Part shown: piece by piece, positions 1-64,000 of the stretch
How the letters are laid out: each line of letters opens with the position of its first letter
Position numbering within the stretch: the first letter of the stretch is position 1
Origin: Cohnella laeviribosi DSM 21336
Lineage (GTDB): Bacteria; Bacillota; Bacilli; Paenibacillales; Paenibacillaceae
Assembly: GCF_000378425.1 (NCBI RefSeq)
Contig: NZ_KB899815.1
Coordinates: 63,002 to 127,001 of the forward strand
Length of the DNA: 64,000 bases
Reading direction: 5' to 3'
Notes under the pieces: generated by a model
What the model saw: only the letters and a program-made list of their open reading frames with translations
Told to the model about the DNA's origin: nothing
Database searches by the model: none
Translations under genes and position numbers: made by a program

Positions 1-453
1 TACGATCCACCGCTGCCCTTCGCCGTCTTCATAGAAGGTGCCGTCCAGACATTCGCTGCCGGCGAGGGTGACCGCGCCGTCGCTGTGCGGACGGTAGGGC
101 CCCGCCGGATGGTCTGCGATCAGAATGCCGGTTCCGCGGTTTTCTCCGATGCCGCCTTTGAACGAGGCGAACATATAAAACTTGCCGTCGATCTCAAACA
201 CTTCCGGAGCCCAATAATGCCGCACGCCCCAAAATCCTTTAGGCGGCTGAAAGGCCGCATACGGCCCTGTCCACCGCTTCATGTCGTCGCTTACATAGAC
301 CTCGAACAGGGGGTCTTTGTCCCCGCAGCCGTCCGCGAAAGTCGTGCCGAACAAATAATATTTCCGCTCGGCTACGTACGGGAACACGAACGGATCGCGC
401 ATATGAATGTCGCCCGTATCCACCGTCTTGATCGTCCGAAAGCCTTTTTCCAT
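1..453 (-). CDS. Glycoside hydrolase family 43 enzyme, N-terminal part (cut by window edge)
   Basis: Open frame that starts with ATG at 453, after a GGAGGGG ribosome binding site, and runs off the left edge (151 codons seen). No signal peptide is visible, so the enzyme is probably cytoplasmic. The sequence HMRDPFVF near residue 17 has the DP of the GH43 catalytic base, and YWAPEVFEIDGKFYMF fits the WAPE/D blade motif of five-bladed propeller glycosidases. It is the last visible gene of the sugar operon and follows the GH2 gene by 24 bp. Members of GH43 cleave arabinosides, xylosides or galactosides; the substrate cannot be told because the acid residue lies outside the window. Confidence 0.8.
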   Translation of the reverse strand, partial: MEKGFRTIKTVDTGDIHMRDPFVFPYVAERKYYLFGTTFADGCGDKDPLFEVYVSDDMKRWTGPYAAFQPPKGFWGVRHYWAPEVFEIDGKFYMFASFKGGIGENRGTGILIADHPAGPYRPHSDGAVTLAGSECLDGTFYEDGEGQRWIV

Positions 454-477
454 ACGTTGTCCCCTCCCTGGCACCCG

Positions 478-2277
478 TTATTCCCGGATGACGGACGGAT
501 GCCACATGGCATTGATTTGCCGGATCGCCTCCAAATCGCATTTCGGCTTGCGATCATACGTCAGCAAACCGTTCACTTCCTGCTCTACATCCGTCAGCTG
601 GGTATAACAGAAACCGTGAAGGATGCCGGATGCGTAGACCGCCTCCAGCACACGGCGGTACTCCTTGACGAAATCTTCCTCCGTGCTTACGGACGTGTAG
701 CCCCAGCCTGCTTCCGAACCGATCTTGTACGCGATTCCGCCGAATTCCGTCAGCAGAATCGGCTCGCCCTGATGGCTGAAACCGTTGGCGTATACGCCTC
801 GAAGGGCCGGTTTGGACTGCAGAATTTGCTCTCTCGTCGCGATCGAGCGCTTGAATTCCTCGTATTTCGCGGTTTCGTCCGGCATTCCGTGGTTGTAGTT
901 GTGCACGGCGCAAATGTCGGAACGGGTCAGTTCCCAGCCGTCGTTGGAAACGACCAGTCGGGTCGGATCGAGCGAATGGATCAGGCTGTACATGGCCAGG
1001 CTGTGATGCTGCTGACGGCTGTCGCTGCGGACATGCGGGATGCCCCAGCTTTCGTTCAGGGGAACCCACACCAGAATGGACGGGTGGTTGAAATCGCGTT
1101 CGACGATTTCGATCCATTCCTTCGTCAATCGGGCCACGGCGTTATTGTTGAAGGACGGCGAAGAGGCACATTCGCCCCATACGATAAATCCCAATTTGTC
1201 CGCCCAGTACAGGAACCGCGGATCTTCCACCTTCTGATGTTTGCGGCAGCCGTTAAAACCCATGGCTTTGGCCAATTCGATATCTTTGCGAAGGTCTTCG
1301 TCGGCGGGCGCGGTTAACAATCCGTCCGGCCAATAGCCCTGGTCAAGGACAAGCTTTTGATAATAAGGCTTGTTGTTCAAATAGACCATGCCGTTTTCAA
1401 TATGCACTTTTCGCATGCCGAAATAAGAGCGTACGCTGTCCACCGTCCGTCCGTTTTGCCGCAGCGTGAACGCCGCGTCGAACAAATTCGGATTTTCGGG
1501 CGTCCACGTCCAGCCCTCATGATGAAATCCCGTCCGGAAAATTTCATGACCGAACAGGTTAAAGGACCTTTTGACGTAACGCTCATGTACCGTGATTCGG
1601 TCCTTCACCAGTGAACGGCCTTGAAACGAGATTTCAACGTCCAGTTCCGATCTCGCGGCGTTTCCCGCAAACTCGAACTCGATAGCGATGTCGCCGCGGT
1701 CGATATCCGGAAAAAATCTGACTTTTTCAAGATGGACGGCGTCAACCGGCTCCAGCCATACCGTCTGCCAAATGCCGGTTGTTCGCGTATACCAGATGCC
1801 GGCAGATTTTTCGACCCAGAACTGCTTTCCTCTCGGAATCGTCTCATCCGTCGAAGGGTCCTCCACCCGTACAACCACTTGTTCCTCCTGCCAGGTCAGC
1901 TCATCGGTGATATCGAATTGAAAAGGCGTATGCCCCCCTTCGTGCATGCCGACGTATTTTCCGTTTACGTAAACCCATGCCCGGTAATCGACGGCTCCGA
2001 AATGAAGCCATACCCTTTTGCCCTTCCAGGCAGGGTTGACGTTAAAATTCCGTTTGTACCATACCCAATCGTGGAAAGCCGCATCGTGAATGCCGCTGAG
2101 CGGGGATTGGTAGGCATACGGAACCTCGATCTTCCTCGAGAACTCCCTTCCGGTTTCGAACCATTTTTCCGCTGCGCCGACATTGTTGTCGTCAAACTCA
2201 AACTGCCAGGTTCCATTAAGGTTTTGCCATTCTTCCCGGACAAATTGCGGTCTCGGGTATTCGGTTCGCCCTGCCAT
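478..2277 (-). CDS. Glycoside hydrolase family 2 (beta-galactosidase/beta-glucuronidase type)
   Basis: Protein of 599 residues, near the short end for GH2. It has an N-terminal sugar-binding jelly-roll (about 1-180), an immunoglobulin-like domain (about 180-290) and a TIM barrel. LNESWG places the catalytic acid/base at about Glu409, and LLTEFGGIA places the nucleophile at about Glu511. There is no signal peptide, so it probably acts on oligosaccharides after import. The start at 2277 is chosen because AGGAGTGG sits 6 nt upstream; an in-frame ATG 14 codons earlier has no such site. It lies between two GH43 genes in the same operon, which suggests the set finishes breakdown of a branched plant or microbial glycan. 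The exact glycoside is unknown. Confidence 0.88.
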   Translation of the reverse strand: MAGRTEYPRPQFVREEWQNLNGTWQFEFDDNNVGAAEKWFETGREFSRKIEVPYAYQSPLSGIHDAAFHDWVWYKRNFNVNPAWKGKRVWLHFGAVDYRAWVYVNGKYVGMHEGGHTPFQFDITDELTWQEEQVVVRVEDPSTDETIPRGKQFWVEKSAGIWYTRTTGIWQTVWLEPVDAVHLEKVRFFPDIDRGDIAIEFEFAGNAARSELDVEISFQGRSLVKDRITVHERYVKRSFNLFGHEIFRTGFHHEGWTWTPENPNLFDAAFTLRQNGRTVDSVRSYFGMRKVHIENGMVYLNNKPYYQKLVLDQGYWPDGLLTAPADEDLRKDIELAKAMGFNGCRKHQKVEDPRFLYWADKLGFIVWGECASSPSFNNNAVARLTKEWIEIVERDFNHPSILVWVPLNESWGIPHVRSDSRQQHHSLAMYSLIHSLDPTRLVVSNDGWELTRSDICAVHNYNHGMPDETAKYEEFKRSIATREQILQSKPALRGVYANGFSHQGEPILLTEFGGIAYKIGSEAGWGYTSVSTEEDFVKEYRRVLEAVYASGILHGFCYTQLTDVEQEVNGLLTYDRKPKCDLEAIRQINAMWHPSVIRE

Positions 2278-2332
2278 GATACCACTCCTAATGGTTTCGT
2301 CTTTGGATTCTCTCTGCAAATTGTGATGTCTG

Positions 2333-3376
2333 TTATTTTTTCACATAGGGACCCGGCTTCGGCTTCGTTCCCGGTTCGCCGCTGGCGACCACCGGCCATC
2401 CGTCTTTCCAATCCAACGGGTCGATCATCATCGGCCGTTTGCTGGCCCCATTCATCAGAGTAGGATCGTTCGGGTCGATGGCATGGTAAACGATCCAATC
2501 TTGCCCGCGGTCATCCGTGATTACGGAGTTATGTCCGGGACCGATGAATTGCTTTCCGTTCTCGTCCGGTTCGGCGTTCGCCTGCAGCAGAATCGTGCCT
2601 CCGCCCGCCGTTAAATCGACGCCGTTTTTGTCCAGGTAAGGACCTTGAATCGATTTCGAGCGTCCGACTTTGACGTGATAGGTGCTGAAAGCTCCTTCGC
2701 AGCAGGAACCGCTGGAACCGAAGAAATAGTAGTAGCCGTCTCTCTTCACCAAATAGGGCGCTTCGTACTGAATGTCCGCAACCGGGAATTTGTCCCCTGC
2801 CGTCTTCAATCCATCCTCGGAAAGGCCGATTCCGAATATGCCGTGGAAACTTCCCCAGAGCAAGTACGCTTTGCCGTCATCATCCTCGTAATAAAAGGGA
2901 TCGATCGAATTGGAGACCCCGATTTCGTCGCTGTCGAACAATTTTCCGTGATCGGCAAACGGCCCTTCCGGCTTGTCTGCAGTGGCCACCCCGATGCCGG
3001 GATTCGGATCGCCCCACAGGGAAAACGAATAGTACAAATAATATCTTCCGTTCCGGTGAACGGAGATGTCCGGCGCCCACAATCCGCCGTCGGATTTCCA
3101 GGCCGGCTTGACGTCGAACGCGTCGCGCACGAATTCCCAATTTCGCAAATCCGAAGAGCGGATGACCGGAATGAGGTGGTTGATGCCGTCATCCCAGGTA
3201 TCCTCCGTGCCGTACGCATAATAGAGGCCATCCTTCGCCTTGATGATGGAAGGATCGGCAAATACGGGCTTGAACACGGGGTTTCGGTAGCCGGCCGGTT
3301 GCACTGTTTTCGAGCATCCGATGATCAGAAGCAGAAGCGTCGCAGCAACAAATGTAAACGTCGCGGCTTTCTTCAT
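2333..3376 (-). CDS. GH43-family lipoprotein, arabinanase/xylosidase type
   Basis: Protein of 347 residues. The N-terminus has a lysine pair, a hydrophobic stretch and the lipobox LIIGC, so it is probably tethered outside the membrane. GH43 propeller motifs are clear: VFADPS with the base Asp, WAPDIS, SNSIDPFYY with the middle Asp, YEAPYL with the acid Glu, and GPGHNSV with the His of the active-site floor. These resemble endo-arabinanase-like members (subfamily 5-like), but that placement is a judgement by eye. The gene starts 1 bp after the upstream permease stop codon. An extracellular anchored glycosidase beside an ABC importer is a typical make-and-import arrangement in Gram-positive bacteria. 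Confidence 0.88.
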   Translation of the reverse strand: MKKAATFTFVAATLLLLIIGCSKTVQPAGYRNPVFKPVFADPSIIKAKDGLYYAYGTEDTWDDGINHLIPVIRSSDLRNWEFVRDAFDVKPAWKSDGGLWAPDISVHRNGRYYLYYSFSLWGDPNPGIGVATADKPEGPFADHGKLFDSDEIGVSNSIDPFYYEDDDGKAYLLWGSFHGIFGIGLSEDGLKTAGDKFPVADIQYEAPYLVKRDGYYYFFGSSGSCCEGAFSTYHVKVGRSKSIQGPYLDKNGVDLTAGGGTILLQANAEPDENGKQFIGPGHNSVITDDRGQDWIVYHAIDPNDPTLMNGASKRPMMIDPLDWKDGWPVVASGEPGTKPKPGPYVKK

Positions 3377-3377
3377 C

Positions 3378-4214
3378 TCATTTGATCCCCGACTGCGTAA
3401 TCCCTCTGACAATCGCTTTTTGCGCAAGCAAAAACACAACCAGGACCGGGATCGTCGCGATCGTCGACAAAGCCATCAGCTTATTCGGGGAGTTCACATA
3501 GCTGCCTTGCGTCATCACGGCGATACCCGATGTCAGCGTCTGCATCGTATCGTTTCCGCCGGAAGCGTAGAATGGCCAGATATAATCGTTAAAAATCCCC
3601 ATGAAAGTCAGAACAGCCAATGTCGACAAAATGGATTTGGAAGACGGAAGCAGCACGGCATAGAAGATTTTCCATTTGTTCGCTCCATCGATGTGCGCCG
3701 CTTCCTCCAATTCTTTCGGAAAACCGCGGAAAAATTGATACAGCAGAAACACCCCGAACGCGGAAGAGGTAAACGGCAAATAAAACGCGTGATAGGTGCC
3801 GATCAGGCCCAAATCCTGGAACAGCACGTATTGGGGGACAAACCAGATGATTCCCGGAATCATCAGCGTGCTGAGAAACAAGGACAGCAGCCATTTTTTG
3901 AAAGGCACGTCCAGACGGGCCAGCCCGTAAGCGGCCAACGCGTCGACGGCCAGAACGATCAGGGTGCCGGCGACCGATACGAGCAAGGAGTTGTAGATCC
4001 ATCGCAGGATCGGCACATTCAGATCTCCTCCGCTCAAGGCATCGGTGTAGTTCACGATCGTCGGATCGTCCGGAATGAAGTTCAAATTCGGGAGAAACGC
4101 CTCTGCGTCCGATTTCAGGGAGATGGTGACCATCCAGATCACCGGGACGATAAAAAAGATTCCCAGAACGGTTGCGATCAAGATGAGACCTGCCTGTTTC
4201 GCTTTCGTCCCCAT
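3378..4214 (-). CDS. Carbohydrate ABC transporter permease (MalG/LacG type)
   Basis: Membrane protein of 278 residues with about six transmembrane helices. The cytoplasmic EAA loop reads EEAAHIDGANKWKIF, the contact site for the shared ATPase (MsmX-like) that is usually encoded elsewhere in Firmicutes; no ATPase gene is in this operon. A strong AAAGGAGG site precedes the ATG, and only 2 bp separate it from the partner permease. With the neighbouring permease and binding protein it forms a CUT1-type sugar importer, presumably for the oligosaccharide released by the GH43 lipoprotein. Confidence 0.92.
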   Translation of the reverse strand: MGTKAKQAGLILIATVLGIFFIVPVIWMVTISLKSDAEAFLPNLNFIPDDPTIVNYTDALSGGDLNVPILRWIYNSLLVSVAGTLIVLAVDALAAYGLARLDVPFKKWLLSLFLSTLMIPGIIWFVPQYVLFQDLGLIGTYHAFYLPFTSSAFGVFLLYQFFRGFPKELEEAAHIDGANKWKIFYAVLLPSSKSILSTLAVLTFMGIFNDYIWPFYASGGNDTMQTLTSGIAVMTQGSYVNSPNKLMALSTIATIPVLVVFLLAQKAIVRGITQSGIK

Positions 4215-4216
4215 CT

Positions 4217-5113
4217 TTACGCCTCCTTTCTGAACAACAGACGATATACGGCAGCGGAAACGATCATCATGATCAATCCCAGCAGAATCGCCATGGCGGA
4301 AGCGGCTCCTCCCTGATGCTGACCGTAAGCCACATCGAACACGTTCATAAGCATAACCGTTGTTTCGAAACCCGGACCGCCGCGGGTCATCAGGTTCGGC
4401 TGGGCAAAAACGTTAAACGAAGCGATGATCGTCATGACCATGACAACGGCCGTCACGTTTTTAATGGACGGGAGCGTGATCCGGGTCAGCCTGTTCCACG
4501 CGTTCGCGCCGTCCAGCTTGGCCGCTTCGTACAATTCTTCCGGCACTTCGTTCAAGCCGTTGATGAAGAGCATCATGTTGAAGCCGATCGTCCACCAGAT
4601 CGTGGAGACGACCAGCGCGATCCAAACCCAGGGAGTATCGGTGAACCACCCGATGTGCTGTTGATGATGAATATGGAGCTTATCCAGCATCAGGTTCAGG
4701 AAGCCGGAGTCTGTATCGAACACCCGCATCCAAATCGTCGCCATTACGGTTGCCGAAATGGCATACGGAATAAAGAAAATCGTCCGGAAAACGCCGCGTA
4801 CCCTGGCATTCAGCGAGTTGACGAGCAGGGCCAGCGCAAGGCCTACCAGAATCAAAAATGGTACGGAATAAACGACGAATTTGACGGTCCCCCACAACCC
4901 CCGGAAAAACGCGTCGTGGATATAGGTTCCTGGCGTGAAAATGTCGATGTAGTTTTGAAGCCCGACGAACTCGTGCGTGCCCAACATATCGTTGTTTTGC
5001 AAACTTAAAATGATTCCCGAGATCAGCGGATAGAGAAGAAAAACGCAAAAGCAAAGGAAATACGGGAGCACAAACAAACTGGATGTTAGTCTCGATCTCA
5101 AGCTCCCTTTCAT
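4217..5113 (-). CDS. Carbohydrate ABC transporter permease (MalF/LacF type)
   Basis: Membrane protein of 298 residues. It has a first helix at about 15-40, a further cluster of helices, and the EAA loop YEAAKLDGANAWNRL for ATPase docking. I chose the ATG at 5113 because AAGGGTGG lies 8 nt before it; a GTG four codons earlier is possible. It pairs with the downstream MalG-type permease and the upstream binding lipoprotein as a CUT1 sugar importer. Confidence 0.92.
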   Translation of the reverse strand: MKGSLRSRLTSSLFVLPYFLCFCVFLLYPLISGIILSLQNNDMLGTHEFVGLQNYIDIFTPGTYIHDAFFRGLWGTVKFVVYSVPFLILVGLALALLVNSLNARVRGVFRTIFFIPYAISATVMATIWMRVFDTDSGFLNLMLDKLHIHHQQHIGWFTDTPWVWIALVVSTIWWTIGFNMMLFINGLNEVPEELYEAAKLDGANAWNRLTRITLPSIKNVTAVVMVMTIIASFNVFAQPNLMTRGGPGFETTVMLMNVFDVAYGQHQGGAASAMAILLGLIMMIVSAAVYRLLFRKEA

Positions 5114-5175
5114 CCCGTTCACCACCCTTGATTTAGGATGGAGCGGGTCGCGCTCCCCCGCCCCACCGCGCTTTA

Positions 5176-6501
5176 TTATTTATTGGCTGCTGCGGCTTGC
5201 TCCGCTTTGGCCTGAGCTTCGTCGAGCGCTTTCTTCACGTCGCCGTCGTTCAGGAGCACGAGGTTGATTTGCTTCCAGAGCTCGCCTACGTACGAGCCCC
5301 AGTTCGGTACCGGCGGCGCGAAGTGAACGTAATCGAATTCTTTGGCCACCTCGGTTTGCTGGGTATTCAGTGCTTTGAACTCTTCGCTGTTCAGGACCGC
5401 CTTGGAGGCGACCGCCTGGCCGGATTTGGCCCAGTCGATCGAGTGGCCGGCGACGTATTTCAGGAAATCTCCGATCCCGTCCAGCTTGTTCGGGTCTGTC
5501 TGGGACTTCGGCACGACAAAGTTATGAGAACCCGCGAACACGCCCGGCTTGTCGAAGAATACCGGGATTGGAGCGACACCGTAGTTCAGCTTCGCTTTAT
5601 CCCACTGGTCTTTCATCCAGGGACCGTTGAACTGAATGGCGTTCTTGCCTTGCAGGAACAGCTTCACTTCTCCGTCCTGCGCGACTTTTTGGGGAGAAAC
5701 TTTGTGTTCGAAGATCAGGCTTTTTTCAAATTCGAGAGCGGCAACGGCTGCCGGCGTGTTCAAAGTCGGTTTGCCGTCGGCATCCGCCAAATCCGCGCCT
5801 TGCTGATAGACCAGGGATGGGAACAGGAACTGCTGCGGCCATTGGGTCGGCATGACGTAACCCCATTGTCCTTTGGAAGGGTCCGTCAGTTTCTTGGCGG
5901 CTGCAAGGAACTCTTCCTTGTTGGTCGGAGGAGCCGTAATCCCGGCAGCTTGGAACAGGTCTTTGTTGTAGTACATGATCAGCGGATGAATGTCGAGCGG
6001 AATGCCCATCCATTTGCCGTCGATGTTCGCATAGTCGACCGCGGCTTCGACATAGTCCGATTTCTGGATGCCTGCTTTGGCGGCAAGATCGTCCATCGGC
6101 AGAAGCAGATCTTTCTTCGCGTACGTCGGAATCGAATCCAGGTGCATGATCATGAAGTCAGGCATGTTTTTCTTCGTGCCGAACGCATTGTCGAGCAATT
6201 TGTAATAATCTCCGTTCGGCTGAATCTGGTATTTGACGAAGTATTTGTCCGATTGTTTGTTGTAGTTGTCCACGATGCTTTTCATGAAAGAACCGTCGGG
6301 ACCGGAAAACGGCGTCCAGAAGAGAAGCTCCGTTTTGCTTCCCGATTTGCCCCCCGAATTGTCTGAAGAAGCGGGAGCGGATCCGGATGCGGATGCCGAA
6401 GAGCCGTTCGATTCTTTTTTGCCGCCGCACGCCGCCAGCACCAGACTCATCACCAGTACCAGGATCGCTACCGTAAAACCAAAACGATTCAGTCTTTTCA
6501 T
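5176..6501 (-). CDS. Sugar-binding extracellular lipoprotein of ABC transporter
   Basis: Protein of 441 residues, the usual size of family 1 solute-binding proteins. It has an N-terminal signal with lipobox LAACGG, then a Ser/Ala/Gly linker (about 25-55), then the two-lobe binding protein starting LLFWTPFSGPDG. The ATG at 6501 is favoured over a TTG two codons earlier because the GAGG site is better spaced. It is the first transporter gene, 19 bp behind the regulator gene, so it is presumably transcribed from the regulator promoter at 7597-7625. The ligand is not evident; the linked GH2 and GH43 enzymes point to a plant cell wall type oligosaccharide. Confidence 0.92.
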   Translation of the reverse strand: MKRLNRFGFTVAILVLVMSLVLAACGGKKESNGSSASASGSAPASSDNSGGKSGSKTELLFWTPFSGPDGSFMKSIVDNYNKQSDKYFVKYQIQPNGDYYKLLDNAFGTKKNMPDFMIMHLDSIPTYAKKDLLLPMDDLAAKAGIQKSDYVEAAVDYANIDGKWMGIPLDIHPLIMYYNKDLFQAAGITAPPTNKEEFLAAAKKLTDPSKGQWGYVMPTQWPQQFLFPSLVYQQGADLADADGKPTLNTPAAVAALEFEKSLIFEHKVSPQKVAQDGEVKLFLQGKNAIQFNGPWMKDQWDKAKLNYGVAPIPVFFDKPGVFAGSHNFVVPKSQTDPNKLDGIGDFLKYVAGHSIDWAKSGQAVASKAVLNSEEFKALNTQQTEVAKEFDYVHFAPPVPNWGSYVGELWKQINLVLLNDGDVKKALDEAQAKAEQAAAANK

Positions 6502-6520
6502 GTCCAACCATCCTCTGCAC

Positions 6521-7498
6521 TTAATTAGGATCGTTTCGCCCCACGTAATCCAGTTTCATTTTCAAGTCTGTTTCATAGTTCCCGAATTTCCTGCCGAACA
6601 AATTCAGGCCTCCATCGTTTTTCGCGTCCGGCTTGATCCCGATTCTGACCGTCACGTACGGTTTGCCGTCCAATTCCAGTTCATCTACTGTTAAGGCGGA
6701 AATTCTTCTGCCGTCTATATACGAACCGTCGTGATGGACGCGCCACGTTTTCAAAAGCCCGTACTGCGTGTTTTCGGTGCCCCACCATTGCGGAGTCAGA
6801 ATGCCCCTCTCCCCACCGAAATCACCGGGACTTGTCCAGGTTCCCACCTCCTTTCCGTTAATCCACAAGGTGATATCCGATGGCCAATCCGGATTGTGGA
6901 GCGGAGCTTCCGAGCAAATTTCCATAGACAGCTCCAAGTTCCGGATCTGCGACCCTCTGGGCACGCGGTTCGGAAAACGGTATTCGAGGTAACCCCTTCG
7001 GAACCAAATCAACTGGGCGTTGATACGCTCCGGTTCGAAGAAAGAGCGCGGCTCATCCATTTCGCCGATGATGGAGTGCTCGCTCAAAATCCCGCAAGGA
7101 GCGGAACATTGCGAATCGACGAATTGCCCGATCGGAAGGGAAACGACAGCGCAGGTCTCGGAGGGCTCCGCCCGGAAATGCGCGAAATCGACCACGATCC
7201 GGCTGTAAACAGCGGAGCAAAGTTTCTGGGTGCCGCGGGTTCCCGGAACCATCTCCGTTTGAATCAGCCCGGCATCCTCCAGTTTCTTGATATTGATGGC
7301 CGCCGTGGAAGCCGGGATGCCGAATTTCTCCGAAATTTCAACCACATTCATGGAGCGGTGAAGAAGTTCTTTGAAAATCTTCACCCGCAATTCCGTTGAC
7401 AGCGCTTTCGCAATGTTGATGAATTCATCGATGTTCGTCGTCAAAGCGCGGTTCAATTTCTCGTGGTTCGAAAAATCCTGTTCGATTTTCATCCCCAT
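6521..7498 (-). CDS. ArsR-type HTH regulator with large C-terminal domain
   Basis: Protein of 325 residues. Residues about 20-95 form a winged helix typical of ArsR/SmtB-like factors (VVEISEKFGIPASTAAINIKKLEDAGLI). The remaining 220 residues, rich in Trp, Tyr and Gly (for example WWGTENTQYGLLKTW and GGLNLFGRKFGNYE), form a second domain that I cannot assign to a named family; they look beta-rich and could bind a sugar. Metal-site cysteines of classic ArsR are not in the usual helix. The start at 7498 is chosen because AGAAGGG sits just upstream; an in-frame ATG at 7522 has no ribosome site and overlaps an operator-like palindrome. It is the first gene of the glycan operon and probably its ligand-responsive repressor. 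Confidence 0.8.
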   Translation of the reverse strand: MGMKIEQDFSNHEKLNRALTTNIDEFINIAKALSTELRVKIFKELLHRSMNVVEISEKFGIPASTAAINIKKLEDAGLIQTEMVPGTRGTQKLCSAVYSRIVVDFAHFRAEPSETCAVVSLPIGQFVDSQCSAPCGILSEHSIIGEMDEPRSFFEPERINAQLIWFRRGYLEYRFPNRVPRGSQIRNLELSMEICSEAPLHNPDWPSDITLWINGKEVGTWTSPGDFGGERGILTPQWWGTENTQYGLLKTWRVHHDGSYIDGRRISALTVDELELDGKPYVTVRIGIKPDAKNDGGLNLFGRKFGNYETDLKMKLDYVGRNDPN

Positions 7499-7520
7499 AA
7501 CATCCCTTCTGCGTTTCTCC

Positions 7521-7543
7521 ATTTACAACAACAATAATTGTTT
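7521..7543. promoter_or_regulatory. Operator-like palindrome O1 (downstream of promoter)
   Basis: It contains the 13-nt palindrome AACAATAATTGTT at 7530-7542, preceded by TTTACAAC. It lies in the transcribed leader of the regulator gene, about 50-65 nt after the predicted start point. The same 13-mer occurs at 7661-7673. Assignment as the operator of the ArsR-type regulator is inference from position and repetition. Confidence 0.6.
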
Positions 7544-7596
7544 CACTGTTTATTAATTAGGTTATGGTACATGTATTCATGTTTGTAATCGCTTTT

Positions 7597-7625
7597 ATTA
7601 TATTAACCAACAATATTAATTGCAA
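7597..7625 (-). promoter_or_regulatory. Sigma-A promoter of the glycan operon
   Basis: On the minus strand, TTGCAA (7620-7625) and TATAAT (7597-7602) are separated by exactly 17 bp in a very AT-rich stretch. It reads into the ArsR-type regulator gene and the six genes behind it. No other good promoter was seen inside the operon. Confidence 0.8.
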
Positions 7626-7650
7626 CATAAAGCTTGAAATCGACAAACTT

Positions 7651-7686
7651 TTTTATTTACAACAATAATTGTTGTTGTAAATAAAA
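7651..7686. promoter_or_regulatory. Operator-like palindrome O2 (upstream of promoter)
   Basis: Perfect inverted repeat with 15-bp arms (7651-7665 and 7672-7686) around a 6-nt centre, including the same AACAATAATTGTT core as O1 (7661-7673). Its right arm also supplies the T tract of the neighbouring ycnI terminator on the minus strand. Probably a regulator binding site; not proven. Confidence 0.6.
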
Positions 7687-7725
7687 AAGACCGTCGAGAG
7701 AAAAATCATTTCCCTCGACGGTCTT
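7687..7725 (-). terminator. Intrinsic terminator of ycnI-like gene
   Basis: 12-bp perfect stem (7687-7698 with 7714-7725) and a 15-nt loop, followed on the minus strand by TTTTATTT. It lies 34 bp past the stop codon of the YcnI-like gene and insulates it from the glycan operon. Confidence 0.85.
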
Positions 7726-7759
7726 CCGATTAGAATATGAACGTTTACAACAGTCAACG

Positions 7760-8398
7760 TCACGCTTTCTTCCGGCGGATGACGGCGACCAGCGCAATCA
7801 GCGAAAGAAGAAGAGCTGCGGCCGAGAATACCATGGTGAGCATTTGCGTGGGGCTATCGCCGCTATCGTCCGCATCTGCGGCTTCGCCGGCTGCCGCTTC
7901 GTGGGAATCTCCGTGCCCGTGTCCGTCCGATTCGCCGGTCGAAGGCGTGACCGCGGTGACGGATGCCGGCGTGTCCGCGCCTTCGCCGCCGGTCCACTCC
8001 ACGACGCTTCCGTCGGAATACGTCTGGTAAGCCTTCCATACGAGCTCCGTAGCGTCGGCCGCCACCTTCCCCTGAAACCGGAATTCGCCGAACTCCGAAG
8101 CGCCCAGTCCCGCTCCGTCCGCTTTCCAGGTTACCGACACGATTTTGCCGTCGCCGTTCGTCTCCGTTTGATAGGTCCAGCCCGGCTTCGGTTCGAAGCG
8201 CAGCACTTCGACGCCTTCCGGCACGTCAAGCTTCACCTGCGTTGTAGCGGCTTCCTTCTCGGAAGGAACGCGGATCGAAAACACCTGGTAAGAGCCCTGC
8301 TCAGCCTCATTGGGCGACACGGTAACGTGCGCGCTGGCCGCCTGGGCGAAGCCGAAGACGAGAAACAGCGCGAAGATCAGGGACATGCTTTTTTTCAC
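7760..8398 (-). CDS. YcnI-family (DUF1775) copper-binding membrane-anchored protein, copy 1
   Basis: Protein of 212 residues. The signal peptide ends in AASA, leaving His24 as the first mature residue (HVTVSP). In characterised YcnI proteins this N-terminal His, with a nearby Glu and Trp, binds Cu(II). The conserved PGW and SVVEWTGG segments are present. A His/Asp-rich linker (GHGHGDSH) precedes one C-terminal transmembrane helix and an RRKK tail, so the domain sits outside the cell. The start is GTG with AAAGGG upstream. It follows the two-component genes and CopC-CopD in the same direction after a 147-bp gap that may hold its own promoter. A paralogue lies at 20398-21051. Confidence 0.9.
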   Translation of the reverse strand: MKKSMSLIFALFLVFGFAQAASAHVTVSPNEAEQGSYQVFSIRVPSEKEAATTQVKLDVPEGVEVLRFEPKPGWTYQTETNGDGKIVSVTWKADGAGLGASEFGEFRFQGKVAADATELVWKAYQTYSDGSVVEWTGGEGADTPASVTAVTPSTGESDGHGHGDSHEAAAGEAADADDSGDSPTQMLTMVFSAAALLLSLIALVAVIRRKKA

Positions 8399-8545
8399 TG
8401 AAGACCAACCCTTTCCGTCTTATTGCAGATGCCCACAGTATAAGGCTTCCGCAATCGCCGGACATGACCCCAAAGGGCTAATCCCCGGCCAAAATGTGTC
8501 CATATTAAGGCAATGCCGTCCATGCGTGCCAATGCGCCATGCCTC

Positions 8546-9244
8546 TTAAGGCTCCACCAGGCCCCGTTCGTACGCATACCGGGTCAACTGGACCCGGTTG
8601 TCCAAATGCAGCTTCTGCAAAATGTTTTTGAGATGGTTTTTGACGGTGTGCTCGGAAAGGCCCAAAGCGGCGGCGATATCCCGGTTCGTCCGGCCCCGCG
8701 CAACCTCCTGCAAAATCTCCTTTTCCCGCGGCGTCAAGCCCTCGCGGATGACGCCGTCGCCGTCGTCCTCGGCCCCCGCGGCGCGCCTGCGCGGCGGGTT
8801 CGCCGCAGCTTGCGGCTTCCCGGCGAACTCGCGCAAAATCGACAGCGCCAGATCGGGATTGAGCGGCGCTTCGTCAAGAGCGACCGCGCGCAAATATTCG
8901 CGCCAGGCCGAGGGCTCCAAATTTTTGAGCAGGTAGCCTTGCGCGCCTTTTTTCAGCGCTTCGAACAGATGAGCCGGCTCGTCGGAGACGGTCACGATGA
9001 CGATCTTGACGTCGGGGTAAGCGCTCTTGATCGCTTTCGCCGCCGCCAGACCGCCCATTCCCGGCATGGAAATGTCCATCAGCACAAGCTCCGGCGTCGT
9101 GGCGTCCATCAGCGAGAGCGCCTCTTCTCCGCTCGCCGCTTCCCCGACGACGATAAAATCGGAATCGGCCGACACGATTTCGCGCATGCCTTGCCGCGCA
9201 TGCGGGTGGTCATCGACGAGCAGCACACGGAACGGCTGGTTCAT
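8546..9244 (-). CDS. NarL/LuxR-type response regulator
   Basis: Protein of 232 residues. The receiver domain (about 1-125) has the acidic pair Asp11-Asp12 and the phosphorylatable Asp57 in LVLMDISMP. A linker rich in Ala and Arg follows, then a LuxR-type HTH (about 165-230, LTPREKEIL and HTVKNHLKNIL). The start overlaps the kinase stop by 4 bp (ATGA), so the pair is translationally coupled. Its place between CopC-CopD and YcnI suggests control of copper genes, but the signal is not shown by the sequence. Confidence 0.92.
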   Translation of the reverse strand: MNQPFRVLLVDDHPHARQGMREIVSADSDFIVVGEAASGEEALSLMDATTPELVLMDISMPGMGGLAAAKAIKSAYPDVKIVIVTVSDEPAHLFEALKKGAQGYLLKNLEPSAWREYLRAVALDEAPLNPDLALSILREFAGKPQAAANPPRRRAAGAEDDGDGVIREGLTPREKEILQEVARGRTNRDIAAALGLSEHTVKNHLKNILQKLHLDNRVQLTRYAYERGLVEP

Positions 9245-10083
9245 CGTTTTTTTGTCCCCTCCTTGCTGAGCTCGAAGACGGTGCGGTCTCCCCGGCGCTC
9301 CGCCTTAAACGTCCAGCCCATCTTGCGGGCGCGTTCCCGCACCATGCGCAGGCCGAAGCGTCCCGGCGCCTGCAGCGGATCGCCGGCAAACCCGACACCG
9401 TCATCCTCGACCCGGCAGCGAAAGCCTCCCCCTTCGATCGTCTCTCCGATCACCGTCACGCGCTGCGCCTTCGCGTGCTTGCGGACGTTGATCAGCGCCT
9501 CCCGCAGACAGGCGTGCAGCTCGACTTTTTCCTTGCCGGACAAGCTGCCGTCGGGTATGCTCCAACGAAACTCCGCCTCGGCGTCGAGAATGCCGGCCGT
9601 CTCCCCGAGAAGCTCCCGCAGCGGAAGCACCCACGCGGCATCTTCTGCCGAGGGCGGCATCCGCAAATTGGCGATCGCCTGCCGCACATCCTCATGCACG
9701 GCGCGAACCGTCTCGCGCAGCTGTCCGGCCAGTTCGCGAACCGGCTCCCGGTCGGCGACCCGGTCCAGCTGATCCAGCTTGACCGCCAGCAGAAACAGCG
9801 ACTGCGCGATGCCGTCGTGCAGCTGTCCCGCAAGCTGCTCCCGCTCCTGCAGCGCCGCCTTCATGGCCTTTTCGCGGTTCAGCTCGCTTTGCGATTGCTC
9901 GAGCCGGTGAAACAATCCGCGCACAAGCGTAAGCGTGACGGCGAGCACGATAAACGGAGCCAGCAGATTGCCGAGCTCCATCGACAGGTACGGCAGCAAA
10001 AACGCGTGGCGCACATATTCCCACAGCCCGATCGTCAGCGTGGGGATCCACAAGATGAGCCATTTGATCCGCTTGTCGCGCAT
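9241..10083 (-). CDS. Histidine kinase, HisKA_3/NarX-like type
   Basis: Protein of 280 residues with two N-terminal transmembrane helices (about 8-25 and 38-58) and almost no outside loop, so it probably senses within or near the membrane. The H-box QLHDGIAQS puts the phosphorylated histidine at His89. The ATPase domain has the G1 motif EDDGVGF and FGLRMVRERA. A strong AAGGAGG site precedes the ATG. It is 48 bp behind the CopC-CopD fusion gene and coupled to the response regulator, which suggests it reports on copper or on the state of that membrane protein. Confidence 0.9.
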   Translation of the reverse strand: MRDKRIKWLILWIPTLTIGLWEYVRHAFLLPYLSMELGNLLAPFIVLAVTLTLVRGLFHRLEQSQSELNREKAMKAALQEREQLAGQLHDGIAQSLFLLAVKLDQLDRVADREPVRELAGQLRETVRAVHEDVRQAIANLRMPPSAEDAAWVLPLRELLGETAGILDAEAEFRWSIPDGSLSGKEKVELHACLREALINVRKHAKAQRVTVIGETIEGGGFRCRVEDDGVGFAGDPLQAPGRFGLRMVRERARKMGWTFKAERRGDRTVFELSKEGTKKR

Positions 10084-10131
10084 GCCGTTCTCCTCCTTCC
10101 CGCCTGCTGCCCGCCCCGGCCTGTCACCGGA

Positions 10132-11796
10132 TCAATAGATCCGGAACGCCGTTTCCCGCACATGCTCGTTGTTTTTCGAATCCGTCACGCGCACCTCGGC
10201 CTTCCACCGGCCGGCGAAGGGCAAATACGTTCCTTGGGCCCGGTAAGCCGCTTTCGCAAAGCCGGCGAAGTCGTCGAGTTCCTGATCCTCGTACGCTTTA
10301 AGCGGAACGTCGATCGTCCCGACCTCCCCTTTTCCTTCGGGATGAAGGCGGAGCAGCACCTGCTTCGGCTTGCCGAGCGCTTCGGGCAGCCATACTTTGA
10401 CCGTAAACGCGTTGTCGCCCGGCGCATTCGGCGTAATCCGCAGCGTCAAGTGCATGTCCGTTCCCATCTCGTGATAATGCAAAGGAGTGTTGGCGGGAAG
10501 CGGATTCTGATACGTCAAAATGCCGACGCACAGCACGATGGCTCCGAGCAGCCCCACATCGGCCTTCAGCACCGCCTGCTGCGGCAACTCTCCCTTGCGC
10601 AGCCTCAGCCGGATCAACAAGGCGGCGGCGACGACAAGCAAAGACAACGACGTTTTGGCGATCAGCCATTTTCCCCAGGACGTATACAGCAAATAGGTCA
10701 AGGACGGCAAATACTGCAAAACGCTGAGCACACCCGTGACCCACAGCGCAATAAACGAGTACAGCGCCCACCTGGAAAAAAGCAGCGCGAATCTGCCCGC
10801 CTCGGTCCGTTCCTTGCGCCACACAAGCAGAAGCAACAGCACCCCCCCGCCCCACAGGGCGGCGCCGGCCAGGTGAACAAAGTCAAGCCCCACCGTATAG
10901 GTTACCGGAGAAAAAGCCGCCGCATGCCCGCTCCACGCCTCCGCGAACAGCGCGGCCGCCGCCCAGACCAGGCGGGCGTAAACGCCGATCGAAGCCAGCA
11001 GCGGAGCCGCCATCGCCAGCAGCAGCTCGGCCGCGTAAAGCCTGCCGATCGTCGTTTGCGTCAAAATCCGCCCCCACTCCGACACCGGCTCCCCTTCCGT
11101 TAAAGCGTTAAGGTGGAGAACGACAAAAACGAGCGCCGCGCACAGCGCATACTTGCCCATGAACGCGAGCGCCCTCTCGCGCGCCTCCCTTACGGCCGGC
11201 TCGGCACGGCGCTGCAGGCTCCATACCGCCAGTCCGGCCGTTGCGATCAGCCCCGCGTAATACGCGATCCGGGAGGCATACAGAAGGAACGACTCGACGG
11301 TCAGCCCGCTGCCGCTTGCGCCGTGCCCTTCGTGTCCGACCTGCGCATGCGGGTCAAGACGTGCCGAAGTCGTCTGCTGCGGAGGATTGCCGACCGTAAA
11401 CACATAAGCGCCGGAAACCGGATGGCCGTCGGCGGAAATGACGCTGTATGTAACCGTATAGTGGCCTTCGCCGAGCTTGGGCAACGTCAGCCTCAATCCC
11501 TTGCCCTTCTCGATCCGCTCCGGCCGCGCGTCGGTCACCGAACGGGACGAACCGTCCAGCACGCGCAAATCGTACTGCGCCGAGTCCAGCCGCTCATTGA
11601 AGAGGATCTCGACATAGCCGGGACTTTCCCTCAGCTTGTCGTCCTGGCCCGGAGTCGCCTTCGCCAGCGAGGCGTGGGCGGAAGCCGGCTCAACCGCAAA
11701 ACCGCAAACCAGCGCGAAGACGAGAATCGAAACGGCCAAACACCGGCCCAACAAAGAAGCTGCAAACAAACGCGAATGTAACGCAGACCGCGACAC
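10132..11796 (-). CDS. CopC-CopD fusion copper protein (YcnJ type), copy 1
   Basis: Protein of 554 residues. The signal peptide ends PASA, leaving His41 at the start of the CopC domain (about 41-140). SADGHPVSGAYVF carries the Asp and His of the Cu(II) site. A CopD membrane domain with about eight helices follows, then a soluble C-terminal domain of about 130 residues (YtkA-like in position). CopC-CopD fusions such as Bacillus YcnJ are linked to copper import. The GTG start at 11796 is chosen because AAGGAGGG lies 11 nt upstream and the signal peptide begins just after it; an upstream ATG at 12114 would add a charged, non-conserved 106-residue lead. A paralogue is at 21092-22714. Confidence 0.88.
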   Translation of the reverse strand: MSRSALHSRLFAASLLGRCLAVSILVFALVCGFAVEPASAHASLAKATPGQDDKLRESPGYVEILFNERLDSAQYDLRVLDGSSRSVTDARPERIEKGKGLRLTLPKLGEGHYTVTYSVISADGHPVSGAYVFTVGNPPQQTTSARLDPHAQVGHEGHGASGSGLTVESFLLYASRIAYYAGLIATAGLAVWSLQRRAEPAVREARERALAFMGKYALCAALVFVVLHLNALTEGEPVSEWGRILTQTTIGRLYAAELLLAMAAPLLASIGVYARLVWAAAALFAEAWSGHAAAFSPVTYTVGLDFVHLAGAALWGGGVLLLLLVWRKERTEAGRFALLFSRWALYSFIALWVTGVLSVLQYLPSLTYLLYTSWGKWLIAKTSLSLLVVAAALLIRLRLRKGELPQQAVLKADVGLLGAIVLCVGILTYQNPLPANTPLHYHEMGTDMHLTLRITPNAPGDNAFTVKVWLPEALGKPKQVLLRLHPEGKGEVGTIDVPLKAYEDQELDDFAGFAKAAYRAQGTYLPFAGRWKAEVRVTDSKNNEHVRETAFRIY

Positions 11797-11998
11797 GAAC
11801 CGTAATCCCTCCTTAAGGAGATATGCCTCATTCCGTACCGTCAAGGCACTTCCATCGTACCCGAACCGTTCTCTCCGTTCAACCTTCCCTCCGGCAGCGG
11901 TTTCGCGCAGGCGGACGGACCCATGACCCGACAAAGCGGCCTTGACAGCGGGCGGAAGCCGCGAACGCTCCGGGCCCGCCGCCGTGCGCTCACGCTCC

Positions 11999-12460
11999 CT
12001 AATCGCGGCGCCTGCGGCGGCAAACGTCCGGCCAAAAGTCGGCCGAAGCGAACCTAAGCCCGCGCGAATCCGCCCATACGTATGCCCATCCCGACACTTC
12101 CGGCCGTTCGGCATCGGACACCCAGACCCGCTCGTAATCGTTGGGCTCCTCGATGCCGTGGAACTCCTCGTACGCGTCGAGTTCGGCCAAAGCTTCCCTT
12201 CGGATCTCGTACCACAATCCCTTCACGTTCCCTTTTTCCTTCGTTTCCCCCAGCAACAAAGCGGGGTACGCCCCGGCATCGACCAAGCGTCCCCGCACCC
12301 GGCCCGGTACCGGCGCGGTAAGCAAATAAGGCTCGATCAGCTTGAAGCCCTCAAAATCCGGCAGCAGCGTTCCGTAGACAAACAGCCGGACAGAAGATCC
12401 GCGCGTTCCCAGTGTTTCCGGCCGTTTCATCGCCGACACCTTCCTTTTCAAGCGTAACAT
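11999..12460 (-). CDS. Gamma-glutamylcyclotransferase-like protein (AIG2/GGCT fold)
   Basis: Protein of 153 residues, typical for the family. VYGTLL near residue 29 is the substrate-loop motif, and LDAYEEFHGIE carries the conserved acidic residue used in catalysis. Members cyclise gamma-glutamyl compounds to 5-oxoproline, or act on related amines. A strong AAAGGAGG site 9 nt before the ATG at 12460 supports this start, though an inner ATG at 12430 also has a site. The very Arg-rich C-terminus is unusual. It is transcribed toward CopC-CopD with about 200 bp between, with no evident functional link. Confidence 0.8.
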   Translation of the reverse strand: MLRLKRKVSAMKRPETLGTRGSSVRLFVYGTLLPDFEGFKLIEPYLLTAPVPGRVRGRLVDAGAYPALLLGETKEKGNVKGLWYEIRREALAELDAYEEFHGIEEPNDYERVWVSDAERPEVSGWAYVWADSRGLRFASADFWPDVCRRRRRD

Positions 12461-12632
12461 CGCCCAACGCCTCCTTTGCGCTCCTCATGCGCCACACCGC
12501 GCGCCGGGAGCTGCGAGCGGGGCGAATTCCTCAGCGGGTTCGCCGGCCAAAGCGCAGCCGTTTGCCAAACAACCCTTGCAGCGGATACAATTTTACCATC
12601 GCAACGAATTCGACCGGAAAAGGATGAGGCTT

Positions 12633-12953
12633 GTGAAAAGCTACGATTTGGCGTCGCTGTCCGTCACCCATTCGGCCGGAAGCTGGAAGCTGCCGTTTGC
12701 GCGCGCGAAGCTCACGGTCGTTCAGGAGTACGGCACTTTTTTGTGGTATATCGATGTGGAAGGCGTGACCGACGAGCGGCTTCTGTCGTTTTTCGCCGGA
12801 ACGGAGGAGATCGATGTCATCGTCGAAGCGACGACGATCGGCGGGAGGCGCTTGCAAGGGGACGCCTATTTTCATCCCAACCCCCGGCACAAGGCGGCGG
12901 CCATACGCGGACAGGGCGAGCTGCAGGGCTACAGTCCGAACGCGGACCGCTAG
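12633..12953 (+). CDS. Small conserved-looking protein of unknown function
   Basis: About 106 residues from the GTG at 12633, preceded by AGGATGAGG; an ATG three codons earlier at 12624 is the alternative. Reading-frame codon use (GC-rich third positions) supports a real gene. It has alternating hydrophobic and charged residues with no signal peptide or membrane segment, and a conserved-looking core (TVVQEYGTFLWYIDVEG). I recognise no domain. It stands alone, divergent from the gene before it and facing the aldolase-like gene. Confidence 0.55.
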   Translation: MKSYDLASLSVTHSAGSWKLPFARAKLTVVQEYGTFLWYIDVEGVTDERLLSFFAGTEEIDVIVEATTIGGRRLQGDAYFHPNPRHKAAAIRGQGELQGYSPNADR

Positions 12954-13057
12954 GCGCCGGCGGCGGACTGGCCGCGGCGGATTTCCCCGTTCTTCCGTTC
13001 CCGGCCGCTTTCGCCTTCCACCGGCATTTGCGGGAAGGCGGGACGCAAAACGAAACG

Positions 13058-13082
13058 AACGGCTCCCCGTCGGAGAGCCGTT
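13058..13082 (-). terminator. Hairpin terminator after aldolase-like gene
   Basis: 8-bp stem AACGGCTC/GAGCCGTT with a 9-nt loop, followed on the minus strand by the T-rich TCGTTTCGTTTTG. It lies 17 bp beyond the stop of the 13100-14065 gene. The T tract is interrupted, so termination may be partial. Confidence 0.6.
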
Positions 13083-13099
13083 GCCGCTAAGCTGCCGGA

Positions 13100-14065
13100 T
13101 TACTTGGAGTACACTTCCGGAGTCGTCATTTTGTCGTAGAAATTCACGTACTCGTCGCGCTGGGGCGATGCGCGCCACGCCATGGCCGAACGGGGATGTT
13201 CGTCGAGCGCGCCGGTCACCATGTACGGAATGAGATATCCCCACTCTTCCTTCTCGCGAAGCTTCACCATATGGCGTTCGATCATGCCGAGCACAGGCCG
13301 GAGATTGTACTCCGGTTTGGTCAGCTTGGCAAGCAGCAGCTCGGTCGGACAGTTGCCGGCCGCGCGGCCCATGCCGTAAACGGAAGCGTCGAGCAGCTCC
13401 ACGCCCATCTCCGCCGCCACCAGCGTGTTGGCGAACGCGAGCTGCATATTGTTGTGCGTATGCACGCCGAGGCGCTTGTGCTTCAGGTTGCGGCGGAATT
13501 TTTCCACCAGGTATCGGATGTCGTCCGGGTCCAGGCTGCCGTAGGAATCGACGATGTAGACGACATCGATCGGGCTGTCGGCGATCATCGCGAGCGATTC
13601 GGTCAGCTCGTTGTCCATGACGTTCGAAAGCGCCATAATATTGATCGTCGTCTCGTAGCCGCGTTGATGGAACAAGGTGGCTAGCTCGATCGCCTTCGCC
13701 GTATCGCGCGCGTAGCAGGCGACGCGAATCAGGTCGAGCAGCGACTCGCTGCGGGGCAGCACGTCGTTTTCGTCGACGCGGCCGACATCGACCAGGGCGG
13801 ACAGCTTCGTTTTTCCTTTTTGCGGAATCACCTTGCGCAGGAAATCGTCGTCGAGAAAACGCCACGGTCCCGCGTTCTCCGCCCCTTTAAGCAGCTTCGG
13901 GGAATTTTTGTAGCCGATCTCCATGTATTCGACGCCGGCTTCATTCAGCGACTGATACAGATCCTGCACGAATTCGATGCTGAAATCCCAATTGTTGACC
14001 AGTCCGCCGTCGCGAACGGTGCAGTCAACGATCCGGCAATGGCCCGTTTTGCTGTGTGCGCTCAT
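13100..14065 (-). CDS. Aldolase catalytic domain protein (DRE-TIM metallolyase superfamily)
   Basis: Protein of 321 residues. DCTVRDGGLVNNW near the N-terminus is the superfamily DxxxRDG signature with the metal-binding Asp. GVHTHNNMQLA provides the His-x-Asn metal ligands, and GMGRAAGNCPTE is the conserved late motif. Relatives include 4-hydroxy-2-oxovalerate aldolase, HMG-CoA lyase and isopropylmalate synthase. The short length and lack of a partner dehydrogenase leave the substrate open. It appears monocistronic, with a hairpin terminator behind it and the repeat region in front. Confidence 0.75.
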   Translation of the reverse strand: MSAHSKTGHCRIVDCTVRDGGLVNNWDFSIEFVQDLYQSLNEAGVEYMEIGYKNSPKLLKGAENAGPWRFLDDDFLRKVIPQKGKTKLSALVDVGRVDENDVLPRSESLLDLIRVACYARDTAKAIELATLFHQRGYETTINIMALSNVMDNELTESLAMIADSPIDVVYIVDSYGSLDPDDIRYLVEKFRRNLKHKRLGVHTHNNMQLAFANTLVAAEMGVELLDASVYGMGRAAGNCPTELLLAKLTKPEYNLRPVLGMIERHMVKLREKEEWGYLIPYMVTGALDEHPRSAMAWRASPQRDEYVNFYDKMTTPEVYSK

Positions 14066-14264
14066 GATTCCTTATTCTCCTTTGATATAAGTAGAAATCT
14101 TCCTCAAGTAGAAATCCTGGATCTGACAGGAACTTGCTACATAGTTTATAACGAAATCCGCTCGATTAACAAGAGGCAATGCCGCGACGCTGTGCCGCAC
14201 GGACAGCCGCCTGCCGCCCGCAAGCGGGAAAAACGCGAGACAGCCCCAATCCCGCACGCCCGGC

Positions 14265-14496
14265 CCGGCGGGTTGTGCGCCGAATTTAATTGCCGCTATG
14301 ACACTTAAATCGGGGGAACGCGCAAAATCGGGTTTTGCAGTTGCCTTTATAGCAACTGCATCGCCGCCCGACCGCTCCGGCGGGTTGTGCGCCAAATATA
14401 ATTGCCGATATGGCACTTAAATCACGGGAACGTGCGAAATCGGACTTTGCAGTTGCCTTTATAGCAACTGCATTCCCGCCTGATCGCTCCGGCGGG
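14265..14496. repeat. 112-bp tandem repeat with internal hairpin
   Basis: Two diverged copies (14265-14376 and 14377-14488) with a third start CCGGCGGG at 14489-14496. Each copy contains a perfect inverted repeat, TGCAGTTGC and GCAACTGCA around a 7-nt loop (14336-14360 and 14448-14472). The same hairpin arms recur at 38983-39005. The minus strand is open through the repeats, but without ribosome sites or start context. The rest of 14066-14697 holds no gene that I can support. Confidence 0.85.
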
Positions 14497-14697
14497 CCCG
14501 ATACAAAAAGATAAACCTCCATCTCCACTTTCTACAGTGGTTTTTGGAGGTTCAAACATTCGCCGGTTTGTTCTTGCGCCGGCCTTGCAGAGCTTATCCG
14601 TTGAGACAGTCCCGTTGCGACCGTTTCGTTTGCCCCGGGCAGCGGGAATCGGACGCTTCGGAACGGCGGTCGTCCCGGAACCGCCCCCGCTATGCGC

Positions 14698-15249
14698 TCA
14701 AGTTCCGGACTTGCTGGCCAGCCACTCGGCTTCCTGAAGCAACTGGCTGACGGATTGGTCCAGCCGGCTTGCCGCTTCTTCCGCAATATCGGCTCCGCCC
14801 TGGTCGTTCCACGTCACCTGGGTATCGAGCACGAACACGCCGGTCAGAATGTTGCGCGCGCCAAGCACCGAAAACACCGGCTTCATCGCGAAGTCGATCG
14901 ACAGCAGATGCGCGATCGTGCCGCCGACGGCGATCGGGAGAACGACCTTGTTTTCCAGCCCCTTTTGCGGCAGCAGATCGAGATAAGCTTTCAAAATGCC
15001 GGTAAACGAGGCTTTGTACACCGGCGTCGCGACGATCACCGCATCGGCTTCCGCGACCTTTTGGTTGGCGGAAACGATCGCTTCGCTGTCAAATTTAGCG
15101 TGCAGCAAATCTTCGGCGGGCAGATCGCGCACATGCACGACCGAAAGCGAGTTCCCCGACGCTTCGATTTGCTTTCCGATGCGGTCCACGATTGCATGAA
15201 GTCTCGACTTTTGGGAAGGGCTGCCGACAATAACGACGATTTTGGCCAC
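14698..15249 (-). CDS. NADPH-dependent FMN reductase, SsuE/MsuE type
   Basis: Protein of 183 residues with a flavodoxin-like fold. GSPSQKSR near residue 9 is the FMN phosphate loop, and TPVYKASFTGILKAYLDLLP is a signature segment of SsuE-type reductases. These enzymes supply reduced FMN to two-component monooxygenases. No monooxygenase is adjacent, but HpaB-fold proteins lie 7-11 kb away on the same strand, so this could be their reductase. It appears to be a single gene. Its upstream 468 bp region contains repeated TAAACTAAA-type motifs shared with the LacI gene. Confidence 0.85.
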   Translation of the reverse strand: MAKIVVIVGSPSQKSRLHAIVDRIGKQIEASGNSLSVVHVRDLPAEDLLHAKFDSEAIVSANQKVAEADAVIVATPVYKASFTGILKAYLDLLPQKGLENKVVLPIAVGGTIAHLLSIDFAMKPVFSVLGARNILTGVFVLDTQVTWNDQGGADIAEEAASRLDQSVSQLLQEAEWLASKSGT

Positions 15250-15478
15250 TATCGATCACGATCCTTTTCTTGATAAACTCGTATTTCCGATATAATCGCT
15301 AGGATTACACAAAATTATAGCGTCCCGTTTGCAAAACGACAAGCTCAAGTTACCACGATCCCATCCCGATTGCAATTGCCGTTCCGCGCGGCCGGCTTCG
15401 TCCCGCCTTCCCGCCGCGGTTGCGCGAAACGACGCCGCGGGTTTCCCTTTTGCCGCCTTTTGAAATCGAAAAATCGAA

Positions 15479-15671
15479 TAAACTAAACAAGCCAAACCAA
15501 TTCGTTTCAATCTAAATATAGTGCATAACACCCAGCTTTGTTCCGATCTTTTGGCTGGATTTTGTCCTTCATTCCTCGTTTTTTAGTTGTATTTACTAAA
15601 ATTATTCGACCATCTTTAAATTTATTTAGTTTATTTGATTGCGAAAATGAGAATGTTGATAGTAAACTAAA
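15479..15671. promoter_or_regulatory. Repeated TAAACTAAA motifs between ssuE-like and LacI genes
   Basis: This AT-rich intergenic stretch (15250-15717 has no gene) holds TAAACTAAA at 15479-15487 and 15663-15671, its inverse TTTAGTTTA at 15625-15633, and a separate inverted repeat TTTTAGT-7-ACTAAAA at 15581-15601. Such clustering suggests operators for the adjacent LacI-family regulator. The motif is seen; the binding is inferred. Confidence 0.45.
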
Positions 15672-15717
15672 CGTATTCCAAGCTCTTATGATTTCGGAAT
15701 CGATCGGAGAATAAATT

Positions 15718-16797
15718 ATGAAAATGGAAGATATCGCTAGGTTGGCCCAGGTTTCCAAATCGGCCGTCTCCCTTGCCCTGAGCGGAAAGCCCGGAATCGG
15801 GAACGAGACGAGAGAGCGCATCTTGCGCATTGCCCGGGAAATGGGCTATTCGGTCAAGCCGCGCGCTTCTTCCGCAACGGAAAAGTCCGCAAAATCGCTC
15901 GTATTTCTTGTCGTCACCAACTTGGGGTTCGTTGCCGAAGCGTATTATCAGCAGCCCTTTTTCCGGGAACTGATTCACTTTATCGAAGAGCGCTGCCGCT
16001 CCAAAGGCTATTCGCTCATTTTCTCGACCGTGAACATGGAGTTTTTCGAAAGGGACGTGCGCGCCGTAGCAGAGGACCATCGCGGCAGCGGAGTCATCTT
16101 GCTCGGCACCAACCTAAGCCGCGATCACATCGCCGAGATCGCGGCGCAGCTGCCGCAACTTGTCGTGCTGGATACGTGCTTCGATACGCTGCCGGTGCAT
16201 TTTATCGGCATCAACAACGCGATGGGCGCTTATCAGGCCGGTTCGCATCTGTGCGACATCGGACACCGGGATATCGGCTATGTCGCTTCCAACGTGCGGA
16301 TTCATAACTTTGAGGAACGCAGGCTGGGCTTTCAAACCGCTCTGCGGGAACGAAACCTGGAGATCGCCCCGAGCCGGACGTTTTCCGTCGAACCGACCAT
16401 CCTCTCGTCGCAGGATTCGATGCGCCGGCAGCTTGAGGCTTGCCTCAGGACGGAAGGAGGACTGCCGACCGCGCTCTTCTGCGAGTGCGATTATATTGCG
16501 ATCAGTGCCATGAAGACTTTGTCCGAGCTGGGCTACCGGGTGCCCGAAGACATCTCGGTGATCGGGTTCGACAACATTACGGAATCCGTCATCGTCTCGC
16601 CGGAGCTGACGACGATCCATGTCGAAAAGGAGAAAATGGCCCAGCTCGCCGTGGACCTCCTGACGGAACCGGACGACCGCAGCAGCGGCGCCCGCATCAA
16701 AATCCGCGTCGACACCCGTTTCGTCGAGCGGCATTCCACCGGCGCGCCGGGGGTGTCTGCCGCCGAAGCGGACGCGGGTTCCCTTGAGAAGAAATAG
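15718..16797 (+). CDS. LacI-family transcriptional regulator
   Basis: Protein of 359 residues. The N-terminal HTH (MEDIARLAQVSKSAVSLAL) and hinge helix (about 1-55) are followed by a periplasmic-binding-protein-like effector domain ending with DISVIGFDN and LTTIHVEK. GGAGAATAAATT precedes the ATG. No sugar genes are directly behind it; it is convergent with the operon ending at 16898 and divergent from the SsuE-like gene, so its targets may be itself and that gene. The effector is unknown. Confidence 0.9.
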   Translation: MKMEDIARLAQVSKSAVSLALSGKPGIGNETRERILRIAREMGYSVKPRASSATEKSAKSLVFLVVTNLGFVAEAYYQQPFFRELIHFIEERCRSKGYSLIFSTVNMEFFERDVRAVAEDHRGSGVILLGTNLSRDHIAEIAAQLPQLVVLDTCFDTLPVHFIGINNAMGAYQAGSHLCDIGHRDIGYVASNVRIHNFEERRLGFQTALRERNLEIAPSRTFSVEPTILSSQDSMRRQLEACLRTEGGLPTALFCECDYIAISAMKTLSELGYRVPEDISVIGFDNITESVIVSPELTTIHVEKEKMAQLAVDLLTEPDDRSSGARIKIRVDTRFVERHSTGAPGVSAAEADAGSLEKK

Positions 16798-16848
16798 GAG
16801 GTATAAAGAATTTTTCGCCTTATCGGCTTCGGTATGGTTCCGCTAAAA

Positions 16849-16891
16849 CGGGCCGTTCCGCTCAGGCGTCGCTTGCCTGCGGAACGGCCCG
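16849..16891 (-). terminator. Strong hairpin at end of the SsuABC-HpaB-Cop operon
   Basis: 13-bp perfect stem (16849-16861 with 16879-16891); the 17-nt loop can form a further AGGC/GCCT pairing. It lies 7 bp past the stop of the last operon gene and ends in a short T stretch (CGTTTTAGC) on the minus strand. It also lies downstream of the convergent LacI gene and may serve both directions. Confidence 0.75.
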
Positions 16892-16897
16892 CTTGCG

Positions 16898-17914
16898 TCA
16901 GGTCTGCGGATCGGGCAGAAAATCCGATACCGCATACGTCTCTTTCCTGCCTTTCAAACGAACGAGCGTGTCGACAACGTTTTGCTCCTCCTTGGCGATG
17001 CTCTCCAACAATGGAGCGATGCCGAACAGCTTGCGCTCGAATACCGTCAGCCATTCGATATGCTCCACCTCCGTGCGCGCGCTGAGCCATTCGGCGGCGC
17101 CGTGCACGTCGCTTCCGAACCAATCCTCCTGCCGGAGAATGGCGTCAAGCGCGGCGTCCAGCACCTCCTCGCGCTCCCGGTAATAGCGGGCATTCGCCAA
17201 ATAGACGTCGCGGGTGGCGACCAGTCCGGTTCCGTCTGCCACGATTCGAACACCGGACGATTGCAAACGGCTCAGGACCGGTTCGGCGACGGCCCAAGCA
17301 TCGGCCTTTCGTTCGGCAAACGACCGCTCCATCGCGGACGGCGCAACCGGCGCCAGCTTCATATCCGCAAGCGGCAGGCCGGCGCGATCGGCCATTTGCA
17401 TGAGGAGCAGATGCTCGTTGGTGTAACGCGGGTAAGCGATCTTCTTCCCTTTCAAATCGGAAACATTCAAAATGTCCGATTCCAGCGGAACGACCACCGC
17501 ATAAGCGGCCGGATTCGACGGTTCGGCCGCCAAATAGACGACCGGGTCTCCTTCCTTGAGCAAAAAAGCCGGAACCGCATCGCCCGTCGCCGCCAGATCG
17601 ATCCGGCCTTCGCGGAGGGCGGTTAACGCTTCCGCTTCGTCCGCAAACGCATGCCACTCCGGCGTGACGGACAAGTCCGCGAGCCGGCCGGACAGCTCCC
17701 CCTTTTCCCGCAGGACGGTCATGACCGCATTCGGCTCCGCGTATCCGATCCGGAGCTTGCCCGGGTCGATCGGCGCCGGAACCGCCGCGGAGTTCGTTCC
17801 CCCGGCCGCGAAGCCGCAGCCCGCGCACAGCATCGACAGAGCCATCAGCACGACCGGCACCGCAAGGCCCCGCCGGCGGCGCATCCCGCGGCGCGCTTCC
17901 GGCCCGTCAGGCAT
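16898..17914 (-). CDS. ABC transporter binding lipoprotein (SsuA/NrtT-like), second copy in operon
   Basis: Protein of 338 residues with an Arg-rich N-terminus and a lipobox near MLCAGC. The remainder is a two-lobe solute-binding protein of the NMT1/SsuA group (LRIGYAEPNAVMTVLREKGEL, DLKGKKIAYPRYTNEHLLL). It overlaps the permease gene by 8 bp. It differs strongly from the other binding protein at 18734-19795, so one operon may serve two ligands, or one of them may be a sensor or helper. It is the last gene before the terminator. Confidence 0.82.
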   Translation of the reverse strand: MPDGPEARRGMRRRRGLAVPVVLMALSMLCAGCGFAAGGTNSAAVPAPIDPGKLRIGYAEPNAVMTVLREKGELSGRLADLSVTPEWHAFADEAEALTALREGRIDLAATGDAVPAFLLKEGDPVVYLAAEPSNPAAYAVVVPLESDILNVSDLKGKKIAYPRYTNEHLLLMQMADRAGLPLADMKLAPVAPSAMERSFAERKADAWAVAEPVLSRLQSSGVRIVADGTGLVATRDVYLANARYYREREEVLDAALDAILRQEDWFGSDVHGAAEWLSARTEVEHIEWLTVFERKLFGIAPLLESIAKEEQNVVDTLVRLKGRKETYAVSDFLPDPQT

Positions 17915-18689
17915 TCACGGACAGCCCTTTGCGCCAGCGGGTGAACCGCGCCTCGATCAGCGCCAGAATATAGTTAAGCAGCAAACCGACGAAGGCAAGC
18001 AGGATGATGCCGGCATACATATCCGGTATCTGGAACGTTTCCTGGGAATTCAAAATGTAAAACCCGAGCCCGGCGGATGAGCCGATCATTTCGGCGGCGA
18101 CGAGCGCCGTGATGCAGTAGGCGCCGCCCAGACGGATGCCGGTAAAGATGCTGGGCGAAGCGGCCGGCAGCACAACGCGGAAAAAAATGTACGTCTGCGA
18201 TGCGGCCATGGACCGCGCGGAATCGATCAGCAGCTTGTCGACATGCTTGACCCCGCTGACCGTGTTCAACAGAATCGGCCAGAACGACGCCCAGAAAATA
18301 ATCGCCGTCTTGGACGGTTCGCCGATGCCGAGAAACAGAATGAACACCGGAAACAGCGCGAACGCGGAAATTTGGCGGAACAGTTGCAGCAGCGGATCGA
18401 CAATGGCCTCAAAGCGCTTGAACCAGCCGAGCAACAGCCCGATCAGCGTCCCCGCCGCAATCGCCAGCAGCAAGCCCGACAGCGAGCGCTGCAAACTTTT
18501 CGTCAAATGCACCCATAAATCGCCCGTCGACAACAGCCTGCCGATCGATACGATTACCTGGGACGGCGGGCTCAAATAAGCCGGGTTGACGATACCCAGC
18601 CGGGGCAACAGCTCCCAGACGACGATGAATGCCGCAATGGCAAGTCCGCGATCCGTTATGTTCGTGAACAAGCGATACCCGTTTTTCAT
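17907..18689 (-). CDS. ABC transporter permease, SsuC/TauC type
   Basis: About 260 residues with six transmembrane helices. The EAA-like loop around SARSMAASQTYIFFRVVLPAASPSIFTGIRLG is the ATPase contact site typical of nitrate/sulfonate/taurine permeases. The ATG at 18689 is chosen because GGGAGAGAGG lies 7 nt before it; an ATG 8 codons earlier has no good site. It works with the ATPase at 24173-25093 and the binding proteins on either side. Confidence 0.88.
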   Translation of the reverse strand: MKNGYRLFTNITDRGLAIAAFIVVWELLPRLGIVNPAYLSPPSQVIVSIGRLLSTGDLWVHLTKSLQRSLSGLLLAIAAGTLIGLLLGWFKRFEAIVDPLLQLFRQISAFALFPVFILFLGIGEPSKTAIIFWASFWPILLNTVSGVKHVDKLLIDSARSMAASQTYIFFRVVLPAASPSIFTGIRLGGAYCITALVAAEMIGSSAGLGFYILNSQETFQIPDMYAGIILLAFVGLLLNYILALIEARFTRWRKGLSVNA

Positions 18690-18733
18690 GGACGGCCTCT
18701 CTCCCGTTGTCATGATGGCTTCGCGCCTGCGGC

Positions 18734-19795
18734 TTAAGCATCCGCACCGGCGGTTTGGTCCGGGGACGCTTGACCGGAAGCGAACGGATTGAATTCGTTC
18801 GTGTATACGTCCTTGACGTTGACTTTGCCTTTTGGAATTTTGCCTTCCTGCTCCAAAATGTCGATGTAATACTGGATCGGCGGCTCGGTAATGACGAGAT
18901 TTTCCACGTAAGCGAAGCGGTCGATATATTTGACATCCATGTTCAGCCGCTTGGCAATGATCTTCCGGGCTTCCTCCGGATTCTCGTTGACCCAGTTGGC
19001 CGTCTTGGCGATCGCCGTTACGAAATCTTTAACCGCCTGCGGATGCTCCCGCGCGAACTTGCCGTTGACGCTGTAAGGCGCCATGCCGCCAAGCCCGCCG
19101 TCCAGATCGTAGTCGCTCCACAGCTTGACGAGCTTGTCGTTGTGCTCGGCTTTGCCCGAAAACGGGGCGTGGATGATCGCCAGATCGATGCCGCCCTGCT
19201 CCAGCGTCTGCTCCTGCTTGTCGTCGGGGACGACGAGAAAATTTATTTTGCTGACGTCGACGCCCTGCTCGCGGAACCACTTCTTGGAGACAAACTCGGC
19301 GCACGCTCCGAAGCTGTTGAAGCCGATCGTCTTGCCTTCCAGATCCTTCGGCGTCTTCACGCTGCCGTCGTTGCGGGCGAAATATTTCATATGCGGCGCC
19401 TCTTCCAGCGTCTTGCCGCCCGCCGAGATGACCTTGATATCCGCGCCGCTGGCGATCGCCGAAATCACAAGCGGCACCATGCGCGTCCCGAAATCGAGGT
19501 CTCCCGTGCCGACGAGCGGGATGATCTGCGGAGCGGCCACCTTCCCCACATATTTCGGCCGCGTCGACGTGCCTTCGAAATACCCCAGCTCATCCGCCAG
19601 ATAGACCAGATCAAATCCGGGATTGTCCGGGTACTTGAATTCGACAACCTCCCGGTCTCCGTTATTGGAGCCCGGCGCATCGTCCGCGCCCGCCTCCTTG
19701 CCGGCGCCGCCGCAGCCGGACAGCGCAAGCGCGCCGACGAGAAGCGCGGCCAACGCGATGACCTGCATGCGTAACCGGGACTTCGATCCCTTCAT
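18734..19795 (-). CDS. ABC transporter binding lipoprotein, SsuA/NrtA-like
   Basis: Protein of 353 residues with signal and lipobox LALSGCGG, an acidic linker (about 25-48), then an SsuA-like domain (GFDLVYLADELGYFEG, VGTGDLDFGTRMVPLV, LEGKTIGFNSFGACAEF). This family carries alkanesulfonates, nitrate, taurine, pyrimidine precursors or aromatic acids, so the ligand is not fixed by family alone. It sits between the TlpA gene (23 bp) and the permease gene (44 bp). Confidence 0.88.
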   Translation of the reverse strand: MKGSKSRLRMQVIALAALLVGALALSGCGGAGKEAGADDAPGSNNGDREVVEFKYPDNPGFDLVYLADELGYFEGTSTRPKYVGKVAAPQIIPLVGTGDLDFGTRMVPLVISAIASGADIKVISAGGKTLEEAPHMKYFARNDGSVKTPKDLEGKTIGFNSFGACAEFVSKKWFREQGVDVSKINFLVVPDDKQEQTLEQGGIDLAIIHAPFSGKAEHNDKLVKLWSDYDLDGGLGGMAPYSVNGKFAREHPQAVKDFVTAIAKTANWVNENPEEARKIIAKRLNMDVKYIDRFAYVENLVITEPPIQYYIDILEQEGKIPKGKVNVKDVYTNEFNPFASGQASPDQTAGADA

Positions 19796-19818
19796 GGTTC
19801 AGCTCTCTCCTTTCGCGA

Positions 19819-20394
19819 TTACGAATCAACCTTTCCCTTTTCCCCGTAAAAAACGTGCTCCAGCCGCTTCCGGTCGGTCTGGCCGACCAGGGTCTCGCGC
19901 AAAACGCCGCTTTTGTCGAATACGAGCGAGGTCGGGTAAGCGGCCACCTGCAATCGCTTCGCGGCCGAACCGGTCTCGTCAAGCAGAACGGAAACCTCGC
20001 TTCCGAAACCTTGCGCGAATTCGGCCACCTCTTCCAGGCCGGTTTCGGTAAACGTCAAATTGACGGCCAACACGGCAACATCCGGATGCGCGGCGGCGAA
20101 GGCGGCCAGCTCGGGCATCTCCGCCTTGCACGGCGGGCACCAGCTCGCCCAGAAGTTGACCAGCACCGGCCTGCCCCGGTAATCGGACAGCTTGGCGAGT
20201 CCTCCTTCCAGCCGCTCGAGCGCGAAGTTCTCGGCTTCGGCTTCTTGCCCAGCAGCTTGCGGACCGGACCTGCCGAAATGCATGTAAAGCCCTAAGCCGA
20301 GCAAAACCAGCAGCACGATCACCGCGGCTGCGTTGCGCTTCGTCTCTCCTTGCGAAGCCGCGTCATCCAACAACGCCCGCAGACGCCTTTCCAT
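19819..20394 (-). CDS. TlpA/ResA-like membrane-anchored thioredoxin
   Basis: Protein of 191 residues with an uncleaved N-terminal transmembrane helix (about 22-40) and a thioredoxin fold outside the membrane. The active site is WCPPC (Cys86, Cys89), and the cis-proline loop is AAYPTSLVF. TlpA/ResA proteins reduce disulfides on the outer face, often for cytochrome c or copper-centre maturation. The gene follows the YcnI gene by only 3 bp, which favours a role in keeping thiols or copper sites of the co-encoded proteins reduced. Confidence 0.88.
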   Translation of the reverse strand: MERRLRALLDDAASQGETKRNAAAVIVLLVLLGLGLYMHFGRSGPQAAGQEAEAENFALERLEGGLAKLSDYRGRPVLVNFWASWCPPCKAEMPELAAFAAAHPDVAVLAVNLTFTETGLEEVAEFAQGFGSEVSVLLDETGSAAKRLQVAAYPTSLVFDKSGVLRETLVGQTDRKRLEHVFYGEKGKVDS

Positions 20395-20397
20395 GCT

Positions 20398-21051
20398 TCA
20401 GACGGTCCGCTTGCCGCGCCGCAGCGACACCGAAACCGCAACGAGGCCGGCCGCAAGCGCGAGCAACGCGACATAGAAAGAAGGGGAACGGACGCTTTGC
20501 GAAGACAGCCAACCGGCTCGATCGGCATCCTCCGCTTCCTTGCCGGCGGGGGATGCGGCATGGTGATCGCCCGAGCCCGTTCCGTCCGCGGCAAGCACCT
20601 TCGTCACGGGAGCCGGTTCGTCCGTGCCCGCTCCGCCGACCCATTCGACAACCGAGCCGTCCGCATACGTCTGGTAGGCTTTCCACGCGAGCGAAGAGCC
20701 GGCGTCCTCGTCAACCTGCCCCTGAAGGCGAAATTCTCCGAATTCGCCTTCCTTAAGCCCTCCGTCTACGGCCGTCCACGTAATTCCGGTGTAAGATCCG
20801 TCCCCGTTCGCCGCGAATGCGTAGGTCCATCCCGGCACCGGCTGCACCCGGCTGACGGTTATCCCTTCGGGGAAACGGACTTCCAGCTTGACCGTCGCCG
20901 CCTCCTTTTCGGTCGGAACCCGAACCGTAAAGACTTCGTAAGCTCCCTGTTTCGTTTCCGCCGGCAGCACGGTCACATGCGCGGAGGCGGTACCTGCGAA
21001 CGCCAGCGAAGCCGCCAGCGTAAGAACAGCGATTTTATGCGGAATCCCCAT
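20398..21051 (-). CDS. YcnI-family (DUF1775) copper-binding membrane-anchored protein, copy 2
   Basis: Protein of 217 residues from the ATG at 21051, which has GGAGAGGAGAAAGG upstream. The signal peptide ends TASA, exposing His25 as the mature N-terminus (HVTVLP), the Cu(II) ligand in characterised YcnI. It shares the PGW and SVVEWVGG motifs with copy 1 and ends in one membrane helix and RRGKRTV. It lies between CopC-CopD copy 2 and TlpA within the transporter operon, repeating the YcnI plus CopC-CopD pairing at 7.8-11.8 kb. Confidence 0.9.
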   Translation of the reverse strand: MGIPHKIAVLTLAASLAFAGTASAHVTVLPAETKQGAYEVFTVRVPTEKEAATVKLEVRFPEGITVSRVQPVPGWTYAFAANGDGSYTGITWTAVDGGLKEGEFGEFRLQGQVDEDAGSSLAWKAYQTYADGSVVEWVGGAGTDEPAPVTKVLAADGTGSGDHHAASPAGKEAEDADRAGWLSSQSVRSPSFYVALLALAAGLVAVSVSLRRGKRTV

Positions 21052-21091
21052 CGCCTTTCTCCTCTCCTTTCTTCGCTTGCTTAACTTTTCG

Positions 21092-22714
21092 TTATCTTCT
21101 TTCGTTGTAAAAAACTTTTGTCGTGACGTATTCGTTGTCCGAACGGTCCAGCACGCTGACTTCAAGCCTCCACTTTCCGGCGAACGCCAGGTATTTGCCC
21201 TCCGCGCTGTAATGATGATCGTAAAGCCGCAGCGGACTGCCGTTCGTCTCCACCTGCGAAAGCGGCACCTCGATCGGAGCGATGTCCGGGTTGTCCAGAT
21301 AAGCCAGTTTAAGCGTTACGCGCTTCAGCCCCCCGTCCCGGCCGGTCCCGCCCACCGATACGTTGAATTGGTTGACGGCCCCCGGCTCGTTGGGCGTCAC
21401 GATCGCGGCGATATGGACGCCGTTCACATTTTCGTGCCAAAACAGCGGACCGGTCGCGGCAAGCGGATTAAGAAATGTGAATATTCCGGCAATTGAAACA
21501 ATAAGAGCATGCAGACCGATGTCCAGCGACAGCCAACCGCCGAATCCGGACCATCTTTGCGCGCGAACCCGCCGGCGCAGCCCATAGCCTGCCGCAACGA
21601 CAAGCAGAACGGCCGCCGATTTGGCCAGCAAAAGCTTGCCCCACCATGTCAACGTCAAGTGGCGGAAGCCGTCCGAATACAGGTACGCTGCGGCCAGTCC
21701 GCTGACGGTCAGCAGCGCGACGGCCGCCAACGCCGCCTGGGACAGGGCGGGAAGATGAGGAAGAATGCGTTCCCGCTCCCGTTTGCGCCAGTGAAGGGCG
21801 ACGGCGAGCAGAACGCCCGTCCAGACGCTCGCCGCGAACAGATGAAGCACGTCGAGCGCAAAGGTTGCGGCCGGCACGGCATACCCCATCGCATGGCCGT
21901 TAAGCCCTTTGGCGGCAAACATGAACGCGATCCAGACCGCGTCCGGCAGCCTCCGTTTTCCCGCGACGGCAAAGCCGACCGCGACTGCCGAGAACGCCAG
22001 CAAATAGGACAAGCCGATGGACGTTCCGAGCAGCAGGGAGACTTGTTCCGCCTTCCCGAAGCCGGTTCCCAGACGGAGAAGGTCTTTCCAGGCGATAAGC
22101 GCCAGAGCGGCCGCATGCAGTCCCAGCAGCAGGCGGAAGACGAACCGGAAGCGGGCGGGAGAACCGTCTCCAATCCCGCGGACGAGAACGCGGATTCCGG
22201 CCCAGCCGGTGACCGCAAGCAAGCTGGCATAATAGAAAATCCGGATCAGCCAGTAGGGAACGTTCTTGCCCAGTTCGTGCTCTTCATGAAGCTTGGAAGC
22301 CGAAGTATAGCCGATTTTCGCTTCCGTACGGCTGCCCACCGTGAACACGTAGGACGCTTGCACCGGGTGGCCGTCCGCCGATACGATCCGGTACGAGACG
22401 GTGTAGCTTCCGTCCGGGAGCTTGGGCAGGGCGAGCCGGACGATTTTCCGGTTCCGGTCCATCTCCGCAGGCCGGTCCGCAACCGGCAGTCCCTTTTCGT
22501 CATAAACGCCGATTCGGTACAGCCGGTTTTCCAGCCGCTCGTTAAATGTCAGAACGACCTGATCGGGCGGTTCCGCAAGCCTGCCGTCCGGCGCGGGAGA
22601 AGCCCGAAGCAGCGTCGAATGGGCGGCGGCGCCCGGAACCGAAACCCATAAAAAAACAACGAGGAGAACGAATACCCGGACAAAAACGCTTAACGCTTCG
22701 GGAACGCTCTTCAT
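21092..22714 (-). CDS. CopC-CopD fusion copper protein (YcnJ type), copy 2
   Basis: Protein of 540 residues. The signal peptide ends GAAA, giving His32 at the mature N-terminus of the CopC domain. SADGHPVQASYVF supplies the other copper ligands. About eight CopD helices follow, then a soluble C-terminal domain of about 130 residues. The ATG overlaps the stop of the HpaB-fold gene in ATGA, a direct sign of translational coupling between a copper protein and a monooxygenase-like enzyme. It resembles copy 1 in length and domain order but is clearly diverged. Confidence 0.88.
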   Translation of the reverse strand: MKSVPEALSVFVRVFVLLVVFLWVSVPGAAAHSTLLRASPAPDGRLAEPPDQVVLTFNERLENRLYRIGVYDEKGLPVADRPAEMDRNRKIVRLALPKLPDGSYTVSYRIVSADGHPVQASYVFTVGSRTEAKIGYTSASKLHEEHELGKNVPYWLIRIFYYASLLAVTGWAGIRVLVRGIGDGSPARFRFVFRLLLGLHAAALALIAWKDLLRLGTGFGKAEQVSLLLGTSIGLSYLLAFSAVAVGFAVAGKRRLPDAVWIAFMFAAKGLNGHAMGYAVPAATFALDVLHLFAASVWTGVLLAVALHWRKRERERILPHLPALSQAALAAVALLTVSGLAAAYLYSDGFRHLTLTWWGKLLLAKSAAVLLVVAAGYGLRRRVRAQRWSGFGGWLSLDIGLHALIVSIAGIFTFLNPLAATGPLFWHENVNGVHIAAIVTPNEPGAVNQFNVSVGGTGRDGGLKRVTLKLAYLDNPDIAPIEVPLSQVETNGSPLRLYDHHYSAEGKYLAFAGKWRLEVSVLDRSDNEYVTTKVFYNERR

Positions 22715-24141
22715 CCGATATGCCGCGCCACCCGGTCCAGCAGCGCCTGCTTGTCGTATTCCGCATATTGCGCCGCGTACGTTCGCGCCGGGTCTCCCGC
22801 ATAGAAGCGTTCATAAAGCTCGTGCCGGGCCCCCAGCCGGCTGCCCGCCAAATCCCAGGCCGTCTTGAGCAGCTTGACTCTCTCCTCGGCGTCGCGGTCG
22901 GCTCCCCGGTAAATGTTGCGCAGCCGGGAACCGAGCGGACCGTGCAGCTCGGCCAGCGTTGACGGCACCTGCAGCATGCCCGCTCCCGACAGCAGCTGCA
23001 AAATCTCGATGGCCCGGGGATAATAACGGTTGCCCAAATTTTTGGCGGTGACCAGCGGCTGAAGCTCGGGCTCCCACACGCCGTCGGGATGAAGCGCGCA
23101 GCGGTGCTCGGCGGACTTCAGCAGCGCTTCGACCGTCTCCAGTTGGAGAAACAGCTCGGCCAGCTTATCCTGAACATGGGAGAACCGGGCGATGCCGATC
23201 GATGCGGCCAGTTCCACGCCGACGGCGGCTACGAACTCCAGCTTGCTTGCCAGCCGGGCAACGTTCTCATGGAGGCTGATCGCGCTCACGAACCGATCCG
23301 AACGGATCTTCCAAATCGCCTCGGGATTGTTCCGGATGAATACCCGATCCCACGGGATCAGCGCATCGTCGAAGACGAGAACGGCGTCCATCTCGTCGTA
23401 GCGCGAGCTAAGCGGGTGATCTTCGGTTCGTTCGGACGCGAACGGCTCGCGGCAAATCAAATGCACGCCCGGATGGCTGGCGGGGATGGCGAACATCACG
23501 GCGTAGTGCTTTTCCTCGGCTGTCTTCGGGCTGTGCGGAGAGACCATAATTTCATCCATATACGGCCCGCCGGTCGCGATCATTTTGGCGCCCCTGACCA
23601 CGATCCCTTCTTCGGTTTCCTTGACGACCCGCAGCGCCGTATACAAATCGCCGAGCTCGGATGCGAGCTTCGTCCGGTCGATTTGCGGATCGTGCCCCGC
23701 CGCCGTAAGCAGCAGGTCGCGGTCCCTCAAGTCGGCGTAATAACGGGCGATTTTGTCCGGAAAATGAGGTTCTTCTTGCCGGATCAGATTACTCCGGATA
23801 TGCCAGCCCGTCAATTGGGCGCGATAAAATCCCGCCACCCGGCTCATGACCCCGAACGTCGCATCCGACCAGACGCGGAAGGAACGTCCTCTTCGGAAAA
23901 TATCGTCCCGTTCTCTCGGAACGAGAAAAGCCAGATTGGCCTTTGCCCCCGTTTCCGTCGTAAAGGTCAACTCGGAGCTGCGGACCGGATCGTCCTGCAA
24001 ATCCAACAGCGCCGCCACCGAGCGGACCGTTCCGGCAAAGGCCGGATGGCGGGCAAGATCGCGAACGACTTCACCGTCAAGCCAAACGTTACGCTGCTGC
24101 GCGAGTCTCTGCAAATAACGGCTGCCCGACGTTGCGCTCAA
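22711..24141 (-). CDS. HpaB-family flavin-dependent monooxygenase-like protein
   Basis: Protein of 476 residues, the usual length for the 4-hydroxyphenylacetate 3-hydroxylase oxygenase group (acyl-CoA dehydrogenase fold). The order is an N-terminal helical domain, a central beta-barrel (VKETEEGIVVRGAKMIATGGPYMDEI), and a C-terminal four-helix domain with LVTAKNLGNRYYPRAIEILQLLSG. The C-terminal ERFYAGDPARTY motif is typical of the family. Members use reduced FAD or FMN from a separate reductase to hydroxylate phenols or halophenols; the substrate here is unknown. No reductase is in the operon; the SsuE-like protein at 14698-15249 is a candidate. Confidence 0.82.
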   Translation of the reverse strand: MSATSGSRYLQRLAQQRNVWLDGEVVRDLARHPAFAGTVRSVAALLDLQDDPVRSSELTFTTETGAKANLAFLVPRERDDIFRRGRSFRVWSDATFGVMSRVAGFYRAQLTGWHIRSNLIRQEEPHFPDKIARYYADLRDRDLLLTAAGHDPQIDRTKLASELGDLYTALRVVKETEEGIVVRGAKMIATGGPYMDEIMVSPHSPKTAEEKHYAVMFAIPASHPGVHLICREPFASERTEDHPLSSRYDEMDAVLVFDDALIPWDRVFIRNNPEAIWKIRSDRFVSAISLHENVARLASKLEFVAAVGVELAASIGIARFSHVQDKLAELFLQLETVEALLKSAEHRCALHPDGVWEPELQPLVTAKNLGNRYYPRAIEILQLLSGAGMLQVPSTLAELHGPLGSRLRNIYRGADRDAEERVKLLKTAWDLAGSRLGARHELYERFYAGDPARTYAAQYAEYDKQALLDRVARHIG

Positions 24142-24172
24142 GTCGCTTCACCTCTTATGCTCCCTATGTTCA

Positions 24173-25093
24173 CTATCCGGTAATCCGTTCCGGCACGGCG
24201 CCGGCCGGCTCCGCCGCTGCCGCCGGCTTGGATGTCTCCGAGGCCTGCGCTTCTGTCGCCGCCGTTCCCGCCGCCGAGGAAGCGGAGGCGCTAAGGCGCA
24301 GCGTTTGCTCCACTTCGTCCTTCAGCACCGTCCAGGCCCGCTGCCGCAGCTTGACGAAAGCTTCGGAATTGCGGATCTCGGCGGAACGGGGCCGCTCCAA
24401 CGGAACATCGATGATCTCTTTGACGCGGCCGGGCCTTGCGGTCATCACCGCCACCCGATCGGCAAGGAAGATCGCTTCGTCCAGGCTGTGCGTAATAAAA
24501 ACGATCGTCACCTTGCGGGCTTCCCAAATCCGCAGAAGCTCCGACTGCAAAATCTCCCGCGTCTGCGCATCGAGCGCCGCGAACGGCTCATCCATGAGCA
24601 GGACGTCGGGTTCGTAGGCGAGCGCCCGGGCGATCGCCACCCGCTGCCGCATCCCGCCGGAAAGCTCGTGCGGATACCGGTGCTCGAACGATTGCAGGCC
24701 GACAAGCTGGATATAGTCGAGCGCGATCCGTCTGCGCTCCTTTTTGCGGACGCCGCGGATGTGCAGGCCGACCTCGACGTTTTGAAGCACGGTTTTCCAC
24801 GGAAACAGAGCATAACCTTGAAAAACGACGCCGTGCTTGGGATTGACCCCGTTGACCGGCTCCCCGCCGATCGCCAGCTTCCCGCCCGATTGGCGCGCCA
24901 AGCCGGCCAGGATGTTCAAGAAAGTGGACTTGCCGCAGCCGCTCGGGCCGAGAATGGCCAGAAATTCTCCCTCCCGGACGGAAAGGGAAAATTCCTTCAG
25001 CACGGACACGGTCTCCTTCCGCCCCGATTCGTTTCTTACCGTATAGCGCATCTCCAGGTTTTCGGCCGTTATTTTGTCCGTCAATTCGCTCAC
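24173..25093 (-). CDS. ABC transporter ATPase, SsuB/TauB type
   Basis: Protein of 306 residues. Walker A is GPSGCGKST, the Q-loop is VFQGYALFPW, the ABC signature is LSGGMRQR, Walker B is VLLMDEP and the H-loop is ITHSLDEA. A C-terminal Ala/Ser/Thr/Glu-rich extension of about 45 residues is not needed for ATPase function and looks disordered. The start overlaps the stop of the upstream gene by 4 bp. It powers the permease at 17907-18689, from which it is separated by the HpaB, Cop, YcnI and TlpA genes, an unusual split. Confidence 0.92.
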   Translation of the reverse strand: MSELTDKITAENLEMRYTVRNESGRKETVSVLKEFSLSVREGEFLAILGPSGCGKSTFLNILAGLARQSGGKLAIGGEPVNGVNPKHGVVFQGYALFPWKTVLQNVEVGLHIRGVRKKERRRIALDYIQLVGLQSFEHRYPHELSGGMRQRVAIARALAYEPDVLLMDEPFAALDAQTREILQSELLRIWEARKVTIVFITHSLDEAIFLADRVAVMTARPGRVKEIIDVPLERPRSAEIRNSEAFVKLRQRAWTVLKDEVEQTLRLSASASSAAGTAATEAQASETSKPAAAAEPAGAVPERITG

Positions 25094-26286
25094 CTCCCTT
25101 GCGGTTCGTACGCCTGAGCGTCGATCGCCCGGCGAAAAGCCCGGTAGCGTTCGCGAAGCTGATGCTGCGGGTAATGCCGGTACAGCTCTTTCGAGCGCTC
25201 GATCGGATCCCCGAAGGCGAAGCGCTCGTGCTGCCTGCGCCTTGCGGCCTCTTCATCGCCCGCAAGGCGCCAGGCCAAACGGCGAATGTCGTGCTCGCGG
25301 GATTTCGCACGGTGAAATTCCGATCGTTCGGAAGGCGCGGCGAAATCCGGCGCGTCCAGCAGTTCCGTCCCTCCGATCCGGTGAATGAGCTCGGACGCGC
25401 GGCGGTAACCGTCGCCGCCGACCCGCTTGGCGGCCGCGACCGGCACCGGCGCAGGCAGCAGCGCCCCCGCCGGACTCCGTTCGGCTTCCAGCTCGGCGGC
25501 GTAAAGCAGCGCTTTAAGCGACTCGAGCTCCTGAATCAAAAGGCCGAGCTCGTATTGAATGTCGGGGTCCTTGCTCAAGCCCGTTTGATCAGCCAGGGCG
25601 AATGCGGTCCCCGTCAACAGCTCGAGGGCGTCCAACTGCCTGGCCGCCCACTGGTAGCCCGCCAGCGCCTGCACGAACGGGTGCGAGCGGATCAGCTCGG
25701 CTCCGGCCGCGTTGCGGTCCAGCAAAATTCGCTCCTGCGGAATGAACACCCGGTCGTAAAGGACGGTCGTCCACGACGAAGTTTCCGGGTGGAGCCTGAT
25801 CTTAAGCCCCTCGCTGCCGGTCGGCACCAGCGCAAGCGTCGTGGGCGCTTCGTCCCCGTATTCCCGGATCCAAACGAGCAGTTGCCCGGCATGGGCGGCG
25901 TCGGCGGCAAACGTCTGGCTGCCGCTTACCGCGATCCCCTCCGAATTCCGCTCGACGACGGGAATCGTTCCGTTTGCCGAACGAAACGGCCGGATCCGCT
26001 GCAGCGAAGTCGTCATCAGGCCGAGCTCCTTGCGGCTTCGCTCGTAAATCAGCTGAGCGGACAGCGGAAAACGGGCGATATCCCGAAACGGCTGCGTCTC
26101 TTTGTGCTCGAACCAGCCGGCGAGCAAGGCGTGCGCATAATCCGCCAGCCCTTCGCCGAAAGCCGACTGTCCGCCGTGAAGGCCGAACAGCCCGAGCCGC
26201 CTTTCCTTCAGTTCCTCCAATGTGTGCGGCAACGAATACGCCCGCTCGATCCAATACCGATCGGATTTCTCGCGTCGTTCAGTCAT
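25090..26286 (-). CDS. Divergent HpaB-fold (acyl-CoA dehydrogenase-like) protein, first gene of operon
   Basis: Protein of 398 residues, about 80 shorter than the other HpaB-fold protein. Shared marks are the central barrel segment (GIAVSGSQTFAADAAHAGQLLVW), a FIPQERILLDRN segment matching the partner's LIPWDRVFIRNN, and a C-terminal ERFAFGDPIERS tail. It is strongly diverged elsewhere, so it may be a second subunit, or an oxygenase for a different step, or may have lost flavin chemistry. It is the first gene after the promoter and leader hairpin, and overlaps the ATPase gene by 4 bp. Confidence 0.65.
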   Translation of the reverse strand: MTERREKSDRYWIERAYSLPHTLEELKERRLGLFGLHGGQSAFGEGLADYAHALLAGWFEHKETQPFRDIARFPLSAQLIYERSRKELGLMTTSLQRIRPFRSANGTIPVVERNSEGIAVSGSQTFAADAAHAGQLLVWIREYGDEAPTTLALVPTGSEGLKIRLHPETSSWTTVLYDRVFIPQERILLDRNAAGAELIRSHPFVQALAGYQWAARQLDALELLTGTAFALADQTGLSKDPDIQYELGLLIQELESLKALLYAAELEAERSPAGALLPAPVPVAAAKRVGGDGYRRASELIHRIGGTELLDAPDFAAPSERSEFHRAKSREHDIRRLAWRLAGDEEAARRRQHERFAFGDPIERSKELYRHYPQHQLRERYRAFRRAIDAQAYEPQGR

Positions 26287-26341
26287 GATGCTTCCCCCTT
26301 CGCTCCACGTCCGGTTTCATCGTCATCGGCTCCCAACAAAA

Positions 26342-26384
26342 AGAGGTTTTCGCAACGGCGCCGGATGCCGTCGCAAAAACCTCT
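26342..26384 (-). terminator. Leader terminator-like hairpin before the nine-gene operon
   Basis: 18-bp arms (26342-26359 with 26367-26384, 16 matches) around a 7-nt loop, followed on the minus strand by TTTTTG. It lies after the promoter at 26439-26467 and about 55 nt before the first start codon, so it can act as an attenuator. It is also the only terminator-like structure behind glcF. Just before it is CTAGT-2-ACTAG (26383-26394). Confidence 0.75.
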
Positions 26385-26438
26385 AGTCAACTAGTCGGCC
26401 TATTAACTTCACTTTTCCAAGCGGTTTAGTATGATTGA

Positions 26439-26467
26439 ATCATATACCCCAAAAGCTGTGCAGTCAA
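26439..26467 (-). promoter_or_regulatory. Sigma-A promoter of the SsuABC-HpaB-Cop operon
   Basis: TTGACT (26462-26467) and TATGAT (26439-26444) are separated by exactly 17 bp on the minus strand, in the gap between the glcF stop and the first operon gene. The predicted transcript start near 26432 gives a leader of about 145 nt containing the hairpin at 26342-26384. Confidence 0.8.
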
Positions 26468-26511
26468 CCCTGAAAATTCCAATTCCAACCGATCGCCCGG
26501 TTCGGGAGCGT

Positions 26512-27840
26512 TCAGTCCCCTTTCTTCATCCGCTCGTGCAAAAAGTCGGCAATATGCGCCACCTTCATGCCGCCGCCGTCGCCGTAACGCTCGACGCCGA
26601 GCTTCATCTGCAGCAGGCAGCCCGGATTGCTGGTCAGCAAATAATGGGCCCGCGTCGCGTTTGCGTGCTCCATTTTGTGCTCCAGAATTTGGTCCGCCAT
26701 CTCCGGCTGGGTCAGGTTGTAAATGCCGGCCGAGCCGCAGCAGCGGTCCGCCTCGTGCATCTCGACGAATTCCGCGCCGGACACCCGGCGCAAGAGCTGG
26801 CGGGGCGCATCGGACGAACGCATGACGTTCCGCAAATGGCAGGAGTCCTGATAGGTGATGCGCACCGGGCCGCCCGGCGCCGCGGGATCGCCGAAAGAAG
26901 GAAGCCGGCCAAGCCGGAAAAGGATGTCGCTGACGTCCTTGACCCGTCCGGCGAACCAGGCCGCATCCTCCCGGCAGGCCGGATCATCGTGCAGCAAATG
27001 ATCGTATTCGGCCAGCAGCGCTCCGCAGCCGCCGGCATTGGATACGATGTAATCGACGCCGGCTTCCTTGAACGCCCGGACGTTGCGACGGGCGAGCTCG
27101 CGCGCGTCGTCCAGCTCGCCGCTGTGGGCGTGAAGGGCGCCGCAGCAGTTCTGCGTTCGCGGGATGACGACCTCGAATCCCGCTTCCGTCAGCAGTTCCA
27201 CCGTATGCACGTTCGTCTCCGCGAACAGCGTATCCATCAGGCAGCCGCGGAACAGGCCGACGGTGGCGATTCGCTCGCCTTTGGCCGGGTGGCGCCCGCC
27301 GATCCGTTCGATGACGCCTTGCCCGGAAGCTTCCGGCAGTATTTTTTCCATATCGGCCAACTGCTTCGGCAGCAGCTTCAGGATCCCCGTCGTTCGCGCA
27401 ACCCGCTGCAGCCCGGATTTCTGGTAGAAGCGCAACGCTTTGCCGGCCAGCCGCATCCGGCCCTGCTTCGGGAACAGCTCCTTGAAGACGAGACGCCGCA
27501 CCCCTTTAACCCATAAGCGGTGGCTCCTCGTATGGTCCTCGATCGCGTCGCGCGCCTGCTCCAGCAGCCGCCCGTACTTCACGTCGGCCGGACAGGCCGG
27601 CTCGCACGCCCGGCAGCCGAGGCAATGATACATCTGCTCCTCAAACGCTTCGTCCGGGTCCATCAGGCCGTCGGCCACCGCTTTCATCAGCGCGATCCGC
27701 CCCCGGGGCGATTCCGCTTCGATTCCCGTCTCCCGGAACGTGGGACAGGCGGGCAAGCAGAAGCCGCACCGCATGCAGTTCGTGAGCTGGTCTTCGTCCA
27801 GCGTGATCTTCAGCTTCGCCGCAAGCTGCGGATTAGCCAT
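26512..27840 (-). CDS. glcF: Glycolate oxidase iron-sulfur subunit (GlcF-like)
   Basis: Protein of 442 residues. Two ferredoxin-type [4Fe-4S] motifs, NCMRCGFCLPACP and HCLGCRACEPACP, lie in the first 90 residues. Two CCG-type domains follow, with NCCGALHAHSG and RCCGSAG, which bind a further cluster in related electron carriers. It passes electrons from the flavoprotein GlcD to the respiratory chain. It overlaps glcD by 8 bp. A GlcE subunit is absent, as is common in Bacillales; lactate or another 2-hydroxyacid is an alternative substrate. Confidence 0.9.
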   Translation of the reverse strand: MANPQLAAKLKITLDEDQLTNCMRCGFCLPACPTFRETGIEAESPRGRIALMKAVADGLMDPDEAFEEQMYHCLGCRACEPACPADVKYGRLLEQARDAIEDHTRSHRLWVKGVRRLVFKELFPKQGRMRLAGKALRFYQKSGLQRVARTTGILKLLPKQLADMEKILPEASGQGVIERIGGRHPAKGERIATVGLFRGCLMDTLFAETNVHTVELLTEAGFEVVIPRTQNCCGALHAHSGELDDARELARRNVRAFKEAGVDYIVSNAGGCGALLAEYDHLLHDDPACREDAAWFAGRVKDVSDILFRLGRLPSFGDPAAPGGPVRITYQDSCHLRNVMRSSDAPRQLLRRVSGAEFVEMHEADRCCGSAGIYNLTQPEMADQILEHKMEHANATRAHYLLTSNPGCLLQMKLGVERYGDGGGMKVAHIADFLHERMKKGD

Positions 27841-29278
27841 GATGGATCACCACCCTTTTGCGCGTTTGCTTGGCGAACATTTTGCCGGGGTTGAGCAGAT
27901 TGTGCGGGTCGAAAGCCGCCTTGATCCCCTTCATGACCTCGATGCCCGCGGCCCCGACCTTCCATTCGAGGAACGGCGCTTTGACGATCCCGACGCCATG
28001 CTCGCCGGTGATCGTGCCGCCGAGCGCGATGGCCGCTTCGAATATTTCCGCAAACGCCTCCTCAACGCGATGCACCTCGTCAAGATCCCGGGCGTCGGTC
28101 GTCGCCGTCGGATGCAGGTTGCCGTCGCCGGCGTGGCCGAACGTGCAGATGTTGACGCCGTATTTGCGGGCGATCCGGTTGATTTCGAGCACCATGTCGG
28201 CGATCTTCGAGCGCGGCACCGTGGCGTCCTCGAGTATCGTCGTCGGCCGCAGCCGGGCGAGCGCCGTGAAGGCGCTGCGCCGCGCCGCTAGCAGCTTGTT
28301 CGCCTCCTCCGGCGTCGCCGCGACGCTGATCCGGGCCGCGTTCTCCCCTCTGCAAATTTCCTCGATCCGGGCGATGTCGCGTTCCACCGTTTCCGGCTCG
28401 CCGTCCTGCTCGATCAGCAAAATCGCTTCCATATCCAGCGGCAGGCCGAGCTTGGCGAAATCGTCCACGACCCGGATCGTCGGATTGTCGAGAAACTCCA
28501 GCGTGGCCGGGATGATGCGGTTTTCGATAATTTTGGATACGGTCCGAGCCGCGTCGTAAAGATCGGCGTACATGGCGAGCATCGTCTTTTTCGCTTTCGG
28601 CGGCGGAATCAGCTTGAGCGTCGCTTCCGTAATGATCGCGAGCGTTCCCTCCGATCCGACGAGCAGCTTGGTCAGATCGTAGCCGGCCACGTCCTTCATC
28701 AGCTTGCCGCCGGTCCGGATAATGTCGCCGCTGGCCAGCACCGCTTCCAGTCCGATCACGTAGTCCTTGGTCGTGCCGTATTTGAGGCCGCGCAAGCCGC
28801 CCGAGTTCTCCGCGATGTTGCCGCCGATCGTGGAGACGGCCATGCTGCTCGGGTCCGGCGGATAAAACAGTCCGAGGCTCTCCACATGGGCGCTGAACTG
28901 CTTCGTATTCAGCCCCGGCTGCACGACGGCCGTCAAGTTCTCGAGGTCGATCTCCAAAATCCGGTTCATGCGGTGCATCACCATGACGACGCCCCCGTTC
29001 ACCGGCACGGTGCCGCCGCACAGATTCGTGCCCGATCCCCTGGTTACAAGCGGTATGCGGTGCTTGTTCAGCACCTTCATGACCGCCGAAACCTGGGCGG
29101 TGTCGCGGGGATACACGACGGCGTCGGGCAGCGCCTGCTGCATGGCGGTCCCGTCATAGGAATGGGTGACAAGCGACTGCGGGTCATCCTTGAAATCGGC
29201 GTCGCCGAGAATGGCGATCAGTTCGCGCTTTGCTTGTTCGGGCAGCAAGCCGGACACTCCCTCTCGATCAAGATTCAT
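27833..29278 (-). CDS. glcD: Glycolate oxidase FAD-linked subunit (GlcD-like)
   Basis: Protein of 481 residues, typical GlcD length. The FAD-binding PCMH domain has LVTRGSGTNLCGGTVP, and the C-terminal FAD-oxidase domain has TFGHAGDGNLHP and the ending FDPHNLLNPGK. It oxidises glycolate (or D-lactate-like 2-hydroxyacids) to the keto acid, handing electrons to GlcF. It is the first gene of a two-gene unit divergent from the GntR regulator, with a palindrome at 29299-29311 in the shared promoter region. Confidence 0.92.
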   Translation of the reverse strand: MNLDREGVSGLLPEQAKRELIAILGDADFKDDPQSLVTHSYDGTAMQQALPDAVVYPRDTAQVSAVMKVLNKHRIPLVTRGSGTNLCGGTVPVNGGVVMVMHRMNRILEIDLENLTAVVQPGLNTKQFSAHVESLGLFYPPDPSSMAVSTIGGNIAENSGGLRGLKYGTTKDYVIGLEAVLASGDIIRTGGKLMKDVAGYDLTKLLVGSEGTLAIITEATLKLIPPPKAKKTMLAMYADLYDAARTVSKIIENRIIPATLEFLDNPTIRVVDDFAKLGLPLDMEAILLIEQDGEPETVERDIARIEEICRGENAARISVAATPEEANKLLAARRSAFTALARLRPTTILEDATVPRSKIADMVLEINRIARKYGVNICTFGHAGDGNLHPTATTDARDLDEVHRVEEAFAEIFEAAIALGGTITGEHGVGIVKAPFLEWKVGAAGIEVMKGIKAAFDPHNLLNPGKMFAKQTRKRVVIHHG

Positions 29279-29298
29279 TTGAACGCAAAATTAATCAG

Positions 29299-29311
29299 GT
29301 CATCTGATGAC
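29299..29311. promoter_or_regulatory. GntR-type operator palindrome between glcD and its regulator
   Basis: Perfect palindrome GTCATC-T-GATGAC, 20 bp upstream of the glcD start. FadR-subfamily GntR proteins typically bind short GT-N-AC type palindromes of this form. It probably mediates control of glcDF by the divergent regulator; not demonstrated. Confidence 0.6.
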
Positions 29312-29452
29312 TTTTGTCGGTTTGTAGTATACACTAAAATAAAAACGTTGGAAAGCGTATTCTCGCGGAAAGTCCGGAAGGCAAGGCGAACGGAAGGCCG
29401 CCGGACCGCCACGCCGCCGAATCGATCGGCGAACGCTTGCAAAGGAGCTGCT

Positions 29453-30175
29453 ATGAACGAAAACCGGCCGTTGAAAAGCCACGAATGGGTCATGAACGAC
29501 TTGAAGAGACAGATTGAAGAAGGAAGCCTGGCTCCCGGGGACCGGCTGGCGTCGGTCGTCGAGCTGGCGGAGCGCTACGGCGTCGGACGCTCGACGATCC
29601 GCGAAGCGCTAAGCGCCCTGAAAGCGATGGGCATGCTGGACATCCGCCAGGGAGGCGGCACCTTCGTCAAATCCGCGCAGCCGGAAACCGCGCCGTCCCA
29701 TCCCGGCATGCTGCATCCCGAAGCCTGGGCGGACCGGGCGCTGACGCTGCGTCATATTCTGGAGGTGCGGCGGGTGCTGGAAACCGGGTGCGCCGCGCTT
29801 GCCGCCGCGAACCGGACCGGGGACGATCTCGGCAAGCTGTCGGCGATATTGGACGAAATGGAAGCCCGCATGGACGACGAAGCGTTCAACGAACAGGCCG
29901 ATGTCCGCTTTCACGAGCAGATCGCCGCCGCTACGCGAAATCCGCTGCTCATGCAGCTGATGGAATCGATGTCGCTGCGTCTGCACGACAGCATGCGCGA
30001 TACGCGGGCACTGTGGTTTTACGCGGAGCGATCCACCGCTCAGCGCCTGCTTGAGGAGCATCGCGCCATCTACGAGGCGATCGCCGAAGGCGATGCGGCG
30101 GAGGCCAAATCCCGCATGGAGCTGCATATCGCCAAAGTGGAGCAGGTCTTAAACGAGAAGGGCGCGGGAACGTGA
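29453..30175 (+). CDS. GntR-family regulator, FadR subfamily (probable glcDF regulator)
   Basis: Protein of 240 residues. A winged HTH (about 10-75, GDRLASVVELAERYGVGRSTIREALSALKAMG) is followed by an all-helical FCD effector domain (about 95-230), whose metal-binding residues are suggested by DVRFHEQIA and the late LEEHRAIYEAI. AAAGGAG sits 6 nt before the ATG. It is divergent from glcD-glcF, so a 2-hydroxyacid such as glycolate or lactate is the likely effector. Confidence 0.9.
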   Translation: MNENRPLKSHEWVMNDLKRQIEEGSLAPGDRLASVVELAERYGVGRSTIREALSALKAMGMLDIRQGGGTFVKSAQPETAPSHPGMLHPEAWADRALTLRHILEVRRVLETGCAALAAANRTGDDLGKLSAILDEMEARMDDEAFNEQADVRFHEQIAAATRNPLLMQLMESMSLRLHDSMRDTRALWFYAERSTAQRLLEEHRAIYEAIAEGDAAEAKSRMELHIAKVEQVLNEKGAGT

Positions 30176-30294
30176 CAAGAGGGAGTCTTCGGCCCTTATC
30201 CGGCGTTCTTACGCCTCCCCCTGCCCCAGCCGTCCGCACGGCGCATCGCAGCCTCGGTCGGCCCGTTCCCCTTTGACATTCCGAAACGAAAAAC

Positions 30295-30332
30295 GCAGAC
30301 AAGCGGAAGCCCGTAGCTTCCGGCATGTCTGC
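30295..30332 (-). terminator. Intrinsic terminator of nrdF
   Basis: GCAGACA/TGTCTGC outer stem and GGAAGC/GCTTCC inner stem, followed on the minus strand by GTTTTTCGTTT. It lies 21 bp past the nrdF stop and is also convergent with the end of the GntR gene. Confidence 0.85.
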
Positions 30333-30352
30333 GCAGCATGATCGCATTTTGT

Positions 30353-31306
30353 TCAGTCAAAAATGAAATCCTCGTCCGTGAGCGGCTCGACGTTGGTCGC
30401 GCGCACGTAGCCGTTACCTTTTTTGGAGAAAAAGTCGTGCTGCTTCGTCTTCGTGCTGATGCCGTTCAATACGATCGGATTGATCTCCTCTTCCGGGAAC
30501 AGCGGCTCGAAGCCCAAATTCATGAACGCCTTGTTCGCGTTGTACCGCAGGAACGCCTTCACTTCGTCCTGCAGGCCGATCGGGGTGTACAGCTCGTCCG
30601 TATATTCCTCTTCGTTCTGGTGGAGGAACCTGAACAGGCCGACCAGCGTCTCGTAAGCCGCCTGCTGCTCGTCCTCGTCCAGCTTCGCGTACACCTCTTG
30701 GGCCAGCACGCCGACATACAGACCGTGAATGCTTTCGTCGCGCAAAATCAGGTCGATGATCTCCCCGCAGCTTGTCATTTTGCCCTGGCCGGCCAAATAA
30801 AGCGGATAGAAGAAACCGCTGTAGAACAGGTAGCTTTCGAGCAGCACCGACGCGCCCATCGCGAGGAAGAGATCCTTTTGCGTACGGATGTTCGTATAGT
30901 ATTGGGCGATCGTCTCCGCCTTCGTCTGCAGATGCTTGTTGTTTTCGACCCAGCGGAATACGGCGTCGATTTCTTCGGTGGTCGCGAGCGTCGTGAAGAT
31001 GCTGCTGTACGACTTGGCGTGAATTTGCTCCATCATTCCCATGAACGACAGCACCGCCTTGCGCTGCAGCCCTTCGACGTGCTCGTTGATGCCCGGCATG
31101 CCGACGCCGCCCTGCAGCGTGTCGAGCAGCGTCAGGCCGCCCAGCACTTTGATGTATACCTCCTGCTCCGCTTCGCTCATCTTGATCCAGGTCATTTTGT
31201 CGTCGGACAGCGGAATTTCGTCGTCCGTCCAGAACTGCATAATGTTCTGCTTCCAGAACATGATCGTATAGTCGTCGTCAGGTCGGTTCCAGTTTACGGC
31301 TTTCAT
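30353..31306 (-). CDS. nrdF: Class Ib ribonucleotide reductase, small subunit
   Basis: Protein of 317 residues, typical of NrdF. The N-terminus MKAVNWNRPDDDYT and the metal-ligand helices (MSEAEQEVYIKVL, MMEQIHAKSYSSIF, YTEL-type late helix) fit the ferritin-like fold that carries the dimetal-tyrosyl radical cofactor, Mn2-Tyr in class Ib. It supplies the radical to NrdE. It lies 154 bp behind nrdE, with a hairpin in the gap, so its level may be set separately from nrdI-nrdE. Confidence 0.95.
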   Translation of the reverse strand: MKAVNWNRPDDDYTIMFWKQNIMQFWTDDEIPLSDDKMTWIKMSEAEQEVYIKVLGGLTLLDTLQGGVGMPGINEHVEGLQRKAVLSFMGMMEQIHAKSYSSIFTTLATTEEIDAVFRWVENNKHLQTKAETIAQYYTNIRTQKDLFLAMGASVLLESYLFYSGFFYPLYLAGQGKMTSCGEIIDLILRDESIHGLYVGVLAQEVYAKLDEDEQQAAYETLVGLFRFLHQNEEEYTDELYTPIGLQDEVKAFLRYNANKAFMNLGFEPLFPEEEINPIVLNGISTKTKQHDFFSKKGNGYVRATNVEPLTDEDFIFD

Positions 31307-31343
31307 CGGTGGCGCTCCTCTCTTTCCCCCTTGGCGGGGATAG

Positions 31344-31366
31344 AAAAGCCCGCAGCGCGGGCTTTT
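31344..31366 (-). terminator. Hairpin between nrdE and nrdF
   Basis: Perfect 10-bp stem AAAAGCCCGC/GCGGGCTTTT with a 3-nt loop. On the minus strand the stem itself ends in four Ts followed by CTAT. It may reduce read-through from nrdE into nrdF or protect one message end. Confidence 0.7.
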
Positions 31367-31460
31367 GGTCTAAAGGTGGCGGGACCTGCCAAAGGCCGGT
31401 CAACGTTCCATGGTTGCCGCGATGCTCGGGCATGGCGTTCGCATCCGGCATGTCGCCGGC

Positions 31461-33554
31461 TTACACGGCGCAGCTTACGCACTCTTCGACGCTCAGACGG
31501 TTCGTCCGGGTGTAGTAGAGCGACTTCAGTCCCTTGCGCGCGGCATAGATGTAATACCGGGCCAGTTGGCGCGTCGTGATATCGCTGTTGACGTGCAGCA
31601 CGGTCGAGATGCCTTGGTCGACATGCTCGGCGATTTCGGCGATCAGATCGATAATTTTGAACTGATTCATTTGATAAGCGGATTTATAGTAGAAAAAGTT
31701 CTCCGCATTCATATAAGGCATCGGATAATACGTCGTCGAGTTGGCGTATGTACGCGTTTCGATCGGCTCGACAATCGGCATGACGCTGGACGTCGCGTTC
31801 TGGATGTACGAGATGCTTTGCGTCGGCGCGATGGCCAGCCGGTAGGCGTGATACAGCCCGTGCTTCATGACTTTTTCCTTCAAAACGGCCCAATCGGCGG
31901 GACCCGGGATGTCGATGCCGGCGAACAGCTGCTTCACCCTGTCCGTCCGCGGACGGTAGTCGTTCTCCAGGTATTTGTCGAAGTAAGTGCCTTTCGCGTA
32001 CTCGGACCGTTCGAAGCCGGCGAACGTAACGCCCGTCTTCTCGGCGATTTCGCAGCTTTTCTCGAGCGAGTGGAAGTTCATCATCATGAAGAACGTCCGC
32101 GCGAAGTCTTTGGCCTCCTCGCTTTCGTACGCGATGTGGTTCTTGGCCAGATAGCCGTGCAGGTTCATGGCGCCGAGGCCGACCGAATGCAGCTCGGCGT
32201 TGGCCTTGGCCACGCCCGGCGCGTTCATGATCGTCGTCATGTCGCTGACGGCCGTCAGCGCGACGATGCCTTCGTGCACGGACTCCTTGATTTTGCCGCT
32301 TTCCATCACGTTCACGATGTTCAGCGAAGCGAGGTTGCAGCTGATGTCCCTGCGGATGATGTCTTCCTCGCCGTAATCGGTAATTTCGGATGTCTCCTGC
32401 AGTTGGAAAATCTCCGTGCACAGGTTGGACATCTTGATCGAGCCGATGTCTTTCAGCGCGTGCGCCTTGTTGGCGTTCGTCTTGTTCATGATGTACGGAT
32501 AGCCCGACTCGAGCTGGATCGTCGCGATCTTCGTCAGCATTTCGCGGGCGCTGAGCGGCGACTTCTTGATGACGCGGTCGTCTTCGAGCAGCTTCTCGTA
32601 CATGACGTCCAGATCCATGTCGTCGAGGTGCTGGCCGTACGCACGGTATACCGAATACGGAGCGAACACGTACAGCGGCTTGTTCTGCTCGGCGAGCTCA
32701 TAGAACTTGTTCGGCACGATCAGGCCGATCGACAGCGTCTGCAGGCGCGTTTTCTCGTCGGCGTTGATCTTTTTGGAATCGAGGAATTCCATGACGTCCC
32801 AGCCGAAAATATTGTAGTAAGCCGCTCCGGAGCCTTTGCGCTGCCCCATCTGATCGGCATAGGAGAACGCGTCCTCCATCAGCTTCAGCACCGGCATAAT
32901 GCCCTTGGCCGCGCCTTCGACGCCTTTGATCGGCTCGCCGCGCCCGCGCAGCTTGGACAGGTTGACGGCGACGCCGCCGCCGATCTTCGACAGCTGCATG
33001 CAGGTGGCCAGCACGTAGTTGATCGAGTTGAGCGAGTCGTCCATCTCCAGCAGGAAGCAGGACACCATTTCGCCGCGGCGGCTCTTGCCCGCGTTCAGGA
33101 ACGTCGGCGTCGCCGGCTGGAGCCGCTGCTCCATCATGGAGGCGGCCAGCATGCGGGCGGTCGCGAAGTCGCCTCTGCCCAGGTGAAGGGCCACGATCGC
33201 CACCCGATCCGGATAATGCTCCAGGTACAGCTTCTTGTCGTTGCTTCTTACGGCATAGTCCGAATAAAACTTGGATGCGGCCATATAGGACGGGAATTTA
33301 AAGTTGTAGCTGTGCGTCAGCTCGTAAATTTGCTCGACCTCGGATTCGGTGTATTTGAGGAAAACGTCCTCGTAAAAGTCGTTTTCGATCATGTAGCGGA
33401 CTTTGGCCAAATGCGAATCGAAATGCAGCGTCTTCGACTCGACCTCCGCCATGAACGCCGCGATCGCTTCCTGGTCCTTCTCCAGTTGGAAAAATCCGTC
33501 CGGACCCCTTTGCATCAACAGATTGTTCAGCTCAATATGCTTTAACTGACTCAA
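31461..33554 (-). CDS. nrdE: Class Ib ribonucleotide reductase, large subunit
   Basis: Protein of 697 residues, the NrdE size, without the long N-terminal ATP-cone of NrdA. It has VSCFLLEMDDSLNSI near residue 170 with a catalytic cysteine, the NLCTEIFQ active-site segment, and the C-terminal CVSC pair that is reduced by a glutaredoxin-like donor. It reduces ribonucleoside diphosphates to deoxy forms. The start overlaps the end of nrdI by 23 bp. Confidence 0.96.
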   Translation of the reverse strand: MSQLKHIELNNLLMQRGPDGFFQLEKDQEAIAAFMAEVESKTLHFDSHLAKVRYMIENDFYEDVFLKYTESEVEQIYELTHSYNFKFPSYMAASKFYSDYAVRSNDKKLYLEHYPDRVAIVALHLGRGDFATARMLAASMMEQRLQPATPTFLNAGKSRRGEMVSCFLLEMDDSLNSINYVLATCMQLSKIGGGVAVNLSKLRGRGEPIKGVEGAAKGIMPVLKLMEDAFSYADQMGQRKGSGAAYYNIFGWDVMEFLDSKKINADEKTRLQTLSIGLIVPNKFYELAEQNKPLYVFAPYSVYRAYGQHLDDMDLDVMYEKLLEDDRVIKKSPLSAREMLTKIATIQLESGYPYIMNKTNANKAHALKDIGSIKMSNLCTEIFQLQETSEITDYGEEDIIRRDISCNLASLNIVNVMESGKIKESVHEGIVALTAVSDMTTIMNAPGVAKANAELHSVGLGAMNLHGYLAKNHIAYESEEAKDFARTFFMMMNFHSLEKSCEIAEKTGVTFAGFERSEYAKGTYFDKYLENDYRPRTDRVKQLFAGIDIPGPADWAVLKEKVMKHGLYHAYRLAIAPTQSISYIQNATSSVMPIVEPIETRTYANSTTYYPMPYMNAENFFYYKSAYQMNQFKIIDLIAEIAEHVDQGISTVLHVNSDITTRQLARYYIYAARKGLKSLYYTRTNRLSVEECVSCAV

Positions 33555-33900
33555 TTGCGTTCACTCCCCGCACAAAATGCTCAACGTCCTTGGCCGTGCC
33601 CGAAAGCTCGAACTTGGTGATGACCGGGACTCCGTACATCGAGGCAATCTTGTCTGCGCTCTTCGCAAAGCCGTCTCCCCAGTTGCGGTTGCCGCTGGCC
33701 GACACGCCCCTGAGCTGCCGGTAATTCCGCTTCAGGAACTTCAGGACCCGCTCGGGGGCTTGTCCGAAGCCCGTCGTGTAGGTAACCAGCACAAACGGCT
33801 CGTCCAAGCTCATCTCCTCGTCGATTTGAACGGCGGGCATATCGACCTTGGAAATGAATCTGCGGACGTTGCCCGTCTTGGAATCGTAGGCAATCAGCAT
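33532..33900 (-). CDS. nrdI: NrdI flavodoxin-like activator of NrdF
   Basis: Protein of 122 residues. The N-terminus MLIAYDSKTGNVRRF is the FMN phosphate loop, and VTYTTGFGQAP and SGNRNWGDGF are the two FMN-binding loops of NrdI. It provides the oxidant for Mn2-Tyr assembly in NrdF. The ATG at 33900 is preceded by GGAGAGGAG. It is first in nrdI-nrdE-nrdF; no nrdH gene is adjacent, although a small glutaredoxin lies at 39930-40175. Confidence 0.93.
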   Translation of the reverse strand: MLIAYDSKTGNVRRFISKVDMPAVQIDEEMSLDEPFVLVTYTTGFGQAPERVLKFLKRNYRQLRGVSASGNRNWGDGFAKSADKIASMYGVPVITKFELSGTAKDVEHFVRGVNAIESVKAY

Positions 33901-33939
33901 CTTCGTTCGAGCTCCTCTCCTCAATTTCCGAAAACAAAC

Positions 33940-34047
33940 GGCGCATCCGGTTCAAGCCTCTTGCCGGACACGCCGCTCAGCATATTGCGATAAGACTAAG
34001 GGCGCCGAAGACGCGATCCCGCCCTTGCCGCAGGCGGGATGCGCGTC
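33940..34047. other. Two hairpins in the nrd leader
   Basis: The nrdI leader of about 230 nt holds a hairpin at 34010-34047 (ATCCCGCC/GGCGGGAT extended by GACGCG/CGCGTC) and one at 33940-33974 (11-bp arms with two mismatches), the latter followed on the minus strand by GTTTGTTTT. The second could attenuate nrdI. The first has its T-rich flank on the plus strand, where no gene is seen to end. Confidence 0.5.
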
Positions 34048-34109
34048 CGTTTTATTTGCGTGTCTTTCCATATTAAACGTTCTGCAACCGTTCGGTCTCT
34101 CGGCCGATC

Positions 34110-34163
34110 AAACAACATATTGATGGCTTAATCAAATTTATATCAATATATTGTGTTTGTCAA
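34110..34163 (-). promoter_or_regulatory. nrd promoter with a pair of NrdR boxes
   Basis: Minus-strand TTGACA at 34158-34163 with TAAATT 17 bp further. Two NrdR-box-like 16-mers, at 34141-34156 (core CAATATATTG) and 34110-34125 (core CAACATATTG on the plus strand), are exactly 31 bp apart, the spacing known for NrdR pairs. The first box fills the -35/-10 spacer, so repressor binding would block the promoter. Confidence 0.82.
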
Positions 34164-34241
34164 GAATAGACGTTCAAAATAGGCATGGCGTCCCCCCTAA
34201 AAAACAGGACTTTGGACGCTTTACTTCGATGCGGCGCGGTC

Positions 34242-35150
34242 TCAGCCGCGCATCCGTTGGCGGAACTCTTTGGGCGAATGGGGATTGTATCTGCGGAACA
34301 ATTTATAGAACTGGGCCATGTTCCAGATGCCCACCTCGAACCCGATTTCCAGGATGCTCAAGTCGGTCGTCGCCAGCAGCCGCTCGGCTTTCTTGATCCG
34401 GTTGTAGTTGACGTAATCCACGAACGGGACGCCCATCACCTTTTTGAACGATTTGATGAAATGGTGGTAACTCATGCCCAGCAGAACGCGAACGTCGTCG
34501 ACCGAGATTTTCTCGCTCAGATGCCGGTCGACGTAATCCAGCACCGGGCGGAAGCGCGCAAGCCCCGCGTCGTCGGCGCGCCGCAGCAGCCGGCGGGTGT
34601 CGTGGCGAAGCAGCAGCAGCAAAAGCCGCTTGACCGACGAGCTGATGGCCATCTCGTAGCCGATTTTCTTTTCCGCCGATTCCCGGTAAATATCCGTCAC
34701 CAGCGCATGGGCTTCCCGCTTCGCGGAGGGCTGCTCTTCGAAAATATAATTGACCTGCTCCAGCGGGACGATCAGCTCGGAGAAGCTGTTCAAATAAGGC
34801 AGCATGCCGGGGTCGAAGTGGCGGGTCAGCTCCACCTGGAACACCACGTAGCGCAGCGGTTCTTCCGACGCTTTGGCGGTGCGGTGAAGTCCCGAGGAGC
34901 CGATGACCATCACGTCGCCCGGCCCGAGCGTGCGCGAAGCCAGCGGCGTCTGTACGCGCAGACGGCCCTCCGAAATCGCCAAAAACTCGGCTTCCTTATG
35001 GTAATGCCACGGCCATGCCTCGGGCGTGCCGCTTCGGTCCGAGCCGTCGCAAATCTCCCATACTTTCAGAAACAGCAGCGGATTTTGATAGACCACCTGT
35101 TCGTTGACGGCTTGGACCAACGTATCGGCGGGAGGTTGCGGATGCGGCAT
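34242..35150 (-). CDS. AraC-family regulator
   Basis: Protein of 302 residues. An N-terminal cupin sensing domain (about 20-110, WHYHKEAEFLAISEGRLRV, LGPGDVMVIGSSGLHR) is followed by a C-terminal AraC DNA-binding domain (about 200-300) with two HTH units, MSYHHFIKSFKKVMG and GIWNMAQFYKLFRRYNPHSPKEFR. The ATG at 35150 has AAGGTGGGG upstream. It is divergent from the ThuA-like gene, with 190 bp between, and probably activates it in response to a sugar. Confidence 0.9.
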   Translation of the reverse strand: MPHPQPPADTLVQAVNEQVVYQNPLLFLKVWEICDGSDRSGTPEAWPWHYHKEAEFLAISEGRLRVQTPLASRTLGPGDVMVIGSSGLHRTAKASEEPLRYVVFQVELTRHFDPGMLPYLNSFSELIVPLEQVNYIFEEQPSAKREAHALVTDIYRESAEKKIGYEMAISSSVKRLLLLLLRHDTRRLLRRADDAGLARFRPVLDYVDRHLSEKISVDDVRVLLGMSYHHFIKSFKKVMGVPFVDYVNYNRIKKAERLLATTDLSILEIGFEVGIWNMAQFYKLFRRYNPHSPKEFRQRMRG

Positions 35151-35340
35151 GCGGACCCCACCTTTCCAACTGCGTGATTCGATGCAAAAGCAAGTATACC
35201 ACTTTTGAATAAAAAAGCGTTCAATTTGGACATATCGAATTTCCGGACGATTTTCTATACTGGGAACGAAGCTGACCGCAAGCCCTTGTTCAGAGGCGCA
35301 TGGAACACGCGAATCGATTGGAGAGAAAGGAGAATTCCGG

Positions 35341-36078
35341 ATGACGAAACGGCTAAAAGTGACCATTTGGAACGAATTCCGGCACGAAAACGAGAACGAG
35401 AAAGTCCGCAGCATCTACCCGAACGGCATTCACGCCGCCATCGGCGAAGGGCTCGGCGGAATTGCGGACGTCGCGTACGCCACGCTCGATCAGGATGCGG
35501 AGCACGGCCTGTCCGAAGCCCGGCTGGCGGAGACGGACGTCCTGATCTGGTGGGGGCATACGGCCCACGACGAGGTGAAGGACGAGATCGTGGAGCGCGT
35601 CAAGCAGCGGGTGCTGCGGGGCATGGGGCTCATCGTGCTGCACTCGGGCCACTTCTCCAAAATTTTCAAGACGCTCATGGGCACCTCCTGCGACTTGAAA
35701 TGGCGGGAAGCGGACGAGAAGGAGCGGCTGTGGGTCGTGTCGCCCGGCCATCCGATCGCCGAAGGCATCGGCGAATACATCGAGCTGCCCCAGGAGGAAA
35801 TGTACGGGGAGCATTTCGATATTCCGCAGCCGGACGAACTCGTCTTTGTGAGCTGGTTCCAAGGCGGCGAGGTGTTCCGCAGCGGCTGCACGTTCCATCG
35901 CGGCCAGGGGAAAATTTTCTATTTCCGTCCGGGTCACGAAACGTATCCGACGTATTACAACGAGCAGGTGCGGACGGTCATCCGCAATGCCGTCAAATGG
36001 GCGGCCCCGACCGGCCGCGAGTATCCGACGTACGGCAACCACAAGCCTCTGGAGCCTCTCGGAGGAAACGCCGAATAA
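35341..36078 (+). CDS. ThuA-like trehalose utilisation protein
   Basis: Protein of 245 residues with a class I glutamine amidotransferase-like fold. Matches to the ThuA group include [38 protein letters not shown] and [12 protein letters not shown]. ThuA proteins act in conversion of trehalose or related disaccharides through keto derivatives in other bacteria; the reaction here is not shown. AAAGGAG lies 10 nt before the ATG. A terminator follows. Confidence 0.88.
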
Positions 36079-36149
36079 GCCCGGACGGCTTGACCGGGGG
36101 CCCGGCATGCAGTCCGGGGGGGCGTCCCGGTTGCCGGGCTGCAAGACCG

Positions 36150-36179
36150 CGCGCGCCTTTGGGCGCGCGTTTGGTTTTT
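36150..36179 (+). terminator. Intrinsic terminator of the ThuA-like gene
   Basis: 8-bp CGCGCGCC/GGCGCGCG stem with a TTTG loop (36150-36169), followed by TTTGGTTTTT. The stretch 36180-36340 up to the next promoter holds nothing that I can name. Confidence 0.88.
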
Positions 36180-36350
36180 CGGGCGTCCGTTCCAAGCAAT
36201 TTGGCAAGAACGCTAACGGCAAGCGGAAATCCCTCTCTTTAACCCTCGCTTCATCCCTCCGGTCCAACCCCTCTCCTCTTACCGCCCGGTTATCCTCCTT
36301 ATTCCGCGATGACCGATAACTGTGGCTTCATTCGCCCGAATTGATTATGC

Positions 36351-36377
36351 TATAATTATCTTACCAATAAACTAAAC
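36351..36377 (+). promoter_or_regulatory. -10 element and TAAACTAAAC motif before the MBL gene
   Basis: TATAAT at 36351-36356 with only a weak -35 upstream. TAAACTAAAC follows at 36368-36377, the same motif that is repeated near the LacI gene at 15479-15671. It would lie at about +7 to +20 of the transcript, a position suited to repression. The shared motif may be chance in AT-rich DNA. Confidence 0.4.
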
Positions 36378-36383
36378 GAAAGC

Positions 36384-37121
36384 GTGGATGCGATGCCTCT
36401 TGTAAAACTGGAATTGGACATGAGCGCGCCGGGGAAGCCGATTTCGATTCATCCGACGCTTGTTTGGGACGAGAAAACGGTCGTACTTGTCGATACCGGC
36501 ATGCCGGGCCCGACGCACAAGCTTCGCGAACAGTTCGAGAAAGCCGGGGTACCGCTTGAGCGGCTGAGCCATATTGTGTTGACGCACCAGGACATCGACC
36601 ATATCGGGGGCTTGCCCGAGCTGCTTCACGAGGCCAAAACCGCGGTCGAAGTGCGGGCGCATCCCGCCGACAAGCCGTATATCGACGGCGTCAAACCGCT
36701 GATCAAGCTGAATGCCGAGCGGCTGTCCGCGTTCATGCAGGGCCTGTCGGCAGAAGAACGGCTCCGTTTCGAGCGAGCGTTCTCTCCGTCGGCGCGCCCG
36801 AATGTAACCCGGATTTTGGAGGACGGGGATCAGTTGAACGTGGACGGCGGCCTGACCGTTATCCATACGCCCGGCCACACGCCGGGACATATTTGCCTTT
36901 ATCATCACCGCAGCAAAACTCTTATCGCGGGAGACGCGATGATCGTAAACGGCGGCCGCCTGCTCGGTCCGAATCCTGCGGTCACGCCGGACATGAACTC
37001 CGCGCTAAGGTCGCTGCGCAAGCTGGCCTCATTCGATATTCAAAGCGTCATCTGCTACCATGGCGGCTGGTACCGGGAGAACGCAAACGAACGCATTGCC
37101 GAACTGGCTTCCGAAGCGTGA
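36384..37121 (+). CDS. Metallo-beta-lactamase-fold hydrolase with THxDxDH motif
   Basis: Protein of 245 residues (or 242 from an ATG at 36393). The metal-binding motif reads THQDIDH in place of the classic THxHxDH, so the second histidine is aspartate. Later ligands are HTPGHTPGH, AGDAM and CYHGG. MBL-fold proteins include glyoxalase II, lactonases and phosphodiesterases; this one is not assignable further. Its stop codon overlaps the next gene's GTG by 4 bp. Confidence 0.82.
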   Translation: MDAMPLVKLELDMSAPGKPISIHPTLVWDEKTVVLVDTGMPGPTHKLREQFEKAGVPLERLSHIVLTHQDIDHIGGLPELLHEAKTAVEVRAHPADKPYIDGVKPLIKLNAERLSAFMQGLSAEERLRFERAFSPSARPNVTRILEDGDQLNVDGGLTVIHTPGHTPGHICLYHHRSKTLIAGDAMIVNGGRLLGPNPAVTPDMNSALRSLRKLASFDIQSVICYHGGWYRENANERIAELASEA

Positions 37122-38293
37122 GCCAGACCGAGATAACCGCCTTCTCGCCGCGCCCGGACCGCCGCCATCCGGCAGCCGCTGTCAGTACGGCCTTGGCCAT
37201 TGCGCTCGCGGGAGGACTCGTTTGCACGATCGTCCGCCTGCCGATCCCGTGGCTGCTCGGCCCGATGCTGGCTTTGTTCGCCGCTTCCAAGCTGGTCCGG
37301 GCGCCGCTTCGCTGGCCCGGAGCGCTGCGCAATGCGGGCATGATCGTCGTCGGCTATTCGATCGGGATGTCGTTTACGTATCCGCTCCTGGCCGAGATGG
37401 CCAGACAGCTGCCGACCATGCTGCTGATGAGCGTTCTTCTGCTGCTGGTTTGCCTGATTTTTGCCGTCATCCTGTCGCGCCTTGCCGGCATCTCGTTTCC
37501 GACCGCGCTGACGGGCTGCATTCCCGGCGGCTTGTCGCAAATGATCGTGCTCGCCGAGGAAACGAAGGATACCGACTTGACCGTGGTGTCGCTCCTTCAA
37601 ATCACCCGGCTCATGATGATCGTGCTGTGCGTGCCGCTGCTCGTGTTCAGCCCGCTGTTTCATCCGGCCGGCGTCGCGCCCGACGCCGCGTCGGGTGCGG
37701 GTACGGCCGCCGCCGCACGCGCAGCCGAATGGAGCGGGCTGTTTCCGAATATTTTCGCATTCGCCGCCGTGGCCGTTGCCAGCGCTTGGATCGGGCAACG
37801 AATCAAGCTGCCGACGGCCATGATGCTGGGGCCGTTGATCGGCGTGGCTGCGGTGCATCTGTCAGGCTTCGAAGCGCCGGCTCTGCCGTACCCCGTACTG
37901 AACGCCGCCCAGTTTCTGATCGGCGGTTATGTCGGCCTGCTGCTGAAGCCGGACAGCCTCACGCGCAAAACGCTGCGGACGCTCGGCCTGGCCGTCGCCA
38001 GCGGCGCCGCGCTCATCGCCGCGGCCGGGGGATTGAGCTGGCTGCTCAGGCGGCTCCATCCGCTGTCTCCGCAGACGAGCTTTCTTAGCCTGATGCCGGG
38101 CGGACTCGACCAGATGAGCCTGATTGCGCATGAAGTCGGAGGAAACATGACGATCGTGGCCGGGTACCAGTTGTTCCGCGTGCTCTTCATTTTCCTGGTC
38201 GTATCCCCGCTGCTCAAGCTGTACCTGCACAGACTGCGGAGCAAGGAGCGGCGCAAGCCGGAGCAAGAGCCGTCCGTCGCAGGCAGAGCTTGA
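37118..38293 (+). CDS. AbrB-family membrane protein (duplicated AbrB domain)
   Basis: Protein of 391 residues with about ten membrane helices and an internal duplication: GCIPGGLSQMIVLAEET in the first half matches LMPGGLDQMSLIAHEVG in the second, the hallmark of the AbrB/YtaB-like membrane family (unrelated to the AbrB transition-state regulator). Function in this family is uncertain; transport has been proposed. The start is GTG at 37118, coupled to the MBL gene by GTGA. Confidence 0.82.
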   Translation: MSQTEITAFSPRPDRRHPAAAVSTALAIALAGGLVCTIVRLPIPWLLGPMLALFAASKLVRAPLRWPGALRNAGMIVVGYSIGMSFTYPLLAEMARQLPTMLLMSVLLLLVCLIFAVILSRLAGISFPTALTGCIPGGLSQMIVLAEETKDTDLTVVSLLQITRLMMIVLCVPLLVFSPLFHPAGVAPDAASGAGTAAAARAAEWSGLFPNIFAFAAVAVASAWIGQRIKLPTAMMLGPLIGVAAVHLSGFEAPALPYPVLNAAQFLIGGYVGLLLKPDSLTRKTLRTLGLAVASGAALIAAAGGLSWLLRRLHPLSPQTSFLSLMPGGLDQMSLIAHEVGGNMTIVAGYQLFRVLFIFLVVSPLLKLYLHRLRSKERRKPEQEPSVAGRA

Positions 38294-38342
38294 ACGCGGC
38301 AATGGCCCCGCGTTCCCGCCGTGCAGGGGCTGTCTCAAGAGG

Positions 38343-38441
38343 AATGTTCCAAGCGAAAATGTTTCAAGCGAAATGATTCAAGTGGAATGATTCAAGCGAA
38401 ATGTTTCAAGCGAAATGATTCAAGTGGAATGTTCCAAAAGA
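38343..38441. repeat. 14-bp tandem array (seven units)
   Basis: Seven units of the form AATGNTTCAAGNGR, with one extra A after the first unit. Units 3 and 6 are identical, as are units 2 and 5, suggesting duplication of a 42-bp block. Weaker TTCAAG-type units continue to about 38560. It lies just past the AbrB-type gene with no convincing open frame. The whole stretch 38294-39343 has no intact gene. Confidence 0.85.
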
Positions 38442-38669
38442 GCTGTCTTCCAAAGAGAGAGGCTCTATGAAGGATGATTCAAGAAAAGTTGTTCAAGAAA
38501 GTTGGTTCAGGTATGTTGGTTCAGGAAGGATGACTGAAACGGCTGATTCAAGAGGCTGCCCTGAACAACCGTTCCCAAGCGGTGACATTCAGCCGCAGAG
38601 GCGGTAAAGTCAACCGAATGAAGCCAGCCAAACCAACCCAAATGGGATCGTGCAGAAGATTTTCTCTGC

Positions 38670-38906
38670 TCATCCCATTTCGTTTTTTCGCCGGCTGCCG
38701 CTTTGGGGACGGTCTCCATTCCCGCTATCCTTCTGCCAGAACGCCGACGTTTTTTTGCGATATGTACCATACTTCGCCCAAGCGGCAAATTGCTGCCCCT
38801 TCGAATCAGCGCGGGTTTCTTTGCCGCCGTATCCCGCATCCGCAACGACCGTGCCGGTCAGCTTACTAAACGATTTACTTTTTCCGGATGCGGTTCCCCG
38901 TTTCAC
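38670..38906 (-). pseudogene. Transposase remnant, IS1182/DDE type
   Basis: A 78-codon fragment includes VVADAGYGGKE and KYGTYRKKTSAFWQKD, which match the VADAGYGSEEN and YGTYxKExxxxxKKD segments of IS1182-type transposases around the second catalytic Asp. The N-terminal part with the first Asp and the C-terminal part with the Glu are missing, and no terminal inverted repeats were found. A dead remnant. Confidence 0.6.
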
Positions 38907-38946
38907 ATCGCCGTTCGCGAAGGCGGACCTTCCAATTGCTAAAAAA

Positions 38947-39005
38947 GCAACTGCCTACGCGAAAATATGGTGAACGAGCCATGCAGTTGCTGTTTGCGCA
39001 ACTGC
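38947..39005. repeat. Third relative of the GCAGTTGC hairpin, plus GCGGGATAA repeats downstream
   Basis: GCAACTGC (38947-38954), GCAGTTGC (38983-38990) and GCAACTGC (38998-39005); the last two form a stem with a 7-nt loop like the hairpins at 14336-14360. Downstream, GCGGGATAA occurs three times (39086, 39122, 39140) in a purine-rich stretch without a gene. Confidence 0.6.
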
Positions 39006-39250
39006 TTTCGCAGCTTTTTTGGGGGAGATAAACGGAAAAAGCTGGGGAAGTAAGGCAGACGGAATAAGCGACCTAAGAGGAAAAAGCGGGATAAATGAGG
39101 TAAGTGGAACCGGCGATAGAAGCGGGATAAGCGTTGTACGCGGGATAAACGAGAGGCAGGCAAATCGGCAAAGCGGTAAACCTCCGCGATCCGGCAAATA
39201 GAGGGCCGCCCCCTCAGCAGATGGATCCGCTTATGGGGCAGCCCCCGCCC

Positions 39251-39306
39251 GAGGGAAGACTCGGCTTCCCTCCGTTTATGTGAAGTCCGAAGGCGAGTCC
39301 TTCGGA
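39251..39306. other. Two short hairpins beyond the peroxiredoxin gene
   Basis: GAGGGAAG/CTTCCCTC (39251-39272) and TCCGAAGG/CCTTCGGA (39286-39306). They lie 37-90 bp beyond the stop of the peroxiredoxin gene at 39344. Neither has a clear T tract on the minus strand, so they are weak terminators or message-end structures. Confidence 0.4.
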
Positions 39307-39343
39307 TCGAAACGATTGGACGCGGCGCCGGGCGCCGGGGCGC

Positions 39344-39904
39344 TTACAGCGTCTTTTGTCCGGGCTTCCAGTTCACCGGGCACAGACCGCCGGATTGCAG
39401 CGCCTGCAAAATGCGCAAGGTCTCGTCCACGCTGCGTCCGACGTTCATGTCGGTTACGACCTGGTAGCGCAAAATGCCTTCGGGATCGATGATGAACAGG
39501 CCGCGGTGCGCCGCTCCGGACGCGTCGTCCAGAATGCCGTAAACGTGGGCGACTTCCTTGGTAAAGTCGGATGCGATCGGGAAGCGGATGTCGCCGATGC
39601 CGCCGCTGTCGCGCGGCGTCTGGATCCAGGCGCGGTGGGTGTAGACGCTGTCGACCGAAGCGCCGACGATTTCGCAGTTCAGCGCCTTGAATTGATCGTA
39701 GGCGTCGCTGAAGCCGATGATTTCGGTCGGGCAGACGAAGGTGAAGTCGTACGGCCAGAAGAAGAAGACGAGCCATTTGCCGCGGTAATCTTCCAGGGCG
39801 ACCGTTTCTTCGAGCGTTTCCAGGTTTTTGGTGGACAGCAGTTTGAAGGAAGGGGCCGGCAGGCCGACTTTGGCGAACGGATATTGAACGTTTTGTACCG
39901 TCAT
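39344..39904 (-). CDS. 2-Cys peroxiredoxin (AhpC/TSA), copy 1
   Basis: Protein of 186 residues. The peroxidatic Cys58 lies in FTFVCPTE and the resolving Cys175 in GGLCPVNWKPG, so this is a typical 2-Cys enzyme that reduces hydrogen peroxide and organic peroxides. It is the last gene of a trxB-glutaredoxin-peroxiredoxin set, so electrons probably flow from NADPH through those two. A second peroxiredoxin at 60723 shares the motifs but differs in several segments. Confidence 0.94.
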   Translation of the reverse strand: MTVQNVQYPFAKVGLPAPSFKLLSTKNLETLEETVALEDYRGKWLVFFFWPYDFTFVCPTEIIGFSDAYDQFKALNCEIVGASVDSVYTHRAWIQTPRDSGGIGDIRFPIASDFTKEVAHVYGILDDASGAAHRGLFIIDPEGILRYQVVTDMNVGRSVDETLRILQALQSGGLCPVNWKPGQKTL

Positions 39905-39929
39905 GTAGGTTGCCTCCTTATGATTGGGG

Positions 39930-40175
39930 TTAGGATTGATATGCTTCGAGAGCGCGGGACAGCTCGGCCTGGTTGAAGCCCAAAATTTTGCGTTCCCCGA
40001 TCACCGTGACCGGAACCGAACGCATGCCGGAATTCCACAGCTCTTCCGCATATTTCTCATCCAGATCGATGTTGCGTTCCTCGTAAGCTACGTTTTGCTC
40101 GGCCAGAAACGACTTTACTTTTTTGCAGAACACGCAATGCGTGCTGGTGTAGATGATAACGGGCGCAGCAGACAC
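39930..40175 (-). CDS. Small glutaredoxin-family protein
   Basis: Protein of 81 residues from a GTG preceded by AAAGGAGGAG. The active site is CVFC, and the later MRSVPVTVIGERKILGFNQAEL holds the cis-Pro and GF motif of glutaredoxin/NrdH-like proteins. It probably links thioredoxin reductase to the neighbouring peroxiredoxin, and could also serve NrdE, since no nrdH is beside the nrd genes. Confidence 0.88.
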   Translation of the reverse strand: MSAAPVIIYTSTHCVFCKKVKSFLAEQNVAYEERNIDLDEKYAEELWNSGMRSVPVTVIGERKILGFNQAELSRALEAYQS

Positions 40176-40189
40176 TCGTTTCTCCTCCT

Positions 40190-41134
40190 TTAACGCGAAG
40201 TTACCGCAGCTTGCTCCGCGGCTTCCAGAAATCTCTCGCAATCGAGAGCGGCCATGCAGCCGGTTCCCGCGGCGCTGATCGCCTGGCGGTACTTGGTGTC
40301 CTGAACGTCGCCGCAGGCGAACACGCCCGGAACGCTGGTTTCCGTCGAGCCCGGCTTTACGACCAGGTAGCCGGCTTCGTCCGTCTCCAGCTGCCCGTCG
40401 AGAAACTTCGTGTTCGGAGTATGCCCGATCGCGACGAAGACGCCTTGGGCCTCGATCAGCTCTTCCTGTCCCGTCTCGTTGTTGCGGACTTTGAGCCCTT
40501 TGACGCCGGTTTCGTCGGCGACGACTTCAAGCGGCGTGCGGTTCAGGCTCCAGCTGATCTTTTCGTTGGCGCGCGCTCTGTCCTGCATGATTTTGGAGGC
40601 GCGGAGCTCGTTGCGGCGATGCACCAGAACGACTTCCGACGCGAAGCGGGTCAGGAAATTCGCTTCCTCCATGGCGGAATCCCCGCCGCCCACTACGATG
40701 ATCTTTTTGCCGCGATAGAAAAATCCGTCGCATGTCGCGCATGTGCTGACGCCGCGGCCCACGTTTTCCTTTTCTCCGGGAATGCCCAAGTATTTCGCGG
40801 AAGCGCCGGTGGAAACGATGACGCTCTCCGCCTTAAGCTCGCCCGTCCCCTCTACCGTCAAGGTAAACGGACGTTTGGACAAATCGACTTTCGTCACCCA
40901 GCCCCGGATGAATTCGGCGCCGAATCGCTCTGCCTGTTTCCGCATATTGTCCATCAATTCGGGCCCCAGTATTCCCTCTGGAAAGCCGGGGAAGTTCTCG
41001 ACTTCCGTTGTCGTCGTCAGTTGTCCGCCGGGTTCCGGCCCTTCGATCACCAGCGGGTTCAGGTTGGCCCGGGCCAGATAAATGGCGGCCGTCAGTCCGG
41101 CGGGACCCGTGCCGATAATAATCGTTTTGCGCAT
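40190..41134 (-). CDS. trxB: Thioredoxin reductase (low-molecular-weight)
   Basis: Protein of 314 residues. The FAD-binding [10 protein letters not shown] is at the N-terminus, the redox pair is CATC (Cys132, Cys135), the NADPH motif is [10 protein letters not shown], and the C-terminal FACGDVQD binds FAD. It is the first gene of the peroxide-defence set and is preceded by a PerR-like box at 41160-41174. Confidence 0.93.
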
Positions 41135-41159
41135 GGCGGTCGCTCCTTCCTTTTTGTAT

Positions 41160-41174
41160 TTAGAATAAGTTCAA
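41160..41174 (-). promoter_or_regulatory. PerR-like box before trxB
   Basis: TTAGAATAAGTTCAA matches 10 of 14 positions of the PerR consensus TTATAAT-N-ATTATAA. It overlaps the probable promoter (minus-strand TTGTAA, 17 bp, TCTAAA). Regulation by the adjacent PerR-like protein is inferred. Confidence 0.5.
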
Positions 41175-41303
41175 ATATTTCTTACAAAAATAGCATACCA
41201 TCCGCCCGGCCGGGTTGCATGAAGATGAAATGAAGACATCATGAAGGTTTCATGAACCGTTGGCCAAGGCGGCGATATGCCGTACGTATTCCGAATATGC
41301 GAT

Positions 41304-42008
41304 TCAGTCCGCCATCCGGTATCCGATCCCTCTTACGGTTAGAATATAACCGGGATTGCGCGGATCGTCCCCGAGCTTTTTGCGCAGGCTTTTGATATGG
41401 ACGTCGATCGAGTTGCTGCCCCCGAAATAGGTTTCACCCCAGATCGCTTCCATCAGCTCCTGCCGCGACATGACGCCGTCCGCTTTCAGAAGCGCCTTCA
41501 GGAGATCGTATTCCATGCGGGTGAGCTCGATTTTTTGGCTTCCTTTGTGGACGGTCATCTTTTTCAAATCCATGCGGATATCCCGGAACAGCAGCATATC
41601 CGCAGCTTCCGCGGAGATCGGCTCGCTCCGCTCGACCAGCTCGCCGATGCGCTCGACCGTCTCCCGCATCGGTCCGGGCCAAATCTGGATGTGCTCCGCG
41701 CCTGCGGGAGCGTCCGCGGGATCGGAGACGAGGTACAAGACGGCCCCGGCCGATAGCGGCGCCTCCTGCGATTCCGGATAGGCGGGAGCCATCGTCCGGT
41801 CGATAATCATCAAATCGCGGTGAAGGCTGGCCAGAAGCGGCTCGCTTTCGTGATGGAACACCAGGACGTCATAGCACTTGAGCGTAAGCTCGGAAACGAG
41901 CTCCTGCAGCCGCGCCGGGAACGGACTGATAATCACGATGCGGCGCGTGGTTTCGCAATAAGCGCCGTAAGGCGCGCTTACTTGTTCGATCCCTTGGACG
42001 TTCTGCAT
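41304..42008 (-). CDS. OmpR/PhoB-type winged-helix protein with degenerate receiver
   Basis: Protein of 234 residues. The C-terminal winged helix (about 135-232; MEYDLLKALLKADGVMSRQEL, NSIDVHIKSLRKKLGD, GYILTVRGIGYRM) is complete. The N-terminal receiver keeps an Asp in LMIIDRTM but lacks the acidic pair at the first strand (RRIVIISPFPAR), and the Lys near the end is not evident, so standard phosphorylation is doubtful. The gene starts inside the end of the PerR-like gene (31-bp overlap, GGGGGTG site), and no kinase is nearby. It may be a phosphorylation-independent regulator linked to the peroxide response. Confidence 0.8.
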   Translation of the reverse strand: MQNVQGIEQVSAPYGAYCETTRRIVIISPFPARLQELVSELTLKCYDVLVFHHESEPLLASLHRDLMIIDRTMAPAYPESQEAPLSAGAVLYLVSDPADAPAGAEHIQIWPGPMRETVERIGELVERSEPISAEAADMLLFRDIRMDLKKMTVHKGSQKIELTRMEYDLLKALLKADGVMSRQELMEAIWGETYFGGSNSIDVHIKSLRKKLGDDPRNPGYILTVRGIGYRMAD

Positions 42009-42379
42009 GCGGAGCACACCCCCTTGAACAATAACTGTTCTTCGGTTATGGCATACCCGGTCTCGGCGGCGATGCGCTCGAGCCAATCCGAAGGCGTGCC
42101 GGTCATCACTTCGTCCACGCGTCCGCAGGACGTGCAGACGATGTGGTGATGGTCCTCCGTCCGCGAATCGTAACGGCTCGCATCCCCCTCCAGCTTCAGC
42201 TCGCGGATATAACCTTCTTCGGTCAAATACCGAAGCGAATTGTAAACCGTAGCATATGCGACGCTGCGCCCCTCCGCCTTCAGGCGATCGATGATATCGG
42301 CGGCGGTCGGGTGGTCGTGCGAATTGTTCACGATATCGAACACAAGCTTGCGCGGCGCAGTCAAGCCTTTTCGGGTCAT
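41978..42379 (-). CDS. perR: Fur-family regulator, PerR type
   Basis: Protein of 133 residues. It has a winged HTH (about 1-75), then HHHIVCTSCG and GVCSACR, giving the two CxxC pairs for the structural zinc site. A regulatory-site Asp/His set (HDHPTAADI, DSRTEDHHH) is consistent with PerR, which senses peroxide by metal-catalysed His oxidation. PerR-like boxes precede its own gene, trxB and the second peroxiredoxin. A Fur or Zur role is less likely because of these targets. Confidence 0.8.
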   Translation of the reverse strand: MTRKGLTAPRKLVFDIVNNSHDHPTAADIIDRLKAEGRSVAYATVYNSLRYLTEEGYIRELKLEGDASRYDSRTEDHHHIVCTSCGRVDEVMTGTPSDWLERIAAETGYAITEEQLLFKGVCSACRTSKGSNK

Positions 42380-42402
42380 TGGACTGCCCCCCTTTTTGAT
42401 AA

Positions 42403-42417
42403 TTATACTTAGTCTAA
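42403..42417 (-). promoter_or_regulatory. PerR-like box before the perR-like gene
   Basis: On the minus strand, TTAGACTAAGTATAA matches 11 of 14 consensus positions and overlaps a TATAAT -10 at 42402-42407, as expected for autorepression. Confidence 0.55.
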
Positions 42418-42442
42418 AATTTATATTAAAGTTTCCGTTTTG

Positions 42443-43129
42443 TCAATGAACCGGGTCAGCCTCCCAGGCCGGAACAAAGCACTCGAACCGCCGGTTCGGC
42501 GGACAGGCGTCCAACGGGCCGAAATAGCGCGCGATCGCGTACTTTTGCGATTCGTGTGCGCGCAGAGCCTCCGCTTTGACCGGCCAATACGGCTGCGCGT
42601 CGATCCGAATCGGCGCCGAAGACACATCCGGCGCCGCATAGTACAGCGCGCGGACCGTCGGGCAGCGCCCGGTGCGGACGGCCACCGTCGCCAGGCGCGA
42701 AATGGCGACATGATCCGGGTGGCCGTTGCCGCCGTCCTCGGGGAAGGTGAACACCGCCTCCAACCTGTGCTTGTTCACGAAACGGACGATCGCTTCCACC
42801 GCTTCGCGCTCCTCGGCCTCCTTCAGCCTGCCGTCCGGGTACCCCAGCTGTTCGACCGCAGCAAGCCCCAGCACGGAGGCGGCCCGCTCCATCTCCCGTT
42901 CGCGGAGGGCGCCCAGCTCTTCGTTGGACAGGTGGGCGTAATCCCCGTTTTTGCGGCCGGCGTCTCCGCGCGTGGCGAGCAGAAGCACCGGCTTGCCCCC
43001 GTCGTCCGCGAGACGGCGGATGAGCGCCCCGCTCAGGAACGTCTCGTCGTCGGGATGCGCGTAAATAAAACCGCAGCGGGCGGGAAGCTGAACCTCCCGG
43101 CCGCCCGGTCTTTGCCCGTTTCCGCTCAT
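42443..43129 (-). CDS. PIG-L/LmbE-family deacetylase
   Basis: Protein of 228 residues. YAHPDDE (His25, Asp27, Asp28) and GNGHPDHVA are the zinc-binding motifs of the N-acetylglucosaminyl deacetylase fold. TRGDAGRKNG and LGYPDGRL fit the bacillithiol (BshB2-like) and mycothiol deacetylase group, but close relatives act on other N-acetyl sugars. It overlaps the Mo-oxidoreductase gene in ATGA and is last in the HxlR-Mo-PIG-L unit. Confidence 0.85.
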   Translation of the reverse strand: MSGNGQRPGGREVQLPARCGFIYAHPDDETFLSGALIRRLADDGGKPVLLLATRGDAGRKNGDYAHLSNEELGALREREMERAASVLGLAAVEQLGYPDGRLKEAEEREAVEAIVRFVNKHRLEAVFTFPEDGGNGHPDHVAISRLATVAVRTGRCPTVRALYYAAPDVSSAPIRIDAQPYWPVKAEALRAHESQKYAIARYFGPLDACPPNRRFECFVPAWEADPVH

Positions 43130-45213
43130 AATGCCGTCTCCTTCTTTCCGGCTGCGCTTGCAGCCTTCTTCTCCACGCCGACCCGGCCGGAGAAAAACAC
43201 CGCTCCCCCGCCCATGTCGGCAAGCCGGTCGGGCGTAAGCGCATTGACGGAGCGCTTCGTCCCGGGAGCGTCCGCCCACAGCCCTTGGCTGACGGCGACG
43301 CCGGGCAGAACGTCCCGGCCGACCGAAGCGGTCAGCTCGCATTCGCCCCGCTCGTTCCATACCCGCACGGTGTCACCGTCTTCGATCCCGAGCCGTGCCG
43401 CGTCGTCGGCGTTCAGGAACAGCTTGGGCTCTTTTTCCAGCTTCACGTGCTTTTCGTTGTTCGAGAAAGTCGAATTCAGAAAGTTATGGTTCGGCCCCGG
43501 AATAAACAAAAACGGCAAATCCCCGTCGTCCTTAAGCGGCGTGTAGGTCGGCAGCGGCGGCAGCCCCTTGCGCTCCATCGCCTTGGAGTAGAGCTCGATC
43601 TTGCCGCTCGGCGTGCGGAGCTTGCCGGGAAACAGCGGCTTCACCTTCGCCTTGACGTACGACTTTTCCCGCAGCTCCTCCAGCGTTATGCCCTCGTACG
43701 CCGGATTGTCCGGATAATCCAGCGCCTGCCGGATCAGGTCCTCCTCGGTATCCTTAAACGCCTGCTCTTCGAAGCCCATCGCTTCGGCCAGCAGCCGGAA
43801 CGTCTCGACGTTGGACTTGCTTTCCCCGTACGGTTCGATGACCGGCTCCTGAATTTGCAGATAATGATGCCAGTAGGAATGATAAAAATCGGTGTTCTCC
43901 AATGAGGAGGTCGCGGGCAGCACGATATCCGCATACGCCGCCGTCTCGGTCAGGAACAGATCGTGAACGACGGTGAACAGATCCTCCCGCGCCAGCCCCG
44001 CGCGGACCTTGTTCGTCTCCGGCGCCACGACCGCGGGATTCGAGTTGTATACGTACAGCGAGCGAATCGGCGGGTCGAGCTCCAGCAACGCGCGTCCCAG
44101 CCGGTTCATGTTGACCGACCGCGCCTTCCCCCGGCGCAAATCCGGCCGCGTCAGCGCCGCGGCGTTATGCGACACGTGTCCGCCGTTGCCCTTGATCGCC
44201 CCGCCGCCCTTGAGCAGCCATTGCCCCGTTATGGCGGGCAGGCAGGCGATCGTGCGGACGCACATGCCCCCGTTGTCATGATGCTGCAGCCCGTTGCCGA
44301 TGCGGATAAAAGCGGGCGTCACGCTGCCGTACATCCGGGCGAGGCGCACGATATCCTCGGCGGGAACGCCCGTAATGCCCGATACCGTAACCGGATCGTA
44401 CTGCCGCACGTGCGCGCGCAGCTCCTCGTGGCCGACCGTGTATTCGCGCAAAAAGGCTTCGTTCTCCATCCCTTCCGCAAACAGCACGTGCATCATCCCG
44501 AGCGCGAGCGCCGCGTCCGTGCCCGGCCGAATCGGAATGAACCAGTCCGCCCAGCGTGCGGTGCGGTTGCGGTGCACGTCGATCGCCACGACGGTCGCCC
44601 CGTTTTTGCGGGCTTTCTCCGCGATGGCGACCTGGTGCATGTTCGTGCTCACGGCATTGATGCCCCACATGACGATCAGCTTGGCGTGAACGGTGTCCTC
44701 CGGATCGGTGCCGAAGCTGCCGCCCATCGTATATTTGTAGCCTTCCGAGCCCGCCGCCTCGCAGATCGTCTGCTCGAGCTCCGTCGCTCCTAGACGGTTG
44801 AAGAAACGCCGGTCCATCCCTTCCGTGCCGATCCGGCCCATATTCCCGTAAAAGCTGTACGGCATAATCGATTCCGGCCCGTACTCGGCGATAAGCCGCT
44901 TCCAGCGGCCGGCGATCGTGGCCAGCGCTTCGTCCCAGGAGATGCGCTCGAACTTGCCCTCTCCCTTCGGACCGACCCGCTTCAACGGATAGCGCAGCCG
45001 CTTCGGATCGTAGATGCGCTCCGCCAAATGGCGGACCTTGTTGCAGATCGCCCCCTGCGTGACGGGATGGGACGGGTCGCCTTCGATTTTGACGATTTTC
45101 CCGTCCTTTTTGTGCACGAGCAGCCCGCATTGGTCCGGACAATCGAGCGAGCAGACGGACCGAAACACGCCGTCGGACTGTTTGGCGTACGGCTGGATTG
45201 CGTCTATCTTCAT
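43126..45213 (-). CDS. Molybdopterin (bis-MGD) oxidoreductase, YyaE-like
   Basis: Protein of 695 residues. A [4Fe-4S] motif, CSLDCPDQC with a fourth Cys (Cys21, 25, 29 and 57), is followed by the Mo-bisMGD domains (WDEALATI, MWGINAVSTN, IPIRPGTDAALALGM, YNSNPAVVAPETNKV, late dinucleotide-binding ALTPDRLADMGGG). There is no Tat signal, so it is cytoplasmic. Formate dehydrogenase, thiosulfate/polysulfide reductase and YyaE-like proteins share this plan; the substrate is unknown. The start at 45213 has AAGGGG upstream. It lies 22 bp behind the HxlR gene, which suggests a role in one-carbon or aldehyde stress. Confidence 0.85.
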   Translation of the reverse strand: MKIDAIQPYAKQSDGVFRSVCSLDCPDQCGLLVHKKDGKIVKIEGDPSHPVTQGAICNKVRHLAERIYDPKRLRYPLKRVGPKGEGKFERISWDEALATIAGRWKRLIAEYGPESIMPYSFYGNMGRIGTEGMDRRFFNRLGATELEQTICEAAGSEGYKYTMGGSFGTDPEDTVHAKLIVMWGINAVSTNMHQVAIAEKARKNGATVVAIDVHRNRTARWADWFIPIRPGTDAALALGMMHVLFAEGMENEAFLREYTVGHEELRAHVRQYDPVTVSGITGVPAEDIVRLARMYGSVTPAFIRIGNGLQHHDNGGMCVRTIACLPAITGQWLLKGGGAIKGNGGHVSHNAAALTRPDLRRGKARSVNMNRLGRALLELDPPIRSLYVYNSNPAVVAPETNKVRAGLAREDLFTVVHDLFLTETAAYADIVLPATSSLENTDFYHSYWHHYLQIQEPVIEPYGESKSNVETFRLLAEAMGFEEQAFKDTEEDLIRQALDYPDNPAYEGITLEELREKSYVKAKVKPLFPGKLRTPSGKIELYSKAMERKGLPPLPTYTPLKDDGDLPFLFIPGPNHNFLNSTFSNNEKHVKLEKEPKLFLNADDAARLGIEDGDTVRVWNERGECELTASVGRDVLPGVAVSQGLWADAPGTKRSVNALTPDRLADMGGGAVFFSGRVGVEKKAASAAGKKETAL

Positions 45214-45235
45214 CGTCCTAATCCCCTTGTTCATG

Positions 45236-45589
45236 TTATTTCCATACGAATTTCTCGCCGTACTCTTTGCCCCACTGGTACATGAGCTTCAAGATCGGCA
45301 TCAGCTTTTCGCCGTATTCCGTAAGCGAATATTCCACCCTGGGCGGGACTTCGGCGTACACTTTGCGGTGCACGAGGCCGTCGTCCTCCAATTCGCGGAG
45401 CTGGTTCGTCAGCATCTTCTGCGTAATGGACGGAATCAGCCGCTTGAGCTCGCTGAACCGCTTCGTCCCCCCAAGCCCGAGATGCCACAAAATGATCAGC
45501 TTCCACTTGCCTCCGATCACCGCGAGCGTCAGTTCTTTTTCGCAGTTGATTTCCTTCAAGTTGATCCGTTCTTTCAATACGGTGGCCAT
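45236..45589 (-). CDS. HxlR-family winged-helix regulator
   Basis: Protein of 117 residues, typical for HxlR/MarR-like factors. [22 protein letters not shown] near residue 16 includes the conserved Cys of redox/aldehyde-sensing members. The wing region reads [34 protein letters not shown]. It is divergent from hxlA-hxlB and first in an operon with the Mo-oxidoreductase. In Bacillus subtilis HxlR activates hxlAB in response to formaldehyde, so the same role is likely here. Confidence 0.9.
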
Positions 45590-45617
45590 GGTTCACCCAT
45601 CCTTTCTTTAAGCTTGA

Positions 45618-45653
45618 TTGGTCCAATAGTATCCTGAAGGTAACTACATTACG
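45618..45653. promoter_or_regulatory. Palindromes in the hxlR-hxlA divergent region
   Basis: ATTGG-T-CCAAT at 45618-45628 and GTAA-5-TTAC at 45641-45653, between the divergent HxlR and hxlA starts. They are candidate HxlR sites; only symmetry and position support this. Confidence 0.4.
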
Positions 45654-45742
45654 GCAAAGTGCGTTCTTCCGAAATCGAAACTATGAGATTAGAATAACTC
45701 CTGAAATCGAACAACACAATAACCGAAATGGAGGAAAGGAAC

Positions 45743-46375
45743 ATGCAGCTGCAATTGGCGCTGGATTTGGTAGGCATTCCGGAAGCGATCGAGCTGGTTC
45801 GGGAGGTCGAACCGTTTATCGATATCGTCGAAATCGGCACGCCGGTCATCATCAACGAGGGGCTTCATGCGGTCAAGGCGGTAAAAGAAGCGTTCCCGAA
45901 TTTGACGGTGCTGGCCGACCTGAAAATTATGGACGCGGGCGGATACGAGGTGCAGAAAGCGTCCGAGGCGGGCGCGGATATCATTACCGTCCTGGGCGTA
46001 TCGGACAACTCGACCATTACCGGAGCGGTCCAAGAAGCCAAGAAGCGGAATAAAAAGATTATGGTCGACATGATCAACGTCAAAAACCTGGAAGAGCGGG
46101 CGCGGGAAATCGACGGATTCGGCGTGGATTACATCGCCGTGCATTCGGGCTACGATCATCAGGCGGCAGGGCTGAACTCGTTCGCGGATTTGGCCGCCAT
46201 CAAGCGGGTGGTCAAAAACGCGAAAACCGCCATCGCCGGCGGCATCAAGCTCGGCACGCTGCCGGAAGTCGTGGCGGCTAAGCCCGATCTGGTCATTGTC
46301 GGCGGCGGCATTACCGGGCAAGCGGACAAAGCGGCGACGGCGGCCGAAATGCAGCGGATCATCCGGCAAGGGTAA
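45743..46375 (+). CDS. hxlA: 3-hexulose-6-phosphate synthase
   Basis: Protein of 210 residues. It is an OMP-decarboxylase-like barrel: ALDLVGIPEAIEL at the start, the metal/substrate motif LADLKIMDAGGYE, HSGYDHQ, and GGIKLGTLPEV with VGGGIT for phosphate binding. It fixes formaldehyde onto ribulose 5-phosphate, giving hexulose 6-phosphate. The start has GGAGGAAAGG upstream. It is followed 5 bp later by hxlB; together they detoxify formaldehyde through the ribulose monophosphate path. Confidence 0.95.
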   Translation: MQLQLALDLVGIPEAIELVREVEPFIDIVEIGTPVIINEGLHAVKAVKEAFPNLTVLADLKIMDAGGYEVQKASEAGADIITVLGVSDNSTITGAVQEAKKRNKKIMVDMINVKNLEERAREIDGFGVDYIAVHSGYDHQAAGLNSFADLAAIKRVVKNAKTAIAGGIKLGTLPEVVAAKPDLVIVGGGITGQADKAATAAEMQRIIRQG

Positions 46376-46380
46376 AGCTT

Positions 46381-46953
46381 ATGGCGAACCGACTTGATTC
46401 GAAACCGGGCCATTACGCCGAGCTCATCCTCCGCGAACTGTCCCGCACGGCTTCCGCCGTACCCGACGAAGCGCTTGCGAGTCTGGCCGAACGCATCCTG
46501 CAGGCCAAGCGCGTCTACACGGCGGGCGCCGGCCGATCGGGACTTGTCATGCGGGGGCTGGCCATGCGGCTCATGCACCTGGGCATCGAGACGTACGTCG
46601 TCGGCGAAACCGTCACGCCGGGGATTCGGGAGCGCGATCTGCTCATCATCGGCTCCGGCTCGGGATCGACGCAAAGCCTGCTCGGCATGGCCGAGAAGGC
46701 GAAGCGGCTTGGGGCGGGCATCGCCTTGCTGACGACCGCCGCCGATTCCCCCATCGGCCGGATCGCGGATGTGATCGTACCGATTCCCGCCGCCGCGAAG
46801 GAGCAAACCGTCTCCTCCCCCAGCGTTCAGCCGATGGGGTCCCTCTTCGAGCAGAGCCTGCTGGTTACGCTCGATGCCGTCGTCCTGATGCTGATGGAGA
46901 TCCGGTCGATCGACGCTTCCGCCATGTTCGCCAGACACGCGAACCTCGAATAA
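46381..46953 (+). CDS. hxlB: 6-phospho-3-hexuloisomerase
   Basis: Protein of 190 residues with a SIS sugar isomerase fold. GAGRSGLVMRGLAMRLMHLG and SGSGSTQSLL form the phosphosugar site, and SVQPMGSLFEQSLLV holds the catalytic Glu region. It converts hexulose 6-phosphate to fructose 6-phosphate. It is second in the hxlAB operon, with a strong terminator behind it. Confidence 0.95.
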   Translation: MANRLDSKPGHYAELILRELSRTASAVPDEALASLAERILQAKRVYTAGAGRSGLVMRGLAMRLMHLGIETYVVGETVTPGIRERDLLIIGSGSGSTQSLLGMAEKAKRLGAGIALLTTAADSPIGRIADVIVPIPAAAKEQTVSSPSVQPMGSLFEQSLLVTLDAVVLMLMEIRSIDASAMFARHANLE

Positions 46954-46959
46954 AATGGA

Positions 46960-47006
46960 AAAGCTGCCCGGCAAGGCGTCCGTCGCCTTGCAGGCAGCTT
47001 TTTTTC
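46960..47006 (+). terminator. Intrinsic terminator of hxlAB
   Basis: Stem AAAGCTGCC/GGCAGCTTT with an inner GCAAGGCG/CGCCTTGC stem, followed by a run of seven Ts. It also ends the convergent CobW-like unit on the other side. Confidence 0.92.
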
Positions 47007-47018
47007 GGTTTTGAAAGG

Positions 47019-48245
47019 TTACTGCGGGCGGCTTGCGGATGCCGGTTCGGCCCATTCGCCGGGCGCTTGCGGAAAGGGGTCGGAAAGCCTGCTCCAATCG
47101 CCGGCCATTTCTTCCTCCGTCAGCAGGCAATCGTCCAGTCCGGCTTCGATGCGGTCCCGGTCAAGCCCGATGCCGATAAACACGACTTTGGTGATCCGGT
47201 CTCCGTAGACCGGATGCCACGAGCCGGCAAGATCGGCCTCTTCCCGCAGGATGGCCGCCTGCTCCGCTTTCGGCAGGGCGGCGACCCAATATCCGGCGGG
47301 CCCCATTTGGATCGACGGCCCCGCCTGGCTGAAGCTTTGGGCGATATCGTTGCGGGTCGCCAGCCACATCACCCCTTTGGCCCGGACGACGGATTCCGGC
47401 CATTCGTTGATCCAGCGCATGAGGCGCTCCGGATGAAACGGACGGACGCGTTCGTATACGAACGAACCGATCCCGTATTCTTCCGTCTCCGGCGTATGCG
47501 CCGGCGCTTCCAGCTCCCGAATCCAGCCCGCGGACCGGCTCGCTTCCTCGAAGTCGAACAGCCCGGTGTTCAAAATCTCGGCCGGATCGATCCGGCCCTG
47601 CACGCTGCGAATGAAGCGTGCGCGGGGCTGCAGCTTGCGCAGCAGCCGTTCCAGTTCGTCCAGCTTGTCCGGCTCCACTTTATCGCACTTGTTCAGCACG
47701 AGCACGTCGCAAAACTCGATCTGGTCGATCAGCAGATCGACGACTTCCCGCGTGTCGTCTTCCCCGGCCGCCTGCTTGCGTTCCAGCAGCGTTTCTCCGG
47801 AAGCGAAATCATGCCAGAACCGGTAGGCGTCCACGACGGTCACCATCGTATCGAGCCGGCAGAACCGGGTCAGATCGATCCCCATCTACTCGTCGACGTA
47901 GCTGAACGTTTGAGCGACGGGCACCGGCTCGGAAATGCCGGTCGATTCGATCAGGATATAGTCGAAGCGCCCCTCCTTCGCAAGCCGCTCGACTTCGCGC
48001 AGCAAATCCTCGCGCAGCGTGCAGCAGATGCAGCCGTTGGACATTTCGACCAGCTTTTCCTCCGTGCGCGACAGACCTCCTCCGTCGCGAATCAAATCGG
48101 CGTCGATGTTGACCTCGCTCAAATCGTTGACGATGACGGCGACTTTTAACCCGTTGCGGTTGTTCAAAACGTGATTCAGGATCGTGGTCTTGCCCGCCCC
48201 CAAGTATCCGCTTAACACCGTCACCGGAATTTTGGTTTGCGCCAA
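47019..48245 (-). pseudogene. CobW/COG0523 zinc GTPase interrupted by in-frame TAG
   Basis: Both halves belong to one family. The first 119 codons (TTG start at 48245, AAGGAGG site) carry the Walker A GAGKTT, the metal motif CICCTL and the switch region, ending YVDE. A TAG at 47886-47888 is followed in the same frame by ATG and 288 codons with LNKCDK (guanine specificity) and the C-terminal CobW domain. A GAG-to-TAG change would explain it. COG0523 proteins (YciC/ZigA) help allocate zinc when it is scarce. It may be a pseudogene, a sequencing error, or two reinitiated pieces. A Zur-like box precedes it. Confidence 0.8.
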
Positions 48246-48262
48246 GTTGCGCGCCTCCTTTA

Positions 48263-48277
48263 TCGTAATTTTTACTA
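48263..48277 (-). promoter_or_regulatory. Zur-like box before the CobW gene
   Basis: TCGTAATTTTTACTA matches 12 of 14 positions of the Bacillus Zur consensus TCGTAAT-N-ATTACGA. It lies 18 bp before the TTG start, overlapping the probable promoter. Confidence 0.65.
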
Positions 48278-48295
48278 TTTTATCGGAACAAAAAT

Positions 48296-48364
48296 CCCGA
48301 ACACCCGCCTTGATCGCTGCGTTTGTTACGCAGATCGGAAAGTTAGGCGGTAGGGCCGTTCGGG
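48296..48364 (-). terminator. Structured terminator after znuA
   Basis: Outer stem CCCGAAC/GTTCGGG with inner paired segments (CCGCC/GGCGG, CTGCGT/ACGCAG), followed on the minus strand by ATTTTTG. It separates znuA from the CobW gene, which then needs its own promoter. Confidence 0.7.
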
Positions 48365-48374
48365 TGAGCTGCGG

Positions 48375-49442
48375 TCATCCGTTCAACGCTTTCTTCAACG
48401 CTTCCAGGTTGTTGCGCATGACGGAGAGATAATCGAGATGTCGGTCCAGTTCTTCTTTCGTCAGCCCTTCCAGCGGGTTCAAGACGTCCGTCGCGGCTCC
48501 GACTTCATCCGCAATCGTCTGCGCCACTTTCGGGTCGACCAGCGTTTCGAAGAAAATCGTTTTGACCTCGTGCTCCTTCGCCAATTCGACGACTTGCGCC
48601 ATTTGTTCCGGAGAAGGCTCCTGATCGGGCGACAAGCCGGAGATGGGAATCTGGGTCAAGCCGTAGCGTTTGGCCAAATAGCCGAATGCCGCGTGCTGCG
48701 TGACGAATTCCTTGCGTTTGGCGTTTTGGAGAGCGTCGCGGAACGCTTGATCCAGCTCCTGCAGCTTCGCGATATAGGCGTCCGCGTTGGCTTTGTAGTC
48801 GTCTTTGTACGCCGGATCGGCTTGCGCCAGCGCCGCCTCGATGTTCCGGACTTCCTGCTGGGCGAGCACCGGGTCCAGCCATACGTGCGGATCGAGCTGC
48901 TCTTCTTCGTGTCCGTGTTCATCTTCGCCGGCATGCGCTTCTTCGCCCGCATGCTCCTCTTCATGCGTTTGCCCGCCGCCGTCTTCGCCGTGATGATGGT
49001 CGGCTTCGCCTTCCTGCAGCTCGATGCCTTCGCTCGCCTTGACGACGATGCGGTCGGCGCTGGCCGCGCTCTTCAGCGCGCTGTCGACCCATCCTTCGAC
49101 GATCCCGTTATAGACGAACACGTCGGCATTGCTGATTTGCGCCATATCCTTCGCGGACGGCTCCCAGTCATGCGGCTCGGCCCCTGCCGGGATTAGCGCG
49201 ACGACCTCCGCATGCTCCCCCGCCACCTGACGGGCGAATTCGTACATCGGATAGAAGGTCGTCACCACCTTCAGCTTGCCTTCTCGCTCCGCGGCGGCAC
49301 CGGCGGACGCCTCGGATGCCGAAGACCCGCCTGCGGAACCGGACGGACTCGCCTCTGCGTTCGTACCTCCTCCCCCGCAGCCCGCCAAAGCCCATGCGAA
49401 CAAGGCGAGCAGCAGCGACAGCGTAATCGGCTTTTTGCTCAT
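48375..49442 (-). CDS. znuA: Zinc-binding lipoprotein of ZnuABC
   Basis: Protein of 355 residues. Lipobox LAGCGG, a Gly/Ser/Ala-rich linker, then a cluster 9 solute-binding fold (VVTTFYPMYEFARQVAG, AEPHDWEPS). A His/Glu/Asp-rich loop (about 148-190) is typical of zinc-binding members. DPHVWLDP, QHAAFGYLAKRYG and FFETLVDPKVA supply the metal ligands. The start overlaps the permease stop in ATGA. Confidence 0.93.
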   Translation of the reverse strand: MSKKPITLSLLLALFAWALAGCGGGGTNAEASPSGSAGGSSASEASAGAAAEREGKLKVVTTFYPMYEFARQVAGEHAEVVALIPAGAEPHDWEPSAKDMAQISNADVFVYNGIVEGWVDSALKSAASADRIVVKASEGIELQEGEADHHHGEDGGGQTHEEEHAGEEAHAGEDEHGHEEEQLDPHVWLDPVLAQQEVRNIEAALAQADPAYKDDYKANADAYIAKLQELDQAFRDALQNAKRKEFVTQHAAFGYLAKRYGLTQIPISGLSPDQEPSPEQMAQVVELAKEHEVKTIFFETLVDPKVAQTIADEVGAATDVLNPLEGLTKEELDRHLDYLSVMRNNLEALKKALNG

Positions 49443-50353
49443 TTCTCTTCTCCTCCCGACTGCATATACGAGTATTTATTTGATAAACGGGGAATTCGAG
49501 ACGGACTCTCCTTCTCCGATCGATCACGGGGTCGATGGATCCGCTTGCCGAGCTTGACGAACGCCTTCTGCGCCCCAATGCCGGCCAGCAGGATCAGCAG
49601 CAGCGTCATCGCGATGCTGGCTCCCGGAGGCATGCTGAAGGCGTAAGAAGCCGTCAAGCCGGCAAAGACGCCGCCAAGCGCGACGGTCATCGCGATCCAG
49701 ACGGCCGCCGCAAAGCTCGGCGCGATGCGGATCGCCAATGACGCGGGCAGCACGATAAGCGACGAGACGAGCAGCACGCCCACGATCGGCATCGCCGCCG
49801 ACACGATCATGCCGGTCAAGACGCTAAAGCCCATGGAAAGCCATTTGACCGGAAGTCCGGCGGTCTTCGCCGTATCCTCGTCGAAAGTCAATTGATAGAG
49901 CGGACGGCGCAGCAGAAGGAAAAAGACGGCGCCGACCGCGGCTGCGGCGGCCATGAGGATCAATTCCGTCCGGTTGACCGCGACGACCGAGCCGAACAAA
50001 TAGGAAGAAAAGCTTTTGTTCAAGGCATTGCTCCGGCTCATCAGAATCGCGGCCGAGGACAAGCCGCCGATCATGATGATGGCGATCGAGATTTCGCTGT
50101 ACGTTTTGTACGTGCGGCGTACCCATTCCACGGCGACGGACCCCGCCAGCGCGACCGCGAATCCGGTCGCCGTCGGATTCCAATGCAGCAGCGCGCCTGC
50201 GGCGATGCCGGCCAGCGACACGTGCGACAGCATATCCGCCATCAGCGCCTGCCGGCGGAGCAGCAAATAGACGCCCAGCACCGAGGCGATCAGCGCGATC
50301 AGAGCGCCGGCGAAAAATGCCCTCTGCATGAAGTCGTAGTGCAGCATTTCCAT
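49439..50353 (-). CDS. znuB: Zinc ABC transporter permease
   Basis: Protein of 304 residues with about eight to nine helices. MLHYDFMQRAFFAGALIALIASVLG begins the protein and ALMADMLSHVSLAGIAAG is the ATPase-contact motif of the ABC-3 family. The C-terminal 40 residues are charged and hydrophilic. The ATG at 50353 has GGAGGACGG upstream and lies inside the end of znuC (55-bp overlap). Confidence 0.92.
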   Translation of the reverse strand: MEMLHYDFMQRAFFAGALIALIASVLGVYLLLRRQALMADMLSHVSLAGIAAGALLHWNPTATGFAVALAGSVAVEWVRRTYKTYSEISIAIIMIGGLSSAAILMSRSNALNKSFSSYLFGSVVAVNRTELILMAAAAAVGAVFFLLLRRPLYQLTFDEDTAKTAGLPVKWLSMGFSVLTGMIVSAAMPIVGVLLVSSLIVLPASLAIRIAPSFAAAVWIAMTVALGGVFAGLTASYAFSMPPGASIAMTLLLILLAGIGAQKAFVKLGKRIHRPRDRSEKESPSRIPRLSNKYSYMQSGGEEK

Positions 50354-51006
50354 CCTCCGTCCTCCTTCCGCCGCAATTCGATAACCCGGTCCAGATACGG
50401 AGCCGCTTCCGCCAGTCCGTGCGTCACCATCACGACGGTCCGGCCGTGCTCCCGGACCTGACGGCTCATCAGCTCGTAAAATCCGAGCCGGCTGTCCTTG
50501 TCCATGCCTGTCGTCGGTTCGTCCAAGACGAGCAGATCGGGCTCCATTGCCAGCACGCGGGCGATGCAGATCCGCTGCTTCTGCCCGCCCGACAGCTCGC
50601 CGATCCGGCGGTTGCGCCATTCCCACATCCCGACCTGACGCAGCGCGCGTTCCGCCTGCTCCCTGTCCTCCGCCCGCAGCCTGCGCAGCCACGAGCCTTG
50701 GGCGAAACGTCCGGACAGGACGAACTCCAGCACCTTGCTCGGAAAGCCGCTGTTGAAGGCGGCGATCTGCTGCGGAACGTAGCCGACGACCAGCTTTCGG
50801 CCGTCCGTCCCCTTGGCCGCAAGCCGGACTTCGCCCGACCAGGGCCTGAGGAGGCCGAGCATCAGCTTCAGCAGCGTCGTCTTCGCCGCGCCGTTCGGGC
50901 CGGTCACGGCCACAAATTCGCCGAATCGAATATCGACGGTCACATCCTCCAGACACGGGACATCCGCGTACCCGAACATGACCTCCCGCATCGTTGCCAA
51001 TTGCAC
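50299..51006 (-). CDS. znuC: Zinc ABC transporter ATPase
   Basis: Protein of 235 residues from the GTG at 51006, which has GAGGTGA upstream and aligns with the usual ZnuC N-terminus (VQLATMREVMFGY). The Walker A reads GPNGAAKTT, with Ala where most ATPases have the Gly before Lys. The signature LSGGQKQR, Walker B LLVLDEP and the H-loop VTHGLAEA are normal. Upstream in-frame ATGs (51030, 51033) lack ribosome sites. A short Cys/Ser/Thr-rich tail overlaps znuB by 55 bp. Confidence 0.88.
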   Translation of the reverse strand: MQLATMREVMFGYADVPCLEDVTVDIRFGEFVAVTGPNGAAKTTLLKLMLGLLRPWSGEVRLAAKGTDGRKLVVGYVPQQIAAFNSGFPSKVLEFVLSGRFAQGSWLRRLRAEDREQAERALRQVGMWEWRNRRIGELSGGQKQRICIARVLAMEPDLLVLDEPTTGMDKDSRLGFYELMSRQVREHGRTVVMVTHGLAEAAPYLDRVIELRRKEDGGWKCCTTTSCRGHFSPAL

Positions 51007-51124
51007 CTGCTTCACCTCAACTTTTTGCATCATGCGAAGACGGCTCCGGACGGTATGCGCTCCCGTAACGATGGCGCTTTTTCTCAGCCTGCCGCCAAGC
51101 CCGTCCAGTATCCGTTCCATATAT

Positions 51125-51139
51125 TCGTAAATTTTACAC
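51125..51139 (-). promoter_or_regulatory. Zur-like box before znuCBA
   Basis: TCGTAAATTTTACAC matches 10 of 14 consensus positions and shares CGTAA-N2-TTTAC with the boxes at 48263 and 51753. It lies about 120 bp before the znuC GTG, in the gap after the zur gene. Confidence 0.5.
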
Positions 51140-51192
51140 TTAATAAACAAGCGAACAAATGCGGATTCCGCCGTCCGCATTCGCGCACCGGA

Positions 51193-51693
51193 TTACGCCT
51201 GATCGTTCGCCATTTCGTGCCGGCATTGCTCGCAAAGGCCGTAAATTTCGAACCGGTGGCTCAAAATTCGGTAATTCCCCGGCAAATTCAGCTTATCGTT
51301 CATCGGGCAATATTCGAACGTTTCCGTCTTCTCGCAATTCGTGCAAATGAGGTGATGATGGTGATGGTTCAGGCAGGAAGCCTTGAATTTCAGCCCGCCC
51401 TCCAAAAAGTAAAACTGCTCCAACACGCCCATTTCGCTCAACATGCGCAGATTGCGGTAGACGGTATCGAAGCTGACGCTCGGATATTTGACCGCGAGCT
51501 GGTCGTAAACGTCCTTGGGAGACAAGTAACCGTCGGTCGCGGAAAAAATTTGCGCCAGCGTCCTGCGCTGCTCCGTAATGCGCCACCCGTTGCGCGACAT
51601 GATCCCGATCATTTCCCGGACTTTGTCGCCGCCGTCCTTGCGGTCGTGAGAATGATCGCGATCGTGGCTGTTGTTCCGGTCTTGTTCGGACAC
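51193..51693 (-). CDS. zur: Fur-family regulator, Zur type
   Basis: Protein of 166 residues. An N-terminal His/Asp-rich extension of about 22 residues (SHDRDHSHDRKDG) precedes the winged HTH (about 30-105). ASCLNHHHHHLICTNCEK and GLCEQCRHE supply the metal-sensing and structural zinc ligands. Its place directly upstream of znuCBA and the Zur-like boxes nearby point to zinc-responsive control. The His-rich lead is an extra feature that may bind zinc. Confidence 0.85.
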   Translation of the reverse strand: MSEQDRNNSHDRDHSHDRKDGGDKVREMIGIMSRNGWRITEQRRTLAQIFSATDGYLSPKDVYDQLAVKYPSVSFDTVYRNLRMLSEMGVLEQFYFLEGGLKFKASCLNHHHHHLICTNCEKTETFEYCPMNDKLNLPGNYRILSHRFEIYGLCEQCRHEMANDQA

Positions 51694-51752
51694 CGCTATC
51701 CCTTCTTTCCCCGACTAGGCGCAAGCCTTCAAGCGGATGATCGATTCACTCT

Positions 51753-51767
51753 ACGTAAAATTTACTA
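51753..51767 (-). promoter_or_regulatory. Zur-like box before the zur gene
   Basis: ACGTAAAATTTACTA matches 10 of 14 consensus positions and is near-palindromic (GTAAA-N-TTTAC). It lies about 60 bp before the zur start, fitting autoregulation. Confidence 0.5.
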
Positions 51768-51862
51768 TTTGATCATAGCCCAAGGCGGCAAACCTGTCAA
51801 CAAGCCGCACAGGCCGTCGCCAATCGATGGGTCCGGTATGCCGAGGGCTTCGCGTTTTTCCC

Positions 51863-52744
51863 TTATTCCGTTCCTTGATGGAACCGCTGGCGGAACCGGC
51901 GCGGGGACAAACCCTCCAGCCGGGAAAAGCAGGAGCTGAAATAAGGCGCCTGGTTGAACCCGACCTCCTCGGCGATGCGCGCGATCGTCCAGTCGGTTTG
52001 CATCAGCAGCAGCTTCGCCTGTTCGATCCGGTAGCGGAGCAGGTATTCCATCGGCGTGCAGCCGTACTCCCTCTGCATGCAGCGCGCGATGTAGACCGGG
52101 TGAAAGTTCAGCTTCTCTCCCAACTCGCGGACGGTGATGTCCTCGCGATAGCGGCTGCGCAAATAAGCGGCGGCCTGCTCGGCGCATTCCCTTCCCGGGG
52201 AGGTCCGGCTCGACTTTTGCGATGCGGCAAGCTGGTGAACGAGTTCCTGGAACAGCGCCTGCTGCTTGAGACGCGAGAGAGGCAAATGGGCGCTCGGATT
52301 CAGATGGCCGATCTGCTGAAGCAGCTCTTCGGCCTTCCCGGGTTGAGCCAGCTTGACGAATTGCGGCAGCGCGATGGAAAACGGCCGCACGTCGTACGGG
52401 TCGACGGCTTGAACGCCTTCAGGTTCGCAGCATCGCTCGGAAGGCTTGTCGGCTACGGACCATGAGCCGGTCGCCTGAAAATGCAGCCAGTAATATTCTG
52501 TCCGTTCCCTGCAGCCTTCCGTGCCGTAATGGAAGCAGTCCGGCCGAAGAATAAGGGCGCAGCCCGACGACACTTCGTAGCGGCGCTCTTCTTCCCCGAC
52601 ATACAGGCAGCCTTTCTGGACGAACAGCAAATCGAACACCCGGATATGGCGCCGGCTCATGTGCCGGTCGCCCGGTGCGAAAACCGCATGCCCGCTTGCG
52701 ATGTAATGCGGCATCGGAGGCACGGTGAACTCCAGCAGGTTCAT
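51863..52744 (-). CDS. AraC-family regulator
   Basis: Protein of 293 residues. A cupin-like N-terminal domain (about 10-110; RVFDLLFVQKGCLYVGEEER, GCALILRPDCFHYG) is followed by a C-terminal AraC domain (about 195-290; KLNFHPVYIARCMQREYGCTP, VGFNQAPYFSSCFSRLEG). The ATG at 52744 has GGAAAGGAAG upstream. It is divergent from the MATE gene, with about 157 bp between, and may control it. Confidence 0.9.
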   Translation of the reverse strand: MNLLEFTVPPMPHYIASGHAVFAPGDRHMSRRHIRVFDLLFVQKGCLYVGEEERRYEVSSGCALILRPDCFHYGTEGCRERTEYYWLHFQATGSWSVADKPSERCCEPEGVQAVDPYDVRPFSIALPQFVKLAQPGKAEELLQQIGHLNPSAHLPLSRLKQQALFQELVHQLAASQKSSRTSPGRECAEQAAAYLRSRYREDITVRELGEKLNFHPVYIARCMQREYGCTPMEYLLRYRIEQAKLLLMQTDWTIARIAEEVGFNQAPYFSSCFSRLEGLSPRRFRQRFHQGTE

Positions 52745-52901
52745 GGGAGCGCTTCCTTTCCAATCAGGTTTCAAAATTGAATGTTTCCGTTTAAAAAATG
52801 AACCTTCGCCGCCAGTATACCATCTATAATCTGTTGTGGATATAACGTGCTGTCTGGCGCAATCGCGGTTAGACAACAAGTTCAGTCAGGGGGTTTCATT
52901 T

Positions 52902-54266
52902 GTGAATCCTAAATATTCGCTGTGGGCGCTGGCGTGGCCCGTCTTTATCGAGCTGCTGCTGCAAACGCTGCTGGGCACCGTCGACACCGTGATGGTCAGC
53001 CGCATATCGGACGACGCCGTGGCGGTCGTCGGCTTTGCCAATCAGCTGTTCAACGCGCTCAACACGCTGTTTATGACCGTCGCCACCGGCGCGGGGATTC
53101 TCGTCGCGCAGCGCATCGGGATGAAGCGCGAGGAGGACGCCCGCACGATTGCGGTCATGGCCGTGACCGTCTGCACGGTCATCGGTCTTGTCCTCAGCGC
53201 CGTTCTGTTTACGCAATCCCGTCCGATCGCCCGAATGCTGAACGTCTCGGACGAGCTGTTGCCGCTGTGGGACACCTACGTATCGAACATCGGCGGAGGC
53301 ATGTTCCTGACGGCGCTCATCGCCGTGCTCGGCACCGTCATCCGCAACACCGGCAATACGAAAACCCCGATGTTCATCAGCATCGGCATGAATGCGTTTC
53401 ATATCGTATTGAACTACGGCTTTATTTTCGGCAAGCTCGGCCTTCCCCAATGGGGACTGCTGGGCGTTGCCGTGTCCGGCAACCTGTCCAAGCTGCTTGC
53501 CGCCGCGGTTCTGCTGTACATGTTCGTCTTCGCTTTCGAACGGGCGATCCGGCCCAAAGACTTCCGCACGTTCGACGGCAAGCTGTTCAAGGAAGTGCTG
53601 AAGATCGGCTGGCCGCTTGGCGTCAACATGTCCTGCTGGGTGTTCTCCCAATTGGCGATATACGCGTTCCTGGCCGATCTGGGCGCCAAGGAACTCGCCG
53701 CAAGGACGTACATGAATACGCTCGAATCGTTCTGCTTTATGCTCGGCAGCGCCATTGCGCTTGCCGTCCAGATCCAAATCGCCCATCTTTACGGGGCGGG
53801 GAAAATCCGGGAGGCTTACCGGGCGGCATTCCGCGCGCTGGGGATCGGCCTCGCGTTCGTCGTGTCCTGCGCGCTGCTCCTCTTTCTTTTCGGACGTCCG
53901 ATGCTCGGATTGTTTACGAAAGACGGCGACATCATCGCCATGGGCGTCTCGCTGCTGGGGCTGAATCTGCTGCTGCAGCCGGGCAAAATGCTGAACATGG
54001 CGCTTGGCAATTCGCTGAACGCCGTCGGCGACACCCGGTTTACCATGTACATTTCCCTCGGTTCCATGTCGTTGATCGCAACCGGCTGCTCTTACTGGCT
54101 GGGGCTGCAGGCGGGCTGGGGGCTGATCGGCATTTACTGCTGCATGATCGCCGACGAGTACGTGCGGGGAGCGTTGTCTCTCGTTCGATGGAGGGGCAAG
54201 AAGCATCTGCTCAGGGGCACGGCTTCGCAAGCGGGGAGCCTGTCGGGACCGGCCGTTTCCGTGTAG
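52902..54266 (+). CDS. MATE-family efflux transporter (NorM/DinF type)
   Basis: Protein of 454 residues with about 12 membrane helices in two related halves. WPVFIELLLQTLLGTVDTVMVSRISDDAVAVVGFANQ is the typical first-helix region. Proteins of this group export cationic drugs or metabolites against Na+ or H+. The start is GTG with AGGGGG 9 nt upstream. It is divergent from an AraC regulator. Confidence 0.92.
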   Translation: MNPKYSLWALAWPVFIELLLQTLLGTVDTVMVSRISDDAVAVVGFANQLFNALNTLFMTVATGAGILVAQRIGMKREEDARTIAVMAVTVCTVIGLVLSAVLFTQSRPIARMLNVSDELLPLWDTYVSNIGGGMFLTALIAVLGTVIRNTGNTKTPMFISIGMNAFHIVLNYGFIFGKLGLPQWGLLGVAVSGNLSKLLAAAVLLYMFVFAFERAIRPKDFRTFDGKLFKEVLKIGWPLGVNMSCWVFSQLAIYAFLADLGAKELAARTYMNTLESFCFMLGSAIALAVQIQIAHLYGAGKIREAYRAAFRALGIGLAFVVSCALLLFLFGRPMLGLFTKDGDIIAMGVSLLGLNLLLQPGKMLNMALGNSLNAVGDTRFTMYISLGSMSLIATGCSYWLGLQAGWGLIGIYCCMIADEYVRGALSLVRWRGKKHLLRGTASQAGSLSGPAVSV

Positions 54267-54287
54267 GCGCGCACATGAACAAACGAA

Positions 54288-54320
54288 AGGCAGCGGAAGC
54301 CTCGGACGCTTTCGCTGCCT
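54288..54320 (+). terminator. Bidirectional terminator between MATE and sulfite-oxidase-fold genes
   Basis: 13-bp stem with one G-U type mismatch and a 7-nt loop; followed by GCGCTTTTAA on the plus strand and TTTCGTTTG on the minus strand. Both flanking genes converge on it. Confidence 0.85.
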
Positions 54321-54326
54321 GCGCTT

Positions 54327-54908
54327 TTAATCGGTATCGTACCTTTGCGAACGCCACGGATCGCCGTACATATGGTATCCGTTCCGCTCCCAGAAGCCGG
54401 GCTTGTTTTCGGCCATGAATTCGATGCCGCGCAGCCATTTGGCGCTTTTCCAGAAATACAGGTGCGGCACCACCATCCGGACGGGGTACCCGTGCTTGGG
54501 CGTCAGCGTTTCTCCGTTGTGCTTGAGGCCGAAAAACGAAGTGTCCCGCAAAAAATCCTCCAGCGGCAAATTCGTGGTCCAGCCGTGCTCGGCGTGCAGC
54601 ATCACGAACCGGGCTTCGGGCTTCAGCCTCACCCGCTCCATCAGCGTCGACACGGCGACGCCCTCCCACACGTTGTCCAGCCTGGTCCACGTCGTGACGC
54701 AGTGAATGTCGTTGACGAACGTTTTCCGCGGCAGGCTCATGAACTCGTCGAAGGTGAACGTCACTTCTTCCTCGACCAATCCGAATACGCGCAGGTTCCA
54801 TTGGCTCATGTCCCGGTAATGCGGCACTTCGCCATGATGCAGGATGGGAAAGCTTGTCGTCACGAATTGACCCGGCGGCACCCGCGAAGCGATGTCTGTC
54901 TCCTTCAT
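54327..54908 (-). CDS. Sulfite-oxidase-fold molybdopterin protein
   Basis: Protein of 193 residues, the size of stand-alone Oxidored_molyb proteins. HCVTTWTR holds Cys70, the expected Mo ligand. LHAEHGWTTNLPLEDF and PKHGYPVRMVVPHLYFWKSAKW are the cofactor and active-site motifs. No signal peptide or heme partner is seen, so it appears cytoplasmic; MsrP-like sulfoxide reduction or sulfite oxidation are possible. AAGGAGTGG precedes the ATG at 54908. Confidence 0.85.
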   Translation of the reverse strand: MKETDIASRVPPGQFVTTSFPILHHGEVPHYRDMSQWNLRVFGLVEEEVTFTFDEFMSLPRKTFVNDIHCVTTWTRLDNVWEGVAVSTLMERVRLKPEARFVMLHAEHGWTTNLPLEDFLRDTSFFGLKHNGETLTPKHGYPVRMVVPHLYFWKSAKWLRGIEFMAENKPGFWERNGYHMYGDPWRSQRYDTD

Positions 54909-54950
54909 GCGATCCACTCCTTAGATTCGGGAAGATAGCCTCTTTCCTCA

Positions 54951-56240
54951 TTATCCCCTTGTTGCCTTGCGAAAAACAACGGGAGCGACAAGAGACGACA
55001 GCGCCAGCATCGCCAATCCCGCAAACAGGATGATGCCGTATTGTTGAATCCAGGCGGGCTCATGCTTCGCCACCTTGAACAGCCATCCGCCGACGATCGG
55101 CCCGATGAAGCCGGCAAATCCGGTCAAAGCGTTGAAAACCGCCACATACATCGGGCGCTCCGGCTTCGGGGTGTCTCCGATCAGAAAATTAAAAACGAGC
55201 AAATTGTATCCGCCCAGGCCGAAGCCGAGCAGCACGTGCGCGATCGAAAGCACAAGCAGCGCCGGGAAAAAGGCAAGGCCGAACCAGACGGCGCACGAGG
55301 CGGCGAGAAGCGGAAACGTCCACAGCAGCAGCGTCCGCGCGGGATGTCTCGCGTTCATGTTGCCCCAATAGATGTAGCTGGCCATCATCACGATATTTTG
55401 CAGCATCGTAATCAGGGTTACGCTGCTGTAGCTCAAGTGCAGAACGTTCAGCATCGCGTAGGAAAACAGCGGAACCACCAGGTTGTAAACGAGCAGAAAA
55501 ACCGTGATGAACCCCGTCGCCGACAAAAAACCGCGGTCGCGCAGCGGCCGCATGAACAAGCCCGCGGATAGGCCCCCGCCCGATCTTTCGAACGGGGGAT
55601 TGGCGTAACGGGCGAGCTCCACCGTGTTCCAAACGACGCATACCGCACTGATGACGTATAGCCATACGAATCCGGTCCCGCCCGGCACCCATTCCAGCCA
55701 TTGGCCGGCCAGCAGCAAAACGGCGCTGGCTACCGCCCAATGAATGGTATTGCGGATGCCGAAATAACGGCCCCGGACGGCCGGCGGCACGATATCCGCC
55801 ATCAGCGAGGTCCAGACCACGTTCGCCGACTGCCCCATCGCAAAAGACAACAGAAATAAAATCGTATAGATCCCAAACCAGGAGGCCTCCGGAAACAACA
55901 GCGGAATCAGCCCCGTGGCCACCCACAGCACCCGGTGGAAAACGGCGAACAGCAGCAGCATGGACCGGCGGTCGCTCCAGCGCTGCATGCCCGCCGCGAT
56001 AAAAATCTGGATGATCAGCGTAAGCGACGGAATCGCCGCCACGATCCCGATCTGCTCGGAATTGAAGCCCAAGTAGAGGAGGAATGCCGTCTGCAGCGGA
56101 CCGCCCAGCAAATTGGCGATGATCGTTGCGGGAATGCCCTCGCGAACCGAAGTCCGCATTCCCCTGCGATTGCTGGAAACGCTTGCGCGTTCCGGACGGA
56201 AAAAAGCCGAGCTCCGCGGCAGCCTGAATCTTCCGGTCAT
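54951..56240 (-). CDS. Major facilitator superfamily transporter
   Basis: About 429 residues with 12 predicted helices. The first begins near EGIPATIIANLLGG; MADIVPPAVRGRYFGIRN is the loop 2-3 type motif of MFS. The start is unclear: an ATG at 56240 with GTGGGGG upstream is chosen, and a TTG at 56270 is possible. It follows the sensor kinase gene in the same direction by under 40 bp. The cargo is unknown. Confidence 0.82.
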   Translation of the reverse strand: MTGRFRLPRSSAFFRPERASVSSNRRGMRTSVREGIPATIIANLLGGPLQTAFLLYLGFNSEQIGIVAAIPSLTLIIQIFIAAGMQRWSDRRSMLLLFAVFHRVLWVATGLIPLLFPEASWFGIYTILFLLSFAMGQSANVVWTSLMADIVPPAVRGRYFGIRNTIHWAVASAVLLLAGQWLEWVPGGTGFVWLYVISAVCVVWNTVELARYANPPFERSGGGLSAGLFMRPLRDRGFLSATGFITVFLLVYNLVVPLFSYAMLNVLHLSYSSVTLITMLQNIVMMASYIYWGNMNARHPARTLLLWTFPLLAASCAVWFGLAFFPALLVLSIAHVLLGFGLGGYNLLVFNFLIGDTPKPERPMYVAVFNALTGFAGFIGPIVGGWLFKVAKHEPAWIQQYGIILFAGLAMLALSSLVAPVVFRKATRG

Positions 56241-56277
56241 ATTCCGACAGTTCCCCCACGATGTAATCAACCCGATT

Positions 56278-57657
56278 CTACTCTTTTTCCCCGGCCAGTG
56301 GCAAGTAGATAATGAATTCCGTTCCTTCGTTCAGCCGGCTGTCGACTTGAATCGTGCCGCCGTGGTTGCGGATAATGCGGTAGCTGACCGACAGGCCGAG
56401 TCCGGTTCCGTCCTGCTTGGTCGTAAAAAACGGATCGAACAGCCGAGCCATCGTCGACCGCTCCATGCCTTTGCCGTTGTCGCGAATCCGGATCACCGCG
56501 TACCGGTTTTCCCGATTGGCCGTCACCTGGATCAGCCCTTTGCGTTCGTCGCCCGAATCCTGTATGGCATCCATCGAATTTTTCAAAATATTCAAAATCA
56601 CTTGCTTAATCTGCTTGACGTCGATGGCGACCTGCATGACCGGATCGTAGATTTCGAAGTGCAGCTCGCAGCCTTTCATGTTGGCTTCGCTCTCGAACAG
56701 CAGAATGGACTCCTTAAGCAGCATGCCGACCGAAATGTGCTGCTTCATGGGCGCCGAAGGCTTCGAGGAATTGAGAAACTCAAAGATGATGTCGTTGGCC
56801 CTGTCGATCTCGGATAAAATGATGCGGGCGTACTCCTGCTTGCCGATCGTCTCCAAATAAGGCTTCAGAAGCTGGATAAAGCCCCGGATCGAGGTAAGCG
56901 GGTTGCGGATTTCGTGCGCGATGGAGGCGGCGATTTTGCCCAGCATCGCCAGTTTGTCGTTTTGGAATGCGGACTGCTCGATATGCTTGAATTCGGAAAC
57001 GTCCTTGACGCTGACGAGATAATCCCCGTCGAGCTCGTCGATCCGGGTAATGCTGATCAGCAGAAAACGGCCGTGCGCATCCTGAAACTCGCCGTTGAAC
57101 CTGCGATAGTAGACCATTTCCTTGTACATCCGAAGGAAAATCATCCGAATCGATTTGCGAAGATAAGGATGAAACATGAGCTGGCGCAGCGAGTGGCCGA
57201 TCAACGCCCGGCGGGGAGCTTGCAGCAGGCGGGACATCTGCACGTTCAAGAAGCGAAGATGGCCTTCGGAATCGAACAGGGCGATTCCGCTGTCCATATG
57301 CTGCAGCACCGTCTCGAATTTGCTCGGGCGTTCCTCCTGAAGGGGCAACGATTGAACGGCCGACTCCTTCAGCCGTTTCGCGCTCGCGTCCTCCTCTCCC
57401 GCAGCGGCTTCCGGAAGCCTGACGGATGTGAGGATTTCCATAAGAAACAGCAGCGATCTGTGCATCAAGGTCATCCGGTCTTCTGCTTCGGCGTTGTAGA
57501 GAAGATCCTTCACGCTTGCCTCATGATGACTGAGTATGTCGTCGGAGGAAACGCCTTGCAGTTGGTGCATCAATTTCGCCTTGTCCGTAATGGTTCCGCC
57601 TTCGCTCAGCGCAAATTCGGCCAATGCCGGAAAATAGCGGGATTTCCACCTTTCCAT
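56278..57657 (-). CDS. PAS-domain histidine kinase, sporulation kinase type
   Basis: Protein of 459 residues with no membrane segment. The N-terminal 90 residues are alpha-helical, resembling the sensing domain of soluble sporulation kinases. A PAS domain (about 115-225; MDSGIALFDSEGHLRFLN) is followed by the HisKA box IAASIAHEIRNPLTSIRGFIQ and the ATPase motifs NILKNSMDAI, IRDNGKGM and TGLGLSVSYRI. It probably feeds the Spo0F-Spo0A relay. GGGAGGAG precedes the ATG at 57657. No response regulator is adjacent, as expected for this class. Confidence 0.88.
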   Translation of the reverse strand: MERWKSRYFPALAEFALSEGGTITDKAKLMHQLQGVSSDDILSHHEASVKDLLYNAEAEDRMTLMHRSLLFLMEILTSVRLPEAAAGEEDASAKRLKESAVQSLPLQEERPSKFETVLQHMDSGIALFDSEGHLRFLNVQMSRLLQAPRRALIGHSLRQLMFHPYLRKSIRMIFLRMYKEMVYYRRFNGEFQDAHGRFLLISITRIDELDGDYLVSVKDVSEFKHIEQSAFQNDKLAMLGKIAASIAHEIRNPLTSIRGFIQLLKPYLETIGKQEYARIILSEIDRANDIIFEFLNSSKPSAPMKQHISVGMLLKESILLFESEANMKGCELHFEIYDPVMQVAIDVKQIKQVILNILKNSMDAIQDSGDERKGLIQVTANRENRYAVIRIRDNGKGMERSTMARLFDPFFTTKQDGTGLGLSVSYRIIRNHGGTIQVDSRLNEGTEFIIYLPLAGEKE

Positions 57658-57720
57658 GAACGACTCCTCCCGATCCGATCCAATATCGACAGGTTCGGGC
57701 AGACCTGAAAAGCACATTGC

Positions 57721-59103
57721 TTAATCTTTCGATTTGCCGTCCTGATTCCGATCCGCGCTGCGCTTCGAACCGCCGTCATGCCGGCGGGACGGGTTCCGAT
57801 CGTGATTTTCGGTCTGCCGATTTGAAGCATTTGAGATCAGGCTACCGCTGTTTTGCCCTTTTATTTTGTTTTCGTTGCGAACTTCCCGGTTGCGATGTCC
57901 GTTGTTCCGCTCGCCGCCGTCGCCGTAGCGCCGGTTGCCGCTTCCGGTCTTCCCGCCGCGTGCGCCCCGGTTGTCGTCGCCTCGCCGGTCTTCGCGGTCT
58001 TTCTTCTTCCCTATCTTATTCTCCTTGCCCGCTTTTTCTGTCCGATCCCGATGATCCCGGGTCACAAGCGCGCCGCCCGAAGTTTGCCGAGCGTTGCTCT
58101 CCTGTTTTCCGCTCCTTTCTTGATTCGCGTTTCGACCCCCATTTTCCTGTTTTTCCCGGTAATTTTGTTTCTTCCGATTTTCCTGCCGCTGCTGTTTCCT
58201 CAATTCATCCCGCTTTTTCCGGTCCTCTTCGACTTTATCCTTCAGCGCAGCCAGCAGCTTGTTCCATTCGTCTCTTTCGCTGCCGTTTTTCAAAGCGGAC
58301 GAGGCGGACTCGCTCTTTGTGTCCGGGTTCGGCTTGTTGCCCGTAAGAACTTGTTGGACGCCTCCCCACTCGCTGGCGATCGTCTTCATCGATTCATGCC
58401 GCAGCGTCTCCAGCGGCACCTCATGCCCCTGGCTTTCGGCCTTCAGCCAGAAGGCCATTTTCCCGGTGGATACGCCGCTTTTCTTGGCTTCCTCCCTGAC
58501 TTCGGCGGGGACCGATACCGCCATAATTTCCGGAGCGTTGTCCGAAGCGCCGCCAAGCCGCTTGGCCGTCTGCTCGATCGCTTTTTTCATGCTGCCGATG
58601 ATTTCGGCTTCCCATTCCGCGTCGACTTTGCCTACGGCCACGCTTGCCAGCACGACTTCGCCGCCCGAGTCGAGCAGCTTCCGGGAGGCAAGCTCTTCCG
58701 CAAGCCGGGCGGTTACGTCTTCGACGGTTTGCCCTTTGTATTCGATTGCCGCGACGATCGGCCTCGCATCCGCATTCAAGGCGCGCAGCTCGCGCACGTA
58801 TTCCCTGCTGTCGATGCCCATCTCGACGCTCGGATTGACATCCATCGAGACGTAAGCGACAACGGTCGGCGTCTGAAACCACCACAGTCCCAGCAGCAGG
58901 ACGAAAGCGGCAACGGCAGAAGCGCCCAGAATCGCCGCCGTTCGGCGTCCCCCAAGCAGGCCGCGCCGCGCTCCGGTCCGTGCCCATTCGATTTCGTCGC
59001 CGATCCGGAAATGGGGCAACCGCTTGACCCGGACGAATTGGCCGCCGGGCGCCAGCACGATCGCTTTTCTCTTTTCCAAAGACAGAATGACGGCCCGATT
59101 CAT
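57721..59103 (-). CDS. rsgI: Anti-sigma-I factor RsgI-like with basic low-complexity tail
   Basis: Protein of 460 residues. The N-terminal 45 residues form the RsgI cytoplasmic sigma-binding domain (VILSLEKRKAIVLAPGGQFVRVK). One transmembrane helix lies at about 57-77, followed by the conserved outside segment VAYVSMDVNPSVEMGIDSREYV. From about 275 onward the outside tail is almost all Lys, Arg, Asn, Gln, Glu, Asp and Gly, with no carbohydrate-binding module. It keeps SigI inactive until a surface signal arrives. The ATG overlaps the sigI stop in ATGA. Confidence 0.9.
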   Translation of the reverse strand: MNRAVILSLEKRKAIVLAPGGQFVRVKRLPHFRIGDEIEWARTGARRGLLGGRRTAAILGASAVAAFVLLLGLWWFQTPTVVAYVSMDVNPSVEMGIDSREYVRELRALNADARPIVAAIEYKGQTVEDVTARLAEELASRKLLDSGGEVVLASVAVGKVDAEWEAEIIGSMKKAIEQTAKRLGGASDNAPEIMAVSVPAEVREEAKKSGVSTGKMAFWLKAESQGHEVPLETLRHESMKTIASEWGGVQQVLTGNKPNPDTKSESASSALKNGSERDEWNKLLAALKDKVEEDRKKRDELRKQQRQENRKKQNYREKQENGGRNANQERSGKQESNARQTSGGALVTRDHRDRTEKAGKENKIGKKKDREDRRGDDNRGARGGKTGSGNRRYGDGGERNNGHRNREVRNENKIKGQNSGSLISNASNRQTENHDRNPSRRHDGGSKRSADRNQDGKSKD

Positions 59104-59957
59104 GGCGTTTCACCCTCCATGCCTTTTTCCGGACTTTCGATGTATGGTTTTAAATGTCGGTACGGTCCGCCGGCGATCAAAGCCGTCGCGATCAAGTACT
59201 TGCGGTTGCGTTCCAGCGTTTTCCTGGATACTTGCTCCGCTTCGCACAGCTCCTTCAGCGGAAGCTGGCGCCTCTCTTTGAGCATGGCGAACAAAACGGG
59301 ATTCGCCGCCAGCCTCCGGCCGATTCCGAGAAGCATGTTTCGCGAATCCAGATGCTTGGGGGATTGCTCGCTCAAATCCGCGAAGCTGATGCCAAAGCCC
59401 GCAAGCTCCTCGGCCAGCGCCTTGATTTCTTCCAGACGCGTTTCCCGGTCCTGGTCCTGCGCGTAAGCCTCGAGCGCTTCTTTCGCTTCGACTTGCGACA
59501 GGAGCGACGCGCCCTCTCCCTTATCGCCCTCCAGGGCGCTGTACGGCACAAGCGACGCGTGCCGCTCCTCTTTGCGCGCATAATCGATAAGCCGCCTCGT
59601 GATCACCTGCGAAGCAAAGGTTAGAAACCGTCCGCCCGATTGCGCCGAGTACCCGTTGATCGCCTCGTCGAACGCAAGCAGCGCCACGCTGAATTCGTCA
59701 TCCCGGGCGGGATCGATGTATCGTTTGCAAAATCGGCTAGCTGTCTTGAGGATAAAAGGCCGATAACGTTGAATCAGTTCGTTGCGAAGTTCCTCGTTCC
59801 CTTGCTGAATGGACGCGACCATCGCTTCCGGCGTATCGCCCTCCGGCGCGCCATCGCTATCGGAACGGTGTCCGACCCATTTTTTCCACAGTGCGAGCAG
59901 CAAAAACTCACCCCACAAATATAGAGTTCGGATGCTCAAGCGATTATCGGCGGGCAT
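59100..59957 (-). CDS. sigI: RNA polymerase sigma factor SigI
   Basis: About 285 residues from the ATG at 59957 or 267 from a TTG at 59903 preceded by GGGGTGAG; the ATG has a GGAG that is too close. The sigma-70 region 2 segment includes YIDPARDDEFSVALLAFDEAINGY and FLTFASQVITRRLIDYARKEERH. The C-terminal SigI domain has LCEAEQVSRKTLERNRKYLIATALI. In Bacillales SigI responds to heat and cell-wall stress, and in clostridia it responds to polysaccharides. Confidence 0.9.
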   Translation of the reverse strand: MPADNRLSIRTLYLWGEFLLLALWKKWVGHRSDSDGAPEGDTPEAMVASIQQGNEELRNELIQRYRPFILKTASRFCKRYIDPARDDEFSVALLAFDEAINGYSAQSGGRFLTFASQVITRRLIDYARKEERHASLVPYSALEGDKGEGASLLSQVEAKEALEAYAQDQDRETRLEEIKALAEELAGFGISFADLSEQSPKHLDSRNMLLGIGRRLAANPVLFAMLKERRQLPLKELCEAEQVSRKTLERNRKYLIATALIAGGPYRHLKPYIESPEKGMEGETP

Positions 59958-59978
59958 CTCCTTTTTCGTGCAGAAAAA

Positions 59979-60016
59979 CGCCCCCGCACCGTGGCGCTGC
60001 CGACCAGTGGGGGACG
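59979..60016 (-). terminator. Terminator between the small Cys-rich gene and sigI
   Basis: Stem of CCCCC/GGGGG extended by CAC/GTG with a bulge, followed on the minus strand by GCGTTTTTC. It lies about 25 bp past the stop of the 60042 gene and directly in front of sigI, so sigI has its own promoter within a short space. Confidence 0.7.
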
Positions 60017-60041
60017 CTCAACACTGCCTATTCGTATCGGG

Positions 60042-60467
60042 TTAATACGCGCCGCCGGACGTCCGTTTGAAACGAAGCTTATGGCGGCGTTGAGCCAGCA
60101 TGCCGAGCCGGCGCTTGAGCTGCTGCTCCCATTCGGCATCTTTAAGCTCTTTGGCGAACGTAAGTAAATCCAATGCCATGTCGATCTGATACTGAACAAT
60201 GTACAGCGGGTCCTCATCCTCATGGTTGATGCAGTTCTCGTGGAGGGCTTTGTCCGATTCGTCAACGTAGTCGTTGAAGTCGACTTCGGAGGCGCCGTCG
60301 CCGTGCGCGTATTCAGCCAAAATCTCGTACTCGTTCTCCACCAGGTAGTGGACTTCGACACGGTGGCATACCGGACAAAACAATATTGGAACGTTATGGA
60401 TTCTCGTTCTGAAATGTTTCAGCGTCCCTTTTGTGCCGATCATGCTCGCTCCGCAGCAAAAACTCAT
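60042..60467 (-). CDS. Small zinc-ribbon-like protein of unknown function
   Basis: Protein of 141 residues from the ATG at 60467, preceded by GGGGAGGGG. An N-terminal CCG and a later CPVC, with FCPVCHRVEVH, suggest a small zinc ribbon of the YgiT-like kind. The middle is very acidic (EVDFNDYVDESD, HEDEDP), and the C-terminus is basic (KRRLGMLAQRRHKLRFKR). No enzyme motif is seen. It stands alone between sigI and the second peroxiredoxin. Confidence 0.65.
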   Translation of the reverse strand: MSFCCGASMIGTKGTLKHFRTRIHNVPILFCPVCHRVEVHYLVENEYEILAEYAHGDGASEVDFNDYVDESDKALHENCINHEDEDPLYIVQYQIDMALDLLTFAKELKDAEWEQQLKRRLGMLAQRRHKLRFKRTSGGAY

Positions 60468-60668
60468 CGTTACCCCTCCCCGTTCCATGAAGATGAATGG
60501 TGCTATTCACTATATTCTTCTTGCGTTTGCGGAATTCCTCCCGATTGGCTATAGGACCTTCCGTATTATCATTTTGCCGCATTTTGTCGGAAAAGTAAAA
60601 CGGTCGGGCTGTTTTTTATCCTTTGCAGATTCGTCTCCGGCCAAACGCCCCCCTTAAAAAGACGCGAA

Positions 60669-60695
60669 AAGGCGCATGCATCGAGCATGCGCCTT
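60669..60695 (-). terminator. Terminator of the second peroxiredoxin gene
   Basis: 11-bp perfect stem AAGGCGCATGC/GCATGCGCCTT with a 5-nt loop, followed on the minus strand by TTCGCGTCTTTTT. Confidence 0.8.
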
Positions 60696-60722
60696 CGTAA
60701 CCGGTTATGTCCGGAAGCTGTC

Positions 60723-61271
60723 TTATTTGGCAACCAGGTGCTTGTCCCCCGGCTTCCAGTTGATCGGGCACAGACCGCCGGATTGCAGCGCTTGAAGCAC
60801 GCGGAGCGTTTCGTCCACGCTGCGGCCCACATCGTTGTGGTTGACGACCTGGTATTTGATAATACCGTCCGGATCGATGATGAACAGACCGCGCAGGGCT
60901 ACGCCTTCTTCTTCGATCAGAACGCCGTAATCCCGTGCCGTCTTCTTCGTGATGTCGGCGGCGAGCGGGAAGTTCAGCTTGCCAAGGCCGTTTTCGCTCT
61001 TCGGCGTATTGATCCAGGCGCGGTGGCTGTGAATGCTGTCGACGCTGACGCCGAGAATTTCCGTGTTCAGCGCGCGGAATTGTTCAGCCGCTTCGGAAAG
61101 CGCCACGATTTCCGTCGGGCACACGAACGTGAAGTCCAGCGGATAGAAGAAGAATACCAGCCATTTGCCTTTGTAGTCGGACAAAGAAACTTTGCCGAAG
61201 CCTTGTCCGTCGCCAAGCGCCGTTTCAAGGGTGAAATCCGGGGCGGGGAGTCCTACCAAACGTTCTGCCAT
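60723..61271 (-). CDS. 2-Cys peroxiredoxin (AhpC/TSA), copy 2
   Basis: Protein of 182 residues. The peroxidatic Cys51 is in FTFVCPTE and the resolving Cys168 in [11 protein letters not shown]. It differs from copy 1 in the N-terminus and in the middle ([19 protein letters not shown]). It stands alone, with a PerR-like box about 100 bp upstream and a terminator behind it. Confidence 0.95.
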
Positions 61272-61371
61272 GATTCATAACCTCCTACAGTTCGGCCTGA
61301 TGGCCGGGTATTTGTCTATCCTTCATGGTATCATCATTGAGAAGGAAAATCAATATGGAACGATTACTTGT

Positions 61372-61386
61372 TTAGAATAAATATAA
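61372..61386 (-). promoter_or_regulatory. PerR-like box before peroxiredoxin copy 2
   Basis: On the plus strand, TTAGAATAAATATAA matches 12 of 14 positions of the PerR consensus, the best of the three seen. It lies between the leuB stop and the peroxiredoxin start, in an AT-rich promoter-like region. Confidence 0.65.
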
Positions 61387-61407
61387 ACTAGCAAATCGTT
61401 TAGCGGA

Positions 61408-62487
61408 TCATTTCGCCAATGCGGCTACGATCAAATCGCCCATCTCGCTCGTGCTGACGGCTTTGCTCTTGTCGACGGCAATATCGCTTGTGCGATGGCC
61501 GGCGTCAAGCACCTTTTTGACCGCGTCTTCGATCGCTTTCCCCGCTTCCAGATAGCCGAAGGTCAGCTGGAACATCAGCGCCACGGACAGAATCGTCGCA
61601 ATCGGGTTGGCGATGCCCTGGCCTGCGATGTCCGGAGCCGAACCGTGCACCGGCTCGTACAGTCCGAAGCTGCCTTCGCCGAGCGAAGCGGAGGCCAGCA
61701 TGCCGATGGAGCCGGTCAGCATTGCGGCTTCGTCGCTGAGGATGTCGCCGAACATGTTCTCGGTAACGATGACGTCAAAGCTGGACGGGCGGCGCAGCAG
61801 CTGCATCGCGCAGTTGTCTACGAGCACGTGCTCAAGCTCCACGTCCGGATATTCCGGCGCGATGCGGTTGACCGTCTCCCGCCAGAGACGGGACGTCTCG
61901 AGCACGTTCGCCTTGTCGACGGAAGCCAGGCGTTTTCTGCGTTTCCGGGCGATCTCGAACGCCTGGCGAACGATGCGCTCGACTTCGGATACGCTATATA
62001 CGCACGTATCGACCGCTTCCTGGCCGCCTTCCCCTTCGCGGCGGAATTTGTCGCCGAAATAGATGCCCCCCGTCAGCTCGCGGACCACGATCAGGTCCGT
62101 GCCTTCCAGCACTTCCGGCTTCAGCGTGGATGCGTCCTTCAGGCAGTCGAACACGACGGCGGGCCGGATGTTGGAGAACAGGCCGAGCGCCTTGCGGATG
62201 CCCAGCAGCCCGGTTTCCGGACGAAGCTCCTTCGGATTGTTGTCCCATTTCGGACCGCCGACCGCGCCGAGCAGCACGGCGTCCGCCTTTTGGCAAATTT
62301 CCAGCGTTTCCTGCGGCAGCGGAGTACCCTTCTCGTCGATGGCGATGCCGCCGAACAAGCCGTATTCCAGCTCAAATTTGTAGCCGTACAGCTCCTCCGT
62401 TTTTTTCAGCACTTTAATCGCTTCCGCCACCACTTCCGGTCCGATTCCGTCCCCGGAGATGACGGCAATTTTTTTCACGTCTGCCAT
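61408..62487 (-). CDS. leuB: 3-isopropylmalate dehydrogenase
   Basis: Protein of 359 residues. [18 protein letters not shown] opens the protein. [11 protein letters not shown], the triple-Arg substrate region ([21 protein letters not shown]), [23 protein letters not shown] and the late [14 protein letters not shown] are all in place. It oxidatively decarboxylates 3-isopropylmalate in leucine synthesis. Other leu genes are not in the window, so it may be monocistronic here. Confidence 0.96.
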
Positions 62488-62584
62488 ATGCGCGTTTCAC
62501 TCCCGATTTTCTTAGTGTAGCGTTGTCCGAAACTCTCCATTCATTTGTAGCACATTTCCGTATCCCCGGCAAAATAGATAAATC

Positions 62585-62599
62585 CTATCGTTTCGATAG
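62585..62599. promoter_or_regulatory. Small palindrome upstream of leuB
   Basis: CTATCG-TTT-CGATAG, about 100 bp before the leuB start in an AT-rich stretch. The remaining intergenic DNA (62600-62771) is GC-rich with imperfect GAGTGCCT-type repeats and no gene. Confidence 0.4.
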
Positions 62600-62771
62600 T
62601 TTCAACCTATAATTTCGCGTGACCGTTTCGTCCCGAGCGCCTTACGAATGCTGGCCTGAGTGCCTCCCACGAATGTTGTCCGAGTGCCTCGCGTATGCCG
62701 CCTGTTTGCCGCCCGTACGCCGCGAAGATCGCCCCCGGCGGATCGCCGCCGGGGACGAAACGCGGTCCGGT

Positions 62772-63965
62772 TCAGACCGCTACGCGTTTGATCGCGCGAT
62801 TCATCTTCTCCATACCGGAATAAGTGGCCTCGTAATCGTTGTGCGTGAAGTTCATGCGCAGCGTGTTGTGCTTCGGGTTCTCGGCGTAGAACGTTACGCC
62901 CGGCACAAATGCGACTCCCTCCTCCACGCACGCCTTCAGCAGCTCCGCCGTATCGACCCTCTCGGGGAATTCAAGCCAGAAGAACATGCCGCCTTTCGGC
63001 TCCTCCCACTTGACGCCGGGCCAATTGTGCTTGGCGAGCAGTTCGGCCATTTGCCGCATCCGCGCCTCGTATTCCTTCCGCACGAACTCGATGTGCCCGT
63101 CGAGATCGAAATGCGAAAGCAGCTGATACAGGGTCTGCTGGTCCAGCGAGCTGGAATGCAGATCCGCAGCCTGCTTCGCTTGCGTCATGTTGCGGATCAG
63201 CTTCGAATCGCCGATGACCCAACCGGTTCTAAGCGCCGGAGCGACCGTCTTGGAGAACGTGCTGGTGTAGACGACGCCCGAACCTTCCGGATGCTCGTCC
63301 AGCGAGAAAATCGACGGATACGTAACGGATCCGTCGCCGAAACTCAGCTCGCCGTAAGGATCGTCCTCGAGAATCAGCGTATCCGTCCTGCGGCACAGCT
63401 CGAGGGTGCCGCGGCGGCGCTGCTCGCTCCACGCCTTGCCGGTGGGGTTCGAGAACGTCGGGATGACATAAAGCATTTTCGGTTTGTACCGCTCAAGCTT
63501 GGCGGCCAGATCGTCCAGATCGGGACCGTCGGCGTCCCCCTCGACCGAAACCGGCACGGCGCCGTAGGAACGGAACACTTGCAGGGCGGACAAATACGTC
63601 GGGCGCTCGACCAGGATCACGTCGCCCGGATCGAGATAAATGCGGGAAAGAAGGTCGATCGCCTGCTGCGATCCGGTCGTCAGCAGCATATGGTCGGGCG
63701 TCACCCGCACGCCCTTGCGCGCCATTCGGGCGCACAGCGCTTCCCGCAGCGGCAGGTACCCTTCGGTCAAGCCGTACTGAAGCGCTTTGTTGCCCTGTTC
63801 CATGACCCGTTGGAACGCCTCCGACACCGCCGTCACCGGGAAGTGCTCTTCGGCGGGGAGTCCGCCGGCGAACGAGATGATGGAATTGCCTTGCGTCAGC
63901 TTTAAAATTTCACGAACCGCCGAAGAAGAGAAGCTCCCCATCTTGGCGGAAAACCGATAGTTCAT
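62772..63965 (-). CDS. PLP-dependent aminotransferase, fold I (MocR/LysN-like group)
   Basis: Protein of 397 residues. ISFAGGLPAEEHFP is typical of the alpha-aminoadipate/LysN-like group. YGLTEGYLPLREAL, TTGSQQAIDLL, the NPTG loop TFSNPTGKAW, EDDPYGEL and the Schiff-base lysine in TSTFSKTVAPALRTGW follow. RMNFTH near the C-terminus holds the carboxylate-binding Arg. There is no HTH domain. It may transaminate aromatic, branched-chain or 2-aminoadipate substrates. Confidence 0.9.
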   Translation of the reverse strand: MNYRFSAKMGSFSSSAVREILKLTQGNSIISFAGGLPAEEHFPVTAVSEAFQRVMEQGNKALQYGLTEGYLPLREALCARMARKGVRVTPDHMLLTTGSQQAIDLLSRIYLDPGDVILVERPTYLSALQVFRSYGAVPVSVEGDADGPDLDDLAAKLERYKPKMLYVIPTFSNPTGKAWSEQRRRGTLELCRRTDTLILEDDPYGELSFGDGSVTYPSIFSLDEHPEGSGVVYTSTFSKTVAPALRTGWVIGDSKLIRNMTQAKQAADLHSSSLDQQTLYQLLSHFDLDGHIEFVRKEYEARMRQMAELLAKHNWPGVKWEEPKGGMFFWLEFPERVDTAELLKACVEEGVAFVPGVTFYAENPKHNTLRMNFTHNDYEATYSGMEKMNRAIKRVAV

Positions 63966-64000
63966 TCGGGGTTCCCCATTTCCGGTTCCTAAAATATCGC

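Follow-up and report, generated by a model that had tools for sequence, protein, structure and literature searches.

Why should genes for the import of copper and genes for the use of organic sulfur compounds stand together in one bacterial operon? This question is raised by a stretch of 64,000 nucleotides (hereafter the window) from the soil bacterium Cohnella laeviribosi, which forms part of contig C8 of its 4.48-Mb genome. A sequence-only reading of this DNA had described nine closely spaced minus-strand genes coding for an SsuABC-type importer, two HpaB-fold proteins and a copper module, and all nine open reading frames were found at that place and with those families. They are listed here in order of transcription, together with two upstream elements and one downstream gene:

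26439..26467, minus strand: promoter-like site TTGACT-17-TATGAT, with 10 of 12 consensus matches (sequence prediction)
26334..26408, minus strand: putative leader RNA element, a CTAG-TTGA-CTAG mini-hairpin followed directly by an 18-bp terminator stem and a T run (motif scan; covariance model R1)
25090..26286, minus strand: HpaBx, a shortened HpaB-fold protein of 398 aa (PF03241, 2e-27; alignment A2; AlphaFold model)
24173..25093, minus strand: SsuB-type ABC ATPase (domain and profile matches; 74-80% identity in relatives)
22711..24141, minus strand: HpaB-family flavin-dependent monooxygenase of 476 aa with HpaB_N and HpaB domains (PF11794, 4e-86; PF03241, 3e-51; TIGR02309; PDB 2yyg)
21092..22714, minus strand: CopC-CopD fusion, YcnJ-like, of an operon-specific clade (domain matches; tree; ligands H32, D114, H116)
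20398..21051, minus strand: YcnI, DUF1775 (PF07987, 2e-25; PDB 7me6, 4e-29, with alignment)
19819..20394, minus strand: TlpA/ResA-like thiol-disulfide oxidoreductase, membrane-anchored, with a WCPPC motif (domain matches)
18734..19795, minus strand: SBP1, a lipoprotein of NMT1/SsuA fold (identity across relatives; model and structural matches)
17907..18713, minus strand: SsuC-type permease, BPD permease (domain and profile matches)
16898..17914, minus strand: SBP2, a second SsuA-like lipoprotein, NMT1-type (domain and profile matches; 42-49% identity in relatives)
14698..15249, minus strand: SsuE NADPH-FMN reductase, its own transcription unit downstream of the operon (TIGR03567, 226.6 bits against a cut-off of 164.05)

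The junctions between the nine genes measure, in transcription order, -4, 31, -4, 40, 3, 23, 20 and -8 bp, so that the tight spacing with 4-bp overlaps reported earlier is borne out (range -8 to 40 bp; two overlaps of 4 bp and one of 8 bp). YcnI likely starts at the ATG at 21051 rather than at the mechanically called TTG at 21165, and the nine genes would likely be read as one transcript, as judged from their arrangement. None of them codes for a regulator, and a domain search found neither YcnK nor any other copper regulator among them. SsuE is a candidate supplier of reduced flavin, and we infer its membership of the system.

A survey of 396 genomes of the Paenibacillaceae was made with HpaBx as a query, and the same operon was recovered in seven further genomes, which together with the window belong to five genus groups; a ninth locus of the same order was found in Paenibacillus naphthalenovorans. 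At one locus (L043) HpaBx has no open reading frame call of its own, yet it was recovered by BLAST. The named carriers are Paenibacillus radicis (ex Gao et al.), P. cellulosilyticus, P. kobensis, P. xylaniclasticus, P. naphthalenovorans, Cohnella thailandensis and strain CAVE-418, several of these records being the same genomes as in the family survey. The HpaB and CopCD genes, which the sequence-only reading had already seen joined by a 4-bp overlap, overlap by exactly 4 bp in nine of nine loci, and this constancy, together with the recurrence of the gene order, argues for a clustering beyond chance. The sampled genomes are related to each other, so that these counts do not represent independent events, and gene calls in the fetched loci were mechanical. 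Identity to the window's proteins is 79-85% for SsuC and 71-78% for HpaB, and lies within 41-61% for HpaBx, CopCD, YcnI and SBP2. Two layouts can be distinguished: in six of the nine loci AsfAB-like genes lie directly upstream and TlpA is absent, whereas in the other three (the window, genome G290 and P. naphthalenovorans) TlpA is present with no adjacent AsfAB. In G290, a CcdA-type DsbD_TM protein is encoded between YcnI and TlpA.

The importer has a much wider distribution than the operon. The set SBP1-SsuB-SsuC-SBP2 occurs in many Proteobacteria and in Peribacillus asahii, where SBP1, the operon's most conserved part (76-83% identity in Paenibacillaceae), is still 63-72% identical over the aligned protein; in a phylum-wide sample of 398 genomes, the SBP1 query matched its own genome only. 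Among 80 importer loci fetched, Paenibacillaceae included, genes of sulfur metabolism recur: NtaA/DszA-like in 29, DszC-like in 24, AsfA-like with a ferredoxin in 19 and SsuD-like in 12. CopCD and YcnI accompany the importer in 7 of the 80, all from Paenibacillaceae, and in none of the 72 loci from Proteobacteria and Peribacillus; the P. asahii locus, for instance, combines the importer with HpaB, NtaA, AsfA-like and ferredoxin genes and lacks copper genes. The association between copper and SsuABC/HpaB genes proposed from the window thus stood within the family, where they occur together in every intact importer locus and operon-type CopCD is found nowhere else, which supports a joint system; it did not extend beyond it, which indicates that copper was added to a sulfur core.

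The window's operon itself contains no AsfAB, SsuD, NtaA or ergothionase gene, and a canonical ssu operon was rejected because SsuD is missing; the importer proteins also do not reach the individual NCBIfam cut-offs for SsuA, SsuB and SsuC. An AsfAB-like pair is encoded on another contig of the same genome (G000:C6). We infer the name AsfA/AsfB for such flavoprotein-ferredoxin pairs from the report of these genes on the second replicon of C. metallidurans CH34 (PMC2864759), where the pair is the only match of its kind and the ferredoxin is adjacent. P. putida S-313 depends on its asf genes to desulfonate aromatic compounds (PMC4267179). The ligand of SBP1 cannot be read from its fold, since its structural matches include nitrate, bicarbonate, sulfonate, pyrimidine, thiamin and PQQ binders with close scores; an assignment from fold was accordingly discarded.

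Further indications of a sulfur function come from the region ahead of the first gene. The leader element has no match at gathering score among the Rfam families (T-box, SAM and others), and in the relatives, too, a similar arrangement of hairpin and terminator stands ahead of the operon's first gene. When loci were scanned for a fully paired 4-bp hairpin with AGR and a terminator behind it, the sulfur loci of Bacilli (694 kb) yielded 30 matches, a total that counts one region twice, and the ordinary copper loci (78 kb), the proteobacterial loci (1.44 Mb) and five shuffles yielded none; complete pairing of the mini-hairpin is in part built into this result, as the scan demanded it, but the variety of the pairs is not. 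The covariance model R1, with which the window's copy scores 40.9 bits as a member of its training set, found 11-17 copies per genome in four genomes (E up to 0.1); of 200 Bacilli genomes, 72 had matches when E was set at 1e-5, the latter count an upper bound because plain terminators may contribute. In genomes outside the model, the genes behind the top copies code for SsuA, a TauC/SsuC-like permease, SsuD, SsuE, a CysP-type sulfate permease, a sulfate-binding protein and a MetN-like ATPase. In the four-genome set they also include SfnG, NtaA-type, homocysteine synthase, cystine-type binding protein and LysR genes and one argininosuccinate lyase-like gene, several copies having no clear downstream gene call. 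The element belongs to a sulfur-gene leader family of Bacilli, with a putative role as an attenuator, and the operon is apparently under sulfur control. For the sulfonate genes of B. subtilis, regulation at both initiation and termination of transcription has been reported (van der Ploeg 2001, via PMC10708946). The neighbouring genes and the leader together favour the organosulfur option among those put forward by the sequence-only reading, and sulfur scavenging is, on these genomic grounds, very probably the core function of the operon.

The copper module is distinct from the copper genes found elsewhere in the same genomes. Operon-type CopCD, 51-60% identical to that of the window, was found in 8 of the 396 family genomes, which are exactly the 8 operon carriers, the next match falling to 41%; the ordinary CopCDs that operon genomes also carry share 31-36% identity with it, and the operon copies form a clade of their own apart from these (support 100/100). 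The CopC-CopD fusion bears a C-terminal extension after CopD, where a YtkA domain would be expected in a YcnJ-type importer. The Cu(II) ligands of the CopC domain (H32, D114 and H116, that is, the mature N-terminal His plus Asp-Gly-His) are kept in nine of nine operon copies, and the His/Glu/Trp site of YcnI, as aligned with PDB 7me6, in all of them. Five non-operon CopCD loci were examined, at which the gene lies beside YcnI and a response regulator, a kinase or both, and none has sulfur genes around it; the same is true of a second, ordinary CopCD-YcnI cluster in the window (7760-12114), which has its own two-component system. In B. subtilis, the Cu ligands of YcnJ and YcnI are required for growth under copper limitation (PMC12362106), and YcnJ, for which a role in copper import is described, sustains respiration at low copper (PMC13344008). 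With the ligands intact, this homology makes it fairly probable that the operon's YcnJ/YcnI-type module imports copper.

The operon's HpaB aligns over its full length with T. thermophilus HpaB (PDB 2yyg) and falls below the TIGR02309 cut-off (388 against 480.2 bits). In the Arg100-Tyr104-His142 triad, of which Tyr104 and His142 hold the phenol hydroxyl (PMC10537072), Arg100 is kept as R101, Tyr104 is replaced by F105 and His142 by A147; position 105 varies (Phe, Ser, Tyr) in close relatives outside the operon, and none of the 36 sequences compared has His where His142 aligns. With two of the three residues replaced, identity as a phenol hydroxylase was set aside, and the earlier suggestion of aromatic (phenol) oxidation is weakened. 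HpaBx lacks the catalytic Arg, the His loop and two other stretches (alignment A2), and its model is still HpaB-folded (pLDDT 81; Foldseek E 1.5e-18); it probably serves HpaB as a partner without catalysis of its own. Elsewhere in Bacilli, pairs of full-length HpaBs are encoded together with SsuD-like, SsuE and transporter genes.

The nearest HpaBs outside copper operons (64-66% identity) are encoded in clusters of two genomes (G355 and G277) together with an enzyme that matches ergothionase best among PDB entries (6s7j, E 2.6e-154; the runner-up reaches 2.8e-66); in G355 the cluster comprises an ABC ATPase, a permease, ergothionase, AsfA-like, ferredoxin, HpaBx, HpaB and an OpuAC-type binding protein. 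These HpaBs are sister to those of the copper operons (99/97; the copper-operon group itself 88/73), which suggests heteroaromatic thiones such as thiourocanate as good candidate substrates. Ergothioneine chelates copper (PMC7653990). As a certain substrate it was dropped, because a close ergothionase occurs in only 3 of the 8 operon genomes; that of the present genome lies in a separate cluster on contig C5.

Taken as a whole, we give an even chance to an operon for the uptake and oxidation, under sulfur starvation, of a (hetero)aromatic organosulfur compound, provided with a dedicated Cu(II) import module. SBP1 and SBP2 would capture the molecule and SsuBC import it; HpaB would oxygenate it with reduced flavin, perhaps from SsuE, and the sulfur would leave as sulfite, aided by AsfAB or luciferase-like monooxygenases coded elsewhere. 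The pairing suggests that the sulfur food either arrives as a copper complex or makes additional copper necessary. If the molecule is a copper-binding (hetero)aromatic thione, thiol or sulfonate, as we propose, YcnI and the CopC domain might strip Cu(II) from it outside the membrane and CopD import the metal, with TlpA (and CcdA in one relative) keeping thiol or copper reduced. Copper bound to the substrate is a tentative reason for the coupling, plausible if somewhat short of even, imidazole-2-thiones being an example of ligands that bind copper. Against the account as a whole count the lack of AsfAB, SsuD, NtaA and ergothionase genes in the window's operon, the small share of operon genomes with a close ergothionase, and the existence of copper-free loci, with importer plus HpaB in P. 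asahii and the importer alone in Proteobacteria. A more specific version is unlikely on present evidence, though worth stating: joint scavenging of copper and sulfur, in which Cu(II) is stripped from copper-complexed imidazole-2-thiones or similar compounds of the ergothioneine/thiourocanate family, metal and ligand enter by separate routes of one operon, and the ligand is desulfurised by a new HpaB-type pair under an undescribed sulfur-responsive leader RNA.

Copper import might instead be co-expressed for balance, if sulfite, sulfide or thiols released by scavenging lock up copper and an extra importer protects the respiratory oxidases. The respiratory role of YcnJ at scarce copper (PMC13344008) and the separability of copper genes from the importer outside Paenibacillaceae speak for this explanation, but balance alone does not call for an operon-exclusive CopCD clade with a constant overlap with HpaB, and the genome already holds an ordinary CopCD-YcnI cluster under its own two-component system; we regard it as rather unlikely. 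The presence of TlpA, and of CcdA in G290, next to copper proteins resembles CuA-type assembly sets, so the module and TlpA might supply copper to an extracytoplasmic enzyme, encoded at another place, by which the sulfur compound is processed ahead of its import. Neither the operon nor its conserved neighbourhood has a recognisable copper oxidase, however, and TlpA occurs in only three of nine loci, which leaves this improbable.

A chalkophore-type system, in which acquisition of copper through an organic ligand is the primary purpose, would account for the presence, within a single operon, of a dedicated copper module and a pair of binding lipoproteins, but it has against it the leader of a sulfur-gene family, the importer widespread in sulfur clusters without copper genes and the lack of a copper regulator. 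The organic copper ligand entertained by the sequence-only reading keeps some probability, but copper acquisition apparently is not the main purpose, and the chalkophore explanation itself seems decidedly improbable. Least credible of all is ordinary phenol catabolism by an HpaB hydroxylase, with the copper genes guarding against catechols: it fits the HpaB domain architecture and conflicts with the substituted phenol-hydroxyl residues (PMC10537072), the failure to recognise ring-cleavage genes in the conserved neighbourhood and the sulfur-gene context.

The preferred reading, organosulfur use with dedicated copper import, overlaps with several known systems. The asfRABC/ssu genes of Pseudomonas putida S-313, Variovorax and Cupriavidus share the SsuABC-type importer, the nearby SsuE (outside the operon here) and, for six of nine loci, AsfA/AsfB-like neighbours, but the operon has an HpaB-family pair in place of a neighbouring SsuD and adds CopCD-YcnI(-TlpA), the window lacking adjacent AsfAB. 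With B. subtilis ycnKJI it has in common the CopC-CopD fusion, YcnI and the Cu(II) ligands, but it lacks YcnK, and its copper genes lie inside a sulfur operon and in a separate clade. T. thermophilus HpaB (2YYG), a 4-hydroxyphenylacetate 3-monooxygenase, matches in fold, domains and the Arg100 equivalent, in contrast to the two substituted residues, the shortened partner and the sulfur-gene surroundings of the operon enzyme. Ergothioneine catabolism (ergothionase, PDB 6s7j) offers sister HpaBs and related HpaBx proteins, encoded beside ergothionase in both G355 and G277 and, in the former, accompanied by AsfAB-like genes, whereas the operon has neither ergothionase nor an OpuAC-type transporter. 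The B. subtilis ssu leader may be comparable, in that sulfonate genes are reported to be controlled at transcription termination as well (van der Ploeg 2001).

No description of a joint copper-import and organosulfur operon was found in open-access papers, in keeping with the earlier remark that no described pathway joins these parts. The operon links copper acquisition with organosulfur use, and HpaB/HpaBx constitute a concrete enzyme pair, located in sulfur clusters and altered in the active site, for which candidate substrates are testable. Sulfur control in many Bacilli becomes approachable through the leader element, which precedes sulfur genes even in genomes far from this one. As to the flanks of the operon, a LacI-type gene (15718-16797) lies tail-to-tail with it on the downstream side, and GlcF/GlcD-like genes (26512-29278) lie upstream.

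In Bacilli generally, genes of the sulfate, sulfonate, cystine and methionine types are preceded by a hairpin-terminator leader element, for which no match was found in Rfam, and which constitutes a candidate new sulfur-responsive regulatory RNA.

Window 26334-26408, minus strand: leader element (further copies: C. laeviribosi (G000) contigs C52, C1, C47, C13, C6, C2, C21; loci L307-L326)

In two other genomes, ergothionase genes are clustered with both HpaBx, the shortened HpaB-fold protein, and HpaB, joined in G355 by AsfA-like, ferredoxin and OpuAC-type importer genes; these clusters are candidates for an oxidative route for ergothioneine sulfur. The separate ergothionase cluster of C. laeviribosi includes urocanate-hydratase-like, DUF917-like, amidohydrolase-like, peptidase-like and OpuAC-type transporter genes, all identified, ergothionase excepted, by eye or BLAST.

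L040:9553-18732: G355 cluster
L042:10939-15940: G277 cluster
L182 (G000:C5:190000-205682): C. laeviribosi ergothionase cluster

Further HpaB genes occur in a large C. laeviribosi sulfur cluster, with SsuD-like, NtaA-like, DszC/SfnB-like and ABC transporter genes, and as paired full-length paralogs accompanied by SsuD-like and transporter genes and, in several loci, SsuE, the paired arrangement being a further sulfur cluster type of which we know no description.

L045 (G000:C47:1-19000): large sulfur cluster (HpaB, 45%)
L189-L193 (G832, G1038, G815, G1046, G998): HpaB paralog pairs

A second, ordinary CopCD cluster lies ~5 kb downstream of the operon end, and in the G290 operon a CcdA/DsbD_TM gene is flanked by YcnI and TlpA. 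The window also carries zinc uptake genes.

Window 7760-12114, minus strand: CopCD, sensor kinase, response regulator, YcnI
L036:6765-7466, minus strand: CcdA/DsbD_TM protein, G290 operon
Window 48375-51180, minus strand: ZnuA-type zinc uptake genes (PF01297, ABC-3, ABC ATPase)

Follow-up and report, generated by a model that had tools for sequence, protein, structure and literature searches.

Among the closest described counterparts of the arrangement analysed here are bacterial antitermination systems in which a protein acts on an RNA hairpin ahead of a terminator. In the LicT/SacY/BglG systems a weak hairpin, the RAT element, of about 30 nt with internal loops, precedes the terminator and overlaps its 5' arm; the regulator gene is often upstream, with antiterminator genes such as licT lying directly before their element. 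In the ANTAR systems (NasR, AmiR, EutV) the protein clamps a hairpin beside the terminator, and the target RNA comprises two hairpins with six-base loops that carry A at position 1 and G at position 4. Sulfur genes of Firmicutes, for their part, use SAM riboswitches, and in Bacillus subtilis the ssu genes are reportedly regulated at both initiation and termination, as the title of a 2001 paper by van der Ploeg, Barone and Leisinger (Mol Microbiol 39:1356) has it. Earlier work on bacilli also predicted an attenuator, located ahead of a sulfonate transporter operon and of a single unknown gene; the passages describing it give neither a sequence nor a factor, and it may be the same element as that reported below.

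Here we describe the leader of a nine-gene operon in a 64,000-nt window (the whole stretch of DNA that was analysed) of the genome of Cohnella laeviribosi DSM 21336. Like RAT, its element is a weak hairpin before a terminator whose 5' arm it overlaps; unlike RAT, the 34 elements that we aligned consist of a single 4-bp stem with a tetraloop. A protein-clamped hairpin beside the terminator is likewise proposed here as for the ANTAR systems, but only a single hairpin is conserved and its four-base loop ends in A in most rows of the alignment. In principle the leader would work like those controlled by LicT or NasR, but its RNA element and the candidate protein fall outside every family tested. 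Judging from sequence comparison, we read the leader as an attenuator of an organosulfur-scavenging, sulfur-starvation regulon that would work by conditional antitermination through the conserved element, and place the probability of this reading at roughly 0.8.

The operon and its leader

On the minus strand of the window, the interval from the glcF stop codon (26512) to the ATG of the first gene of the operon (26286) contains a promoter, the element and a terminator, in this order. The promoter is of the sigma-A type (TTGACT-17-TATGAT; 26467-26439, minus strand; score 10/12); a scan of 6 kb found three promoter-like sites, with 0.9 +/- 1.3 in shuffled sequence. The terminator, supported by the terminator scan, folding and the offset comparison given below, is an 18-bp intrinsic hairpin (26384-26342, minus strand) of sequence AGAGGTTTTTGCGACGGC-ATCCGGC-GCCGTTGCGAAAACCTCT, followed by the T tract TTTTGTTGGG (26332-26341, minus strand; terminator scan). 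It folds at -29.9 kcal/mol, compared with -11.5 +/- 2.3 for shuffles (z -7.9, with 0 of 200 as good). Terminator-like sites as such are not above chance in 6 kb (9 vs 7.5 +/- 2.4 in shuffles); the leader terminator has 18 pairs and the next best site of that scan has seven. The promoter and hairpin are about 48-55 nt apart, and a further 55 nt separate the hairpin from the start codon. All these features, spacings included, bear out the original prediction, from which the conserved 4-bp hairpin element abutting the terminator (26397-26380) was absent. The leader is present once in its own genome.

Two other features lie around the promoter. A perfect 7-1-7 palindrome visible in the sequence, TATGATT-N-AATCATA (26430-26444), covers the -10 region and has a near-identical copy in P. 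naphthalenovorans (L068); it is a possible operator, with a spacing that we take to be reminiscent of Fur-family sites. Immediately 5' of the -35 is TTGGAATTGGAATTTT (26474-26491, minus strand), and TCGGAATAATTTGAATT spans the promoter in the ssu leaders of the B. subtilis group; these sequences perhaps represent a putative CymR-type site, an idea raised by TTGGAATTGGAATT just 5' of the promoter and for which a literature search gave nothing.

The nine genes, all on the minus strand, encode an HpaB-like flavin monooxygenase (HpaB1, the first gene; 25090-26286), an ABC transporter ATPase of the sulfonate/taurine/nitrate type (24173-25093), a second HpaB-like monooxygenase (HpaB2; 22711-24141), a CopC/CopD-like membrane protein (21092-22714), a YcnI-like (DUF1775) protein (20398-21165), a TlpA/ResA-like thiol-disulfide oxidoreductase (19819-20394), an NMT1/SsuA-type substrate-binding protein (SBP1; 18734-19795), an ABC permease (17907-18713) and a second SsuA-type substrate-binding protein (SBP2; 16898-17914). 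The CopC/CopD-, YcnI- and TlpA-like proteins (19819-22714) are thereby embedded in a sulfonate-type operon; among the mapped relatives, TlpA is common only to G289 and P. naphthalenovorans, with YcnI also found in C. thailandensis. The operon (16898-26286) is located between LacI and glcF. A related genome (G002, compared via L072) has the same flanks in the order LacI-glcF-glcD-GntR-NrdB and no operon; since this order exists without it, the operon seems to have been inserted behind glcF, or else lost in G002.

Relatives of HpaB1 are found in 10 of 394 genomes of the family, the window's own counted. A related-locus search with HpaB1 as the query returned nothing, and a search with SBP1 in the class sample returned only the own genome; an SBP1 alignment search gave 80 loci, 71 of them proteobacterial. 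Three of the SBP1 matches, in P. naphthalenovorans, P. pasadenensis and Peribacillus asahii, together with the 10 family genomes make up the 13 HpaB1 operons compared here. The SBP1 matches in C. thailandensis (L033) and P. pasadenensis (L037) each have one in-frame stop (TGA and TAG, respectively) in the aligned stretch.

The hairpin, which the original prediction expected to accompany the operon, is kept together with the element ahead of the first gene in 10 of these 13 operons. HpaB1 is that first gene in five (the window, G289, P. naphthalenovorans, P. pasadenensis and P. asahii), and in each of the five leaders a promoter at the corresponding place is followed by a terminator hairpin; the promoter reads TTGACA-17-TATGAT in P. 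naphthalenovorans, TTGACT-17-TAGAAT in P. asahii and TTGACA with a weaker -10 in P. pasadenensis. The P. asahii leader (L097, 8518-8665) has two element-plus-terminator units in tandem. In the other five (G280, G298, G296, G348 and G301) an AprA-like gene comes first and is itself preceded by the element and terminator. In two further clusters (G354, G277) the element is present at another place than before the first gene, and none was found in the C. thailandensis operon.

The conserved hairpin and its pairing

Pattern scans, pairing tests and alignment converge on the element CGA-CUAG-UUGA-CUAG-AGG (26397-26380, minus strand), with arms at 26394-26391 and 26386-26383 and the loop at 26390-26387. 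Its 3' arm and the 5' arm of the terminator overlap at 26384-26383, and the hairpin alone has a folding energy of -1.5 kcal/mol. The motif recurs across Bacilli as YRA-(4 bp)-tetraloop-AG, or more fully as YRA-CYRG-NNNA-CYRG-AGR.

Sequence comparison establishes that pairing of the arms is what is conserved. In a sequence-only screen of all collected loci, which demanded a terminator but not pairing and merged sites sharing 45 identical bases, 51 of 60 distinct sites are fully Watson-Crick paired, against 10.8 expected when the 3' arms are redealt. Nine arm pairs occur there, including CCAG/CTGG, CTGG/CCAG, CTAG/CTAG, TCGG/CCGA, TTAG/CTAA and CCAT/ATGG; one of the nine (in L085) resembles a chance site, and CCCG/CGGG is a further variant that keeps complementarity. 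In the alignment of 34 elements, which are chosen examples with several taken from scans that demanded pairing, 99.3% of cells are paired vs 81.3% after shuffling and 12-49% when the partner is slid by 1-3 columns. Compensatory changes, i.e. changes on both sides, occur in all four pairs of this alignment.

The element is also fixed in position relative to the terminator. With strong hairpins counted anywhere from -30 to +60 of the element, one starts at +9 to +15 in 57 of 62 sites (sd 0.96 nt), and the terminator start in these locked sites is at, or overlaps, the 3' arm of the element, whereas the distance from promoter to element is variable (sd 38). Such a fixed offset to the terminator combined with a variable promoter distance is the geometry of an antiterminator rather than of a DNA operator. 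Among pattern matches with paired arms a terminator is present in 35 of 59 (of 65 matches, five were not fetched and one tandem copy shares a locus), vs none of the 20 examined of 32 matches with unpaired arms (L230 being left out of the unpaired set). The remaining 24 of the 59 paired matches have no terminator by the score used, so the short pattern alone must also catch chance sites or variants. The pattern CRACYNGNNNACNRGAG has 97 matches in 13 genomes vs 39 for the reversed pattern, and CGACYRGNNNACYRGAG has matches in 99 of 299 Bacilli; the 71 proteobacterial loci that encode an SBP1 homologue (1.44 Mb) contain no element with a terminator, and three Markov controls (0.86 Mb) contain none either.

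Organosulfur genes and the Bacillus ssu leaders

The genes that follow the element point to a common theme. Among 20 proteins encoded directly 3' of it and examined with NCBIfam, those above the curated cut-offs are SsuD (L218), SfnG (L203, L238) and NtaA/DmoA monooxygenases (L201, L236); below cut-off are SsuD-like, DszC/SfnB-like, TauD-like, SsuA-like, MetQ-like and MetN-like proteins and ATPases of the sulfonate/taurine/nitrate type. For four of the 20 no connection with sulfur is apparent: an RbsB-like protein, an aldo-keto reductase, a LysR protein and one without a family (L232). No terminator was found, by the score used, with the elements ahead of the L203 and L206 genes. Elsewhere the element is followed by SsuE (L321) and by a TauD-like protein (L219). 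The genome of the window contains three further copies. One (C45) precedes an SsuD-like monooxygenase, another (C52) a LysR gene that is followed by a cystine-type binding protein, and the third (C47), with the variant arms TTAG/CTAA, precedes genes for a lipoprotein and an NtaA/DmoA monooxygenase. In P. asahii (L097, 19838-19900) another element with its terminator has no clear gene behind it and yezD nearby, and is perhaps a remnant.

The same layout of a strong promoter, then the element, then a terminator, before genes of the sulfonate type, is seen in Bacillus ssu leaders. In the genus that includes G583 the ssu promoter was matched in 17 of 20 regions upstream of ssuD-type genes, and all 17 of these leaders, apparently including that of B. 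subtilis 168 (G912), have [TC]GATCGG-NNNN-CCGAAGG directly before the terminator. This version of the element differs from that of the window in its outer pair, U-A, and in its loop, ACCG, TCAA or ACCA. As these leaders share both element and terminator, the hairpin of the window very probably represents a switch of this type as well. Conditional antitermination, which the original prediction had put forward, is thus strongly supported by comparison: the layout accompanies the operon where no glcDF lies upstream and recurs before other organosulfur genes. The literature searched, including passages of PMC2965389, PMC4342826 and PMC10708946, contained no account that we recognised of the element as a shared motif or of its factor.

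Proposed mechanism, candidate factor and alternatives

By default, RNA polymerase starting at the strong promoter would stop at the 18-bp terminator. The 4-bp hairpin with its fixed flanks would form just ahead of the terminator, sharing bases at the foot of the 5' arm, and would alone be far too weak to matter (about -1.5 vs -30 kcal/mol). We infer a binding factor, a sulfur signal and a direction of control: a trans-acting RNA-binding factor would clamp the element when sulfur is short, the clamped element would hold the foot of the terminator open beside the U tract, and polymerase would then read into the nine genes. A protein is the probable kind of factor, because a hairpin of this energy cannot outcompete such a terminator unaided and because metabolite aptamers usually need more than some 18 conserved bases. 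A point against the mechanism is that element and terminator usually overlap by only about two bases, which would make base pairing by itself a weak means of exclusion.

The most likely candidate would be YezD (DUF2292), a protein of roughly 60-100 aa whose genes were first noticed beside elements. In the sample of 299 genomes, PF10055 is present in 59 of 73 with a paired element vs 59 of 226 others (Fisher p 1e-16, the genomes being interrelated); genomes with only unpaired matches are at background (8 of 26). Among 42 genomes whose element loci were chosen from pattern matches before the link to YezD was known, YezD is present in every one of the 19 that score at least 18 for the terminator, vs 13 of 23 others; with the score lowered to 12 the count is 23 of 24, G586 being the one without it. 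Fifteen genomes encode yezD on the strand of the element and directly before it, as licT is before its own, with 60-147 nt from the end of the yezD domain to the element, and in 5 of 16 loci chosen by YezD alone, scanned with pairing demanded, the element is just behind yezD. A single-sequence model of YezD predicts a helix-strand-strand fold at low confidence (pLDDT 58). A second YezD type with the motif VQDGxVIQLEKxEK (L336, L337, L340, L342-L347, L351) is mostly without a nearby element, L343 excepted, the two types possibly having different functions.

That antitermination is real and its factor another, with YezD just one more sulfur gene of the regulon, has an even chance of being correct. 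In the window's own genome yezD is behind sulfate-transport genes and no element was found near it; in some genomes the element comes first and yezD follows; in B. subtilis it adjoins a sulfate transporter (PMC7953295). A PDB search with the YezD sequence found nothing convincing, its RNA binding being a proposal, and the literature searched, including the passages of PMC7953295 seen, yielded no description of YezD as a regulator. Co-occurrence was counted for YezD alone, and the correlation may reflect sulfur genes in general. Against this stand the presence of YezD in every sampled genome with an element and a strong terminator and its gene directly before the element in 15 genomes. On balance, the identification of YezD with the factor acting on the element falls slightly short of an even chance, and more tentatively still we propose YezD as the founder of a new family of antitermination proteins that are very small and bind RNA; it would bind the CYRG hairpin and run the organosulfur regulon of Bacilli, termination control of ssu included.

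A leader that itself senses a sulfur metabolite would fit the attenuator architecture and the use of SAM riboswitches by Firmicutes sulfur genes, but conservation is confined to some 18 nt that contain a single 4-bp hairpin, the region from promoter to element has no common fold evident by eye, and Rfam 15 has no family above the gathering threshold in either the window or 20 element loci, the low-threshold matches in the leader being at chance level. A small-molecule riboswitch is accordingly very improbable, and a known one was rejected on the negative Rfam searches (SAM, T-box and others).

Very improbable is the reading that the hairpin is a plain glcDF terminator, with the promoter incidental and the operon read from elsewhere. 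The hairpin does lie 128 nt past the stop codon of glcF, and between that codon and the operon the scan found no second terminator-like site; however, the promoter-element-terminator layout is shared by operon relatives that have no glcF upstream, a DNA search with the leader across 36 other genomes of the genus, 32 of which have glcF, gave no match, and the post-glcF sequence inspected in G002 and G034 holds no copy of the element. The glcF reading was rejected on the leaders of these relatives. Because 10 of 13 related operons have the element and terminator before their first gene, comparison assigns the hairpin to the operon and not to glcDF; ending glcDF read-through, the other role that the original prediction had allowed, is not its main one, although in the genome of the window the terminator would additionally stop read-through from glcF. 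A repressor or activator binding the inverted repeat in DNA, for which the palindromic arms of some elements (CTAG, CCGG) and the nearby promoter might speak, is just as hard to credit, given that arm sequences vary with complementarity kept (CCAG/CTGG, CCCG/CGGG, TCGG/CCGA, CCAT/ATGG, TTAG/CTAA), that position is locked to the terminator and not to the promoter, and that the element is also found between yezD and the next gene.

Conditional antitermination through the conserved element would lead from one odd terminator in a draft genome to a regulon-wide organosulfur switch in Gram-positive soil bacteria. It defines an RNA element without a match in Rfam 15, offers a possible sequence-level cause for the way termination is controlled at ssu in a model organism, and provides the uncharacterised family DUF2292 with a testable function.
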